Of a stretch of 64,000 nt of DNA, positions 1 through 64,000 are shown in pieces. Position 1 is the stretch's first letter. Each line of letters starts with the position of its first letter. The notes under the pieces are model-generated. The model worked only from the letters and a program-made list of their open reading frames with translations, was not told where the DNA came from and made no database searches. The translations under genes and the position numbers were made by a program. The DNA lies in contig CP126200.1 in assembly GCA_030272155.1 (NCBI GenBank), positions 3,286,001 through 3,350,000 of the forward strand. Reading direction: 5' to 3'. The DNA is from Tetradesmus obliquus. Its lineage: Eukaryota > Chlorophyta > Chlorophyceae > Sphaeropleales > Scenedesmaceae.

Positions 1-674
1 TGGAAACTCACTGGCCGGCTAAAATTCCTACTGGACAATTTTATCCCGGACGTTCCATGCCCAAGCATGTTAGGCCCTTACATGCCTAGGACTGACATAC
101 GAAAATAAGCGCAGCGGCCTTCGATGCGCCCCGACGGTTGAATTTCGCTCCGGGCCGCCTCGTGGCCCATTCTGGAAATGTGCTAGGTGTGCTTCCTGAA
201 AGTTCATTCATTGTTATATCTCTTTGTAAAATGTTGATGTATCAAATTTGAAGCCGTACGAATGTCCTGGGGGCAGGATGCGGGTTGGCACGGGTGTCTG
301 TGAACCGCCACTGGAAACTCACTGGCCGGCTAAAATTCCTACTGGACGATTTTATCCCGGACGTTCCATGCCCAAGCATATTAGGCCCTCACATGCCTAG
401 GACTGACGTACGAAAATAAGCGCAGCGGCCTTCGATGCGCCCCGACGGTTGAATTTTCGCTCCGGCCCGCCTCGTGGCCCATCATGGAAATGTGCTAGGT
501 GTGCTTCCTGAAAGTTCATTCATTGTTATATCTCTTTGTAAAATGTTGATGTATCAAGTTTGAAGCCGTACGAATGTCCTGGGGGCAGGATGCGGGTTGG
601 CACGGGTGTCTGTGAACCGCCACTGGAAACTCACTGGCCGGCTAAAATTCCTACTGGGCGATTTTATCCCGGAC

Positions 675-675
<1 letters not shown>
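1..675. repeat. 312-bp satellite monomers, unit 1
   Basis: The word GCCGTACGAATGTCCTGG starts at 253 and again at 565, giving a 312-bp monomer. Copies are 1-252 (partial), 253-564 and 565-675 (cut by a poly-T tract after CCCGGACG). Monomers differ by scattered substitutions, for example GGACAATTTT versus GGACGATTTT. No coding potential is visible. Confidence 0.9.
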
Positions 676-709
<34 letters not shown>

Positions 710-1013
710 AAGCAAGAACGTTACAAGGGCTGACCTAAATAACTGTGCACTTGCTCCATAAAAAGATCCATTGAGAGAGTGAGGCAACCTGTTCCGCACT
801 CACTCCACAGGTCTCTTGTACCAAGAGACGCTGTCACACGATCATGCAGACAGCCCCTTGCGGAGCAGCCCCGAAAGGCATCCAGGACCTGACCGAGTGC
901 CCAGACTCCACTAAAATCACAGTCGCGCAATGACGTCCTGTGATGTGTGACAGACCGTGATTGGCCCTTGAAACAAAATTTGTCCATGACGTAACTGTCA
1001 GCTATCACTGCAT
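676..1013 (-). mobile_element. 5'-truncated LINE fragment (3' UTR), nested host of later insertions
   Basis: Read on the minus strand, this is the 3' UTR of the same LINE as copies A and B, ending in CGTTCTTGCTTC followed by an A-tract (T676-708 on plus). It continues after the interruptions at 1174-1218 and 1247-1322, matching the 3' UTR of copy A (1705-1830). It is repeated at 6586-6923 and about 8288-8632. Confidence 0.85.
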
Positions 1014-1173
1014 GATCGTGTGACAGCGTCTCTTGGTACAAGAGACCTGTGGAGTGAGTGCGGAACAGGTTGCCTCATTCTCTCAATGGATCTTTTTATG
1101 GAGCAAGTGCACAGTTATTTAGGTCCGCCCTTGTAACGTTCTTGCTTCAAAAAAAAAAAAAAAAAAAAAAAAA
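1014..1173 (+). mobile_element. 160-bp LINE 3'-end insertion, opposite orientation, with target-site duplication
   Basis: The last ~135 bp of the LINE 3' UTR plus an A-tract (1149-1173) lie in plus orientation inside the minus-oriented fragment. They are flanked by GCTATCACTGCAT at 1001-1013 and again at 1174-1186. The equivalent stretch in LINE A (about 1711-1725, CTATCGCTGCATGG) is uninterrupted. The same insertion is in units 2 (6924-7086) and 3. It is a 5'-truncated retrotransposition event. Confidence 0.85.
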
Positions 1174-1218
1174 GCTATCACTGCATGGTGACTTGTACAC
1201 CTCTACAAGCTGCACTTT

Positions 1219-1246
1219 TAGCGTTCTTGCTTCAAAAAAAAAAAAA
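1219..1246 (+). mobile_element. Minimal LINE insertion: 12 nt of 3' end plus A13
   Basis: The segment TAGCGTTCTTGCTTC followed by 13 A is flanked by GCTGCACTTT at 1209-1218 and 1247-1256. LINE A at about 1744-1760 has the unbroken site (AAGCTGCACTTTACAGG). The inserted sequence keeps only the last 12 nt of the LINE before the A-tail. A copy lies at about 7133-7160 in unit 2. Confidence 0.8.
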
Positions 1247-1374
1247 GCTGCACTTTACAGGCAGCATTACGACACCTACACAAGACGCCTATTAATAGGT
1301 GACGGATTGTCGACACAGACAATCGACTGTGATTTTAGTGGAGTCTGGGCACTCGGTCAGGTCCTGGATGCCTT

Positions 1375-1382
1375 TCAGGGCT

Positions 1383-1386
<4 letters not shown>
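1375..1386. repeat. Target-site duplication of LINE A, left copy
   Basis: TCAGGGCTGCTC directly precedes the poly-T of LINE A and recurs at 5586-5597 after its truncated 5' end. The uninterrupted locus at 7288-7299 carries it once. Confidence 0.9.
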
Positions 1387-1415
<29 letters not shown>

Positions 1416-1517
1416 GAAGCAAGAACGTTACAAGGGCGGACCTAAATAACCGTGCACTTGCTCCATAAAAAGATCCATTGAGAGAATGAGGCAACCTGTT
1501 CCGCACTCACTCCACAG

Positions 1518-1536
1518 GTCTCTTGTACCAAGAGAC
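1518..1536 (-). other. Conserved hairpin in LINE 3' UTR
   Basis: On the minus strand GTCTCTTGGTACAAGAGAC can fold into an 8-bp stem with a 3-nt loop, about 100 nt from the A-tail. The same element is at 811-829 and in every other fragment long enough to include it. One lineage has GTCTCTTGGTGAAAGAGAC (about 5628-5646), which keeps a 7-bp stem. A role in recognition by reverse transcriptase is inference. Confidence 0.6.
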
Positions 1537-2204
1537 GCTGTCACACGATCATGCAGACAGCCCCTTGCGGAGCAGCCCCGAAAGGCATCCAGGACCTGAC
1601 CGAGTGCCCAGACTCCACTAAAATCACAGTCGCGCAATGACGTCCTGTGATGTGTGACAGACCGTGACTGGCCCTTGAAACAAAAACTGTCAGCATAGTG
1701 TAACTGTTATCTATCGCTGCATGGTGACTTGCACACCTCTAAAAGCTGCACTTTACAGGCAGCATTACGACACCTACACAAGACGCCTATTAATAGGTGA
1801 CGGATTGTCGACACAGACAATCCCCACCTGACTATTCATAGACTCTCCACTTCATGCAAAGCACATCCTGCTACTGACCGAACATACACCTATGAGATAT
1901 GTGGCATTCTGTAGGAAATGACACCACCTCAGGCACACAAAGCCACACACACACAAACTAATCCACACATGCTGCACACATCCTCGTACACTGCTACCCA
2001 CACGCACGCATACATAACGTACTCTGCTACCCACTCACATGCATACATAACGTATCCCGGCCATCAACTTAGCCTTTGCCATACTATTTTGCAACACATC
2101 ACAACGAGGAACGACGGCCACTACTCCAACGAACGCATTGTACACCCCGCCCGAACCGTCAAAACAGACCACCACGCCTCGTAGACCCGTGCCCAATCCA
2201 TCCC

Positions 2205-3627
2205 TCACATGCCAGCCGCGCTGGCCCGAACCTTGATGCGCCCATTTGCGCCCATCCTATACAGTGCTCCCCACTTCTGCTCAAAGTCAACAAGTTTGAT
2301 CTCAGGCGACCTTCCCTGCAGCCATGCAAACGGTATCCCACAACCTATCCTAACATCTACTTCCACCCTATCCCACTCCCTCTGAATTTGCTGCCGCAGC
2401 TCTGCCAGAAACCTACACGCCACAGCCTTAGTAGCGTATGATGAGCTGCCCGGCTCGCCAGTTGTACCCCGTTGACTGCCCATGCTGCTGCTGTTGCTGC
2501 TGCTGTCCTCTGCATCGCTGATGCCGTGGCTCTGAGATTGAGAATTGCTGCCTGCATTGCGGCTGCCGCTGCCATCGCTGCCATCTGCACTGGCCACAAT
2601 CACGCCAGCCCTGATGCTGCTGCAGCGCACCACCCAAATGGACTCCAGCAGCAGCAGACGCAGCTGCGTCCACATCTGCTGCTGCCCTGCTGGCGGGGCC
2701 CACACACTGAAGTCATCCAGCAGCAGCAGACGGCTGTTATTAACAGGGACCACTGCTCCGGGCTGCACACGCTGCCACACCTGTTGCGCGTACCACTGCC
2801 ACGCTGCTGCAGCTACAGGGCACTCCACTAACAAGTGGGTGAGGGTCTCCAGTTGCTGCGGCTGCTGGCACTGCTGTGCTGGGCAGGTAAAGTGAGCCGG
2901 CGCGTGTCTGCTGGATGCCAGCATGCGCCGTGCGCCTACCTTCACTCCTGCATGCAGAAGCCGCCAGCCAAACACTCGCAGCCGCCTCGGCAGCTGGGTG
3001 TCTTTTAGCCGCTGATAACTCGCCACCCAGCGGTGCTGCATGGCATTGGCAGCACCCATGGAGTGAGTGATCGGGTCCAGTAGATCATTGTGTGCTGGGC
3101 AGCTGATGCGCTGCTGTTGCTGCTCCTGTTGCTGCCGTTGAGCCGTGACTACTGCTGCTGCTGTTGCCGCGCGCTGTCTTGGCAGCTCCCGCTCCCTGGA
3201 CGGATCCATCCAGGACGCATGGTAAGCCGCCATCATAGCTGCGTCGCTAAACCGCTGGCTGCCACTGCTGCTGCTGCTACGATTGCCAGGCGCCTCGCTA
3301 TTTTGCTGCATTTGCTGGAAGGACCGTTTCTGAGCTGCCTCCATCTCCTGCAAGCCGTCCTGTGGCGCCTCAGCACCCAGGCGGTTGCGCCACAGGCGCG
3401 GGCGCATGCCGACACCTGATAGCCATCCCTCTTTGCACTGCCGACTGCATTGCTCCTGCAGCAGCCTGCATGTTGCCACCTTTGGCGTGAACTGCAGCAA
3501 GCTGACAGCAAACCCCATCCCCCATACACTAGGATCTACGCGAATGTCTGCCCAAGCCCCCACCAGGTACCATGACGGCGTGCTTCGCGATTGCTGCTGC
3601 TGCTGCTGTTGCTGGTGCTGTCCTTGG

Positions 3628-3690
<63 letters not shown>

Positions 3691-5585
3691 CCCTGGTGGT
3701 GCTGCTGCTGCTGCTGCTGCTGCTGCCGTTCCTGTTGTTGCTGCTGTCGCGGCTGCTGCTGTTGCCATGCAGCTGGCTGCTGCAGCTGCTGCTGCTGACG
3801 TTCCTGTTGTTGCTGCTGTCGTGGCTGCCGCTGTTGCCGTGCTGCTGGCTGCTGCCGCTGTTGCTGCTGCTGCTGCCGCTGCTGCCGCTGCTGTTGTTGC
3901 CGCTGAAATGCAGGGTGCGGCACTGCTGTTACATCTACCACACAACATGGCGCCCATTGGAGGGCTGCTGTGTCCATTAGGACAGCTGTTGTGGCCTTCA
4001 AGCTGCCATCCTGCTGCACCTTGTAGCACTTGGTGGTGCCGTCGTGCTGCAACTGTTGTGCCCACTGTTGCTGCGTGTCGGTCTGCCATGCACCTGTGCT
4101 GCCCTCCCGCAGAGTGTGCAGCCATGCCGGCGGCAGCACAATGCCATCTTGCTGCGGCTGTCCAGTTAGCTGCTGCTGCACCTGCCCCAGTGTGGTGCCT
4201 GCGCCGTGGCGCAGCTGAGCAGGGAGGGCACCGGCTGCTGCCAACATCTGCCCATCTGAGCTGCTGCCCACGCTGTGGTTCCCCACCAGCAGCTCAAGCT
4301 GGATCTGCTGGCTGGTCATGGCGCTGTGCTCGACGTGCCTGTGAATGCCCACGCTTTGCAGCGCCTCTATGTATGCTGATAGGCGCAGCGGCAGCCTGCC
4401 GCCCCTGGCGGCAGCCTGCAGCGGCGCCTTTGATCGCTGCACCAACGCTGCCTCCCCTAGTCCTGGCAGTGCGTGGCGCAGGTTGGCCCGCATGAAGGCC
4501 TTCCATGGGGCTCGCCGCGGCGACAGCAATGCTGCTGCTGTACGTGCCTGCATTGCTGTGGCGTGCGCCCTGACATCCACCTGCCTCATTCCGCCCATGC
4601 TGAAAGGCAGGCTGGCCACTGCTGCCGGAGGGCTTTCATTCCACTGCCGGATGTTGGCTTCTCGAGCGCAGCCCTGCTCTGTCACAAACCCTAAGAGGCG
4701 GCGGTGCATCCTGGCCATGATATCTACTGGGACTGGCACGAACTGCGCATGATAGGTGATGCAAGATGCCATCATCTGCTGCGCAACTGCGCAGCGCCCC
4801 AAATAGCTGAGATTCTGCCGTGCCCACTGCCGCGCCCGGTATGTGATGGTTTGCAGGCGCTGCGTGTACAGCGCTGCTGCATGCGGCTCTGCGCCTGCTG
4901 CTGACAGCAGCAGACCCAGGTGCCTGATCGGGTGTAGTGCTGTATCATGGAACGGTATCTGCGTGGCTGGATCTACCCCTACAAACGGCTGCTGCGTGCC
5001 CACTTCCATGCCCTGGCACTTGCTGACTCCCAGCTTGGCGCCACTCGCTGCACAAAACGGCTGTACTGCTTTCCTCACCAGCACAGCAACGCCTTGCCTG
5101 CTGGCGGCGTGCAGGGTGGTGTCGTCTGCATGCTGCATGCTGCAGGGTGCTGCTGAGCCGTCGGGCATGCTGATGCTGTCCACTTCCCCTGCTGCTTGCA
5201 GCGCTCTGCATTTGGCCGCCAGCGGCTGCGCTGCTAGCACATACAGCAGCGGGCTGAGTGGGCTGCCCTGCGCGCAGCCAGAGGGGATGTCAAACACCCT
5301 GCTGAGGTGGCCGCCGTTGAACACGATGCGGCCCTGTGTGCCTGCCAGCAGCAGCTGTACCCACCTACGCATGCCTGGCGGGAACTGCATTGCTGCCATG
5401 CACTTCATCAGCCATTCCCTGTCTAGCCTGTCATAGGCCTTCTCAAAATCCAGAAACAAAATGCAGCCGGGCTGCTGCTGCGTCCTGAGGAAGTCAACTT
5501 CCTCCAGGTGCAGCAGCACATTGTCTGCAATGTCCCTGCCTGGAACAAACGCTGTCTGAGTGCTGTCCACGACGCTGTCCAGCAC
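2205..5585 (-). CDS. LINE ORF2 fragment: reverse transcriptase with Gln-rich linker and zinc knuckle
   Basis: The frame is open for 1126 codons up to the insertion junction, so its true N-terminus is lost and the first Met is not a real start. Reverse-transcriptase motifs are TAFVPGRDIADN (residues 11-22), FLDFEKAYD (about 44-52), GCAQGSPLSPLLY (about 103-115) and the catalytic box QHADDTT (about 151), where His replaces the usual Tyr or Phe but both Asp remain. A Gln-rich stretch (about residues 560-680, CTG runs at 3595-3900 on plus) separates these from a C-terminal CPAQQC...HLLVEC zinc knuckle (about 895-920) typical of plant and algal L1-like ORF2. It would copy element RNA, but lacks the endonuclease. 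Confidence 0.9.
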
Positions 5586-5597
5586 TCAGGGCTGCTC
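5586..5597. repeat. Target-site duplication of LINE A, right copy
   Basis: TCAGGGCTGCTC follows the last LINE-coding base at 5585. The flanking CGCACGGGGC continues the interrupted unit as at 7300 onward. Confidence 0.9.
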
Positions 5598-5739
5598 CGC
5601 ACGGGGCTGTCTGCATGATCGTGTGACAGCGTCTCTTGGTGAAAGAGACCTGTGGGGTGAGTGCGGAACAGGTTGCCTCACTCTCTCAACGGATCTTTTT
5701 ATGGAGCAAGTGCACAGTTATTTAGGTCAGCCCTTGTAA

Positions 5740-5797
5740 CGTTCTTGCTTCAAAAAAAAAACAAAAAAAACGTTCTTGCTTCAAAAACAAAAAAAAA
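5740..5797 (+). mobile_element. Doubled LINE 3' tail
   Basis: A plus-strand LINE fragment (1325-1386 joined to 5598-5770 across LINE A) ends with CGTTCTTGCTTC and an A-tract containing one C. A second CGTTCTTGCTTC (5771-5782) and second A-rich tract follow at once. The second tail looks like another minimal insertion into the first A-tract. It is repeated at about 7442-7499. Confidence 0.7.
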
Positions 5798-5851
5798 TGC
5801 AGGCAGCCCCGTGCGGAGCAGCCTCGAAAGGCATCCAGGACCTGACCGAGT

Positions 5852-6584
5852 GCCCGTACGAATGTCCTGGGGCAGGATGCGGGTTGGCACGGGTGTCTGT
5901 GAACCGCCACTGGAAACTCACTGGCCGGCTAAAATTCCTACTGGACAATTTTATCCCGGACGTTCCATGCCCAAGCATGTTAGGCCCTTACATGCCTAGG
6001 ACTGACATACGAAAATAAGCGCAGCGGCCTTCGATGCGCCCCGACGGTTGAATTTCGCTCCGGGCCGCCTCGTGGCCCATTCTGGAAATGTGCTAGGTGT
6101 GCTTCCTGAAAGTTCATTCATTGTTATATCTCTTTGTAAAATGTTGATGTATCAAATTTGAAGCCGTACGAATGTCCTGGGGGCAGGATGCGGGTTGGCA
6201 CGGGTGTCTGTGAACCGCCACTGGAAACTCACTGGCCGGCTAAAATTCCTACTGGACGATTTTATCCCGGACGTTCCATGCCCAAGCATATTAGGCCCTC
6301 ACATGCCTAGGACTGACGTACGAAAATAAGCGCAGCGGCCTTCGATGCGCCCCGACGGTTGAATTTTCGCTCCGGCCCGCCTCGTGGCCCATCATGGAAA
6401 TGTGCTAGGTGTGCTTCCTGAAAGTTCATTCATTGTTATATCTCTTTGTAAAATGTTGATGTATCAAGTTTGAAGCCGTACGAATGTCCTGGGGGCAGGA
6501 TGCGGGTTGGCACGGGTGTCTGTGAACCGCCACTGGAAACTCACTGGCCGGCTAAAATTCCTACTGGGCGATTTTATCCCGGAC

Positions 6585-6585
<1 letters not shown>
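5852..6585. repeat. 312-bp satellite monomers, unit 2
   Basis: Monomers are 5852-6162 (311 bp, one G fewer in the GGGGG run), 6163-6474 and a truncated 6475-6585 that ends at the same CCCGGACG/poly-T junction as in unit 1. Confidence 0.9.
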
Positions 6586-6619
<34 letters not shown>

Positions 6620-7058
6620 AAGCAAGAACGTTACAAGGGCTGACCTAAATAACTGTGCACTTGCTCCATAAAAAGATCCATTGAGAGAGTGAGGCAACCT
6701 GTTCCGCACTCACTCCACAGGTCTCTTGTACCAAGAGACGCTGTCACACGATCATGCAGACAGCCCCTTGCGGAGCAGCCCCGAAAGGCATCCAGGACCT
6801 GACCGAGTGCCCAGACTCCACTAAAATCACAGTCGCGCAATGACGTCCTGTGATGTGTGACAGACCGTGATTGGCCCTTGAAACAAAATTTGTCCATGAC
6901 GTAACTGTCAGCTATCACTGCATGATCGTGTGACAGCGTCTCTTGGTACAAGAGACCTGTGGAGTGAGTGCGGAACAGGTTGCCTCATTCTCTCAATGGA
7001 TCTTTTTATGGAGCAAGTGCACAGTTATTTAGGTCCGCCCTTGTAACGTTCTTGCTTC

Positions 7059-7090
<32 letters not shown>

Positions 7091-7287
7091 TCACTGCATG
7101 GTGACTTGTACACCTCTACAAGCTGCACTTTTAGCGTTCTTGCTTCAAAAAAAAAAAAAGCTGCACTTTACAGGCAGCATTACGACACCTACACAAGACG
7201 CCTATTAATAGGTGACGGATTGTCGACACAGACAATCGACTGTGATTTTAGTGGAGTCTGGGCACTCGGTCAGGTCCTGGATGCCTT

Positions 7288-8286
7288 TCAGGGCTGCTCC
7301 GCACGGGGCTGTCTGCATGATCGTGTGACAGCGTCTCTTGGTGAAAGAGACCTGTGGGGTGAGTGCGGAACAGGTTGCCTCACTCTCTCAACGGATCTTT
7401 TTATGGAGCAAGTGCACAGTTATTTAGGTCAGCCCTTGTAACGTTCTTGCTTCAAAAAAAAAACAAAAAAAACGTTCTTGCTTCAAAAACAAAAAAAAAT
7501 GCAGGCAGCCCCGTGCGGAGCAGCCTCGAAAGGCATCCAGGACCTGACCGAGTGCCCGTACGAATGTCCTGGGGCAGGATGCGGGTTGGCACGGGTGTCT
7601 GTGAACCGCCACTGGAAACTCACTGGCCGGCTAAAATTCCTACTGGACAATTTTATCCCGGACGTTCCATGCCCAAGCATGTTAGGCCCTTACATGCCTA
7701 GGACTGACATACGAAAATAAGCGCAGCGGCCTTCGATGCGCCCCGACGGTTGAATTTCGCTCCGGGCCGCCTCGTGGCCCATTCTGGAAATGTGCTAGGT
7801 GTGCTTCCTGAAAGTTCATTCATTGTTATATCTCTTTGTAAAATGTTGATGTATCAAATTTGAAGCCGTACGAATGTCCTGGGGGCAGGATGCGGGTTGG
7901 CACGGGTGTCTGTGAACCGCCACTGGAAACTCACTGGCCGGCTAAAATTCCTACTGGACGATTTTATCCCGGACGTTCCATGCCCAAGCATATTAGGCCC
8001 TCACATGCCTAGGACTGACGTACGAAAATAAGCGCAGCGGCCTTCGATGCGCCCCGACGGTTGAATTTTCGCTCCGGCCCGCCTCGTGGCCCATCATGGA
8101 AATGTGCTAGGTGTGCTTCCTGAAAGTTCATTCATTGTTATATCTCTTTGTAAAATGTTGATGTATCAAGTTTGAAGCCGTACGAATGTCCTGGGGGCAG
8201 GATGCGGGTTGGCACGGGTGTCTGTGAACCGCCACTGGAAACTCACTGGCCGGCTAAAATTCCTACTGGGCGATTTTATCCCGGAC

Positions 8287-8328
<42 letters not shown>

Positions 8329-8767
8329 AAGCAAGAACGTTACAAGGGCTGACCTAAATAACTGTGCACTTGCTCCATAAAAAGATCCATTGAGAGAGTG
8401 AGGCAACCTGTTCCGCACTCACTCCACAGGTCTCTTGTACCAAGAGACGCTGTCACACGATCATGCAGACAGCCCCTTGCGGAGCAGCCCCGAAAGGCAT
8501 CCAGGACCTGACCGAGTGCCCAGACTCCACTAAAATCACAGTCGCGCAATGACGTCCTGTGATGTGTGACAGACCGTGATTGGCCCTTGAAACAAAATTT
8601 GTCCATGACGTAACTGTCAGCTATCACTGCATGATCGTGTGACAGCGTCTCTTGGTACAAGAGACCTGTGGAGTGAGTGCGGAACAGGTTGCCTCATTCT
8701 CTCAATGGATCTTTTTATGGAGCAAGTGCACAGTTATTTAGGTCCGCCCTTGTAACGTTCTTGCTTC

Positions 8768-8798
<31 letters not shown>

Positions 8799-8834
8799 TC
8801 ACTGCATGGTGACTTGTACACCTCTACAAGCTGC

Positions 8835-8836
<2 letters not shown>
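7288..8836. repeat. Higher-order repeat unit 3, cut off by LINE copy B
   Basis: Third copy of the 1.70-kb unit. It follows unit 2 base for base through the satellite monomers (7554-8289), a longer poly-T tract and the nested LINE fragment (insertion ending in an A-tract near 8794). It stops inside the word GCTGCACTTT at 8837, where the poly-T of LINE copy B begins. The array does not resume after copy B. Confidence 0.88.
7554..8287. repeat. 312-bp satellite monomers, unit 3
   Basis: Monomers are 7554-7864, 7865-8176 and a truncated 8177-8287, again ending at the CCCGGACG/poly-T junction. The phase is the same in all three units, so the poly-T insertion predates amplification of the 1.70-kb unit. 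Confidence 0.9.
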
Positions 8837-8867
<31 letters not shown>

Positions 8868-11078
8868 AAGCAAGAACGTTACAAGGGCGGACCTAAATAA
8901 CCGTGCACTTGCTCCATAAAAAGATCCATTGAGAGAATGAGGCAACCTGTTCCGCACTCACTCCACAGGTCTCTTGTACCAAGAGACGCTGTCACACGAT
9001 CATGCAGACAGCCCCTTGCGGAGCAGCCCCGAAAGGCATCCAGGACCTGACCGAGTGCCCAGACTCCACTAAAATCACAGTCGCGCAATGACGTCCTGTG
9101 ATGTGTGACAGACCGTGACTGGCCCTTGAAACAAAAACTGTCAGCATAGTGTAACTGTTATCTATCGCTGCATGGTGACTTGCACACCTCTAAAAGCTGC
9201 ACTTTACAGGCAGCATTACGACACCTACACAAGACGCCTATTAATAGGTGACGGATTGTCGACACAGACAATCCCCACCTGACTATTCATAGACTCTCCA
9301 CTTCATGCAAAGCACATCCTGCTACTGACCGAACATACACCTATGAGATATGTGGCATTCTGTAGGAAATGACACCACCTCAGGCACACAAAGCCACACA
9401 CACACAAACTAATCCACACATGCTGCACACATCCTCGTACACTGCTACCCACACGCACGCATACATAACGTACTCTGCTACCCACTCACATGCATACATA
9501 ACGTATCCCGGCCATCAACTTAGCCTTTGCCATACTATTTTGCAACACATCACAACGAGGAACGACGGCCACTACTCCAACGAACGCATTGTACACCCCG
9601 CCCGAACCGTCAAAACAGACCACCACGCCTCGTAGACCCGTGCCCAATCCATCCCTCACATGCCAGCCGCGCTGGCCCGAACCTTGATGCGCCCATTTGC
9701 GCCCATCCTATACAGTGCTCCCCACTTCTGCTCAAAGTCAACAAGTTTGATCTCAGGCGACCTTCCCTGCAGCCATGCAAACGGTATCCCACAACCTATC
9801 CTAACATCTACTTCCACCCTATCCCACTCCCTCTGAATTTGCTGCCGCAGCTCTGCCAGAAACCTACACGCCACAGCCTTAGTAGCGTATGATGAGCTGC
9901 CCGGCTCGCCAGTTGTACCCCGTTGACTGCCCATGCTGCTGCTGTTGCTGCTGCTGTCCTCTGCATCGCTGATGCCGTGGCTCTGAGATTGAGAATTGCT
10001 GCCTGCATTGCGGCTGCCGCTGCCATCGCTGCCATCTGCACTGGCCACAATCACGCCAGCCCTGATGCTGCTGCAGCGCACCACCCAAATGGACTCCAGC
10101 AGCAGCAGACGCAGCTGCGTCCACATCTGCTGCTGCCCTGCTGGCGGGGCCCACACACTGAAGTCATCCAGCAGCAGCAGACGGCTGTTATTAACAGGGA
10201 CCACTGCTCCGGGCTGCACACGCTGCCACACCTGTTGCGCGTACCACTGCCACGCTGCTGCAGCTACAGGGCACTCCACTAACAAGTGGGTGAGGGTCTC
10301 CAGTTGCTGCGGCTGCTGGCACTGCTGTGCTGGGCAGGTAAAGTGAGCCGGCGCGTGTCTGCTGGATGCCAGCATGCGCCGTGCGCCTACCTTCACTCCT
10401 GCATGCAGAAGCCGCCAGCCAAACACTCGCAGCCGCCTCGGCAGCTGGGTGTCTTTTAGCCGCTGATAACTCGCCACCCAGCGGTGCTGCATGGCATTGG
10501 CAGCACCCATGGAGTGAGTGATCGGGTCCAGTAGATCATTGTGTGCTGGGCAGCTGATGCGCTGCTGTTGCTGCTCCTGTTGCTGCCGTTGAGCCGTGAC
10601 TACTGCTGCTGCTGTTGCCGCGCGCTGTCTTGGCAGCTCCCGCTCCCTGGACGGATCCATCCAGGACGCATGGTAAGCCGCCATCATAGCTGCGTCGCTA
10701 AACCGCTGGCTGCCACTGCTGCTGCTGCTACGATTGCCAGGCGCCTCGCTATTTTGCTGCATTTGCTGGAAGGACCGTTTCTGAGCTGCCTCCATCTCCT
10801 GCAAGCCGTCCTGTGGCGCCTCAGCACCCAGGCGGTTGCGCCACAGGCGCGGGCGCATGCCGACACCTGATAGCCATCCCTCTTTGCACTGCCGACTGCA
10901 TTGCTCCTGCAGCAGCCTGCATGTTGCCACCTTTGGCGTGAACTGCAGCAAGCTGACAGCAAACCCCATCCCCCATACACTAGGATCTACGCGAATGTCT
11001 GCCCAAGCACCCACCAGGTACCATGACGGCGTGCTTCGCGATTGCCGCTGCTGCTGCTGTTGCTGTTGCTGTCCCTGG

Positions 11079-11111
<33 letters not shown>

Positions 11112-11126
11112 TGTTGCTGTCCCTGG

Positions 11127-11159
<33 letters not shown>

Positions 11160-12334
11160 TGCTGTTGCTGCTGTCGCGGCTGCTGCTGTTGCCATGCTGC
11201 TGGCTGCTGCAGCTGCTGCTGCTGATGTTCCTGCTGTTGCTGCTGTCTTGGCTGCCGCTGTTGCCGTGCTGCTGGCTGCTGCCGCTGCTGCTGCTGCTGC
11301 TGTCGCTGCTGCCGCTGCTGTTGTTGCCGCTGAAATGCAGGGTGCGGCACTGCTGTTACATCTACCACACAACATGGCGCCCATTGGAGGGCTGCTGTGT
11401 CCATTGGGACAGCTATCGTGGCCTTCAAGCTGCCGTCCTGCTGCACTTTGTAGCACTTGGTGGTGCCATCTTGCTGCAACTGTTGTGCCCACTGCTGCAG
11501 CGTATCGGTCTGCCATGCACCTGTGCTGCCGTCCCGCAGAGTGCGCAGCCATGCCGGCGGCAGCACTATGCCATCTTGCTGCGGCTGTCCAGTTAGCTGC
11601 TGCTGCACCTGCCCCAGTGTGGTGCCTGCGCCGTGGCGCAGCTGAGCAGGGAGGGTGCCGGCTGCTGCCAACATCTGCCCATCTGAGCTGCTGCCCACGC
11701 TGTGGTTCCCCACTAGCAGCTCAAGCTGGATCTGCTGGCGGGTCATGGCGCTGTGCTCCACGTGCCTGTGAATGCCCACGCTTTGCAGCGCCTCTACGTA
11801 TGCTGATAGGCGCAGCGGCAGCCTGCCGCCCCTGGCGGCAGCCTGCAGCGGCCCCCTGATCGCTGCACTAACGCTGCCTCCCCTAGTCCTGGCAGTGCAT
11901 GGCGCAGGTTGGCCCGCATGAAGGCCTTCCATGGGGCTCGCCGCGGCGACAGCAATGCTGCTGCTGTGCGTGCCTGCATTGCTGTGGCGTGCGCCCTGAC
12001 ATCAACCTGCCTCATTCCGCCCATGCTGAAAGGCAGGCTGGCCACTGCTGCCGGAGGGCTTTCATTCCACTGCCGGATGTTGGCTTCTCGAGCGCAGCCC
12101 TGCTCTGTCACAAACCCTAAGAGGCGGCGGTGCATCCTGGCCATGATATCTGCTGGGACTGGCACGAACTGCGCATGATAGGTGATGCAAGATGCCATCA
12201 TCTGCTGCGCAACTGCGCAGCGCCCCAAATAGCTGAGATTCTGCCGTGCCCACTGCCGCGCCCGGTATGTGATGGTTTGCAGGCGCTGCGTGTACAGCGC
12301 TGCTGCATGCAGCTCTGCGCCTGCTGCTGACAGC
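8837..12334 (-). mobile_element. LINE copy B, more strongly 5'-truncated
   Basis: This element is nearly identical to copy A (shift 7451 over the 3' half), with an A-tail at T8837-8866. Similarity stops at 12334, matching position 4908 of copy A, so copy B lacks the whole reverse-transcriptase core. The left junction falls in GCTGCACTTT, the word used by the minimal insertion in units 1 and 2. The right flank (CCTGGCCTCTGG) shows no matching duplication, so the right junction may be a later rearrangement. Confidence 0.88.
9656..12334 (-). pseudogene. Frameshifted C-terminal part of LINE ORF2
   Basis: Two frames join near 11855. There copy A has 7 nt between CAGCGG and GATCGCTGCAC while copy B has 6, a 1-nt deletion that splits the ORF. 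The Gln-rich linker is 24 nt (8 codons) shorter than in copy A. The zinc knuckle is intact. With no catalytic box and a frameshift, it cannot encode an active enzyme. Confidence 0.88.
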
Positions 12335-13263
12335 GCCTGGCCTCTGGCGCAAGGGCGCAGGCAGTCTGCCAGCACCTGGCAGCATCCACCGTCTGTGCTG
12401 CTGCCCATGTTGTGATTGTTTTTGGCCCACGCTGTGAACGCCCCCAGCAGCTGCCAGTTGATCTGCTGGCAGTGCATGAGCAAAGAAAGCTCTGTCTGCC
12501 TTCTGCAAACGGCAGCAGAACAAACAACTCTCCTGAGTATGCTGTGAGTAAGTGCTTGCATTCCTACATGAAGGGGACAATGCTTATGATATGATACCAA
12601 AATGTGGCAACAAAAGCAGATGTGATGCTGGAACAGCAATGTGCGCTGGCTGGCTAGCTGCAAATTATTAGCAGCATCAGCTGGCTGGCTAGCAGCAAGT
12701 TCACACTCTTACTCGAAAAAGAAACACGCACCGCCCACCACATTGTGGCAGCTGACGCCTGATGTGCTGTCTGGTGCTAGCCAGCAGCAGCTGTCACTGC
12801 AAGACTAGCAGCCCTTGTGGTCCCTGCCCCTGGGTCCTGGTGGCAGCTGGTGTGTGAGGGCCGGCTGGCACCTGGTAAAGGCAACAACAGACAACACAGC
12901 AGCAGCGGCGGCAGCAGGTGTTGACCAACGCAGGTAGTGTTTGTCGACATCTGCCTGGCAGGGGCAGAACAGTGGCTGCTGCTGCGGCGGCGGCGGCTGT
13001 TGCCGCTATCAATAGGTTGCACCTGGCTCATTTGAATAATATAAGTTGTATTGTCACCGTGTGTCCAGTCAGCAAGACAACTACCGAAGCCTGTAAACTG
13101 TAGTTTAGCCTTGCACTGCCTCACCTGAGTGTTGACCTGCAGCTCAGCGCAGTGCTGTGTGCCACCACACGACCAGCCACCTCGTCAGCGCCCAGCATGC
13201 GCTAGCCTAGGAGCCAATGTCAGCTCAAGCTGGAAACGGCTCACGCGCGCACAGGCAGCAGCC
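12335..13263. other. Boundary between repeat array and genic DNA
   Basis: No gene is supported. At about 12335-12490 the minus-strand translation (QQINWQLLG..., then NHNMGSSTDGG) weakly resembles a segment of the LINE ORF (QQIQLELLVG..., then NHSVGSSSDGQ). It may be an older, diverged LINE fragment. Around 12645-12700 the word CTGGCTGGCTAGC occurs twice. The remainder, with CAG clusters at 12895-13005, would hold the 3' UTR of the minus-strand TTLL gene. Confidence 0.45.
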
Positions 13264-14169
13264 TCACACGTCATGTGCAGCCTCCAGCTCGGCCGCAGCG
13301 GCCTGGTAGCTGCTGCTGCTGCCCAGCCAGGCCTGCAGCGCTGCGTCCTGCTGCTCCCAGGGGATGCTGGTGCCGGGGTGGCTGGCCTCGCAGGGGAACA
13401 GGTGCATCAGGGGCAGCAGCCCGCCCCGGGCCTCCAACTCAGCAGCCACGTCAGACACGCCCACGGGCCGAGCCATGGCGCCCTGCAGCAGCAGACACAC
13501 ATACATAGGCAGGCAGACGTAGGCAGGCAGCAGTGCCAGGCAGCATCCTTCGTCCAGCAAACAGACCGGCAAGATCATTTTGAACTCCAGCAACTTTGCA
13601 GATGGTTTGCTGAGACTACCAAAAATGGCACAGCAGCGGCAAGTGTGCCACCCACATCCAGCAGCAGCTGCCACCTCCCCCAGTCAGTGGGCGTCCGCTG
13701 GCCATTGCTGGGCAGAGGTGCGGCTTTTGCACCCGTTTGCACCACAGTCCGCCCCTGTCACCCCACCTCGTCAAACATGTGCTGCTGGATGCGCAGTAGC
13801 GTGAAGGTGTCCCGCACGAAGTCCCACTTCTGCGCCTGGATGAGCTGCTGCGTGGCGGGCTCCTCGTGGGCCACCTTCATGGAGGGCGTGGCGTTGGCCT
13901 CCATCAGCCAGGGCTGCAGCGCAGCATCCACCAGGAAGTCCAGCCCAAAGTACTGGAAGGTCTGCCTGCAGCGGGGATGAGGCAGCAGCAGCAGGAGATG
14001 CGCTGCAAGGTGAGCAAACCAGCAGCTGGAGGGCACAGAAAAGTCAGCGCTAAGCTTTGGAGAGGGCGGTCACACAGCTGCAAGAGCATCCACCTTTGGG
14101 CTGTGGGTTTCGTCCACCTGCATCATGCAGGCCACAGCAGCACGGCCCTTGCAAGCTTGTTGGCGCTTT

Positions 14170-14206
<37 letters not shown>

Positions 14207-16565
14207 CCCCCCCCCTCCCCCCACCTTGGGCGCAGGTCCATGGCCGCCTGCACCTCCTGGATGCGCCGCAGCGCTGACGCAAACACCAGCGCGGTCGCAC
14301 GCGCCATCTGCATCCACAGCGGCTGCAGCAAGCAGCAGAGGCATATTGGGAGGACACACAGCAGTCAGGGCAAGAGTTCCCATGCCTGATTATTAGCAAG
14401 ATGTGCTGCTGCGCTGCCTCAACTGTAGGGCAGTGCTGTGGTCCACGATATGGCTGTGCATGCAGTTTAGCTGCGAGCAATGTGATCACTGCTGTTGGCG
14501 CGTGCCCACCTTCCAAGCAGAGGCGCCCAGGTGCTGCGCCAGCTGCTGCAGCGACCACACATCACCGTTCTCATTCTGTGCGTAGTTGGTGATGTGGCCG
14601 GCGCCAAAGGAGCCGCCACTGAAGTCTGCACAGCAGCAGGACAGTGAACAAGCTTTGAAAGTAGCAGTGAGAAGTTGGATGCAACAGCAGACATGTGACT
14701 AGCGCAGCACACACCAGACATGCAGACGGCCACCCCCACGTAGCAGTCCGCGGGCCCCAGAGTTTTGCCAACAGCCGTCGCAGGCGCCGGCACAGGCCGC
14801 CCTGCTGCTGTTGCTGCCGGCGCGCCGCACCTGCGGGTCTGTAGGCGTCGCTGCTGAACAGTGCCAGCCCGTTGCGGTGCAGGTACACCCGCAGCGGCGA
14901 CACGCCCGGCACCGCCACCCACAGCCGCACGCCAAACTTGCGCCCGTTGATGAGCAGCGGGTCGTTGATGTACTGCTGTGCCAGGTACCAGCGGTACAGC
15001 GTGATGCCCTCCAGGCCGGGCCGTGTGGTGGTCTCAAAGCAGGCCTGGAAGGCGGCTGCGGTGGGCACCAGGCGCAGGCCCGTGCCGCGCTGCTTGTTGT
15101 TCTTGAGCATCCACAGCCCCGTGTCCTGCAGCAGCGCAGGCAGAGGCTGGCCTTGTCAGCTGTGCGGGAGTGATGTTTGGTGCTGTTTTTTTAGTGTTGA
15201 GGCGTAGCAGCAGCGCTGCTGCTTTGTGCAGTGAGCTTGCTGTTGTGGCTTGTGTCTACAACTGTCACAGGCTTGGCTGCCAGCTTGCAGGTGTGACAGG
15301 CATACAGGCACGTTCAGCATGCGCTGAATTGTTCAAAAACGCCTGCTGGATGCAGCAGCGCTGTGCAGCTGTCCGGGTCCTGCCACGCAGCCTCTGTCGC
15401 TGCCATCCACCACCCACTACCAACCACACTACCAACCACATTCTCAACCACATTCTCAACCACACTGGCGGGCGCTCATGTGCCGAGGTGTGCCGGGTGC
15501 CCACCTGCTCCGGCTGTGCCGCCACCCACCACGCTACCAAAGGCACCCGTGTTCATGTGCCTGGCACCAAACTAGCTGACAACAGGCGTGTGCACACGGC
15601 CCCCACCTGCTGCGGGTGTGCGTGCAGCCATGCCTCCCATGCGTCCAGCTCCTCGGGCAGCTTGAAGGTGCGCGGCACCAGCCTGAAGGCGGTGTCAGGG
15701 CCGTAGGCGTTGAGCAGGCTGCGCACCAGGCTGGTCTTGCGGCTGATGCACAGGCAGCCCGGCACGATGCTCACCACCTGGTGCGGCCGCAGCACCTGCG
15801 GGGCATAACCAGAGGCGCAGAAGCGATAATGTCATGTTGCTGGGTAAGGAGGTAGCTGTGGCTGGGTGTATTGCTTGCCCAGGTGCCACGCTGCTCCTGC
15901 TGTGCACTGGATGACATGCGCAGGGAGTGCAGCATCCAGCTGATGGCGGCGATGCTACAGTATCTGAGCTGTCACCACCATTGTCTACTCCTTGAACACA
16001 AGCGTCCCCTTGGGCACAAGCATTCACAGGAGCGGCTGTGACGCTGAGCAGCAGCCGGTGAGCACCTAACTCATCCAGTTGCGCTGGTGACAGATCAACA
16101 TCAACAGCTTGCGCTCCAGTTGTTGTACCAGATTCTTACTAATCTTAAGGAGAACATGGCTGCTGCTTCTGCCGCTGCTGCTGCCGCCCACTGCGCTATC
16201 CTGCGGTGACGTCCCTCCTGCCAGCCTGCTGCTGCCCAGCAGCACCCCTGCAGCACCCTGCAGCAGCTGCTGCTGGCCCTCACGCTCCCGTGGCGCACCT
16301 CCGCCGCCAGCATGGCCTTGGCTGTGATGCTCAGCAGCAGCTCCCATCTGTCCATGTGCATGTAGCCGTAGTCGCGGATCTTCTGCCTAGCAGCGGTCAC
16401 AGGGTCCAGCTTGGGCGGCCCGCCTGTCTTGACCCCGCCCAGGGCCACCAGGGCAGCCTCAGGCAGTGCGGCGCTCTCAGGGCTGGAGAAGGCCTGGTAG
16501 TCGATCCAGTAGCGGAAGCGTGCGGGGTGGCTGGGCGGCCACGGCACCGCTGCTGCTGCTGCCAT
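13264..16565 (-). CDS. Tubulin tyrosine ligase-like (TTLL) family protein
   Basis: Family members are ATP-grasp ligases that add amino acids (Tyr, Glu or Gly) to tubulin tails. Eight exons join in phase: 16565-16299, 15795-15607, 15125-14831, 14801-14715, 14625-14510, 14322-14225, 13965-13767 and 13482-13264 (about 489 residues). Family marks are WMLKNN and GTGLRLVP (exon 3), the core YINDPLLINGRKFGVRLW, HITNYAQNENGDVW (compare HLTNYSVQ), and the C-terminal FQYFGLDFLVD...WLMEANATPSM, where the Glu-x-Asn binds Mg-ATP in the family. The substrate class cannot be told from sequence. The Met at 16565 follows a possible acceptor, so an upstream exon is possible. The gene is divergent from TAD3. 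Confidence 0.85.
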
Positions 16566-17206
16566 GCCTGCAGGACAGCATGGCGGGCAGGCATGTCATC
16601 GCCTGTGCATGACTGCTGCCGCTACGCACAGGTGTTGCCTTGCAGGTCAGCCTTTCATCTTAGTCGGCATTGCTGCTAAATCATATGATGGCATCAGTGC
16701 TGCAAGCCCTCACCAGCCAGGGCCTCCCTCAAGGAGCTGCCTCTGCTGCTGCAGCCTGGCATGCCACCCAGCCTGCTGGTGATGAGCCTGATCAGCGCAT
16801 CCCTGCGCTGCTGCTGCTGCCTGCTGGACCTGCTGCTGCGGGAGTTATCATTAAGCGCGTTGCTAGAGCTATTGCTACAGGACACTGCGCGGCACACGAT
16901 CTTGCAGTCAGCCTGTGCTGCTGCTTCTGCTCCAGCTGCTGCTGCTGCTGTTCTTGTTGGCCTGGGTGTCGACATCGTGTCTGTTGAAACCACCAGCTCA
17001 TCGATATCTGCTTTTACATTCAGCAGATGCTTGTGGTCAACGGCTATGCATGCAGTGAGGAGTGGCACTTCGATGGTGTGATAACAGTGACATGCCGTTG
17101 TTGCTTTCAGGATTACGGCCGTGCAAGAAGACGAGCACGTATGCTGCTGCGACTGCAAAGTGTATTTCAAATGCTCCTGAAACTTTCTTCGTAGTCGCTT
17201 GACCAA
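16566..17206. other. Divergent intergenic region, TTLL / TAD3
   Basis: This holds the 5' flanks of both genes. Several CTG runs (16740-16760, 16805-16840, 16915-16950) lie here. Open frames exist in both strands but none has a recognisable domain. A further 5' TTLL exon could hide here. Confidence 0.5.
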
Positions 17207-18153
17207 ATGGCTTTCGAAGTAGCCAGACTCATCTCTGGTAGAGCTGCTCCAAGTCTGACATTGGTTGAGGCATACGTTGCGTTAGTGCAGGCCAAATATG
17301 TCGGGCAGCTGATGAAGCATCTATCATCAGAACTGCCTCTGGGGCCGCTGCAGCACCTCAAGCGTGTCAGGCCGCACCAGCAACAGAGTCAGCGGCAGCA
17401 GCAGCAGCTGCAGCTGCAGCAGGGTGGTGTGGAGGTGCTGCTGTGCCTGAAGCAAGGCCTTCAGGAGCTTGAGCAGCAGCAGCAGCAACACCATGCTAAC
17501 GGACCTGCTCAAGATGCAGCAGGAGCAACCACTGAGCAGCAGCAGCAGCAGCAAGCAGCAGACCCACAGGCGCTTGCGCAGCTGCCGCCCAGCACCGCGC
17601 GCGCGCTGGCTGCCGCCTCTGCGCAGCTGCTGGTGGCGCGTGTGCCGCTGCACCAGCCCGACACCAGGCAGCAGTGGGCGGAGTGGAGCCAGCTGTGGCC
17701 CATGCCCTGGCGGGTGCCCTCAGGGGCCGATGAGCAAGATGGCGCACCAGCCACTGCAGCGGAGCAGGCCTACTTTGAGCAGCACATGGCTAAAGCGCTG
17801 GCAGGGTCAGCAGCAGCCGGGGGCAGGAATGTGGCCGTCATTGTGGACCCAAGGAGTAACACTGTGCTGGCGCAGGCGGTGGACTGCAGCAGCAGGCACC
17901 CGCTGGACCATGCAGCGATGGTGGCTGTGGAGGTGGTTGCAGCGCGTGACAGGCAGCTGTGGCCCTTCAACGGCTTTGCGCACCTGGGCCGCCATGCTGA
18001 CGCACCTGATGACGCAGGCGATGTCGCAGTCGCGCCACACCACCATGCACGCTGTGACAGCACTGCTGGCGAGGATGCTGCCAGGCCACCCAAGAAGCAC
18101 AAGGCAGCAGCAGCAGGCGCCAGCAGCAGCCGACACCAACAGGGGCTCGAGCC

Positions 18154-18185
<32 letters not shown>

Positions 18186-18592
18186 TGCTGCTGCAGGAAA
18201 GGCAGCAGAATGGCGCGCCTGCAGCAGGCACCAGCAACGGCACAGGGCAGGCAGGCCCAGCAGGCAGCAGCAGCAGCAGCAGCGATGCGCCAGGCTTTGA
18301 CTGGTCGGCCAAGCCCTACCTGTGCACGGGCTATGACGCCTTCCTTGCTGCTGAGCCCTGCACCATGTGCGCAATGGCGCTGCTGCACTCGCGCCTGGCG
18401 CGCGTGGTGTACTGCAAGCAGTCGCGCAGCCACGGCGCGCTAGGCGGCCGCTACCGGCTGCATGAGCAGAAGACGCTCAACCACCACTACAAGGTGTACC
18501 ACCTGCCACTGCGGCAGCAGCAGGAGGAGGGAGTTGCAGAGCAGCAGCAGCAGCAACAGCAGCAAGGGCAGGCGCAAGGGCAAGGGCAATAG
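17207..18592 (+). CDS. TAD3: tRNA adenosine-34 deaminase, non-catalytic subunit (ADAT3/TAD3)
   Basis: This is the partner of TAD2 in the enzyme that converts A34 to inosine in tRNA anticodons. It is a single exon of 461 codons. The N-terminal region matches the ADAT3 leader (VEAYVALVQAKYVGQLMKHL, then PLGPLQHLKRV). The deaminase domain is in the C-terminal half. The zinc His is in LDHAAMVAVE (about residue 233), where the catalytic Glu of the usual HAE is Ala, the expected loss in ADAT3. The other zinc ligands are in EPCTMCAMAL (about 382). SHGALGGRYRLH and LNHHYKVYHL are characteristic of this subunit. Gln/Ser-rich inserts (about 85-125 and 290-360) fit the CAG-rich genome. The C-terminal Gln-rich tail ends at TAG 18590-18592. 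Confidence 0.92.
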
Positions 18593-19765
18593 CACAGCAG
18601 ATACCTGCTTGGGAGCAGTGCCGTTGGCACAGCTTGCGGCGTTGCCACCTGCCTGTGGAATGCCGTCACTGGACACTGCAATGCGATAGGGTTGGGCGGT
18701 TGTGCGCTGCATTGCACTGGTGCTGAGATAGGCACTACAGCAAACTCTCTCACCACGACAGATTGTTGGCTAACGTTGGCTAGCTCTGTAGAGGGTGATT
18801 GGGTTTGTGAAGGGCAACTAGATTGGATGCAATGCTTACAATATTCGACGAAATCTTGGTTTGAGGCACTGTGCTGTGATCTTGTATTGCATGCAAACGC
18901 TGCCTTCTTGATGATGGCGATGCTGCGTTCAAGGCCAGCCAATGCTTATTGAGGGCTGTCAGCATGGACAGGCGCGGTGCTGATGCCAATATTGCTATGT
19001 GTAACCACTAGGCAGCACTGCTGCATCATGGCATGATGCTGATGACACGGCAAGGCAGTACACACTAGTCGGAGCCCTCGAGGACAAAAGCGGTTACCAT
19101 GCATCCAAGCGTCAAGCTACCTGCCAGCTGCCATAGACACTGCTAGCCTGTGCACCGCCAGCCCATGTCGTGCGCGTGCCTCAACGGCTGTGGTACTACC
19201 GCAGACTAGTAGTCTGCAGTGGGCCGGCAAGCAGCAACCACTGCAACACAGTGCGCAAGGAGCACAAGCTCAACCTGCCCCCACTTGGCACGTCAGACTC
19301 CACACCACAGACAAGGATACTGCGTGGTGTAAGCTGCAAGCCAAGCCAATGTTTCCTAACTCAGGTTGCCGTTGGATATCATCACCATGTCGCCGTCAAT
19401 ACTACACAGCAAAAATGTCAAGCACAGGCATCAGGCAAACGGTACTGCAGGGCCCAATGCCCCTGACCCGCCTTGCAGCAGCAATCCATGGGCAGCATGC
19501 TGTGCTGCTTGGCAGCCCAGCAGATGAAGCGGGCTGCCCCTCGCACCCCACATGACATAATGCTGCTCAACAAGCAAGCCACCACACCATCTGCCCAAGC
19601 AGCTCTGCATCATGGGGCATGAACGCTCAGCATGCAGGCACTGGTAAGACCTACACAAACAAACCAGCAATCAATATCGGCAAGTAAAAACAGTGTGACG
19701 CGGCCTGATACAGCAACAACAGTATGCTGCCAGCGGCCACCAGCAGCGCTGCGCCAGGCTGCGCG
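18593..19765. other. Convergent intergenic region, TAD3 / coiled-coil gene
   Basis: Both 3' UTRs fall here. A TGTAA motif on the plus strand (19000-19004), about 410 nt after the TAD3 stop, may be its poly(A) signal. I see no further gene. Confidence 0.5.
19000..19004 (+). terminator. Possible TAD3 poly(A) signal (TGTAA)
   Basis: TGTAA is the common chlorophyte polyadenylation signal. This one lies downstream of TAD3 in the correct strand. It is a 5-base motif, so chance occurrence is quite possible. Confidence 0.3.
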
Positions 19766-20512
19766 TCACTGCTTGCCCGCCTCCTGCTGCTGCAGCAGCT
19801 GGTCGCACATGGTCATCAGCTCCTGATTCTCCGACTCCTTGGCCGCCAGCTTGGCCTCGGCCTGCGGCAGCAGGGGCAAGCAGACAGCAGCAGCAGCAGC
19901 AGCGAGATGAGCAGCGGGCAGCGAGTACAAGCAGCAGTAGCACGAGCAGCAGCACACAGTCAACACAACAGACAACACCAGAGATAGACACATCAGGAGT
20001 ACCAGGTGCAGTGTTGCATTCACATAAGGGAACTCACCGTTGCACCAGCACAGGCATAGCCGTGCATTGCATGCAGCAGGCGGCTCACCTCCTTGAGTGC
20101 CGCCGACTTGTGCATGTACTTCTGCTTGAGGTGCTGGTACTTCTCGCGATCCGCCAGCAGCTGTTGCCGCTCCGCCATGACCTGCTGCTGCTGCGCCACC
20201 ATCTGCTGCACCTTGGCCGCCTCGTCAGCAGCCTGCAGGCAGGCAGCCCAGCAGCGCCGTCAGCAATATGAAGCATGCTGCATGGCTGGCAGCGCACAGG
20301 CTGCATGTACTTGCAGCTTTCTATTGATTGCCCACGTTCGCGCATATCAGATTGCAACCACAGTGGACCGCACAAACCAGGCTGCAGCGCTGCCCTGCGC
20401 ACCTTCTGCCTGTAGTGCTCCTTGGTGGTGTCTGCCGCGATGACCTGGCCCATCATCTTCTCCACCTTGGCCTGGAACTCAGCCTGCATGCGGCCAGCCT
20501 CAGCAAGGTCCT

Positions 20513-20551
<39 letters not shown>

Positions 20552-23500
20552 GCCATGTGTCAGCATTTGCCAGGCTTCCTGAGGTGGGGTCTGCACAACA
20601 TGTGCAAGCATCCAGCTTCCACAAGATCTGATGTGTGGTCAACAACTGCTCAAGGACCAGTGTTGCTGCTGCTGCTGCGCCTGCCAGTGCGCTGCGCCTA
20701 CCCTGTCGCGTGCCGCCAGGGCCGCCTCCAGCTCAGCGCAGCGCTGCTGCGCGCCCTCCACCGCCATCATGAGCTCGTTGTTGTTGGACTTGAGCGCGGT
20801 GAGCTGCATGTCGCACATGTTGAGCTGGTCCAGCGCCTTGTCGCGCTCCTCTCGCAGCTGCGGGGACAGCAGCAGCAGCAGCAGCAAGTGGTGCAGCAGG
20901 CAGCACGTGGCAGCATGACACAGGCAGCAAGATTGTCAGCTAAATGGTCAGAAAGGGCATCATCCAACTGCCCCTGAAACCGGCATGCATGTGCGCAAAC
21001 AATAGGATATCCGATGACAGCCCGCCAGCCGCAAACTGCCCTTGCCATGACCTGTAAACGGCAAGCAAAACATTTGACTGCTGGCTGGCATAATTTCTAT
21101 GCAGCCGCAGGACATGCCATCTGAATATTATGCCTTGGGGGTTGTGGCCGCACCTGTGCGTTCTCGCCCGCCATATGCTCGTGTGCTGCGCGCATGGCGT
21201 TGTGCTGCTGCTGCGCCGCCTGCTGTATGCCCATGAACTCCTCACGCAGCGCCCGCATCTGGTCCGCCTGCGCCTGCTTGGCCTGCATCAGCTGCGACAC
21301 CTCCCCCTGCGCCACCTGCAGCTGCTCCTCCGCGTACTGGCGCGCCTGCTTCTCCATCTCATCCTGGCTGTTGCGCTCCTCCTTCTCAAACTCGTAGATC
21401 TCCAGCTGGCAGCGGCACGGCAATGGGGCAGGGGGGAACAGCAGCGCGCAGGGGAGCAAGGTGGCGGGCAGCACAACATCAGAGAGTGTGCAAGGGCATC
21501 CGAGAAAACAACATAAGCTGTCATTGCCTTTGCTGCTAGTCCAAGCAAGCAGCCCAAAGCATGTTGCCTGCCTAAGGTACGAATCCTGCAGGCAATTGTC
21601 GCACACAACAGCCCTGTCTGGGCTGTGTCGCTGCAGGCACTGCCAGCAAGGCCCCGAGTACCGCCACACCTGCTGGTTGAGGCGCGCATTGTCCGCCTCC
21701 AGCGCCTTGTTTTTGTTCTGCAGCTCTGTCAGCTGACGCGTCAGCAGCACCACCTTCAGGTCACGCAGCTCCTCAGTGGGCGAGCCGGCACGGCCCTCAG
21801 CAGCAGCACTGCCGGGGCTGCCAGCCTGCCGGGGGATGTGCATGGGCGTGGAGGCTGGAGCAGGCAGCAGCAGCACACGGGTGGCAGCGTGGTGAGCGCG
21901 CAGCAGCAGGTCGATCTGTGAGCAACATGCCCTGCTACAACACAAAACACGCCTTCACCGCACTTTTGTTGCCAGCACTGTCAGCTGTGTTGCAAGTGGC
22001 TTCACACGACAGACAACCCCCCAGTGGCGCCTAACCATCCGCTCCCTGGCAGCTATGCGCAGCGCACCTTGCCCGGGGCTGTACGAGCCAGCCGCTGCCG
22101 CCGCCGCCAGGTTTGCCGCCACGCGCTGCGCCTCGTCAGCCAGGCACACCGTGTCCATGCCGGCGCCCTCATGCAGCGAGAAGGGGCTGCTGTCCACCAG
22201 GGGCGCGGCCAGCGCAGCGTCCAGCGGCAGTGCTGCCAGCGCGCCCCTGAAGGGCGTGGCGGTGAAGCGCGTGGCGTACACGGCGCTGGGGCTGGCGGCG
22301 CGCGCGTCCAGCAGCGAAGGAGTGCTGCCGTCAGCGCCCTGAGCATGGCAGAGGGATGGATTACAGGAGGAACAGCAGCAGCAGCAGCAGCATCGAGATG
22401 ATGAGTGCCATTGAGCAGCATGCAGGCATATGCAGCCTGGACTTGCAGGTCGAAGACCGCGTTGTCATTGTCAGTGCTTTCAAGTTGTGTCTGAACAGAG
22501 GCATAGTCTCCTCAAGTAAGCTGGTATCACCATTGCGGATGGCACACGCCCTGCACTGCACCCGCCGCACCTGCAGTCCCACTGTGTGGTCGAAGCCCTG
22601 GCCTGGCATGAGCATGAGCGTGGGGCTGGCCTCAGGCATGCTGTCAGGCATGGCTGGGCTCAGCTGCAGCGGGCCAGCCACAGCACCCCTGATGGCTGAG
22701 CCGATGGCTGACGAGGCATGCGTCTGAGGCGTGTCCAAGCTCTGCATAGATGGAGAGCACAGCAGGCAGTGGGCAGGCATGAACGCACGGCATAGCACGC
22801 AGTCTTGTGCTGCAGCAACATACACAGGCTGCTGGCAGATGGCCACTATAGCCCAAAAGATGCACACCCGCATGTGGCTCAAGCACTTGAAAGAGGCAAA
22901 GCACACCTCTGCACGCCTCACTCCCCGTGCACTGCTGCGCACCTGCGCTGCCGCTCCAAATGCCAGAGTTGGTGTGCTGTACACACTGCCTGGCGTCATC
23001 GCCAGGTTGGGACCACCCGCAGCTGAGCAAGGTGTGACCTGCAGACAGCCAAGGTTGCCAGCACACAGGCACTGCAATTGTCAGGGTTCGTCCTGTCGCC
23101 CCAGCAGTAGTGCAAGCATACATAATCAAAAGGTTGTAACACCTGTCTCACCCATTTTAGCCGCACTGTACAGAGTTGTGAGGGCCACGCCTCTCACCTG
23201 GCCTGCTGCTGCATCGTCCAGGCCGTTGCCTGGGCTGCTGAGCCGCCTGAGGTGCAGCGGGGACATGTCGCCGGGTGAGCCAGCTGCTGCTGAGGCGCAC
23301 CTGCCGTCAGACATGGGGCTGCTGCCAGAGCTCTGCTGGTGCGCAAAGCTGGGGCTCCTGTGAAAGGCAAAACAGCACACACAGCAGGTGCAGATGATGT
23401 GCTCAGCAGCTTGTGTGATGCAGCATGTTTTGGACATCAGCAGCGTTTGTTGCGCTTGCAGTCATGCAGATGTGATTGTGTGGTACATGATGCAGCAGGG

Positions 23501-26500
23501 TGCTTCACAAGGCAGCTGAATTGGCATGCAGCACTGCAAGGCTGCAGCAAGCGCCTTCCATGCTGCATGCTCATGTGCCTGCCTCTTGCATCTGCAAAGT
23601 TCCACGCACGCACCCCTCTGGCACAGGGCTGCCCGCGCTGCTGCCGAAGGATGCCTCCGCCACAGGTGCCAGGCTGCTCTGGAAGCTGCTGCCGCCGCCG
23701 CTCAGCCCGCTGCCGCCCAGGCTTACGCGCTGCGCACCGCCATGTGACAGCAGGCGTGTGCCGCCGTAACTGCCGCCGCTGCTGCCCCTGTAGTCGCTGC
23801 CTGCGGACAGCTGCTGCATGTCCTGGTCATCCAGGCTCTCATCACCCGGCTGCAGCGCCAGTGGGCTGCCCATGGCCCTGCTGGGGTCGTTCAGGAACAG
23901 CGGCATGGACTCGCGCACCAGGCTCATAGGCGAGCGGCGTGCAGCCCTGCGCGCCGCGCTGGTCAGGCCCATCACAGGGCTGTCATCGCTGCCGGCCGCG
24001 CTGGGCCTGCGGCTGCCGTCTGGCGAGCCGCTGTGCTCGGCGGCCAGCGCAGGAAGTCCAGCCTCAGCGCCCTCTGCAGGCAACAAACACAGCAGCAACT
24101 TCAGATGGTAGCTCAACGACTCAGGTGATTAGGTGAACTAGATGAACACGGTGTAGTTGCTGCTTGCCCACCGAATACCTGGCACCTGCTGCTGTCAGTG
24201 CACCAACTGGCTCCTAGTGTTTCGGCAGCGCATTCGCAGCATGCCATTGTACGTGTGGATGGCCTACTCACCGGACAGGTCAGATGCTGGCAGAGAGGGC
24301 TCCTCCGTCATCTGCAAGCCGCCCAGGCTGCCGCTGCTGCCCTCAGCTGCGACAGCACCTGCAGAGGCCTCTGCAGCCGCCTCTGCTGCTGCCAGGCGCT
24401 CCAGCTCCGCAAACTCATCCGCCTCAGCCTCCTCTGCTGCCACTTGCTGCTCCAGCAGCGCAAACGCATCCACGGCTGCCTCCTCTTCCACCTCAGCTAT
24501 CACCTGCTGCTCAAGCAGCGCAAACTCATCCACTGCATCGGCTACAGCTGGCGCTGCTGCCTCAGCTGCTGCTGCATCTGCCTGGACAGCTGTTTCAGGT
24601 GTGTCAGCAGCCGCAGCAGCTGCAGCAGCAGCAGCAGCAGCAACAGCCGCAGCAGCAGCAGCCATGGCTAGCTCTGCATCTGATGGCCCTGCGTCTGCAA
24701 GCTCCGCATCTGCTGGCTCTGCATCCGCAGGCTCTGCTGCTGTTGATGAGGATGGCTCTGCTGCGGCTGCCACACACACAGGTTGAGGCGCAGCATCAGT
24801 TGCTGGTTCTGCTGCCGCCTCCACCACAGCCTCTGCCTCAGCTGCGTCTGCAGCAACCTCTGCTGCTGCTTCCACAGCCGGCTCTGCTTCTCCTGCCGGC
24901 TGCACCTCTGCAGGACTGCTGCAGCTAGACCTGACAGGCGAAGCATCTGCCACTTCTGCTGGCTCTGCTGCTGCTGCTGCTGCACTATGCACTGCCTCTG
25001 GCACCTGCTGCTGCTCCTCAACTGCTGCAGTATCCTCAACATTCCTGCAGCTGTCCTCTGCTGGCTCAGCTGCAGCAGGCTGCTCAGCGCCAGCAGGGCT
25101 TGCATCATCTGCAGTGCTGAGAGCAGCTGCCACAGGCACGCTGTCGTCAGAGGCAGCCTGGCACGTGCCTGCGGCTGTGCTGTCCACATCTGCTTCCTCT
25201 GCTGCTGTCTCTGCTGCCTCAGCTGCAGGCTCTGCAACATCTGCCACACTGGCCACCTGTGCGCCATCAGCTGCACCACTCCTGTTTGATGCTGAGCTGG
25301 CAGGCCTTGACGCGTCTGCTACTGCTGCTGCTGCTGCTGGTGCAGTGGCTGCTGCCACTTCAGCCTCCACCTCAACGTCAGCTGCTCCGATATGTAGCTC
25401 TATGTCTTCGGTGCACACTGGCTGCTGCGCGCTGCTCTCAGCAGGTGCAGCAGCAGTTGTGGGGCTGCAAGCTGCTGTTCCTGCAAGCTGCTGTGGCTGC
25501 ACTGGCTCGGGGGAGGCGACAGCCGAGCTCGGCCTGCTTGCAGACTTGCTGCCTGCTGCCGCGCTGCTGCATCTGCTGTTGCTGCGCAATGCTGCTGCAC
25601 TTTCCTGCTGCTGCTGCTGCTGCTGAGCAGCAGTGGGGTCTAAGAGCATGGCTGGCGCATCAAACAAGTGCCCGGCCAGCGCCAGCTGGTTGGCAGTGAG
25701 CAGTGCTACTGTTGGCTCCTCGAGCGCTCCTGCATGTGGAGGCGTGTCTGGCTCCTGCGGCTGCAGCCTGCCGCCAGCCTGCTGCAGCAGCTCGTTGAAG
25801 CCTGGCGTGAACACCTCCGGCAGGTCCTGACGCATGGGCATGGGGGACTTGTCGCCGTGCGCGTCATACACCATCTGCAAGCATGAGGAACATCAAGCAG
25901 GCAGAGGGAGGATCAAGTAAAATGTGCAGCTGTCAGCACCGCTGTATCATGCACAGCTACAACAATCAGCCTGGTAAAATGGTGAACAGCAGCACCAGTG
26001 CTGGCAGCCGCTGCAGCACACTGCAGCTGCAGGACAGAACCTATGGCCTGCAGCTGCCTTACTCACGTGCCGCAGTTCAAGCGTGTCGCCGCCATAGTCC
26101 TGGTTGGGCGACAGCATGGCTTCTGAGCCAATAGGCGTTGAGTAGCAGCTGTCATAGTCACCACCATCCTCATCCCCAGCCCTGTCAGCATCCACTGCAT
26201 GGCGGTGGTGGTGTGGAGGTGTGTTTGGCAGGCAGGCGCCGTTGCTGCTGCTGCTGCTGCGCCCGTAGCCGCCCACATTCATGGTGTAGTCTGGCAGCTG
26301 CTCTGAGTGGCTCCTGGGGGAGTGGCTGCTGTTGCTGCTTCTGCCCAGGGACAGGCTGCCTAGCGGAGGGCTGCTGGGGACAGCAACGTGTGTTGGTGAG
26401 TGTGACCCTTTGTGCTTTTTCTTGCCGGACAGCAGCTTGCTGAACAGGCCGCGCGAGGGTGTGCCTGTGCTGGTTGACGGCGCTGGGCTGTTGCTGGGCC

Positions 26501-26907
26501 AGCCCTGTGGCGTAGTAGCACTGCCGTGCCCAGCTGCTTCATGCCAAGCTGCAGAGGAGCTGACATCGCCAGGGCCCGGTGACAGCGAGTCTGACACATC
26601 GCCTGAGCTGCTGCGCGAGTGCTGCTTGCCCGGCTTGATCTTGCCGCCCATGCCACGCCGCTGCTGCCGGTCGCTCGAATCTGCGGCTGCAGTTGCAGCA
26701 TGTGCGAGAGGCATCCACAGCGGTGAGGATGTAGCCTGTGTTACATGTTGCCTGGGTAAATATTAAACAGTGCTGCCAAGAATCACCTGCTGCTAGTCTA
26801 GTCTGGTATTCTTGCGCACCTGTGTCCATTGACTGCTGCTTCTGCAGGAAGGGGAACATGCCTGCCAGGGAGCTGCGCCTGACGGAGCCAGGTGTGGTCC
26901 CTGCCAT
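19766..26907 (-). CDS. Large acidic coiled-coil protein with TACC-like C-terminus
   Basis: Fourteen exons join in phase (26907-26820, 26680-26067, 25874-24272, 24073-23614, 23357-23198, 23038-22943, 22741-22571, 22338-22036, 21915-21670, 21405-21154, 20857-20702, 20510-20403, 20232-20089, 19861-19766), giving about 1498 residues. The N-terminal third is Ser/Pro-rich. The large third exon encodes an Ala/Glu-rich acidic domain with three related repeats (DEFALLEQQV, DAFALLEQQV, DEFAELERLA). The last ~330 residues are predicted coiled coil ending ESENQELMTMCDQLLQQQE. That ending resembles the TACC-domain end (ENDELTRICDDLI), the region that binds XMAP215/centrosomal partners in animals and fungi. 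A disordered acidic N-part plus C-terminal coiled coil is the TACC layout. Family assignment is inference. It starts at ATG 26905-26907 and is divergent from cyclin T. Confidence 0.7.
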
Positions 26908-27812
26908 CTCCCTGTTATCGATACCCCCCTGCGGCAAAAGCAACGAATCAATACTTCATTGCCATATACTGTGCACTGCAACACGAAGGAGGATGCAGAG
27001 AGAGCTGCAGCATGGTTTGGAGCATGGAAGCAGTGCACATCAAAACCAAGCACAGCATGCTCAACTGCTGGCCTGCATGACCTTTGAGCGATGCTGTGAG
27101 GCTGTGGAACTGCGTTAATCGCTTCATGTAACCCAATTTCTTGCTATCTATCGCCTTAAAAGCCTCCCATCTAGCCTAGAATTGCTGCTCCCTCCCTTCC
27201 ACCGAGCCCAGTGCTCTTGCAGAGTTGACGCTAACCACTCTTACTTCGTCCATCCTCGCTGCCGTTTACTCTCGAATCCTCCTCGATCTCAAGCGACAAG
27301 GCAGATGGCAGCCTCAGCAAGCTGTGCTGGTGCCTTTTGCTGCTTTGCCTCCTCAAGCGTACAGTAGCGATGCGACCGGTTGCACGAACATCGAGGTGTT
27401 GCTTTAGTGACTGTTTGGGGACTTTTGATAGTTTGACAAGGGGAGCAAACGGCGAGTTGCCTATGGTTGTTGCTTGGAACAGCTGTTTCGATAGTCAACC
27501 AACATTCACCCACTAACGCAATTTCAAAATCGGGTGGAGAACATTGCAAGACCTTGGCTGCTGTTCTGCGCTGAAGCTTTTGAATGTCTTGTGGTTTGGG
27601 ACTCAATGCCTGACCCATGTATCAACTTGAGGTATACGTGTGTTGCAAGTGCTTACTTTGATCACAGTGCATATTAGTTGGTGCGAAGCAGTCCGCAACA
27701 CACCCTGCAGACAAGGAAAGGGCACCCTGTCTTGCAGACTGTTGCTGCTGATCGCGGCAACTGGAAGTGCCCAGCTGCATCTCATATCGTTGTTGGGATC
27801 GTGTTCATTACT
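26908..27812. other. Divergent intergenic region, coiled-coil gene / cyclin T
   Basis: About 900 bp lie between two divergent start codons. Base composition is more AT-balanced than the surroundings and CTG runs are scarce. A shared promoter is plausible. No gene is recognised. Confidence 0.5.
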
Positions 27813-30235
27813 ATGACGCAGCCGCTCAGCGGCATCGGGCACGCTGGGCTGCCTCTGTACACTAAGCAGCAGATAGCAGAGTCTGCCAGCATCAGAGAAG
27901 GCTTGGAGCCGTACAGGGAAGCGCAATGGCGCCGACAGTATACCCATTTCATCATAGATTTAGGCAAGGCGCTGGGAGTGTGAGTATCAGCTGGTGCTAG
28001 TGAAGCCGAGCAGCTGCAGCCATTGCTGCAGGCTGCAGGCTTGCCATGCGTTGTGCACCTACATGTGCTTGTGCAGTGGCAGCACTTGTGCAGCTGGTAT
28101 ATAGCCGTATCACCCTTTCTGTAACAGAAGGCCTGAGCAGCGTTGACCACCAGCTCTGGGCATTGCAACTACTGATGGCTCGTCTCCGCCCCTGCAGGCC
28201 GCAGTGGGCCATCTACACAGCTGTGTTCATATGCCACCACTACTTCATCAAGCGGTCTATGCAGAAGAATGACCGCTACGTAAGTGCTGTCAGACCTTGC
28301 AGGCGCAGCACCCAGTGCTGCTTGGCTCTCACTGCACATAAGCCAGCAGCGCTGGCAGTGACAGTCCCGCGCTGGCAGTTGCTAATCGTCCGCACAGCAT
28401 CAGCATCCAGCTGTTGAAATGCCTGTCACTCAGCAGTGCGTGATGCCCTGCACTGGCGCCTGCAGCTGGTGGCCACTGCCTGCCTGTACCTGGCCTCCAA
28501 GGTCCAGGAGACGCCCAAGTACCTGCGGGACGTGATCAAGGAGGCGGAGCGCAGGAAGTGGGCCAAGTGGGTGCAGCAGCACCCGGCAGACCGTGGCCTC
28601 TGGGAGAGCCAGGTGCGCCGCCAACAGCAGCTCAGGTGGTGGGGGCTGTGCATGCATACCTCGGAGCTTGCATGTCGCATTGTAGCAGTCTCATTCTGTG
28701 CTTGGAGGCAGCTGCTGGCCAGCAGCACAGGTCAGCAGCTATGCGCAATGCGGTAGAGTGCCGCCAGGCTCTGGTCCCCACGCCGCAAGCAGCAGGCGCC
28801 GCTTATATCGCATCCTTGCACAGGCAATCACACACCACCCAGCAAACATTTGATGTCTGTTTTGCTGTCGGTTGTGTGTTTGCAGGCCAACCTGGAGAAG
28901 ATGCGTGACGAGGTGCTGGTGGCGGAGCGCGCGGTGCTGTACGCCATCAGCTTCCAGTTGCGCATCAAGGTGCCATACAACGACCTGCTGCTGCTGCAGC
29001 AGCACCTGCCCGAGGCGCACCGGCACGACGTCATCAACGTGGCCTGGAACCTGGTCAACGACAGGTGGGGGGCGGCTGCGGCTGGAACATGGCTGGGCAG
29101 CAGCAGGCATGCTGGCTTGCGTCAGCAGCGCCCGTAGCACAGCCATGGCTCAGATGTTGCGCGCAAGGAAATCAGCATAGACAATGGTAGGCACCCTTCC
29201 GCGCGCAGCACACACCATTACGCTCCAGCACAGGGCACAGCACCTTCGCGATGCTGCAGCAGATTGCGGCCCTTGCTGCGGCAGTGCCGCTGCTGCCATA
29301 CAAGCCCATGCCCGGCTGTGACCTGCTGAACTTTCCTGCTGCTGCTGCTGCTGCTGCTGCTGTGCCTACTGCAGCCTGCAGACCACGCTGAGCCTGCTGT
29401 GGCCGCCGGAGAAGATCGCTGCGGCCGCGCTCTTCCTGTCGCTGCAGATGCACGGGCTGCCGCTGCCCAGCAAGGAGGGCCGCGGCTTCTGCGCGCTGTG
29501 CAACATCACGGACGAGGAGCTGCGCGGTGAGCCCTACACTTATCACCATCAGCACCAGCAGCAGCAGCAGCAGCTACGGCAGCTAGCTTTATGTTGCATA
29601 TCAATGTGTAATACGTCATTGGCCGAGCCTGCATAGTGCCTGGGGCTGCAGTGCCTGGCTGTGATAGTGTGTGCAGTGAAGCAAGGGACTGGTGTCAGAG
29701 CCGTGGCAGTGGCCAGGCGTAGCAGTGCAGGCAGGAGGCGCTGTAGCTGAGCTACAATGACAGAACAGTCTGAATTGGTTAGCCTAGCTGCACGGGCAGC
29801 ACGTAGCTCTTGGGCGTGCTGGCATGCCTCAGCGCTGCTGCAAGAACAGGCAAGGGTAAATTCTCCGTCCGCTGCTGCTGCTGCTGCTCGTGACACCCCA
29901 TCATACTCATTTTTCTGCCTCTGCTTGCTCTGTCTTCTGCCCCTGCAGAGATCAGCAACGGCCTGCTGGATGTATACGTGACGGTGCTGTGCAAGGAGAG
30001 CGTGCCAGGCACACCGCCCGACCGCGCGCAGCCCAGCTCGCCAAATGCAGACGGCACCCACCTGCAGCTGCAGGAGAACAGGGTGCGTCTGGTAATGCAG
30101 CAGCAGCATGTACAAAATCAGCAGCAGCAGCAGCAGCAGCAGCAGCGGTCAGGGGGGCCGACAACGCCTAGCGAAGAGCAGCAGCAAGCGCAGCAGGAGC
30201 AACCCAACGGCAGCATGCAGCACAACCCTAGTTAG
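27813..30235 (+). CDS. Cyclin T-like (CYCT; P-TEFb-type cyclin)
   Basis: C/T-type cyclins activate CDK9-class kinases that phosphorylate the RNA polymerase II tail. Six exons join in phase: 27813-27979, 28198-28279, 28466-28612, 28886-29064, 29375-29526 and 29949-30235 (337 residues). The first cyclin box has LYTKQQIAESASIREGL, FICHHYFIKRSMQKNDRY and VATACLYLASKVQETPKYL, close to plant CYCT proteins. The second has AERAVLYAISFQLRIKVPY and PEKIAAAALFLSLQMHGLPL. A short Gln-rich tail follows. Animal cyclin T has a much longer C-terminus, so this is a compact plant-type form; cyclin K/L cannot be fully excluded. Start ATG 27813 sits just before the cyclin box; an in-frame upstream extension is possible. 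Confidence 0.88.
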
Positions 30236-30371
30236 CTGGGTGCATGGCTCGCTTGTGCTTGCCGCGTCATGCCTGATGCTGCCCTCTGCAGCGAAGTCTG
30301 GCAAGTGATGTAGACCTGCTGAAGAAGCAGGCTGCAGTGGGAGGTGGCAGGCCCTGTACTGGGTGTTCCCT

Positions 30372-30376
30372 TGTAA
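30372..30376 (+). terminator. Possible cyclin T poly(A) signal (TGTAA)
   Basis: TGTAA lies about 137 nt after the cyclin T stop codon and before the RPA12 start, in the right strand and at a sensible distance. Confidence 0.45.
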
Positions 30377-30561
30377 ACCCTGTCACAGCTATCGAGTCAC
30401 TACCGACTGCGGCATTGCTTCCACGTAGATATCAAGGATTTTAGGGTATATACAGCATAAGCCGGGTTCCCTTGACGGCTGCGCCCCTTTACGGCTGCCC
30501 GGCAGAGTTCGCTGTGCCTACACGACGCCTTTGTCAGTACGTTGCTTCACATATAACAAAG

Positions 30562-32059
30562 ATGGTGCGTATCGACTCATGTTTAGCCGACAACACGGCA
30601 GTATCACGTCCCCCGTATCTTGCCAGCAGCAGCAGCAGCATGTCATCAGCAGGCTCACGAACTCGGTGCTCAACTTACTTGCAGGCGGACCAGAATAGTT
30701 GGATGTTCTGTCCCTATTCCGGGTACATGCTGGAATTTGACGCAGTGCGGGGTGTGGCGCACTGCCCACAGACAGGCTACACAAAGAAACTAGAAGGTGG
30801 GCAGTGGCAGCTGCTGCGACATCGACACGGCCCAGCAGCAGTCTTGCAGCAGGCTCACGTGCTGCTCGTACTGCTGTGTGGTTGCAGATTTGGAGCACAT
30901 CAAGCTGATGAGCAGAACAAACATGGAGGTGAGCTGCTTGCCCAGCCTCGGGACTAACAGGCGTGTCAGGCTGGACAGACTGTCTTACAGCAAGAGTGTG
31001 ATGGCTTGCCACAGTACGGCATGCAGAGCACTTGACACATGTGAAACTGCTGTGGCGAGGCAGCTGTGTGTTGTCAGTCGCCCTCAGCAGCCAGCAAGCC
31101 TGCAAGTGCTGGACTGCTGCATGACCTGTTGTCAGGGCGCATGTAGCAGCAGCAGCAGCTGCTGCTGCTGCTGCTGCTGCTGCGCTGACAGTCAGCAGCA
31201 GCCTCATCCCACAGCTCGTTATCCTCACCAAGCAGCCCATACAGTTGCTGGGCATGACTGCACACTTGCACCTTGCCTATGCAACAGCTAAGGGGTCTGC
31301 GGCTCGATGTGCTGCTGCTGCCCCCCCCCCCCCCCCTGCAGGACTATCGGCGGCAGTACCAGCTGGAGCCGCTGGTGAAGGAGGACCTGCTGCAGAAGCA
31401 GGGCAACAGAGTGCGCGCAACGGTGAGCAGCACGCGGCAGCGCAGCCTGGCAGCTGCTGGGCTGAGCAGCAGCTTGCCCGTATGGCAGTCATGTCTGTGC
31501 TGTCGTCGATGCGGTCGCAGTGGCGTTGTGCGCAACGTGCACCCGCCCTGTCAGCCTAATTTTGATGCGGCTTCCTGCCAGCAACGGCTCTATGCGATTG
31601 CAGCTGCTAGGCAGTCTGATCTGCATCATCCTACGACTACAGCTGTCGGCTGTTGGTGACCATGGCGATGGTGCTGCTGTGCTGTGCCGCAGGTGGATGA
31701 GACGTGCCCCGGCTGCGGGCACCGGGGGCTGGAGTTCTACACCATGCAGCTGCGCTCCGCAGATGAGGGCCAGACCGTGTTCTACGAGTGCACCAAGTGC
31801 GGGTGAGTGGAGCCAGGCAGCTGGGTGATGCTCATCAGAACAGGCAGGAGGTATACAGCTACAGCGACTGGTGAGGTGCTGGGAAGGGTGCAGTTGTTAG
31901 CTGTGTATGTAATGTTTGTTGTTGCAGCTTAGCAGTGCATGTCTCAGGGAAAGCAGGGGTCCTTGCTATGTCGCCGTTTAGTGCCTCACGCGCTGCTCTA
32001 CTGCCCTAGACAACAACTGTGCTGCTGCCTGCAGGCACAAGTACTCCACCAACAACTGA
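30562..32059 (+). CDS. RNA polymerase I subunit RPA12 (ZNRD1/Rpa12 family)
   Basis: This small TFIIS-like subunit of Pol I aids RNA cleavage and termination. Six exons are in phase: 30562-30564 (ATG alone), 30685-30796, 30888-30928, 31342-31422, 31693-31802 and 32035-32059, giving 123 residues (human 126). The C-terminal zinc ribbon is complete: [18 protein letters not shown] with the catalytic-hairpin [20 protein letters not shown]. The N-terminal ribbon is degenerate: FCPYSG and CPQTG each keep one Cys, with Ser or Thr in place of the second. If intron 1 (120 nt, in frame) is retained, the start region gains 40 residues. A C16 run sits at the acceptor of exon 4. Confidence 0.88.
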
Positions 32060-33497
32060 GGCTGGCCAGTGCCGGCTGGTGCAGCACTGCCATCTGTGGG
32101 GCTGACCTGTACATTACATTCATATTGTATTGCTAGCGCAGCAGCAGTTGCAGCTGCGGGCAAGTTGAGAGTGTTGAGAGGGCTTCAATTAGCAAGCGTC
32201 CCGGCGCAGTGCTTCCAGTTTCAGCTTGCGGCCGCAGTGGTTGATACGTCGATCTGCAGCTGCCATAAGACGCAGCTGGCTGTAGCTGGCCTGGCCCATG
32301 ATACCTTATGTGGGATGTACAGCCTGTGTGCTGTTTTCAGATCTTGAAGTGCTGGTGTGTGGCAACGACTGGCTGCGGATGGCAGTAGCGTATGTGCACA
32401 TACGCACGTGCCAGTTCTGCATGCTTGCAGCGCTGGCATCTGCGGCGCTGTTGTTGTGACGCAAGCATTGCCACGAGATACATTCAATGCGTGCAAGTGG
32501 GCGTGGTTTGTTGCCGCTGTTGTTGTGACGCAACCATTGCCACGAGATACACTCAATGCGTGCAAGTGGGCGTGGTTTGTTCCGCTGTGCAAATTTGAAA
32601 AGACTTGACGGCGTGTTGCGGCAGGTACTCACAGCTATACATCAGTTGTGCCGTGCGTTGAAAGGTAACACTTCAGTCACAGGTTTATGCTGTCCTTCGT
32701 GCCAGAAGCAACTGCGAGTGCACAAAGTATAAAGTAGTGCAGCAACGCAGAGCAGCGCTGCCGTCACAATCACCCACACTTGAACCTGGCATGCGCTTGC
32801 CAAGCGCATTGCAGTGCCACTGGCACGTGTGACATGTCCCGCAGTGCGCAAAGTGAAAGGTGACCACGGATATGACAACATTTTGTTATCTGCCGCCGCT
32901 TGAGCAACCCACATTGCAGGCCCGGACTTGCTGCAAACATGCATTTGCAATTAATTCAAAGACACTACCAGCCCAGCAAAGTGCCCCTGCTGAGCTGTGT
33001 TTGCTACAGTACTACTGTTGAACAGACAGTCTGAGACTCAGACATGCATAGGTCGCTAGGCAGGGTGCATGGCTGAGTGCAGCACATGCCCTGAGTGCAG
33101 CACATGCCCTGAGTTCATGCCTTGAACCCGTGCCCACCATAGTGGCATCACATGATGCAGCATGTTGCAGCTGCTGATATGCCACTGACAGCGGCTGCCC
33201 GCTTAGACAACCAACGCGGCCAAGTGCCCCGGTGTCAGCTGCTGGCCCCAAACATGACCCAATGTGATATGGGAACCGCAACTGCTGCTGCCCACAACTA
33301 ATGTATTCTAACTACGTGCAGAGGTTCCAGCACCCCAGCACGCTCGTGCAGCAGTGAACTGCTGCCAGTGTAGGTGCTGCCAGCCTACAGTGTAGGGCCA
33401 TGAGCCCGGGCCCGATGCTCACATGCTGATCAGCTGCACGTGCCTGCTACAACAATGCGGCATGCTGCTGCAGGTTGCATCAACAGCCCCGCTACAG
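32060..33497. other. Convergent intergenic region, RPA12 / mitochondrial carrier
   Basis: No gene is supported. There is a 69-bp near-perfect tandem duplication at about 32451-32588 (see separate entry) and a short direct repeat TGAGTGCAGCACATGCCC at about 33073-33108. The rest would be 3' UTRs. Confidence 0.5.
32451..32588. repeat. 69-bp tandem duplication (two copies)
   Basis: TTGTTGTGACGCAA begins at 32451 and again at 32520. The copies differ at a few bases (GCAAGCATTG versus GCAACCATTG, ACATTCAATG versus ACACTCAATG). It is non-coding. Confidence 0.85.
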
Positions 33498-34436
33498 CTA
33501 TCCCCCTGTACTGCTGCTGCTGCTGCTGCTGCCGTCTAGCCGCCGCTTCAGCCACTCATACATGGCCCAGCTCAGCGCGCAGCCTGGCGCGATGTTCAGC
33601 AGCCGTGGCGTCAAGCCATGCCAGAAGCTGCCCACCCCCTCAGCCGCCAGCTGCTGCTGCGCCAGCTTCAGCGCCGTCAGCGCCGCGCCACCCTGCTGCC
33701 CCGTCAGCACCTGCAGGCGCGTCTTCACCACGTCAGCCGGGTGCGTCAGCACCGCTGCGCCTGCTGCTGCTGCCGCAGAGCAGCTCGCCACCACCAGCGG
33801 TGGCAGCTCCTGCGTGTCTTGCAGCTGCAGCAGCTGCGCACTGTGCCGCTTTAGCTGCTCGTAGCCCGCAATGTACATTGCATTCCACGGCAGCCACACG
33901 CAGTTGGTGGCCCAGTAGCCCCTGAACAAGCCACGCAGGCCCTGGCCGCCGCCTAGTAGTGCCCTGAAGGCCTGGCCTGGTGAGGCGTAGCTGTAGCTGC
34001 CCCGCATGAGTGCCTGCACCTGCATACGCTCCTTGACGATGTCGATTGGGGTGTATACAACGCCAGCAAGCACCTGAGCCAGTGCGCCAGTGGCCATGTC
34101 ACCAGCCATGCCCCAGTGACCTGGCATCAGGGCTTTGCCCAGCTCATAGCCGCCAAAGTAGGCCAGGTTGGCAGGCACCACGCCCCACAGCACAGCGCCA
34201 AAGCCTCTGTAAAACCCGATTGGCCCCTCGGTCGCCAGCATGTGCCGCGCAGCTGAGAAGGTGCTGCTGTACACTGCATCTGCGTTGACAGCACCACGGA
34301 TCTGCAGCCGTGCTTTTAGTGTGTCAGTTGGGAAGGTTACGATGCGAGCTGACAGCCCTGAAACTGCTCCTGCCACGAGCCCATGCCATACTGGCGGGCT
34401 GCTGGTGCTGCTGCTGCTGGTGCTGCTGCTGCTGGC

Positions 34437-34467
<31 letters not shown>

Positions 34468-34508
34468 CACACGTGGCTGCTGCTGCTATCATGCTCTAGC
34501 TGCGTCAT
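33498..34508 (-). CDS. Mitochondrial carrier family (SLC25) protein
   Basis: This is an inner-membrane metabolite carrier with three tandem repeats in one exon of 336 codons. Signature motifs PTDTLK (about residue 63), PIDIVK (about 160) and PADVVK (about 265) mark the odd-numbered helices of each repeat. Each is followed by the usual aromatic-Gly element (GFYRGFGAVLWG, GLFRGYWATN, SFWHGLTPR). The N-terminus is a Ser-rich run from CTG repeats (34385-34465), not typical of the family, and precedes the first helix WHGLVAGAVSGL. The substrate cannot be told. It starts at ATG 34506-34508 and stops at TAG 33498-33500. Confidence 0.93.
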
Positions 34509-37070
34509 GGCTGAGACATGTCACCACAGCTTCCGCACTTCATCGTGTTTGCCGTACACGTCTTTCTATCTGAGCCCGAGCAGTTCCACGTTCTTCTATA
34601 GGCGCCCCGTGTTACGCAGGAAACCCTACTAACTCTCCGTCGTCGAAACAGCGTCAACCATGCCTTCTTGGTACTTTGTGATGCCTGAGAGACACTGTGT
34701 GCCGTATCTGACGCCAATGTGTCACCTGCCCGTGTTGCTGCTGCCAGTACAGTAGTGCTGCTGCTTGAGAGGCAGCTGCTCACCTGCACTGCTGTGCCAC
34801 CCTGTGTAAAAAGTCGCAGTTGTTACACTTCACAGGCGCAATGCAACATAGCGAGCACTCACATTGCTAAGAGGGCCCCCACTTGGCACCACGGCTGCTC
34901 AGCAGCCATTCAAGTTGAACCTCACTGGCAGTTATTCAGATACCCAGGGCATTCACCCCCGGTCAGGCCTAAGTCCCTGCAGCACAACTGTGCTGACAAC
35001 AAGTGCCCAGCACACTCATTTACGCGAAAATCCACAGTGAGAGGTATGAGTTCGTCCATTTACAGTGAGTGCATGAGGATTCAAAAACTGCGCATCCGCG
35101 GACCACTGCTTGTTTGTTGGTTTGTTGGTTGTTTGCCGAGCAGCAGGCTCCCAGGATACTACAGTACGCCCAATCACTTCACATGCATCTTCACTGCTAT
35201 TACAAGAATGCTGCCAGTCTGAGCAGCTCTGCCAGAGCTCAGCGACCAGCCGCTTTGACAAGATGCAGTCAGCACAGCCAATCACCCGACATTTAGTTTT
35301 AAATACGTTCAACGCGCTGCGAGGGAGGTGAGGCAACTATGCAGATGGCAGCAGCAGCAGCAGCAGCAGGAGCAGCAGCAGCAGCAGCAGCAGGCAGCCC
35401 ACGGCCAACGTCTTTGTGCAAGGTGTTGCTTGTGGTCATTTCCCACCGCAGTATTGCGGTTTTTTCGGCATCTCTGCACTGCGCTGAGAAGCGCCTGGAA
35501 ACACGTGGCGAGGTACTACACCATCTTGCTATGCATATTGTTGTCAACAGCGATTCCCACTGCTGTGGTGGTGCCACTGCACCCTACGCGGTCTTCTGAC
35601 ATGGATATACGTGCGCAATGGTTCAAATGTGCATATGAAGTGTCTGTCATGGGGAGCACCAGTGTCTGTGTGCCCGTTTCAGACCTTGCAGGGACATGGT
35701 GACCATCTACTGTGATTGCAATCAATGTCCGGTCACTGCTACTTGCATGCAGTGACTCCCATGCACATTATCTGTGTTATAAATTTGACGGATATGTTGT
35801 TTCTCCTGCTGTTGTGGCTGATCTGCGAGTGTCATGACTGGGACCTGCACCGTGGTCTACCCAAGACTACTTGAAGGCCGGGGGCAGGGGTCACAGGTGG
35901 TCCGCCCATGGACCCCTAACGACCCTGCCCTGTAACCTTCTCTGTGCCTACAGGTGAGAACTTCGCATGATGCTATGATGCCATGATGCTGGAAAGCAGT
36001 GCTTGCGTGGACAGCCCACTTGGAGCGCCGGGGGACCTTGGGCGGGAGGTCTCCTGGACAAGCAATGCTTGAAGGTGCGCAGCTTTGCATTTTTCATGCT
36101 AGACTGTCCATCTTTACAATTAACTAGCAGCTACAGCACACAATCACTGTACTTGATGACATGACATACCACGACCGTACCACGGCAACATCGGCACCAA
36201 CCGTTTATTTCAAGTTCTGCCGCAGCAACGCGGTGCTGCAACGCGGTGCTGTGCACTGGATGCCTGCTGCCTGCTGCCTGCTGCCTGCTGCCCACTAGGC
36301 TGATTCACTGCCGCTTTAAATTTGGCAACATTGGCAGCACCTTTGGCAGCACCTTTGTTCTGGTGGGATCCAGTGTCAGCAAGCGGGATGCGTGTTGCAG
36401 CGACTGTCATGGTCAACAAAAATAAGATACATATGTTTCTTGGGATGATATACATGTGTATTGCATTCAGCCAGTAGCAGCAGTCAGCCCACATGTGGGC
36501 AATGTACATTACAGGGGCGTCGGATACATCCGTTATATAACGAGTCATCATCAACCACCAACACCAAGGTAATGGACATGGCATGCTACTATATTTGCAG
36601 TGTGAGCAAGGTTGCCCAGGAACTGTTGGTCGAGACTGTGGCTCTCATGCATCACTGGCTGCATTACCACGTTGGGTGCTCTGTCTCCAGATACAAGAGA
36701 CTGAAACAAAATGCAGTCGAACGGTTGACATGGAGTGGAGTTCGTCACTCATCATGTTTTAAACATCTCATTCGAGAACGAATTGGCGAAGAGCAAAAGG
36801 CAAGGCTGAAGGTAAGGCTGAATTTTCTAACCGACTCCCGCGCTTCCCCTGCTGCAGGTATAGCGACATTATCGCCAGGAGGCGCTGCCTGGTGCTACTG
36901 CTTTGATCTATGGTTTTATTGACCTACGGACAACACATCGTTTGTAATTTTCATGTTGCTCAGCTGCTCTGTGCCCGGCAACGTGCTACCTTGGACGAGG
37001 ATCCAAGGCGGTGTGCGCCTAAGCTGGGTTGTTGATTCAAAAAAAGGGTGGCATTTCTGTATTGTATGCC
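34509..37070. other. 2.5-kb region without recognised gene
   Basis: A longer than usual gap between divergent genes. A CAG run at 35347-35393 and a TGCCTGC cluster at 36260-36292 are the only marked features. Several frames of 60-160 codons exist on both strands, but none has a family motif or convincing splice context. Unrecognised exons or a non-coding RNA cannot be ruled out. Confidence 0.4.
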
Positions 37071-37629
37071 ATGGAGCCCGAAGCTGCGGCTATAAAGGCC
37101 TGGGCGGCCGCCAAAGAGCAGCTCAGGGACAGGAAGCAGACAGAGGCAGCTTGCCTGACCATTCTTGCATTGGCTAAGCAGCCTGCAGCACGAACTGCTG
37201 CTGTGAAGCAAGCAGTGAAGAAGTTGGAGCTGCTAAGGCTGATGTGTGAAGCCACAGCTGCAGTCTTGGGTGAGCACAAGCGGCAGCGTGACTGGCGCGC
37301 AGAAGCTTATGCCGTGCGAGTGCAGCGCGTGCTAGCAGCGCTTCTGGCAGTGATGAAGGTCATAAGCAAGAAGCCACAGCAGCAGCAGCAGCAGCAGCAG
37401 CCCTCTACCGCTGCAGACGTGCTTCAGAGCGCGAGGAGGGCAGCAGAGGGCAGCAGCAGCAGCAGCAGCAGGCGCGCGGCGGGCAGCAGCACTGTCAGGA
37501 ACGTGAACACAGCAAGTGGTGGGATGTTTATCAGGACAGCTGGCACGCTGCTGCTTGAGCCAGCATGGGAAAGTCTGCTGCGGAAGCTTGCGTTGGCCTT
37601 GCAGGATGTGGCAGCAGAACTGGATCAGG

Positions 37630-37666
<37 letters not shown>

Positions 37667-39042
37667 CAGCAGCAGCAGCAGCAGCAGCTCCAAGCAAGCA
37701 GTGGGGCTGCCGCCTGCCGTCACCTTCACCTTGCCTGCCGAGCTACTTTCTCTCACATCAACAATAGCCTGGGCGCAGCCAAACGGGCTGTTCTGCACAG
37801 CAGGAGCGGCAGCCTTGGCTGTTCCAGCAGCGCAGCTGGCTGTAGCAGCCCTCAGGGCAGCAGCAGCTGCCCAGCAGGACTCCAGCCGCCCAGCCGACCT
37901 TCAGCGCACGCTTGCTGTTGAAGTAGCCTCCAGCATTGCAGCATGCATCAAGTTTGGGGACCTGCTGGCGCGCAGCATCAACTTTCTGATTGAAGGCATA
38001 CGCAGCGCGCAGGGCGAAGATGGGCCGGCGGGGCATGCGACTGCCATGAACCTGTCAGCCACATTGCGGGACGCGCCCCACTATGGGCAGCTGATGCTGG
38101 CCCTAGTGGCTGTGCAGACGCAGCTGCTGCTGCAGGAGCACTTCCCTGTGCTGGCCAGAAATGCAGGCATGGGAAGGGAGCCGCTGCGCGCTGGCAGGTG
38201 CAGCTGCTGCTGTGAGCCAGCTGGCAAAGATACAGCAGCAGCACGCTGCACGTGCTGGCAGTGCTGCAGTGCCGTGGCTGCTGCTGCTGGTGCGGGTGAT
38301 GTTTGCATGCAGCAAGCTCACGGAGAGTCTTGCTGTGGCTCATGCGGCAGGGGAGGAGGTGAAGCAGTCAGTGGTGGATGAGATACGGGACTGCATGGTG
38401 CTGCTGCAGACAGGGGCTACAGACTTCATGGCAGCTACAGCTGGCACAGCAGCAGCAGCAGCAGCAGCGGACAGCAGCTGTGAACTGCCGTGCCTGCGGC
38501 AGCGGCTTGAGCAGCTGTTGGCACCAATACGCAAGGGTGCTTCAATCGCCAATGCAATCCTAGAGGGCGGGGATGCTGCCAGCATCTTGGCTGGTGCCAG
38601 CATTGGTGATGGTGGTGCCAGCATCGCCAATGCAATCCTGCAGGGCGGGGATGCTGCCAGCATGGCCACAGTAAATGATGATGGCATAACAAGCCTGCAG
38701 GGCTTCACCCAGCGGCTGCAGCAGTGGTGCCTGGACTTCTGTGGCCGCTTTGGTACCAGCTGCTGCTGCAACAACCCCGCCTGCACCAACTTAACTGGCA
38801 GCAGTGAGCAGCTGCTTGTGGGAGGCAAGAGCTGCGTGTGCAGCGGCTGCATGGCCGCACGCTTCTGCAGCAGGGAGTGCCTGGTGGCGATGTGGCCACA
38901 CCATCAGCAGATGTGTCGTGCAATGAAGCGGCAGCGGCGGGATCGGCAGCAGCAGGATGTGCAGCAGCAGCAGCAGCAGCAGGATCAGGAGGAAGGGCGG
39001 CAGCAGCAGCAGCAGGATGAGCAGCAAGGTAGCCTACCCTAG
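37071..39042 (+). CDS. MYND zinc-finger protein (frame break inside)
   Basis: The first part (37071 to about 38160, Met-Glu-Pro-Glu-Ala...) is helical, with poly-Gln and poly-Ser inserts. The second part (about 38161-39042) is in the next frame and ends with a MYND finger: CCCNNPAC, then CVCSGCMAARFCSRECLVAMWPHH and QQMC, the Cys/His spacing of MYND protein-interaction domains. A Gln-rich tail follows to TAG 39040-39042. The two frames overlap at 38161-38220 with no convincing intron, so a 1-nt error, a real frameshift or an odd small intron is involved. A near-repeat (GASIANAILEGGDAAS and GASIANAILQGGDAAS, 38536-38661) lies before the finger. Green algae often have many such MYND proteins. 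Function is unknown. Confidence 0.75.
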
Positions 39043-40860
39043 TATGAGGGGTGCTGGCTTCGCCGAATGCCGCTTGGCACATGATATGCAAGAGTGGGTG
39101 CCGTATGCTGAGGTGGAGGGTTGCTTTGTCGGAGGCTGTGCAGCTACATCCGTTTGCTGGGCGGCTTGATGGAGGCAAAGCTGTGGGGATTTGCGTGACC
39201 ACTGGTTGCCTGAGAGTACTGCTTGGTGGACTTTGCAGACCTTCGCATGTGTGAGGCCTGACTGTGCTGGTGTACGACGAAGCAGTACGCCAGCACAGCA
39301 AGGCTGTTTGTGGCTCAGCACCATGGTTTGCCCAGTTGGGCCTTACTGTTGCTGTGTTGTCAGCTAGTGGGATTACGACTTCCCAAATGAACAAAAGCAG
39401 CACGGCCGGTTCCTTTCCTGATGTACCTCGTTTGTGCTGGTGCTGTGGTGTGGCTAGTCGGAGAACCCTGGCCATGGCACGCATCTGTACGGACTTCAAC
39501 TGCAGCAGCAGTGCCTGCATGGCAGTCACCGTGACTGCGCAGTGACTGCGCATGCGCATGCAGGCTGCCTTGCGCGGTCTGCGTTGGCACGAGCTGCAAG
39601 TTGCCATGGCAACTGGCCAGTGCAGGCTGTGTGCATATATGTTGCTGCCAGGTGCAGAGGAGAAAGCTGGCAGCAGAGGCTGCAGGAAAGGGCAAGGATG
39701 GGAGGGATGCGGGTAACTGGCAAAACATGATTGTGGATCACTGGGATTGAAAGCACCGTGTGCCGCTGCTCAGCACAAGTTGTTGGTGAGCTGCTGATCC
39801 AGATGCATCATGCTACTGCTTTTGCTTGCATTGTCCAAAGGGCTCTGTCACCACGCGATGCGGCCGAGACTTTCCTAGGCACGGCAGCCGTTTTTGCAAG
39901 CTGCACCAGCGATGCACACATCTACTGGTGGCATTGCGCATTCCATAACGCTTCCCTGGATGCTGCACTGTGTTACACAGTGAGACGGTTGTGATAAGTA
40001 TTGAGGAGTTACATGCAACCAGCCTGAGCTTCTGCGAGCCCATCCACGTGGGTGAGCACCTGCCAGATCTCTAGAGTCGCCTGACATGCATTCACATATG
40101 TGAGTGACTAGAACCTACATCACACCACCACTGTACCAGACGCCATTGCCTACTGTAACAGCATCAGGACAAGTGCCAGGCCCACCGCTGACAACCAGAT
40201 CGTTCTGCAGCAACCCCAGCTGCGCACTTCATCAGCACTGCCCTGGCCCCAGCTAGGCTGCCCTGGCGCTGCCCTGCTGCCCTGCTGCCCGCTAGGCGGC
40301 CTTGGCGCTGCCCTGCTGCCACAGCCACCATGAGCACGCCGCCAGCAGCCCACTGCTGCCCGCATGCAGCAGCACCGACTGGGCGCTGCTCACACGCCCC
40401 AGGTCTGCCAGCACACTGCATGGCAGGAAGCCAGGCAGGGCAGGGCAGCACCACAATGACAGTGAGCACAAGCAGTATGTTGCGGCTGCTCAACATGCAG
40501 TGAATCACCTGCTGCAGTGCGGCGCTGCGACCCACTTGCTGCACGTACGGCAGCAACGGCAGCATCCAGCCTGTTGCTGGCAGCAGTCACAGCTGCAGGT
40601 CAGCAACACACAGCAGCTCCCTGGGTGTGGTCACCACCCATCAGAGCCTGCTCCGCTGGTGACATCGCTGCACTCGCAAGCTGTGCCAGCCCCGCCCTGC
40701 TCTCCATGTTGACCAACGTTCAGTACCAAGCCACGGCGCCGCACGCTGCTGCTGTCTGAGCAGCCTAGCACCCCGCTCGATGACTGCAGCCAGCATCAAG
40801 CATTACCTCCCAATGCCACCGAACGCTACTGCGCGCCCTCTACAACATTGTAAACAGAAT
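39043..40860. other. Convergent intergenic region, MYND gene / TMEM147
   Basis: 1.8 kb with no recognisable gene. A CTGCCCTGGCGCTGCC-like short repeat lies at 40255-40320. The open frames on both strands are low-complexity or antisense to nothing recognised. Both 3' UTRs probably extend into it. Confidence 0.45.
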
Positions 40861-42492
40861 CTACCAACGATTGTCAGGCCCGCACCTAATGGCTGCAGGC
40901 GCCACTGCATGCGCCACCACCACCAGCCGCAGCACTGCCAGCAGCCCGGCAGGCTTGGTGCGCTTGGACCAGAACAGCACGCCAGCACACGCCATCGACA
41001 GCATGTGCGCCTGGCCAGCCAGCAGCACGGCCAACACAACAGACAGCAGCGCAGCAGCGCAGACAGAGCTGGAAGTCATTGCTGTCGGTCGCTCGCATGC
41101 ACAGCGCGAGTTGCACTCGCAAGGCACTTTACTGTACTCTGTTGCTGCAGAGGCGTACGGCAGGCATGCAGTTCCCCTGCAGCCAGGGGCCAGCCATCCA
41201 ACCTCAGGCTGCAGTTGCAGCGAGCCTACCCACAGGGATAGCTGCACAGCCGCCTTCCTCACCAGGTGTATGTTTGCTGTCACTGCGCCCAGCACATGGC
41301 TGAAGCTGAAGTCAGGGCTGCCCAGGAAGGCTGCCAGGATGGGTGCCAGCTGGAACAGCAGCGCACACGCAAACGCCCACCCTGTAACGCAGCAGCAGCA
41401 GCAGCAGCAGTAGCGGCAGCGGCAGGCACACAGACGATCTTGAGCAGCGCAACAGCATGCCATGCCATGTCTTGCGCAGCAACAATTACGCAACATGCAG
41501 CTGCAGTTGCAACTGCAACTGAAAGCGCTGGTCAACGCACACATGCTGCTGCGCGCGTGCTTGTGTCGAGCCATCTGTGTTGCCTGTAATGCACTTGTTG
41601 CATATCTGCTGGCTTGGCTGCCGCGCGCAGCGCACCTAGTGCCACCGCCTGGAACTTGTGTGAGTTGGAGATGTTCCTGTGCGGCAGCTTTGTGAGGGCG
41701 TACCACAGCCCCACCACATCAGCACCGCTGATGGCTGCTGCTATCGATACCTGCCTCGGCAGCAGCAGCAGCAGCAGCAGCAGCCAGTTTGGCGTCAGAA
41801 GGGTAGATCCAGGGGGTTCCCCAGCTGCGCATGACACGGCGGCATCAGCAGCCATCTGTTGTGCAGGACGAATGTTCCGCTGGCAAGCTCTGTCGGCTTC
41901 TGAGGCTGTGCTGACGTGTTCTTCGTCTGCTGTTGCACACGAACGCTGCCAGCTGACCACAGTGTCAATGAAGGTCGCAGCCAGCCTCAATTGCTCACCC
42001 GCAGAAAGGCGTTGTCAGACCCAGCCGGCACAAACAGCGCAGTCAAGCACCCCTGCATTTGCAGCAGCAACAACGAAATGTGACGCCTGCTCACACGTTG
42101 GCGTTGGCTGCAGCGGCGGGTGAGCAACCTCAAAACAGGCTTGTGCTGCTGCTGCATCCTGTGCACTGCTGGGCAAGGCAGCAGCACCAGCATTGGCCGC
42201 TGCATGTGAGGCTGCCCGGCTCACCTTGACAAGCGCTGTGCCAACTGCTGCTAGGGCGCCATAGCTTGTTGATGTCAAAGCTTCATACTCCGAACTGCAA
42301 CAGACAAGTGCTGGCACGTCAATGAAGTCTGTGCCAGGCTGCAGGGCGAGTGATGCTGCTAGGGTGTGCCTGGCCTGGCCATGCTGCATATTGTTCATCT
42401 ATCATGCTGTTGTGGACTCACAGGGGCGTGGCATAGTAGTATATGAAGTGAGGAAATATACATAAAGCCACACAGTTCAACACTCTTAGCAT
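40861..42492 (-). CDS. TMEM147 homologue (ER translocon BOS complex)
   Basis: TMEM147 is a multi-spanning ER membrane protein that, with NOMO and Nicalin, forms the BOS complex at the translocon. Exon 1 (42492-42422) reads MLRVLNCVALCIFPHFIYYY, then ATPL-SEYEAL across the splice, against human [22 protein letters not shown]...LSEYNAF. Later exons are 42294-42225, 42052-41999, 41750-41636 (SGADVVGLWYALTKL) and 41381 onward (GWAFACALLFQLAPILAAFL, then GAVTANIHLV, matching [20 protein letters not shown] and SNISLV). All phases agree. The frame stays open from 41381 to TAG at 40861, but the poorly hydrophobic stretch about 41085-41235 may be an unrecognised intron. It is divergent from the proteasome gene. 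Confidence 0.82.
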
Positions 42493-45727
<3,235 letters not shown>

Positions 45728-46874
45728 GCATGTAGGACAGCGGCGGCAGCTTGGCAGCAGCAGCAGCAGCAGCTTCGGCGCAGCCGCCTTTGTGGCTGAG
45801 GTGGAGGAGGTACCGGCCAGCTGTGAGACTGGCGGCGGCAGCACCCGGCAAGCTGCTGCCTGCTAAGTACAGCAGTGGTGCATGGGAGACTGGGTTGTTG
45901 TATGGCAGAAACAGAGAGAGGTTTGCCTGGCAATGCAGCAGCGGTGCCTGGCTGATGGGCTGCTTCCGCAGCAGGTTGTGTCGAGCGCCTTTGTATGCTA
46001 GCACTTCTGGTACCCATGTGGTGTGCTGCACAGTGTGTGGGGGGCTGGAGCTGACCAAGTTCTTGGCCGCATGTGTGCGCACCGGCCGCATGTGTGCATG
46101 CACCTGCTACTAGCAGCATACTATGTCAGCAGTGGTGCCGGAGAAGTGTGTTGTGTTCATGTATTCAACACAACCTATGCAGATTGTGTGACTTGGGGAT
46201 TGTAACACCGCTTTTTAAATTATCATGTCTACATAACATATACATATGTGCTTTGTAGCCAGCTTCATTTTGCCGCACTTGGGTACCCACCGGTGATTGC
46301 CAGTCCAGCCATGACTGACAGTCGGCGCTGCTAGCATGATCATCATCATCACGTTACCACTCAAGCCATAGCAACTAGCATGATGCAGTACGCGAGAGAT
46401 GGATCCTTGGATGCAGATCCCTGGCCTGGTCAAGTGCTGGCAAAAGTGGCACAAGACGACCACGAAACAACAAATGCATCAAGCCACAGTGTTTGATCAA
46501 TGCTGCGCCACGCGCATGGCCGCGCTCGCGCTGCTGCTGATAGGCAACCGCTAGGCCTGTACAGCGCGACCACCAGCATACTTGTGACGACACAAATCCG
46601 GTGCGGTCTCCGGCAGAGACTAGGCCTCTAGAGGCAGATTTGCCGTTGCAGCAAAACTACATGCCGTGTGTTACGTGATGCCTCCATCATGCTGACACTG
46701 TCACATGCATCACCACGAGGACAACTGGTTTCTAGCCTGACCGCTGCTTATTGTTGACCAGCGCGGCATGAGCTGGACCGGCAGGCCAGGGCAGCCGCCT
46801 CTGTTGCTTTGGCAGCCCAACGAGCATCCTGGCGCCTTCAGCGCTGCGGCCTCTGCGTCCGTGCTGCTGCTGCG
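45728..46874. other. Convergent intergenic region, PSMA5 / EMC6
   Basis: This begins with a partial copy of the PSMA5 exon 7 end (GTGGCTGAGGTGGAGGAGGT at 45792-45811, original 45692-45711). TGTAA at 46201-46205 is a candidate PSMA5 poly(A) signal. No other gene is recognised. Confidence 0.5.
46201..46205 (+). terminator. Possible PSMA5 poly(A) signal (TGTAA)
   Basis: TGTAA lies 474 nt after the PSMA5 stop, in sense orientation, within an AT-rich patch. Motif-only evidence. Confidence 0.35.
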
Positions 46875-47614
46875 CTAGAAGACGTGGCATACGTTATAGA
46901 AGATCATCCAGAACAGGATGTATGACAGGATGGCGGTGCTGCTGAAGATGTGCTCCAGGTACACCTTGTCCCTGCAGCAGCAGCACACGCAGCAGCAGCA
47001 GGCGCAGGCTCAATGTGCAAGCAACACTCAATTAATGCAGACACGCTGCTTCAAAGGCTAATGTTGCTGCCCTGAAATGCAGACGTTGCTGTGCAGCATG
47101 ATAACATACTGCAGTGTTATCAAACAGGCACTGCGCCAACGTCACTGCAGACAAACAGCCGGCACTGGCTCTAGCTCTTGTGTGCATCTGCGTCGCTGCT
47201 GCTGCTGCCGCTGCTGCAGCCTCACCATGATGGGAAGAACTGCTTGTAGTTGCCGCCACACTTGACCAGGATGGGCACCGTGCACTGCACGGCAGCAAGG
47301 GCAGGACACCTTACACATTCAGCACAACTAGTGACATGCATGAGGACCGTCCAGGGCTCCTTTCCCTTCAATGAGCACCAACCGATATAGCACAGCAGCA
47401 CACTTCTCCCTGCACACACACTTGACGCTCTCGCCTTGCATGCATGCCTCAGCATGCACTGCAGGCCTGCCCCTGTCCAAGGCTCCCTGCCCAGCCCCTC
47501 TCAGCAGGCTCACCAGCAGCTGGCTGATCAAGTACACAGCGAAGCCCCCCCAGCCCTCCAAGCCCAGGATGCCCACGGCTGAGCCAGCCACGATGGTCAT
47601 GTAGATGCGCCTGC

Positions 47615-47652
<38 letters not shown>

Positions 47653-48090
47653 CTGAGTGCTGCCCAGGACAGCATCAAGGTAACTAGCAGCTGCTGCTTG
47701 TGCCCTAGAGCTGCAGCCAGCATGCTGAGTTGTCTTGGATTACACTGCACGATACATGATGCTGCGTGTGGCATGAGCGCGCTGCATGAGCAACAGGTGT
47801 CGTGCATGCTTGCAGCTGCTGGTGTGCAACAGCATCATCTGTTGAATTCCATGTATGCCTTGCTGCTGCTGCCTTGTGGCTACGAGAATCAGCCACACAA
47901 GCACATACGCTACAGCGCAAGCTTACAAGAAGTAGGCGACACCGAGGTTGTTCTTGAAGTGCTGAGGGCTGAGGATGACTGAGTGCGGGTCAAGCTTCTG
48001 CCTCTCTAGCTGCAGCTGCTGCTGCTTGCTGGCACGCTTTGCATCAACCACAGCACTGCTTGACGCCTGCAAAGCCCTGCGCTGAGACAT
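46875..48090 (-). CDS. EMC6: ER membrane protein complex subunit 6 (EMC6)
   Basis: This is a small subunit of the EMC insertase, which inserts transmembrane proteins in the ER. Four exons are in phase: 48090-47927, 47610-47514, 47284-47226 and 46971-46875 (138 residues; human 110). The N-terminal ~55 residues are hydrophilic and Gln-rich. The first hydrophobic pair reads TIVAGSAVGILGLEGWGGF and YLISQLL, against human SGATAGILGLTGLYGF and YLLASVLLSL. The C-terminus ILSYILFWMIFYNVCHVF aligns with LFTYVLFWTFLYGMVHVY. It stops at TAG 46875-46877. A sense (CTG)n run at 47612-47651 directly precedes the exon 2 acceptor. The gene is divergent from IMPDH. Confidence 0.9.
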
Positions 48091-48674
48091 GGCTGCCTCG
48101 TAGTGCTGCTACCTGGCCTGCTGCGGATCCAAAAGCAGCAAGGCAGCTGCTGCTGCCTGCTGGGTTGCTTGGGCTGAGCAGTACTGTGCCACTGCGTGTG
48201 CCTGCGGTGGTGCTGTGGCCACAGACTCTGGAGACACGTACAAAACTACAGTTTCACGTGTTAGCCACGATCCAAGCTAGCGTGGAGGGTGCTTATGATA
48301 CCGGAGGTCAGTGGTGCAACAGGGCAGTAGACAGAAAGGGCAACAGGATGCAACACTGGAGAAGCCTGGTCCGCTGCAGCTTGATCTGTTGAATCAGCTG
48401 GTTTTGCGTTGCTTCTAGCAACAGTGTACGTGCAACGAAGCAAGTGCGAGCAACGAAAAGGAGTGATGGGGTCTCACTCACTCATAACAAGCACAAATAA
48501 CAGGGCGTGACAGCAGTGTGGAGAGTAGTGAGGGCACGGTGAGCAGTCCACGATGATATTTGCAGCGCGATCAGACTAATCAAGTGTGCTGCTGCGCTGC
48601 GAAAGGCCCTGATTCGTCATCTGCTGCTTTCAAACCGTGTTGAGAGCAGTCTCACTTGCCTTAGCTGCTGCACA
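48091..48674. promoter_or_regulatory. Divergent intergenic region, EMC6 / IMPDH
   Basis: 584 bp between divergent start codons. It contains short AT-richer patches and no recognised gene. It should hold both 5' UTRs and promoters. The 3' side has a CTG-rich patch just before the IMPDH start. Confidence 0.5.
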
Positions 48675-51600
48675 ATGGGCTCAGAGCAGATGTATGATGG
48701 TAAGTCTTCGTTTTTGTATTGTCGCTTTGGCCTTTCAGCCTGCTGCATCAGCTGTCACGTTGCCCACCACGCTGGCCCGCCCTGCAGGCTACTCCGCCAC
48801 CCAGCTGTTCGGGCAGGGCGTGAGCTACACGTACGATGATGTCATCATGCACCCAGGACACATCTGCTTTGGAGCACATGAGGTAAGCAGGCGCGGGAGG
48901 GTTTGCCGGTAGAGCAGTGCTGGCTGGCAGCAGCACCAGCAGCATACCGTGCGAGCTTGTCATGCGAGGCCTCATAAAGGCATGTGGCTGGCTGTTGCAG
49001 GTGGACTTGACGAGCAATGTGACGAAGAGTATCAAGCTGCGCGTGCCCATTGTCAGCTCACCAATGGACACAGTGACAGAGGCAGAGATGGCAGTTGCCA
49101 TGGCAACGGTGAGGCCCCACCACCCAGCAGCTGACTCTAGCATGCTTGCAGGCACTTGTCAATGTCCGCTAGATTGCTTGGATGCTGCAGCAATAGCGCT
49201 GCAGGCGGCTGCAGCCTTTGAGACCAGCAAGCTGTCAGCGCTGGCTGCCATTTGGCCAGCATGCCTCCACAGCAACTGCCGTCGATAATTGCAGCAGCTT
49301 ATGCATAGTCTGATGCTCGTCAGCAAGCTGTGCTAGTGCGCACTTTGAGCACTACTCATAGCTTCATTGTGCACTCACCAATGCCTGTCTTGGCCTAGTG
49401 GCTCATGCATGCTGGACTGAGGGCTCTGTGCTTGCACCTGCATCACTTGCACACAGCAAGTTACGCAGGTTGGGACTCCGTGCAGCTGACTTTCCTCCAC
49501 ACTGTTTCACCTCATTATCATGTTCCTTGCTGCGCTTCTATTTCCTCGCCAGGTGGGCGGCATGGGCTTCATCCACTACAACTGCACCATCGCTGAGCAG
49601 GCGGCCATGGTGGCCAAGGTCAAGGCGCACAGCCCAGGCTTTGTGGTCAACGTGGCCTGCATGACGCCAGACACACCCGTCAGCGCACTCGACGCACTCA
49701 AGGTGCGGCCAGCAGCAGCAGCAGCAACAGCAACAGCAGCATGTGTGTGCGTCAAAGTGTGACAAGGCGCGGTGTGCGAGTCGCTGTGCAGCTTGCTCTC
49801 ATGCACTCCAGTGGTGCTTGCATGTCGCTGCTTGTGGCTCTGCTTCCAAAGCAACAAGTTGTAGCGGCCAGCGACACCAGTGCAAAGCTGTGCCAGCAGC
49901 AGCATGTGCCTGAAGCACCTTGACGCTTGCGCAATCCCTGCTCTGCCTCCTTTGCACCGCACGCACGGTGGCACTCGCACCCTGCTGCCTTGCACTGGCA
50001 CTGCTTGCAATTGAATTCACTCCACTCTCTTACTGACACCGTTGCTATTGCTATGCATCATCACACCCGCAGTCCACTAAGAACTTCAGCAGCGTGTGTG
50101 TGACAGACACAGGCGCGCTGGGCGGCAAGCTGCTGGGCATCGTGACCAGCAGGGACATCGACTTCGTCAGCGACAGGTCCACACCAATGGAGGAGGTCAT
50201 GACGCGGTAAGACGCAGCAGAGGCACGCGCCAGTTGCACACTGCTGCAAGGCCCTATGAGTGGATCATGCACTCGTCCAGCAATTGCTTTTGCTGTGCAG
50301 AAGTTTGCAAGATTGCTGCTCAGCTGCCCAAATGTGGCACGTGCCTCAAGCAGTGGGAAACCAAGGCACGCAGTACGTGCCTGCAGCAGCAATGACGGTG
50401 CATATGCCACAGCACCTGCGGCAAATCGGTTCCAACAACAGTCTGAGCTGGCACAGCTGCTGCTGACATGTGTTGTCCTGCTGGTGTTTGTGCGCGTGTG
50501 CAGCGAGGTGGTGACTGCGCCCGCTGGCACCAGCGCCAAGGCAGCGCAGGAGGTGCTACGGGCCAACAAGAAGGGCCGCCTGCCCATCGTCAACGCAGCA
50601 GGGGAGCTGGTGAGCAGCAGCGCACTGGCCGCGCCGCTTGCAGCATTGTTACAACGCTGCTCCTGAGCCTGCACGCTCTTTGGCTACCTGTGTCAGCAGT
50701 GCGCGCGGTTGGTAGCTGCGGTGTGTGTTGACGTGCGCATTGCGATCAACTTGCTTGCATCAGCTGACATGATGCGATGTATGCTTGCTTTCAGCATCTG
50801 ATTTTGGCTGCATGTCGATGACCTCTGCGCATCTTTCCCGTCTGCGCAGGTCGCACTCGCTACACGTGCCGCGTTTGTGGGCGAGCGTTTTCTGCCGCCC
50901 CAGGGCGCGCCCAGCCTGGACGGCCAGGGCCGGCTGCGCTGCGGTGCCGCCACCGGCACACGCGAGGGTGACAAGGAGCGCATTGCGGCGCTGGTGGCTG
51001 CAGGCGTGGACGCAGTCATCCTGGACTCCTCGCAGGGTGACTCCACCTACCAGCTGCAGGTGTGGCGCACAGCATGGGAGTTGAGGAGCATGTGATTCCG
51101 CAGCATGCGGTGTGTGGAGGCATCTGGTTAGCGCATTGGCGCACATCAGCTTGAAATGTCTGCCTTCAACCGCACCTCCCCCGCATTGGCGCACATCAGT
51201 CATTCCTAGCACGCGGTCGATGCATCAACCCACCTGCTGACACACACGCATGCACAGTGCACATGTGCTGCTACAGCCGCTTGCAACCTCCTTCAACGCC
51301 CACATTCCCTTGCGTATTTGCTGTGTTGCTCTCCTGTTGGCTGCTGCAGATGCTGGCCTACATCAAGCAGCAGCACCCCGCGCTGGACGTCATCTGCGGC
51401 AACGTGGTCACGGGGGCGCAGGCGCGCCGCCTGATTGAGGCCGGCGCTGATGGTCTGCGCGTGGGCATGGGCAGCGGCAGCATCTGCACCACACAGGAGG
51501 TGAGGCAGGGCCGTTTTGCGTCTCTGGATGCAAGTTGTGCTGCAGAGAGCTTCCTGCAGTGCTGGCTGCTGCGGCTGCGCCTTGGGCGTGTCTGTGCCAT

Positions 51601-52562
51601 GCTCTTGCTGCCTGCGTCGAGTATTTAATGTACAAAGCCCAAAATGCTGGCATCTGCTAGCTAGAGATGATCGCTTTATGCAGATAACACAATCTGTTGA
51701 CGACCTGGCGTGTGCTGTTGCTGCTGTGTTCCGCAACATTGCAGGTGTGTGCGGTGGGCCGCGGCCAGGCCACCGCGGTGTACCAGGTGTCGCGCGTGGC
51801 CAACCAGCTGGGCGTGCCCATCATTGCGGATGGCGGCATCCAGAACAGCGGCCACATCTGCAAGGCGCTGGCGCTGGGGGCCAGCGCGGTCATGTGCGGC
51901 AGCATGTTTGCGGGCACCACTGAGGCGCCCGGGGACTACTTCTACATCAACGGGCAGCGCGTCAAGGTAGGCAGATGCGTTGCACAGAGTGCGCAGTGCA
52001 TGCAAGGACTGGGTTTGAGTGCCATATGTTGATTCTGCGCTAGGCAGCTGGCTGCTAACGCGAACAGCAACCTGCTATTGTGCAGGCTAACAGGCACACC
52101 AGCAACGCAGCAGACAACAAAACGCTTCATTTGCAGTGTTTGTGCCTGTCCTCGCCTCTTGAACAGGCGGGAGGGGTGTGTTCATCGGCATTTAGCTTGG
52201 CCCTGCCTTACTGTCCTCCCTGCTATCTCTGCTGCCTTTCCCACCCGCAGAAGTACCGCGGCATGGGCAGCCTGGACGCCATGGCCAAGGGCAGCGAGGC
52301 GCGCTACCTCAGCGACACGCAGAACCTCAAGATCGCGCAGGGCGTGTCCGGCACCGTCAAGGACAAGGGCAGCGTGCGCAAGACCGTGCCATACCTGGCG
52401 CAAGCAGTGAGGCAGGGCTTCCAGGACCTGGGCGTGCAGGATGTGCCGCAGGCACGCAAGGCGCTGGCTGGCGGCAGCATGCGCATGGAGTGCAGGACGG
52501 GCGCTGCGCAGGCGGAGGGTGGCGTGCATGACCTGCTCACGTATGAGAAGACACCCTGGTGA
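48675..52562 (+). CDS. Inosine-5'-monophosphate dehydrogenase
   Basis: IMPDH oxidises IMP to XMP with NAD+, the committed step of GTP synthesis. Ten exons join in phase: 48675-48699, 48788-48882, 49001-49108, 49553-49702, 50073-50206, 50504-50609, 50850-51059, 51350-51499, 51745-51966 and 52251-52562 (503 residues; human 514). The barrel begins [11 protein letters not shown], then [16 protein letters not shown]. Two CBS segments follow ([24 protein letters not shown] and [20 protein letters not shown]). The barrel resumes with [13 protein letters not shown], the phosphate/IMP loop [12 protein letters not shown] with the catalytic Cys, [13 protein letters not shown], and the flap [11 protein letters not shown]. 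All key residues are present. The C-terminus lacks a peroxisomal SKL (ends TPW). Confidence 0.96.
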
Positions 52563-53568
52563 TGTGGCCGCAGCTGCTGTGTGGTTGGACTGGACGGCGC
52601 TGTGTTATGTTGGCGTGAATTGTACAAATCGTGAATGGTGACTAAGAAATGCTGGACGGACTTTTGTGATGCTGGTGCTTGTCATTGTAGCACGGCTGCC
52701 GTTTGTTGCAGGGTCAAGGTGCCGTTGGCTGCGCCCGGCATCCGCTGTCGACACGTGGTGATTGAGTGTTGGGTGAAGAAGCAGCCTTGCTGTGTTGGCA
52801 GCAGCAGGACTGCTGCACCCTTGATTACGTCTTCGTACATCTTGCTCTCAGTTCCACTCACTGGCTCAGGATGCCGGGCCGTGTGGCCGCACAAAGTGTT
52901 CTCGTTGTGTTTGCGGTTACACTTGTGCGTTCTTGCTTCAGCGCTTTGCACACTGTGGCATTTTGACGTGCTTGGTGACACTGCTTCACCAATTTTGATT
53001 GCTTCAAGCAGCACAGTGCGGAGCTGGGCTTATGGAACTTGAGCCAAAGTACATATGTACGTACACTTCTAGCGGTACGATTGTGCATGCACATGCTGCG
53101 CAGCATTGCTGCATGATGTCGGCCTCTACATGACGGTTGTTACGCAGCCTGACTGAGCTTGGAGCTGCTTGGAGCAGCTAGTGACTGCAGAACCTACTGG
53201 GTTTGGGCCTGTAACAGAGACACATTCATTACATGGCTCACATGACACTGCCTGGTCCCACCAACCTCCAAGCAGGCTGAAGAAAGAATCAGACTGAGTC
53301 TGACCACACTGCACCCCCTCAGTCGGCTGCATAGTGAGCCAAGCTGTGGTCACGATACGCTGATTACACGCTGGGCTTGACACACGTCAAGGCAGCGCAG
53401 CGCGCTGCGCTCAAGTTGAACCTGAAAGCCTGGAGTACTGAAGTTGACCATGCTGACGAAAACAAAGCAACTATGGGCGACTGCAACCGCTGCCACTGCT
53501 GTTGCTTCCTGCCCATCGCTGCTGCCTCAAGTCCAGCAGATACTACACTGCAACAGCAGCGCCAGGCT
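52563..53568. other. Convergent intergenic region, IMPDH / four-Cys gene
   Basis: About 1 kb with no recognised gene. It probably holds the IMPDH 3' UTR and the 3' UTR of the minus-strand gene. Base composition is less CTG-rich than the genes. Confidence 0.5.
53210..53214 (+). terminator. Possible IMPDH poly(A) signal (TGTAA)
   Basis: TGTAA is about 650 nt after the IMPDH stop. The distance is long, so the assignment is weak. Confidence 0.25.
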
Positions 53569-54622
53569 TCAGTAGATGGTTGACAGGTTGAGGCTGCTGC
53601 CCGTGCCCAGCACCTTGTTGGCCTTGGCGTTCTTGTGCGCTTGGAAGTACTGCAGACAGCAGGAGTGTGGGCCAGGCAGGTGTGGGCCCATGTGTATCAG
53701 ACATATGATGCGAGCCAACAGCCTGCTGGGAAGGGGCGCCGCTGAGGCTCACAGCAGCAAGCTGCCAGCCAGAGCACAACAAACCCCCCAGGCGTACCAG
53801 TTGAAGTGGCTACTGCTGGTTTCAAGGTGAATGCAGGCTTGTTGTCTGAGTTTAAGCTGCTGCTGTGCCGCACACAAGTCCTGCGTCTCACCATGTTTGC
53901 CGTCACTTGCTTGATGGCCTCACCGCCGCCCTCTTTGTGCTGTGCGCAGAACTCCGCCTGGTACCTGCTGCTGCGCGTGAACTCGCTGCCCTCGCAGCCC
54001 AGCGTCACGTGGCTGCCGCGCCCCGCCTCCTTCACCTTCTTGGCGGTCTCGTGGCCTGGGCACGTGGCAGAGGTTGTGCATGCGCAGGACGTTCAAGTTG
54101 CAGCGCAATAGTGAGAGACAGGTCTTGCATGCTCAGGCCTAGGGCAACGCAGCATGCTGTGCTGGCCACTATGAGATAGGAGCTGTAACAGGAGTCCACA
54201 AGGCCTGCCAAGCTGCTGCACACATCGCAGCCGAGTTTAAAGTTCCTGACAACTTCGTACTGCACTGCTGTCACAGTCCTGCTAGGCCTGAAAAAGTGCA
54301 ACCCCTTGTACAGCAGTACCACGCTTGCATGCAGGAGGTACTGTTGGGCAATGATGTGCTAGCCTGCTGCTGTGTTTGTCGCTCGCACATGAGGCTGGCG
54401 TTGCTGCAGGATTACGTGGTGCAGCTTCCACTGCGTGCACCTGCAGTGAGCGTTGCAGCCCTGCTGTGCCTGCACACCTGTGAGGTCCTTGATGGCGCCT
54501 GCTGCGTTGCCCTTGCAGCTCTGCCAGAAGTCCTGCACGTCTGAGTTGCGCGCCTCGTTTGTGGTGGACTTGTGGCAGCCCTCATACCACTTGGCTGCCT
54601 CTAGGTCCGCATTGGCTGTGCC
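53569..54622 (-). CDS. Unrecognised four-cysteine protein, 5' exon not found
   Basis: Three exons join in phase: 54622-54478, 54055-53892 and 53649-53569, giving 129 residues to a TGA at 53569-53571. Conceptual parts are EAAKWYEGCHKS...DVQDFWQSCKG, ETAKKVKEAGRGSHVTLGCEG...YQAEFCAQHKEG and YFQAHKNAKANKVLGTGSS. Four Cys form two pairs about 20 and 15 residues apart. Lys/Glu content and helices suggest a small soluble domain. The first exon starts at an acceptor (TGCAG before 54622) in phase 0, so at least one upstream exon is missing from my model. I do not recognise the family. Confidence 0.6.
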
Positions 54623-55808
54623 CTGCATGCACAACACAAGTCACGTAACTTGACAGAATACTGTCACAGCAGAGCATCGCTGCTGACGCCTCTGCCTTGG
54701 CTTGTGATGATATACAATGCCACCAGCAGTACGTTCATCATTGCCGCCTGCTGGAGATAGCCCAGCCCTGCTGTTCCCAGATGCTGGGAACAACCACAAG
54801 GTGAGGTGATGGTTTCCAACAGCTGACTGCAGTTGCGCTTGCTTTGTGTTGCCTGATGCTGCATGCCGTTGCTGAAGCTTGGCAGACTAGTACACACTCG
54901 CCTTGTGTTTGGTGGGTCCATAGCCATGCCCAAATGTGTAAGCTGCTGGTGGAGGTGCCGCCCCTGGGTTACTGCCTGCAAGCAGGCAAGGCAAGCAGCT
55001 ATGAAACCGCACGTCCTACAAACCAGTATCTTGTGCAGCAGGTGCCTCAGAACTGCTGAACAGCACCCTCCTCACATTGTGTCATCATCTTGCTGTCTGC
55101 AACGCTTGCGGGCTTCCATTCTGCCATTTAGTTGTATGAAACTCTGGCGAATGCTTGAGTCGAGACTGTTTAGTCTGTTTCGTGCCACAGTTCCCGCTCT
55201 AAAGCTTTTGCGCTCGCTTTTGCTCGAGAACACAAATGACTATGTTGCCGTATCTCTGAAAGACTTCGACTACTTGAAGCGTACAATAAGTCACGTAAGA
55301 GAAAGGCACCGTGTACAAAACAGTGACACCCACTGTGTGACAATGACACGCCAGCAACCCTAATCTGCTGTAGAATGCCGGAGCCGACACAAAGAGCTAG
55401 CGATGCCTTTTGACTCGAAGTCTAGATCCATGCGCATGCGAAAGTATCAGGACTGTCGAGCTTCTACATGCCCATGCCCTGGTCACTGCACACCAGCTGC
55501 TGCAGGGTGCTGCTGTTGGCAAGAACACCTGTGTGTGAGAGGGGCTGCACACAGCAAGATGCAGCACGACAATTCTTCACATGCATGCATGTAAACGCGC
55601 ATGCATGCTGAACATATTCTCGGGTGCTTGGCCCTGGCAACTAGGGTTCTCTCACAGCATATGCTGCAGCAGCACACAGAAGCTGCCAGAAGTGCTGATG
55701 CTGTCGGCTGCAGCACCATTCAGTTCAAACAGTTCAGCCACTCTGCCATCCTGCCCAGTTAGCAAGCAACAGCTGCCTCTCGTAGGGCACGTCACATCAC
55801 ACTGTCCC
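54623..55808. other. Region between two minus-strand genes
   Basis: This should contain the missing first exon(s) of the four-Cys gene and the 3' UTR of the next gene. Minus-strand frames at 54664-54981 and 55199-55390 are open but have no convincing donor or family match. Confidence 0.4.
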
Positions 55809-58656
55809 TCACTGCTTCTCCCCGCCGCCAAGCTTGTCAGCAACGCCCGCCACAGCAGCCATGGCCGCAGCCGCTGCCTTATCCCCAGCATCCCCCGGCA
55901 CGCCACGCGCGGCCTTCAGCGCCGCCGCCACGCCAGCAGCAGCAGGCCCGCCAAACTCATGCTCCAGCTGCTCAGTATGATACAAGATCATGGTCAACGC
56001 TGCTGCCTCCCGCGGCCCCACCCCTTCAGTGAGCGCGTCCAGATCCCTCTCGCCGCCCCACAGTGCCAGCAGCGGCTGCCGCAGCTGCCAGCCTACCTCT
56101 TCAAGCGTGCCCAGCAGCCCCACAGCCACCAGGCCCCGCAGCTCCCGCTCCTCCACGTCATCATCATTCAGCCACGGCACCTGGCACAGCAGCAGCAGCA
56201 GCAGCAGCAAGAGCAACAAACAGCAAACCAGTGGGACCAGGCAAGAGTCAGACTGAAGCGGCAGCAGGAGGTAACCAGAGGAGCAGACGGCTGAGACAGC
56301 TCACCAGCTTTCTTTGACCGTGTTTCCTGCAAGCTGCGCTGAAGCGACCCTTGTGTCTGGCAGCAGCTGAGGCAGCTGTGCTGCCGCTGCTGCCCTCACC
56401 TGCTGCACCAGCACCATCACTGCTGCTCAAGCAACCAGCTCCTCCTGCACCTGCCCTCGTTGCTGTATGTTGCTGCTGCTGCTGTTTGTCTCCGCTGCAC
56501 GCTGCTGCTGCTGCTGCTGCTACCTCCTGCACCCCCTGCCTCACCTTGGCCAGCACCTCGTAGATCTCGTCCATCTCCTTCAGCTCAGCAGCCACTGCAG
56601 ACTCGTCAGCGCAGCGGCCCTCACCGCCACGCAGGCTCAGCTCCTCCTCACCATCATCATCACCGTCACTGCCATCTGCAGGTGCCCAGGCAGCGCAACC
56701 ATACACAAGGCTTACACTCACACACACACAAACAGGCTCAGCTGTCACAGCAGACATTTGAGCCAAGCTGTGATGGGCGTAAACGCGCGTTTTTAGTCTG
56801 GCGTTTCAGCAGTCAACCCCTCGGCTTAGTTTGCAGAAGCACACTACAGGTAGCAGGCAGTGCAAAAAGGGCACAGAAGACAGAAAAGGGCATAACGCTT
56901 GGAAAGGCCAGGCTGTGCCAAGTGGTAGCATACGAGCACCGCAGTGCTGTCCCATAGACAGCAAGCAATCATCCCCGTCGATCAAAACTCACCCTCCCCA
57001 TCGCCGCCGTCGCCTGCTGCCCTCTTGTTGCTGTCTGCTATCTGCTGCGCAATCTCAGCAGCGCTCTCCTGCGTGGTGCCGTAGCTGTCACGGCCAGCAG
57101 CAGCAGCAGACAGCAGCTGCTCAAGCTGCAGCATGGCCTGCTTGCCAACAGTGAGGCGCCGCCGCTGCTGCTGCTGCGGCTGCTGCGGCTGCTGCGGCTG
57201 TTGCTGCTGCTCCTCCTGGCTGTCAGCCGATGCATCATCAGCTGCGACTTCCTGCTCCTGCTGCTGCTTCCCTTGCTGCTCCTGTGCGCCTGCCTCGACT
57301 GCTGCTGCCGCGCTGCTGCTGCTGATGTGTGAGTGCTGCTTGCTGCTGTTGAACCTGCTGGCTCTGCTGGCGTTGACCAGCTTCTGCGCAGTCTTGACCA
57401 GCTTTGCTCGCAGCAGCTGGGCGTCTGTGCTGGGCACAGAAGTGCTGCTGTCTTCGCTGCTTGCATGGCTGCTGGTGCGGCTGCTGTACTGGTCAATCAG
57501 CTCCTGCCAATCTCGCTTGTCTGCCGCAGCCTCCCTGCACAGTGAGCAGCCACACAACAATGTAAATTTACAAACAGCGCTTCAACACACAGGCAGCAGC
57601 ACAACGTGGCTACGGCAACTTCTTGCACTGTGCTGCTGCAAGGGGACCTGTGGTCTGCTGTTTCGGCTGTGCTGCTGTCCACCATTGCAGTTGTGCCCAC
57701 CGCACTTGTGCCCACAGTCGCCACTGCCTCCAATGGGCAACTGCTGCGCTCCTTGTACTGCTGTCGCCACATCATACATCCGCGTGACGCAAGCATGCTT
57801 GTCTCACCACCTGACTACCCTGCTATTTTGTAACGCCACACGCGCCGCACCTCTCACTCTGTGCCGCCTGCTGCTGCCTGCGCACTTTGTCAGGGTTCAC
57901 CTTCAGGCTAATACCCAGCGGCACACCCCTGCTGGTCATCAGCATGCCCAGCGGGTCACGCATGGCAATGCGTGCCACATGCGCCGGCAGCATTGAGGCT
58001 TCCCGCGCATGCTGCCCCGCCTGCCATGACTCTGTCGCCTGCTCAAGGGCTTCCTTCAGGGCCTTGAACTGCTCTGTGGCTTGAAAGCTGCTGCTGCTGC
58101 TGCTGCTGCTACTTTGATCCTCAGTGATGCTGCCCTTGGGCGCTGCGCCATCCTTGCTGCTGCTGCTGCTGCTGTCCTCGTCGTCCCTGCTGCCGTGGTA
58201 CGAGTGCGATCTGGCAGCAGCAGTGCCTGCAGCGGGGCTGTGCATCCAGGCCTGCTGGGCCTGCAGCCGCAGCGCAGTGCATGCAGCAGCACCCAGCTGC
58301 AGCGCCTCCTGCGATGGGGCAAGTGCAGGTGGCAGCAGCGCATGCATGAGTGCAAGCGAGTGTGAGTGGCGCAGGATGCAGCAGTGCAAGTGTGGGCAAG
58401 ACAACGGAACCCTGGTTGCAAGGCTGCACATAGAACGCATGGAGCATACCTGTATACTCAACACAAGGCAGATGTAGGTACAAGCACCCATGAGTCCCCC
58501 AGGCATGCTTAGCCACAACACATTGCTGCAGCTGCTGCTGTTGCTGCTGTTTAAGCTGCTGCTGCTGGGGCTTACCTGCTGCAGAGGAGCAGCAACCCCG
58601 GCTGCCAGCAGTTGTTTGCTTATGCCTCGCATGGAATGGCCCAACAGTCGGACCAT
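55809..58656 (-). CDS. Unrecognised 527-residue protein, possibly organelle-targeted
   Basis: Five exons join in phase: 58656-58576, 58308-57851, 57534-56993, 56675-56545 and 56180-55809. The N-terminus MVRLLGHSMRGISKQLLAAG is basic and lacks acidic residues, like a transit peptide. Recognisable stretches are AMRDPLGMLMTSRGVPLGIS and NPDKVRRQQQAAQSE at the exon 2 end, a Gln/Ser-rich exon 3 (RDWQELIDQYSS near its start), an acidic run (DGSDGDDDGEEE) with AELKEMDEIYEVLAK in exon 4, and a helical C-terminus (VPWLNDDDVEERELRG, then LTMILYHTEQLEHEFGGP). I know no family with these motifs. It is divergent from XPD across 544 bp. Confidence 0.65.
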
Positions 58657-59200
58657 GCCGAGTGCTGATGGCCTGATCTTAGCGAGTGTGGTTGTGGGCG
58701 TGCCGCGCCCAGCAGCACTTGAGCAAAGCCGCAGGGCAACTACAGTATGGTTTGGAAGCAGTCAAACTGCTCGTTGCCGTATCACACACTCTTCAGGGAC
58801 AGGTCTGGCGCGCGCCGGTCTCGAGGTGACACAACTGTGTCAACAGTACAATGTTATCACTAGGGCACAGGTGTTTTTGCTGCAGCCAAACGATCTATAC
58901 ATTTTCAGCCTTGTCTTACTCAAAAGCCTCAAAGCCTCAGAACCAGCGCATTACACGTACGACCCATAGCTCTCATCTCTGTTTGCAGTGGTGTTCTTGC
59001 CACAGCACACACAGCACTTGTTGCTCATTCACCCCGTCGTGATCCGACAATGTGCTTGCAGATGAACCGTTGATTCATGTGACTCATGAGTCGTTGCTAC
59101 GCTCTTCAGAGCTGGCAGCACCCACCCCGCCAGGTGCCGCACCAAATTCAGCTGCTGCTGCTGCTGCTGCTGCTACCTGGTCTACTGCTGACAAGCAGCC
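58657..59200. promoter_or_regulatory. Divergent intergenic region, unknown gene / XPD
   Basis: 544 bp between two divergent start codons. A CTG run (59152-59173) lies just upstream of the XPD start. No specific element is identified. Confidence 0.5.
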
Positions 59201-60081
59201 ATGAAGTTTATTCTAGATGGCCTCACAGTGTATTTCCCCTATGAGTTCATCTACCCAGAGCAGTACCGCTACATGCTGGAGCTCAAGCGGGCGCTGGACG
59301 CACATGGGCACTGCCTGCTGGAGGTGTGCTGCGCGCATGGACGCGGTTTGGCTTCTGCACGTGGCATGGCGTATGCTGTGGTTCTTCTAGCAGCTGGATT
59401 GACTGATCAACAACAGCCCACACGTTGCTGCGCAGCTTGGGAGAGTTCGTTTCTGCATTTGCCCATGGCATTTGCAGTAGCATCAGCAGTAGTGGCAGCA
59501 GCAGCAGCTGCATCGGCAGCAGCAGGAGCGGCAGTGGCCTATCAGAGACAAGACTGTCGTGCACGTCCCCTGCGCATGGTGTACTTCGGGTTTGCCTGCA
59601 TCGTATGTTTTTTTGCCTCGCCGTCATCACTTTGCTCGCCTGGTAAGCAAAGAAAACAGCCGGTTGTAAGCGCTCATTTGCCTGGTCTGCCCACTTGCAG
59701 ATGCCCACGGGCACAGGCAAGACCATCACGCTGCTGTCGCTCATCACCAGCTACCAGCTGGCACACCCTGAGGTTGGGCGCGGTCCTGGAGCCTGCTACA
59801 GCAACAGCATGCAGTGCTGGACATGCCATGACGACACTGCTCCCTGCAGTCGCTGTCTGGCAGAACAGGGAAACAGACAGCACTGGGAGGGAAATGGAAT
59901 AAGCAAACGCTGCAGTGACAGACATTACTGCTATGGCAGCGGTAGAAGCAGCAGCTGAGCTTGTTGGCTCTGGCACAGAGTCATCAGGTGTGACAGGCCA
60001 CCAGCAACAGCATGTCGATAGAAGTTCAGCCAGCGCGGCAGCAGCTCTGTCACCAGCACGTTTTGTGACTTGGCTCGTGGT

Positions 60082-60125
<44 letters not shown>

Positions 60126-61835
60126 TGGGCAAGCTGGTGTACTGCACGCGCACCGTGCCTGAGATGGAGAAGGTGCTGGCTGAGCTGCAGGTGGGGACGG
60201 CTGGCGCAGCACATGCATTATTGCCAAGGAACACAACTTGCTGCAGCTGTCGCTGTTGCTGCTATGCACAGCGTGGGCTAATGAGTGTAGGTGCAATGCG
60301 AAGAAGCCCTGCAGGTGTGGAGGGGTAGGGCACAGGAGGGGAGCGGCTCTGCTCTACACAACCTGACGTGCGGTCCCCGCAGCAGGGCTGTAGCATAGCC
60401 TGGTGTTGCCTGTTTCCTTTTGCCATTGCTGCCGCCAACAGCAGCTGTCAGCTTGATTTTTGACCGCTCGCAGTCATATGTCTTGCCTGCTGTGCTTACT
60501 GGCCTTGGGTCACCTGTGCTGCAGGAGCTGATGGAGTACCGCAACAAGTACCTGGGCCCCAACCCGCCCCCCATCATGGCGCTGGGGCTCAGCTCACGCA
60601 AAAACCTGTGCATACACCCGCAGGTGGCAGGTGCGGGGCATCAGCGGGCAGCGGCGGGCATAACATTGCGGCACACAGAACATATGCTGCGTGTGTATAT
60701 GGTGCACATTTGGCTGTGACTTTTGCAGTGTGTGATGATGTTTTGTGTGAAGTTCAAAGCTGCTGCCAGTTGCAGCACATGGGCTGTTTGGTGGGTTACA
60801 TGACATGCAGCACACAGGAATGTCTTTGACAACAGGCCTGCAGGTACATGCATGCATTTCATGCTGCATCTCACCCAACCTGACCTGACCTGACCTGCTG
60901 CTGCCTGCTGGCGTCAGAGGAGGGCTCGCGTGAGAGCGTGGACGCGGGCTGCAGGCGGCTGACCGCCAGCTGGGTGCGCGAGGCGGCGCTGAAAAGCCCC
61001 GACATTGAGACCTGCAGCTTCTTCGACGCGCACGAGAAGGCAGGCCAGGAGGCGCTGCTGCCGCCAGGTGGGGCCAGGAGCAGCATGCATGGTACATTGT
61101 GCTTGGTTGCTTGTTGCCGCCAACTGATCCTGGTGATTTCTCGTCACTTGCTCGCAGTGCAGGTATGCTGCCCTGTGCAGCCTGCCGAGCATGTGCTGTT
61201 GGTCTACAGGGACTGCATCCCCAACGGCTTCTGCACCGCTTTATCAATGGCATGTGGTGAAAACTAAGCGACACATGTCTTTGTGCTGCTGCTGCTGCTG
61301 CTGCTTGGCGCGGGCCAGGTGTGTACACGCTGCACGACCTTCGCGTGTTTGGGCGCAAGCAGGGCTGGTGCCCCTACTTCCTGGCGCGCCACATGATGAG
61401 CTTCGCCAACGTGGTGGTCTACAACTACCAGTACATGATAGACCCCAAGGTCTCACAGGTGAGGCTCCACTTCAACTGAAAACCTTGTTCTATTATTCAC
61501 AGGGCGGCTCTCATGTGCCGCTGCGCTGCAACTGCACACTAGTTGTGCTCTCAACCACCAGCACATTATCAAACCAAAATTTCCCAGGTGATGATGCCTT
61601 CACGGGAACATGTTACGCTCATGGGTGCTCTTGCTGCTGCTGCACACGGGGTGTCCGCAGCTGCTGGCACAGTGCTGGCCTAGGGCTTGACGGCAGCACA
61701 CCGCAGGAAGAACAGGCAGCAGGTACACTTCAGCAGTCACAGCGCGGTGCTGGGTACTCCCCCTGCTAACATACTTTTGCCATGGCCTCAGTGTGCTTTT
61801 TGCACAGTTCCACATGACAGGCTTGCGACTACTGC

Positions 61836-61869
<34 letters not shown>

Positions 61870-64000
61870 ATGACCAGATGGTGTCTCGTGAGCTTGAGAA
61901 GGAGTGTGTGGTGGTGTTTGACGAGGCGCACAACATCGACAACGTGTGCATCGAGGCGCTCAGCGTCAGCCTGCGCCAGCAGACGCTCAACGCCGCTCGC
62001 CGCAACATCACCAAGCTCGAAGGGGTGAGGGGCTGTCGGGGTTCAAGGGCTGACGTGTGGTTTTGATGTCCAAGGACAACAGCAGGCGACCCACTGTGGA
62101 GCTTGTTGCATGCTAGCGGTTGGTCTGCAAGTATGTCACAGCATATGCTGCAGTGCCGATGTGATTGCAGGCAGAACAACATCGCATCAGTGATGCGGCA
62201 TCATGCAAGCTTTCGTCAGTACTGAAGAGTGCTGATGCTTTCAGGTTCCCAATCAACCAATTGTGCAATCGACTAACCTGATTGTACAAGCACACGCCTT
62301 GCGCGCCAGAATGTCGTGCAAGAGGTGCGCAAGGCAGGCCACCAACAGCCGTCGGCTTCAAGATTAGTCGTTGGCTGCATTTCTGACTGTGCAACGTCAT
62401 GCCTTGCAGGAGGTGCGCAAGGCGCAGGCCGCCAACCGTGCGCGGCTTGATGAAGTGTAAGCTCTTGCTGCATGTCTCATGCTGGACCTGTGCATGTCTG
62501 CGCCTGTTGTCTCACTGGAGGTGCGCAAGGCGCAGGCGGCCAGCCGTGCGCGGCTTGATGAGGAGCAGGCAGACTTGCCCTATAGTAACTCTGACCTGTA
62601 GGACCTGTGTTTCTGCACTTACTGCATTGCAGGAGGTGCGCAAGGCGCAGGCAGCCAACCGTGCGCGGCTTGACGAGGAGCAGGCAGACTTGCCCTATAG
62701 TAACTCTGACCTGTAGGACCTGTGCGTTTCTGCACTTACTGCATTGCAGGAGGTGCGCAAGGCGCAGGCCGCCAACCGTGCGCGGCTTGATGAGGAGCAG
62801 GCAGACTTGCCTTATTGCAACTCTGACCTGTATGACCTGTGCATTTCTGCACTTACTGTTTCACAGGAGGTGCGCAAGGCGCAGGCGGCCAACCGTGCGC
62901 GGCTCGACGAGGAGTACCGGCGGCTGGTGGGCAACCTGGTGGAGGCGCAGCAGCTGCGGGGCGGCGAGGAGTGGCTGGCCAATCCAGCACTGCCCGAGGA
63001 CATCGTGAGGGAGAGCATGCCGGGTGCGGCGCGTTGCATACACCTGCCAACAGCCTGCTTGAGTCGTCTTTGTTTGTGTGCTTCGCGGCGCTGAGCCTAG
63101 TTGCGGAGCAGCTCGCACCTGCTGGGCGGGCTCAAAGCCAGCGTGGCTGTTGTGACTTGATGCTCTTGCCAAGTTGCTGGCTTGCCTTAGTTTGCGCCCT
63201 GCTGCTGGCAGGTGCCACAGCGCAGCCAACTGTTGTCTCTCTTTGCATGCTTGCCACACGATGACGTCCTACGGGTGCCGTCACATTTGCCAAGCACATG
63301 TATAGAGCACCTTGTGCACAACAACCTCCTCCAAACGCCCAATTCTTTGCTCACCCTTCCCTCCCGCGCACCGCACGCGTACACATGCTTGCAGGCAACA
63401 TCAGGCGCGCAGAGCACTTTATTGGCTTCCTGCGGCGTTTTGTGGCGCACTTGTACGAGCGCATGCGCACGCCCGCGGTGGTGGCGGAGGGGCCCGCAAG
63501 CTTCCTGGGGGGCGTGCAGGCAGCAGTGGCAGTGGACGCAAAGACGCTACGGTGCGCGCTGGGCGGAGGTTACGTGAGGCTTAAAACCTGCTTATACCTA
63601 TGCACAGATTGCTGCTGCTACTGGTACTGCAGAACAACTGCTGGTACTTCTGCAGCTGCCTGCCTTTCTGGCTCCCCCCATCAGCGCTACAGCGTGCTTG
63701 CACCCTGGGTACCCAACCTCACCACCCGGCATCTCTTCATCTGACTTGCCGCTCAGGTTCTGCTACGACCGGCTGTCGTCGCTGTTGAAGACGCTGGAGA
63801 TCACCAACACCGACGACTTTGGGGCCATCCAGATGGTGGCGGACTTTGGCACGCTGCTGGGCACATACAGCAGGGGCTTTGCTGTCATCATCGAGCCGTA
63901 TGACGAGCGCTTGCCACACATACCAGACCCAGTGCTGCAGCTTAGGTGCGTGCTGACATGGCTCTGAGTGTACAGGATGTTGATGTGTGCTAGAATGTTG
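59201..64000 (+). CDS. XPD/RAD3 (ERCC2) DNA helicase of TFIIH, partial
   Basis: This is the 5'-3' Fe-S helicase of TFIIH, for nucleotide excision repair and transcription. Ten exons are visible: 59201-59323, 59701-59772, 60125-60190, 60525-60630, 60918-61067, 61319-61458, 61878-62024, 62867-63023, 63395-63551 and 63757-63945 (435 of about 760 residues). An intron then runs off the window. Motif I is MPTGTGKT and motif [11 protein letters not shown]. The four Fe-S Cys are present (NLCIH, DAGCRRL, IETCSFF, QGWCPYF). The Arch domain includes [17 protein letters not shown] and [16 protein letters not shown]. It begins [21 protein letters not shown] as in the family. Tandem copies of the exon 8 start lie in intron 7. 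Confidence 0.94.
60082..60124 (+). repeat. (CTG)n tract forming the XPD exon 3 acceptor
   Basis: About a dozen CTG triplets run directly into CCAG at the 3' splice site. Comparable sense-CTG runs precede other acceptors in this window. Confidence 0.85.
62322..62912 (+). repeat. Tandem copies of the XPD exon 8 acceptor/exon start
   Basis: The segment GAGGTGCGCAAGGCGCAGGC...GCGCGGCTTGATGA starts at 62410, 62518, 62633, 62750 and 62867, with a decayed copy at about 62332. Spacings are 108, 115, 117 and 117 bp. Only the last copy runs on into the conserved DEEYRRLV. Copies at 62410, 62633, 62750 and 62867 keep an AG acceptor; the one at 62518 has CTG instead. The unit includes the intron 3' end (CTGCACTTACTGCATTGCAG). 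Confidence 0.9.

Follow-up and report, generated by a model that had tools for sequence, protein, structure and literature searches.

Blocks of satellite and LINE sequence, one per chromosome, as the probable centromeres of the green alga Tetradesmus obliquus

Introduction

In Chlamydomonas reinhardtii, which has 17 chromosomes, the L1-type LINE ZeppL-1_cRei forms one cluster per chromosome and is reported to be absent elsewhere (Craig et al. 2021, PMC8226300; gap-free assembly, PMC10030371). The passages cited describe these clusters (252–480 kb) as composed mainly of this LINE with some other transposons, and they mention no centromeric satellite. In Coccomyxa subellipsoidea, nested Zepp LINEs make up strictly one, mostly internal cluster per chromosome, 1.5–42.3 kb in length, and again the cited text mentions no satellite (Blanc et al. 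2012, PMC3446292). The CENH3-mapped centromeres of Chlorella sorokiniana are likewise rich in retrotransposons, with a mixture of Copia, L1, and RTE-X elements in the genus, and two Chlorella genomes with CENH3 or methylation data are stated there to be without centromeric tandem satellites (Wang et al. 2024, PMC11005252). In the literature cited, green algal centromeres are transposon clusters or, for Auxenochlorella, short AT-rich candidates. A 2013 survey reported, in the part cited, that tandem repeats are of low abundance in seven basal plants, green algae among them (PMC4053949).

Here, we analyzed a stretch of 64,000 nucleotides from Tetradesmus obliquus (the window; positions 3,286,001 to 3,350,000 of contig CP126200.1, here C10, in GCA_030272155.1) together with the whole assembly, which comprises 104.66 Mb in 17 contigs. 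A D1-protease exon on C3 matches PDB 1FC6 at 85 of 85 positions, which agrees with Tetradesmus (Scenedesmus) obliquus; an S41 protease gene on C5 was judged by eye to be a paralog. As in Chlamydomonas, there is one L1-type LINE cluster on each of 17 chromosomes, and the copies are nested and 5'-truncated in the manner described for Zepp. Nested LINEs in single internal clusters also recall Coccomyxa, and the abundance of retrotransposons recalls Chlorella. Unlike in these systems as described, the LINE here has a 311–312-bp satellite as its partner and forms compound repeats with it, the two together occupying 118 kb on C10. This satellite is joined to the LINE in the sampled part of each of the 17 clusters, whereas the published descriptions of green algal centromeres, in the passages cited, are without such a repeat. 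Very probably, positions 1–12334 of the window are the right edge of the C10 centromere, and each of the 17 chromosomes carries one such block of satellite and LINE.

Results and Discussion

The repeats in the window are the right end of a block at C10:3179961–3298334, of which both edges are sharp and 103,425 bases are covered by satellite and LINE. The sharp switch noted in the original prediction is an abrupt border at position 12334. To its right (12335–64000), the block's repeats were not found again at lengths of 60 bp or more once CAG/CTG-rich matches were filtered out, and Pfam matches occur in three of the ten open frames searched. Within the window, TRF confirmed the predicted 312-bp satellite in three stretches (2.2, 2.4, and 2.4 copies, 97% match), and the LINE pieces do occur in both orientations with one common 3' end, ...CTTGTAACGTTCTTGCTTC-polyA (Table 1). 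On C10, these components form a higher-order unit of ~1.70 kb that combines 2.36 copies of the satellite with nested L1-type LINE 3' ends. Three such units had been claimed for the window; the unit itself is real, but just one, of 1702 bp, is intact there, while a later LINE insertion divides the second, which stops at 1386 and continues after 5586, and the third is truncated at 8837 by a further LINE.

Table 1. Repeats and flanking features in the 64,000-nucleotide window
Feature	Position	Strand	Source or detail
312-bp satellite, about 2.2 monomers, continues left of window	1..677	+	TRF
LINE 3' fragment, reference LINE 8203-8497, poly(A) as T-run 676-708	676..1014	-	inserted in satellite after CCCGGACG
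LINE 3' fragment, reference LINE 8370-8497, poly(A) tail 1149-1173	1008..1173	+
Very short insertion of 15 nt from the LINE 3' end + 13 A	1219..1246	+	counted by eye; 10-bp target duplication GCTGCACTTT at 1209-1218 and 1247-1256 (positions by eye)
LINE 3'-UTR fragment, reference LINE 8104-8185, part of the short insertion's host	1243..1324	-
LINE 3' fragment, reference LINE 8294-8356, left half of interrupted unit	1324..1386	+	ends in target duplication 1376-1386
Young 5'-truncated LINE, reference LINE 4343-8497, A-tail as T-run 1387-1415	1387..5586	-	99.93% identity to intact C10 copy; 11-bp target duplication CAGGGCTGCTC at 1376-1386 and 5587-5597; next unit shows uninterrupted site
Truncated LINE ORF2, 1126 codons	2205..5585	-
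LINE 3' fragment, right half of interrupted unit	5587..5770	+
312-bp satellite, 2.36 monomers	5854..6587	+	TRF
Intact higher-order repeat unit, 1702 bp	5911..7612	+
LINE 3' fragment, A-tail as T-run 6586-6618	6586..6924	-
LINE 3' fragment, A-tail 7059-7086	6918..7086	+
LINE 3'-UTR fragment	7156..7237	-
LINE 3' fragment, two tandem 3'-end/A-tail copies at 7440-7499	7237..7499	+
312-bp satellite, 2.36 monomers	7556..8289	+	TRF
LINE 3' fragment, A-tail as T-run 8288-8327	8288..8633	-
LINE 3' fragment, A-tail 8768-8794	8627..8794	+
5'-truncated LINE, reference LINE 5021-8497, 98.2%, A-tail as T-run 8837-8866	8837..12334	-	C10 block ends at its broken 5' side
Flanking chromosome arm	12335..64000	none
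Tubulin-tyrosine ligase	14574-15155	-	Pfam
Mitochondrial carrier	33501-34520	-	Pfam
HBB domain	63265-63741	+	Pfam

Across the block, 35 near-full units have a mean identity of 99.7% to the intact unit of the window (that unit counted in), and among 34 complete units compared, 24 are identical after A/T runs are collapsed. The compound unit is thereby more alike from copy to copy than neighboring C10 satellite monomers, which are 97% alike. On C10, the product of LINE insertions into satellite and LINE has been multiplied as a unit of ~1.70 kb. Land-plant and animal centromeres, such as those with human alpha satellite, also carry chromosome-specific higher-order repeats that are homogenized within the chromosome. 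By contrast with those, LINE debris is an inherent component of the units described here, and the C10 array measures tens of kilobases rather than megabases.

Position and composition make it very probable that the blocks function as centromeres. The main competing explanation is that they are pericentromeric heterochromatin, flanking or containing a smaller functional core, with most of the satellite and LINE DNA free of CENH3. Satellite-rich blocks in plants are often just partly occupied by CENH3, and the homogeneous part of the C10 array (about 3.224–3.278 Mb) has more disordered LINE and satellite pieces on its left, both of which would suit this explanation. However, satellite and LINE fill the 118-kb block from edge to edge; although this observation carries little weight, we consider a purely pericentromeric role unlikely.

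Both components of the putative centromere are repeated far beyond chance, because the satellite core occurs at least 1555 times genome-wide and the LINE 3' end 1418 times at ≤2 mismatches, compared to 0 occurrences of either pattern when reversed. A profile search found homologs of the satellite (a 311–312-bp family) in cluster DNA sampled from each of the 17 contigs with a best E per contig of ≤3.3e-23, the longest stretch spanning just 104, 150, 226, and 246 profile positions on C8, C14, C17, and C11, respectively. Among the 11 contigs with near-complete monomers, represented by one sampled stretch each, identity averaged 97.9% within a contig (105 pairs), as opposed to a median of 61.7% between contigs (range 54.9–93.6%, 1120 pairs). 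The satellite is therefore chromosome-specific, homologous between chromosomes and homogenized within each. Its genome-wide presence and chromosome specificity are the newer part of these results, going beyond what the window alone shows. We rejected a derivation of the satellite from the LINE (all matches at E ≥ 0.65), as well as a reading of the C10 monomer as a dimer of a ~156-bp unit (half-to-half score −8.5, vs. −9.5 ± 4.5 for shuffles).

Judging from its predicted domains, the LINE is a non-LTR element with an APE endonuclease and an L1-type reverse transcriptase (RT). An intact copy on C10 has an ORF2 of 1898 codons with both activities predicted, and its first 1238 codons match Exo_endo_phos (2.8e-12) and RVT_1 (9.3e-29) in Pfam. 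The truncated ORF2 in the window retains the RT domain (PF00078, 1.1e-20) and a C-terminal zf-RVT match at 5.2e-05, whose 24.3 bits fall under Pfam's cut-off of 27.5. In the PDB, the RT matched 8c8j best (named RNA-directed DNA polymerase, 3.5e-15), followed by LINE-1 ORF2 protein at 7.7e-15 and, less well, R2 at 3.3e-07, which bears out the expectation of an L1-like enzyme. Copies end in poly(A) at the 3' side, are frequently 5'-truncated, and are nested in one another. Among 92 distinct poly(A) junctions, the sequence beyond is LINE in 43 and satellite in 25, and 24 were not assigned. Target duplications mark two of the insertions within the window. Of 40 scored matches to a 501-bp RT stretch, 33 span 499 bases or more with 98–100% identity, and these lie on 13 contigs. 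Still, copies are not uniform throughout, since the C-terminal part falls into two subfamilies that share about 90% identity.

The original prediction had named an even scatter of monomer and LINE over the chromosome arms as a finding that would speak against such a chromosomal domain. For the LINE, by contrast, 147 of 150 scored matches (from 161 candidates) fall into one cluster per contig on all 17 contigs. The clusters on C1, C3, C7, and C13 were missed by the first RT search and were filled in with C-terminal and 3'-end queries and by reading the sequence; that on C13 rests on one scored LINE match plus 5 kb of read sequence. Because copies also lie off-cluster in at least four places (C2:4.759 Mb, C3:2.654 Mb, C5:4.666–4.668 Mb, and C13:3.172 Mb), targeting by the LINE is strong but not absolute. 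Other L1-like RT families of this genome gave 62 matches at 28–38% identity, of which 61 fall outside the clusters and the remaining one within that on C9. Some of these other families are themselves arranged in local arrays.

A single cluster per chromosome could in principle also arise by chance at another kind of heterochromatic insertion hot spot, such as a knob, a replication-termination site, or a recombination-cold region. Once-per-chromosome integration hotspots, centromeric regions being one example, are listed as a neutral reading for the Coccomyxa Zepp clusters in the part of that report cited here (Blanc et al. 2012, PMC3446292). However, one block is present on every one of the 17 contigs, and the similar arrangement in Chlamydomonas is described as coinciding with 15 mapped centromeres (PMC8226300). 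A chance hot spot therefore seems very unlikely.

Compound satellite and LINE units of different lengths were found on six contigs, namely C10 and five others, whose periods, containing LINE 3' ends, are 694 bp on C5, ~597 bp on C7, 1144 bp on C9, 736 bp on C12, and 464 bp on C15. For each cluster other than that on C10, 2.5 to about 22 kb were read, and the picture of satellite share and higher-order organization there is accordingly sketchy. These differing periods bear on the concern that an assembler inflated or collapsed a regular 1.70-kb array. As 18 of the 34 complete C10 units are identical letter for letter and reads of ordinary length cannot count them, the assembled C10 copy number may indeed be wrong. 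However, the C10 array is interrupted at separate places by variants, by an inverted stretch, and by LINE insertions, and together with the other contigs' periods these make an assembly artefact very unlikely.

The original prediction left open whether the block was centromeric or subtelomeric, and the single internal cluster per contig supports the former. A LINE array that is subtelomeric or maintains telomeres, in the way first reported for Chlorella Zepp in an article whose title places the accumulation in a telomeric region (cited in PMC3446292), can practically be dismissed because all 17 clusters are internal (relative positions 0.30–0.87) and TTTAGGG repeats cap all seven contig ends read out of 34, namely the two ends each of C10, C14, and C15 plus the beginning of C11. 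Each chromosome thus has a single block, which lies at a distance from its telomeres.

If the blocks are centromeres, they would assemble CENH3 nucleosomes. The LINE, presumably copied by target-primed reverse transcription, may be attracted by centromeric chromatin, or by LINE and satellite sequence itself, and would therefore move from centromere to centromere. Recombination within each block, whether by unequal exchange, gene conversion, or break-induced replication, would then homogenize it and could amplify a locally arisen segment of satellite and LINE into the chromosome's own higher-order repeat. Because the RT stretch is nearly identical on 13 contigs while the satellites differ strongly, the LINE seems to pass from one centromere to another, while homogenization seems to act on satellite and LINE debris within each of them.

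Whether this amounts to a new type of centromere, uniting both known solutions, is in our view an evenly balanced question. Such a centromere would consist of a ~312-bp satellite in two deep clades, with its own version on each chromosome, seeded repeatedly by a mobile, centromere-targeting LINE whose debris joins each higher-order repeat. If so, the LINE would be mobile between chromosomes and the satellite would not, and the pair would separate transposition from local homogenization and illustrate how new higher-order repeats may originate from transposon insertions. The small genome would allow tests of the much disputed question whether centromere-targeting retrotransposons seed satellite higher-order repeats and of what homogenizes satellites within but not between chromosomes.

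The block coordinates would also serve CENH3 mapping and artificial chromosomes in a biotechnologically useful alga. Histone exons at C1:917–919 kb were rejected as CENH3, appearing by eye to be ordinary H3.3-like. A CENH3-like candidate gene lies on C7, where the loop-1 exon gave weak PDB matches (E 0.063 to 1.4), all seven of which are CENP-A/Cse4 or H3 chimeras with CENP-A parts.

One LINE cluster on each chromosome

By searching the whole assembly (104,662,953 bases, exactly the summed length of its 17 contigs, C1 to C17) with a 78-residue C-terminal query from the LINE, we obtained 150 scored matches from 161 candidates. As the original prediction had anticipated, the element was not evenly scattered: each contig had a single cluster, at a relative position between 0.30 and 0.87, and these 17 clusters held 147 of the 150 matches. 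The contigs look like whole chromosomes because TTTAGGG repeats were present at all seven ends read out of 34 (both ends of C10, C14, and C15, plus the left end of C11). The right edge of the C10 block of satellite and LINE DNA had been predicted to bound either a centromeric or a subtelomeric domain. The cluster positions argue against the subtelomeric alternative, and the inference holds in the sharper form of a very probable centromere edge. A 300-base piece of C3 encodes 85 residues, all identical to photosystem II D1 protease PDB 1FC6, an entry from Scenedesmus obliquus. Taken with the telomere type, this match indicates Tetradesmus (Scenedesmus) obliquus (Chlorophyceae, Sphaeropleales) or a very close relative.

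C13 carried two single C-terminal matches, at 1.97 and 3.172 Mb. We took the former as the cluster because nested LINE pieces and satellite were found there in a 5 kb read; the latter stands alone, with no satellite in the 5 kb read. LINE copies occurred in at least four off-cluster places (C5:4.666–4.668 Mb, C13:3.172 Mb, C2:4.759 Mb, and C3:2.654 Mb). At the C5 site, no satellite lay within the 5 kb read, and the two LINE pieces adjoin in the same orientation.

The LINE 3′-end pattern occurred 1418 times in the genome at ≤2 mismatches (reversed control, 0), and a variant had 441 exact occurrences, possibly contained within the 1418. Among the matches listed for C1:4418602–4540723, exact 3′ ends as far as 4461599 were without exception in + orientation, and those from 4464727 onward were almost all in − orientation, as if an inversion point were present.

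A reverse transcriptase (RT) protein search scored 108 of 172 candidates. By family counts made by eye from the match table, 47 of 109 matches belonged to the block's LINE family (70–100%), in clusters or within ~5 kb of them, and 62, at 28–38%, to other families, themselves clustered in places; 61 of these lay elsewhere and one within the C9 cluster. Outside the 17 clusters, additional L1-like families, many of whose copies carry 1518-codon open frames, occur in local arrays.

Structure of the C10 block and marks of insertion

The C10 block spans 118 kb of the stretch read (C10:3160001–3350000), within which the window occupies C10:3286001–3350000. We detected no LINE or satellite pieces in the 20 kb on its left side and the annotated ~6.7 kb on its right, and none ≥60 bp in the rest of the window. 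The predicted 312-bp satellite is present in the window, as are LINE pieces in both orientations sharing one 3′ end. Of three predicted 1.70-kb units, one is intact, another is split by a LINE, and the third is cut by one.

Across the block, 37 unit alignments reached ≥1400 bp (35 exceeding 1650 bp), with a mean identity to the window unit of 99.70% (minimum 98.68%) and spacing mostly of 1699–1709 bp. With three incomplete alignments left out, 18 of 34 units were identical letter for letter and 24 of 34 after A/T-run collapse. GC content was 0.49 in the array core vs. 0.55 and 0.59 in the flanks, and CpG observed/expected was 0.84 vs. 0.53 and 0.56; the higher CpG ratio suggests a young array or low germline methylation. 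Far to the right in the window, an open frame with a repeated ~39-residue motif overlaps a 117-bp tandem repeat (3.4 copies).

An intact LINE copy on C10 is ~8.5 kb long, and its 1898-codon ORF2 contains an APE endonuclease (PF03372, 2.8e-12) and a reverse transcriptase (PF00078, 9.3e-29). The RT is L1-like, as predicted: its nearest solved structures are LINE-1 ORF2 proteins, with R2 ranking behind. An 11-bp duplication, CAGGGCTGCTC, brackets the 4.2-kb LINE, and the next unit shows the uninterrupted site. In an extreme insertion, 13 A follow 15 LINE bases, with a 10-bp duplication. Both cases show the typical signature of target-primed reverse transcription. The DNA sampled, which took in two off-cluster loci, held 262 A-tailed LINE 3′ ends, 92 of them distinct by contig and flank. 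Of these junctions, 43 open into LINE and 25 into satellite, while 24 had no assignment; no common motif downstream of the A-tails was obvious by eye in this DNA.

Coordinates and sizes of features in the window and genome
Feature	Location	Size
C10 block	C10:3179961–3298334	118 kb
C10 array core	C10:3223689–3277860	
Intact unit	window 5911–7612	1.70 kb
LINE splitting another unit	window 1387–5586	4.2 kb
LINE cutting third unit; broken 5′ side is block edge	window 8837–12334	3.5 kb
Extreme LINE insertion	window 1219–1246	
Tandem repeat	window 62517–62914 (region 62400–62914)	117-bp unit
Open frame	window 62717–63091	
Arrays of other L1-like families	C8:1465731–1537586	
Arrays of other L1-like families	C1:4961647–5004033	
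Arrays of other L1-like families	C1:7979012–8056317	
Compound unit holding LINE 3′ ends	C9	1144 bp (99%)
Compound unit holding LINE 3′ ends	C12	736 bp (99%)
Compound unit holding LINE 3′ ends	C15	464 bp (98%)
Compound unit holding LINE 3′ ends	C5	694 bp
Compound unit holding LINE 3′ ends	C7	~597 bp

A satellite that appears local and a LINE that appears mobile

A profile scan covering 2.5 to 12.4 kb per cluster found satellite homologues on every one of the 17 contigs, and no contig's best E was weaker than 3.3e-23. These contigs include C12, C14, and C17, whose first samples had given no satellite in BLAST scans that used a smaller set of variants. The longest stretch covered 104 profile positions on C8, 150 on C14, 226 on C17, and 246 on C11. 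A direct search scored 40 of 346 candidates, and every place it listed lay on C10. Near-complete monomers were compared for 11 contigs (≤6 each, all taken from a single sampled stretch of the contig); their identity averaged 97.9% within contigs (105 pairs) vs. a mean of 69.3% between them (median 61.7%, maximum 93.6%; 1120 pairs). Two deep clades separated C5, C7, C12, and C16 from C1, C2, C3, C4, C10, C13, and C15; C11 joins the former by BLAST (92% to C16). On comparison, the satellite showed no recognizable derivation from the LINE.

For a 501-bp LINE RT stretch, 33 of 40 scored matches (42 candidates) covered ≥499 bases at 98–100%, on 13 contigs. The C-terminal part was less uniform and, judged by identity to the C10 copy, split into two subfamilies: ~96–99% (mainly C2, C4, C6, C9, C10, C11, C14, and C15) and ~88–93% (C1, C5, C7, C8, C16, C17, and also C3), with both on C12. 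These groupings differ from the satellite clades: C11 combines the ~96–99% LINE type with the C5/C7/C12/C16 satellite clade, and C1 and C8 show the reverse. Because the RT is near-identical across contigs and the subfamilies do not track the clades, the LINE seems to move from one chromosome to another, and the satellite to remain in place and become homogenized there. Compound satellite-LINE units occur on six contigs, C10 included, and since those of other lengths also hold LINE 3′ ends, the same two ingredients may have been amplified independently on different contigs.

Comparison with other algae and a candidate CENH3

Green algal centromeres, in the portions of the sources compared, consist of LINE, Copia, or mixed transposons, or else are short AT-rich candidates (Craig et al. 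2021, PMC8226300; Wang et al. 2024, PMC11005252; Blanc et al. 2012, PMC3446292; the CC-5816 assembly, PMC10030371; Auxenochlorella, PMC12633428; Melters et al. 2013, PMC4053949; EasyCen, PMC13324764). A self-nesting LINE centromere would be of a known kind, Zepp-type by behavior alone. What is new is a chromosome-specific satellite in all 17 sampled clusters, together with satellite-LINE higher-order repeats; Wang et al. (PMC11005252) state that the Chlorella species of their study lack satellites. In the set of papers searched, which did not include Biondi et al. 2024, no title or abstract presented a satellite-plus-LINE centromere in a green alga. Our claim of novelty is limited because Biondi et al. 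2024 (cited in PMC12633428), whose subject is the S. obliquus UTEX 3031 genome assembled from telomere to telomere, may well already describe these blocks.

The sequence shows the insertion marks of the standard LINE route, nesting of the LINE in satellite and in its own copies, amplification within the block, and LINE stretches that are nearly identical on many chromosomes. We propose that CENH3 chromatin would sit on the blocks. A split H3 variant gene with a diverged N-terminus lies on C7 from 3658180 onward (C7:3658001–3660500). One exon matches ordinary H3, and all seven PDB matches to its loop-1 exon, though weak (E 0.063 to 1.4), are Cse4, CENP-A, or CENP-A-part chimeras. The loop-1 exon of this CENH3-like gene also bears a tryptophan and resembles Cse4/CENP-A.
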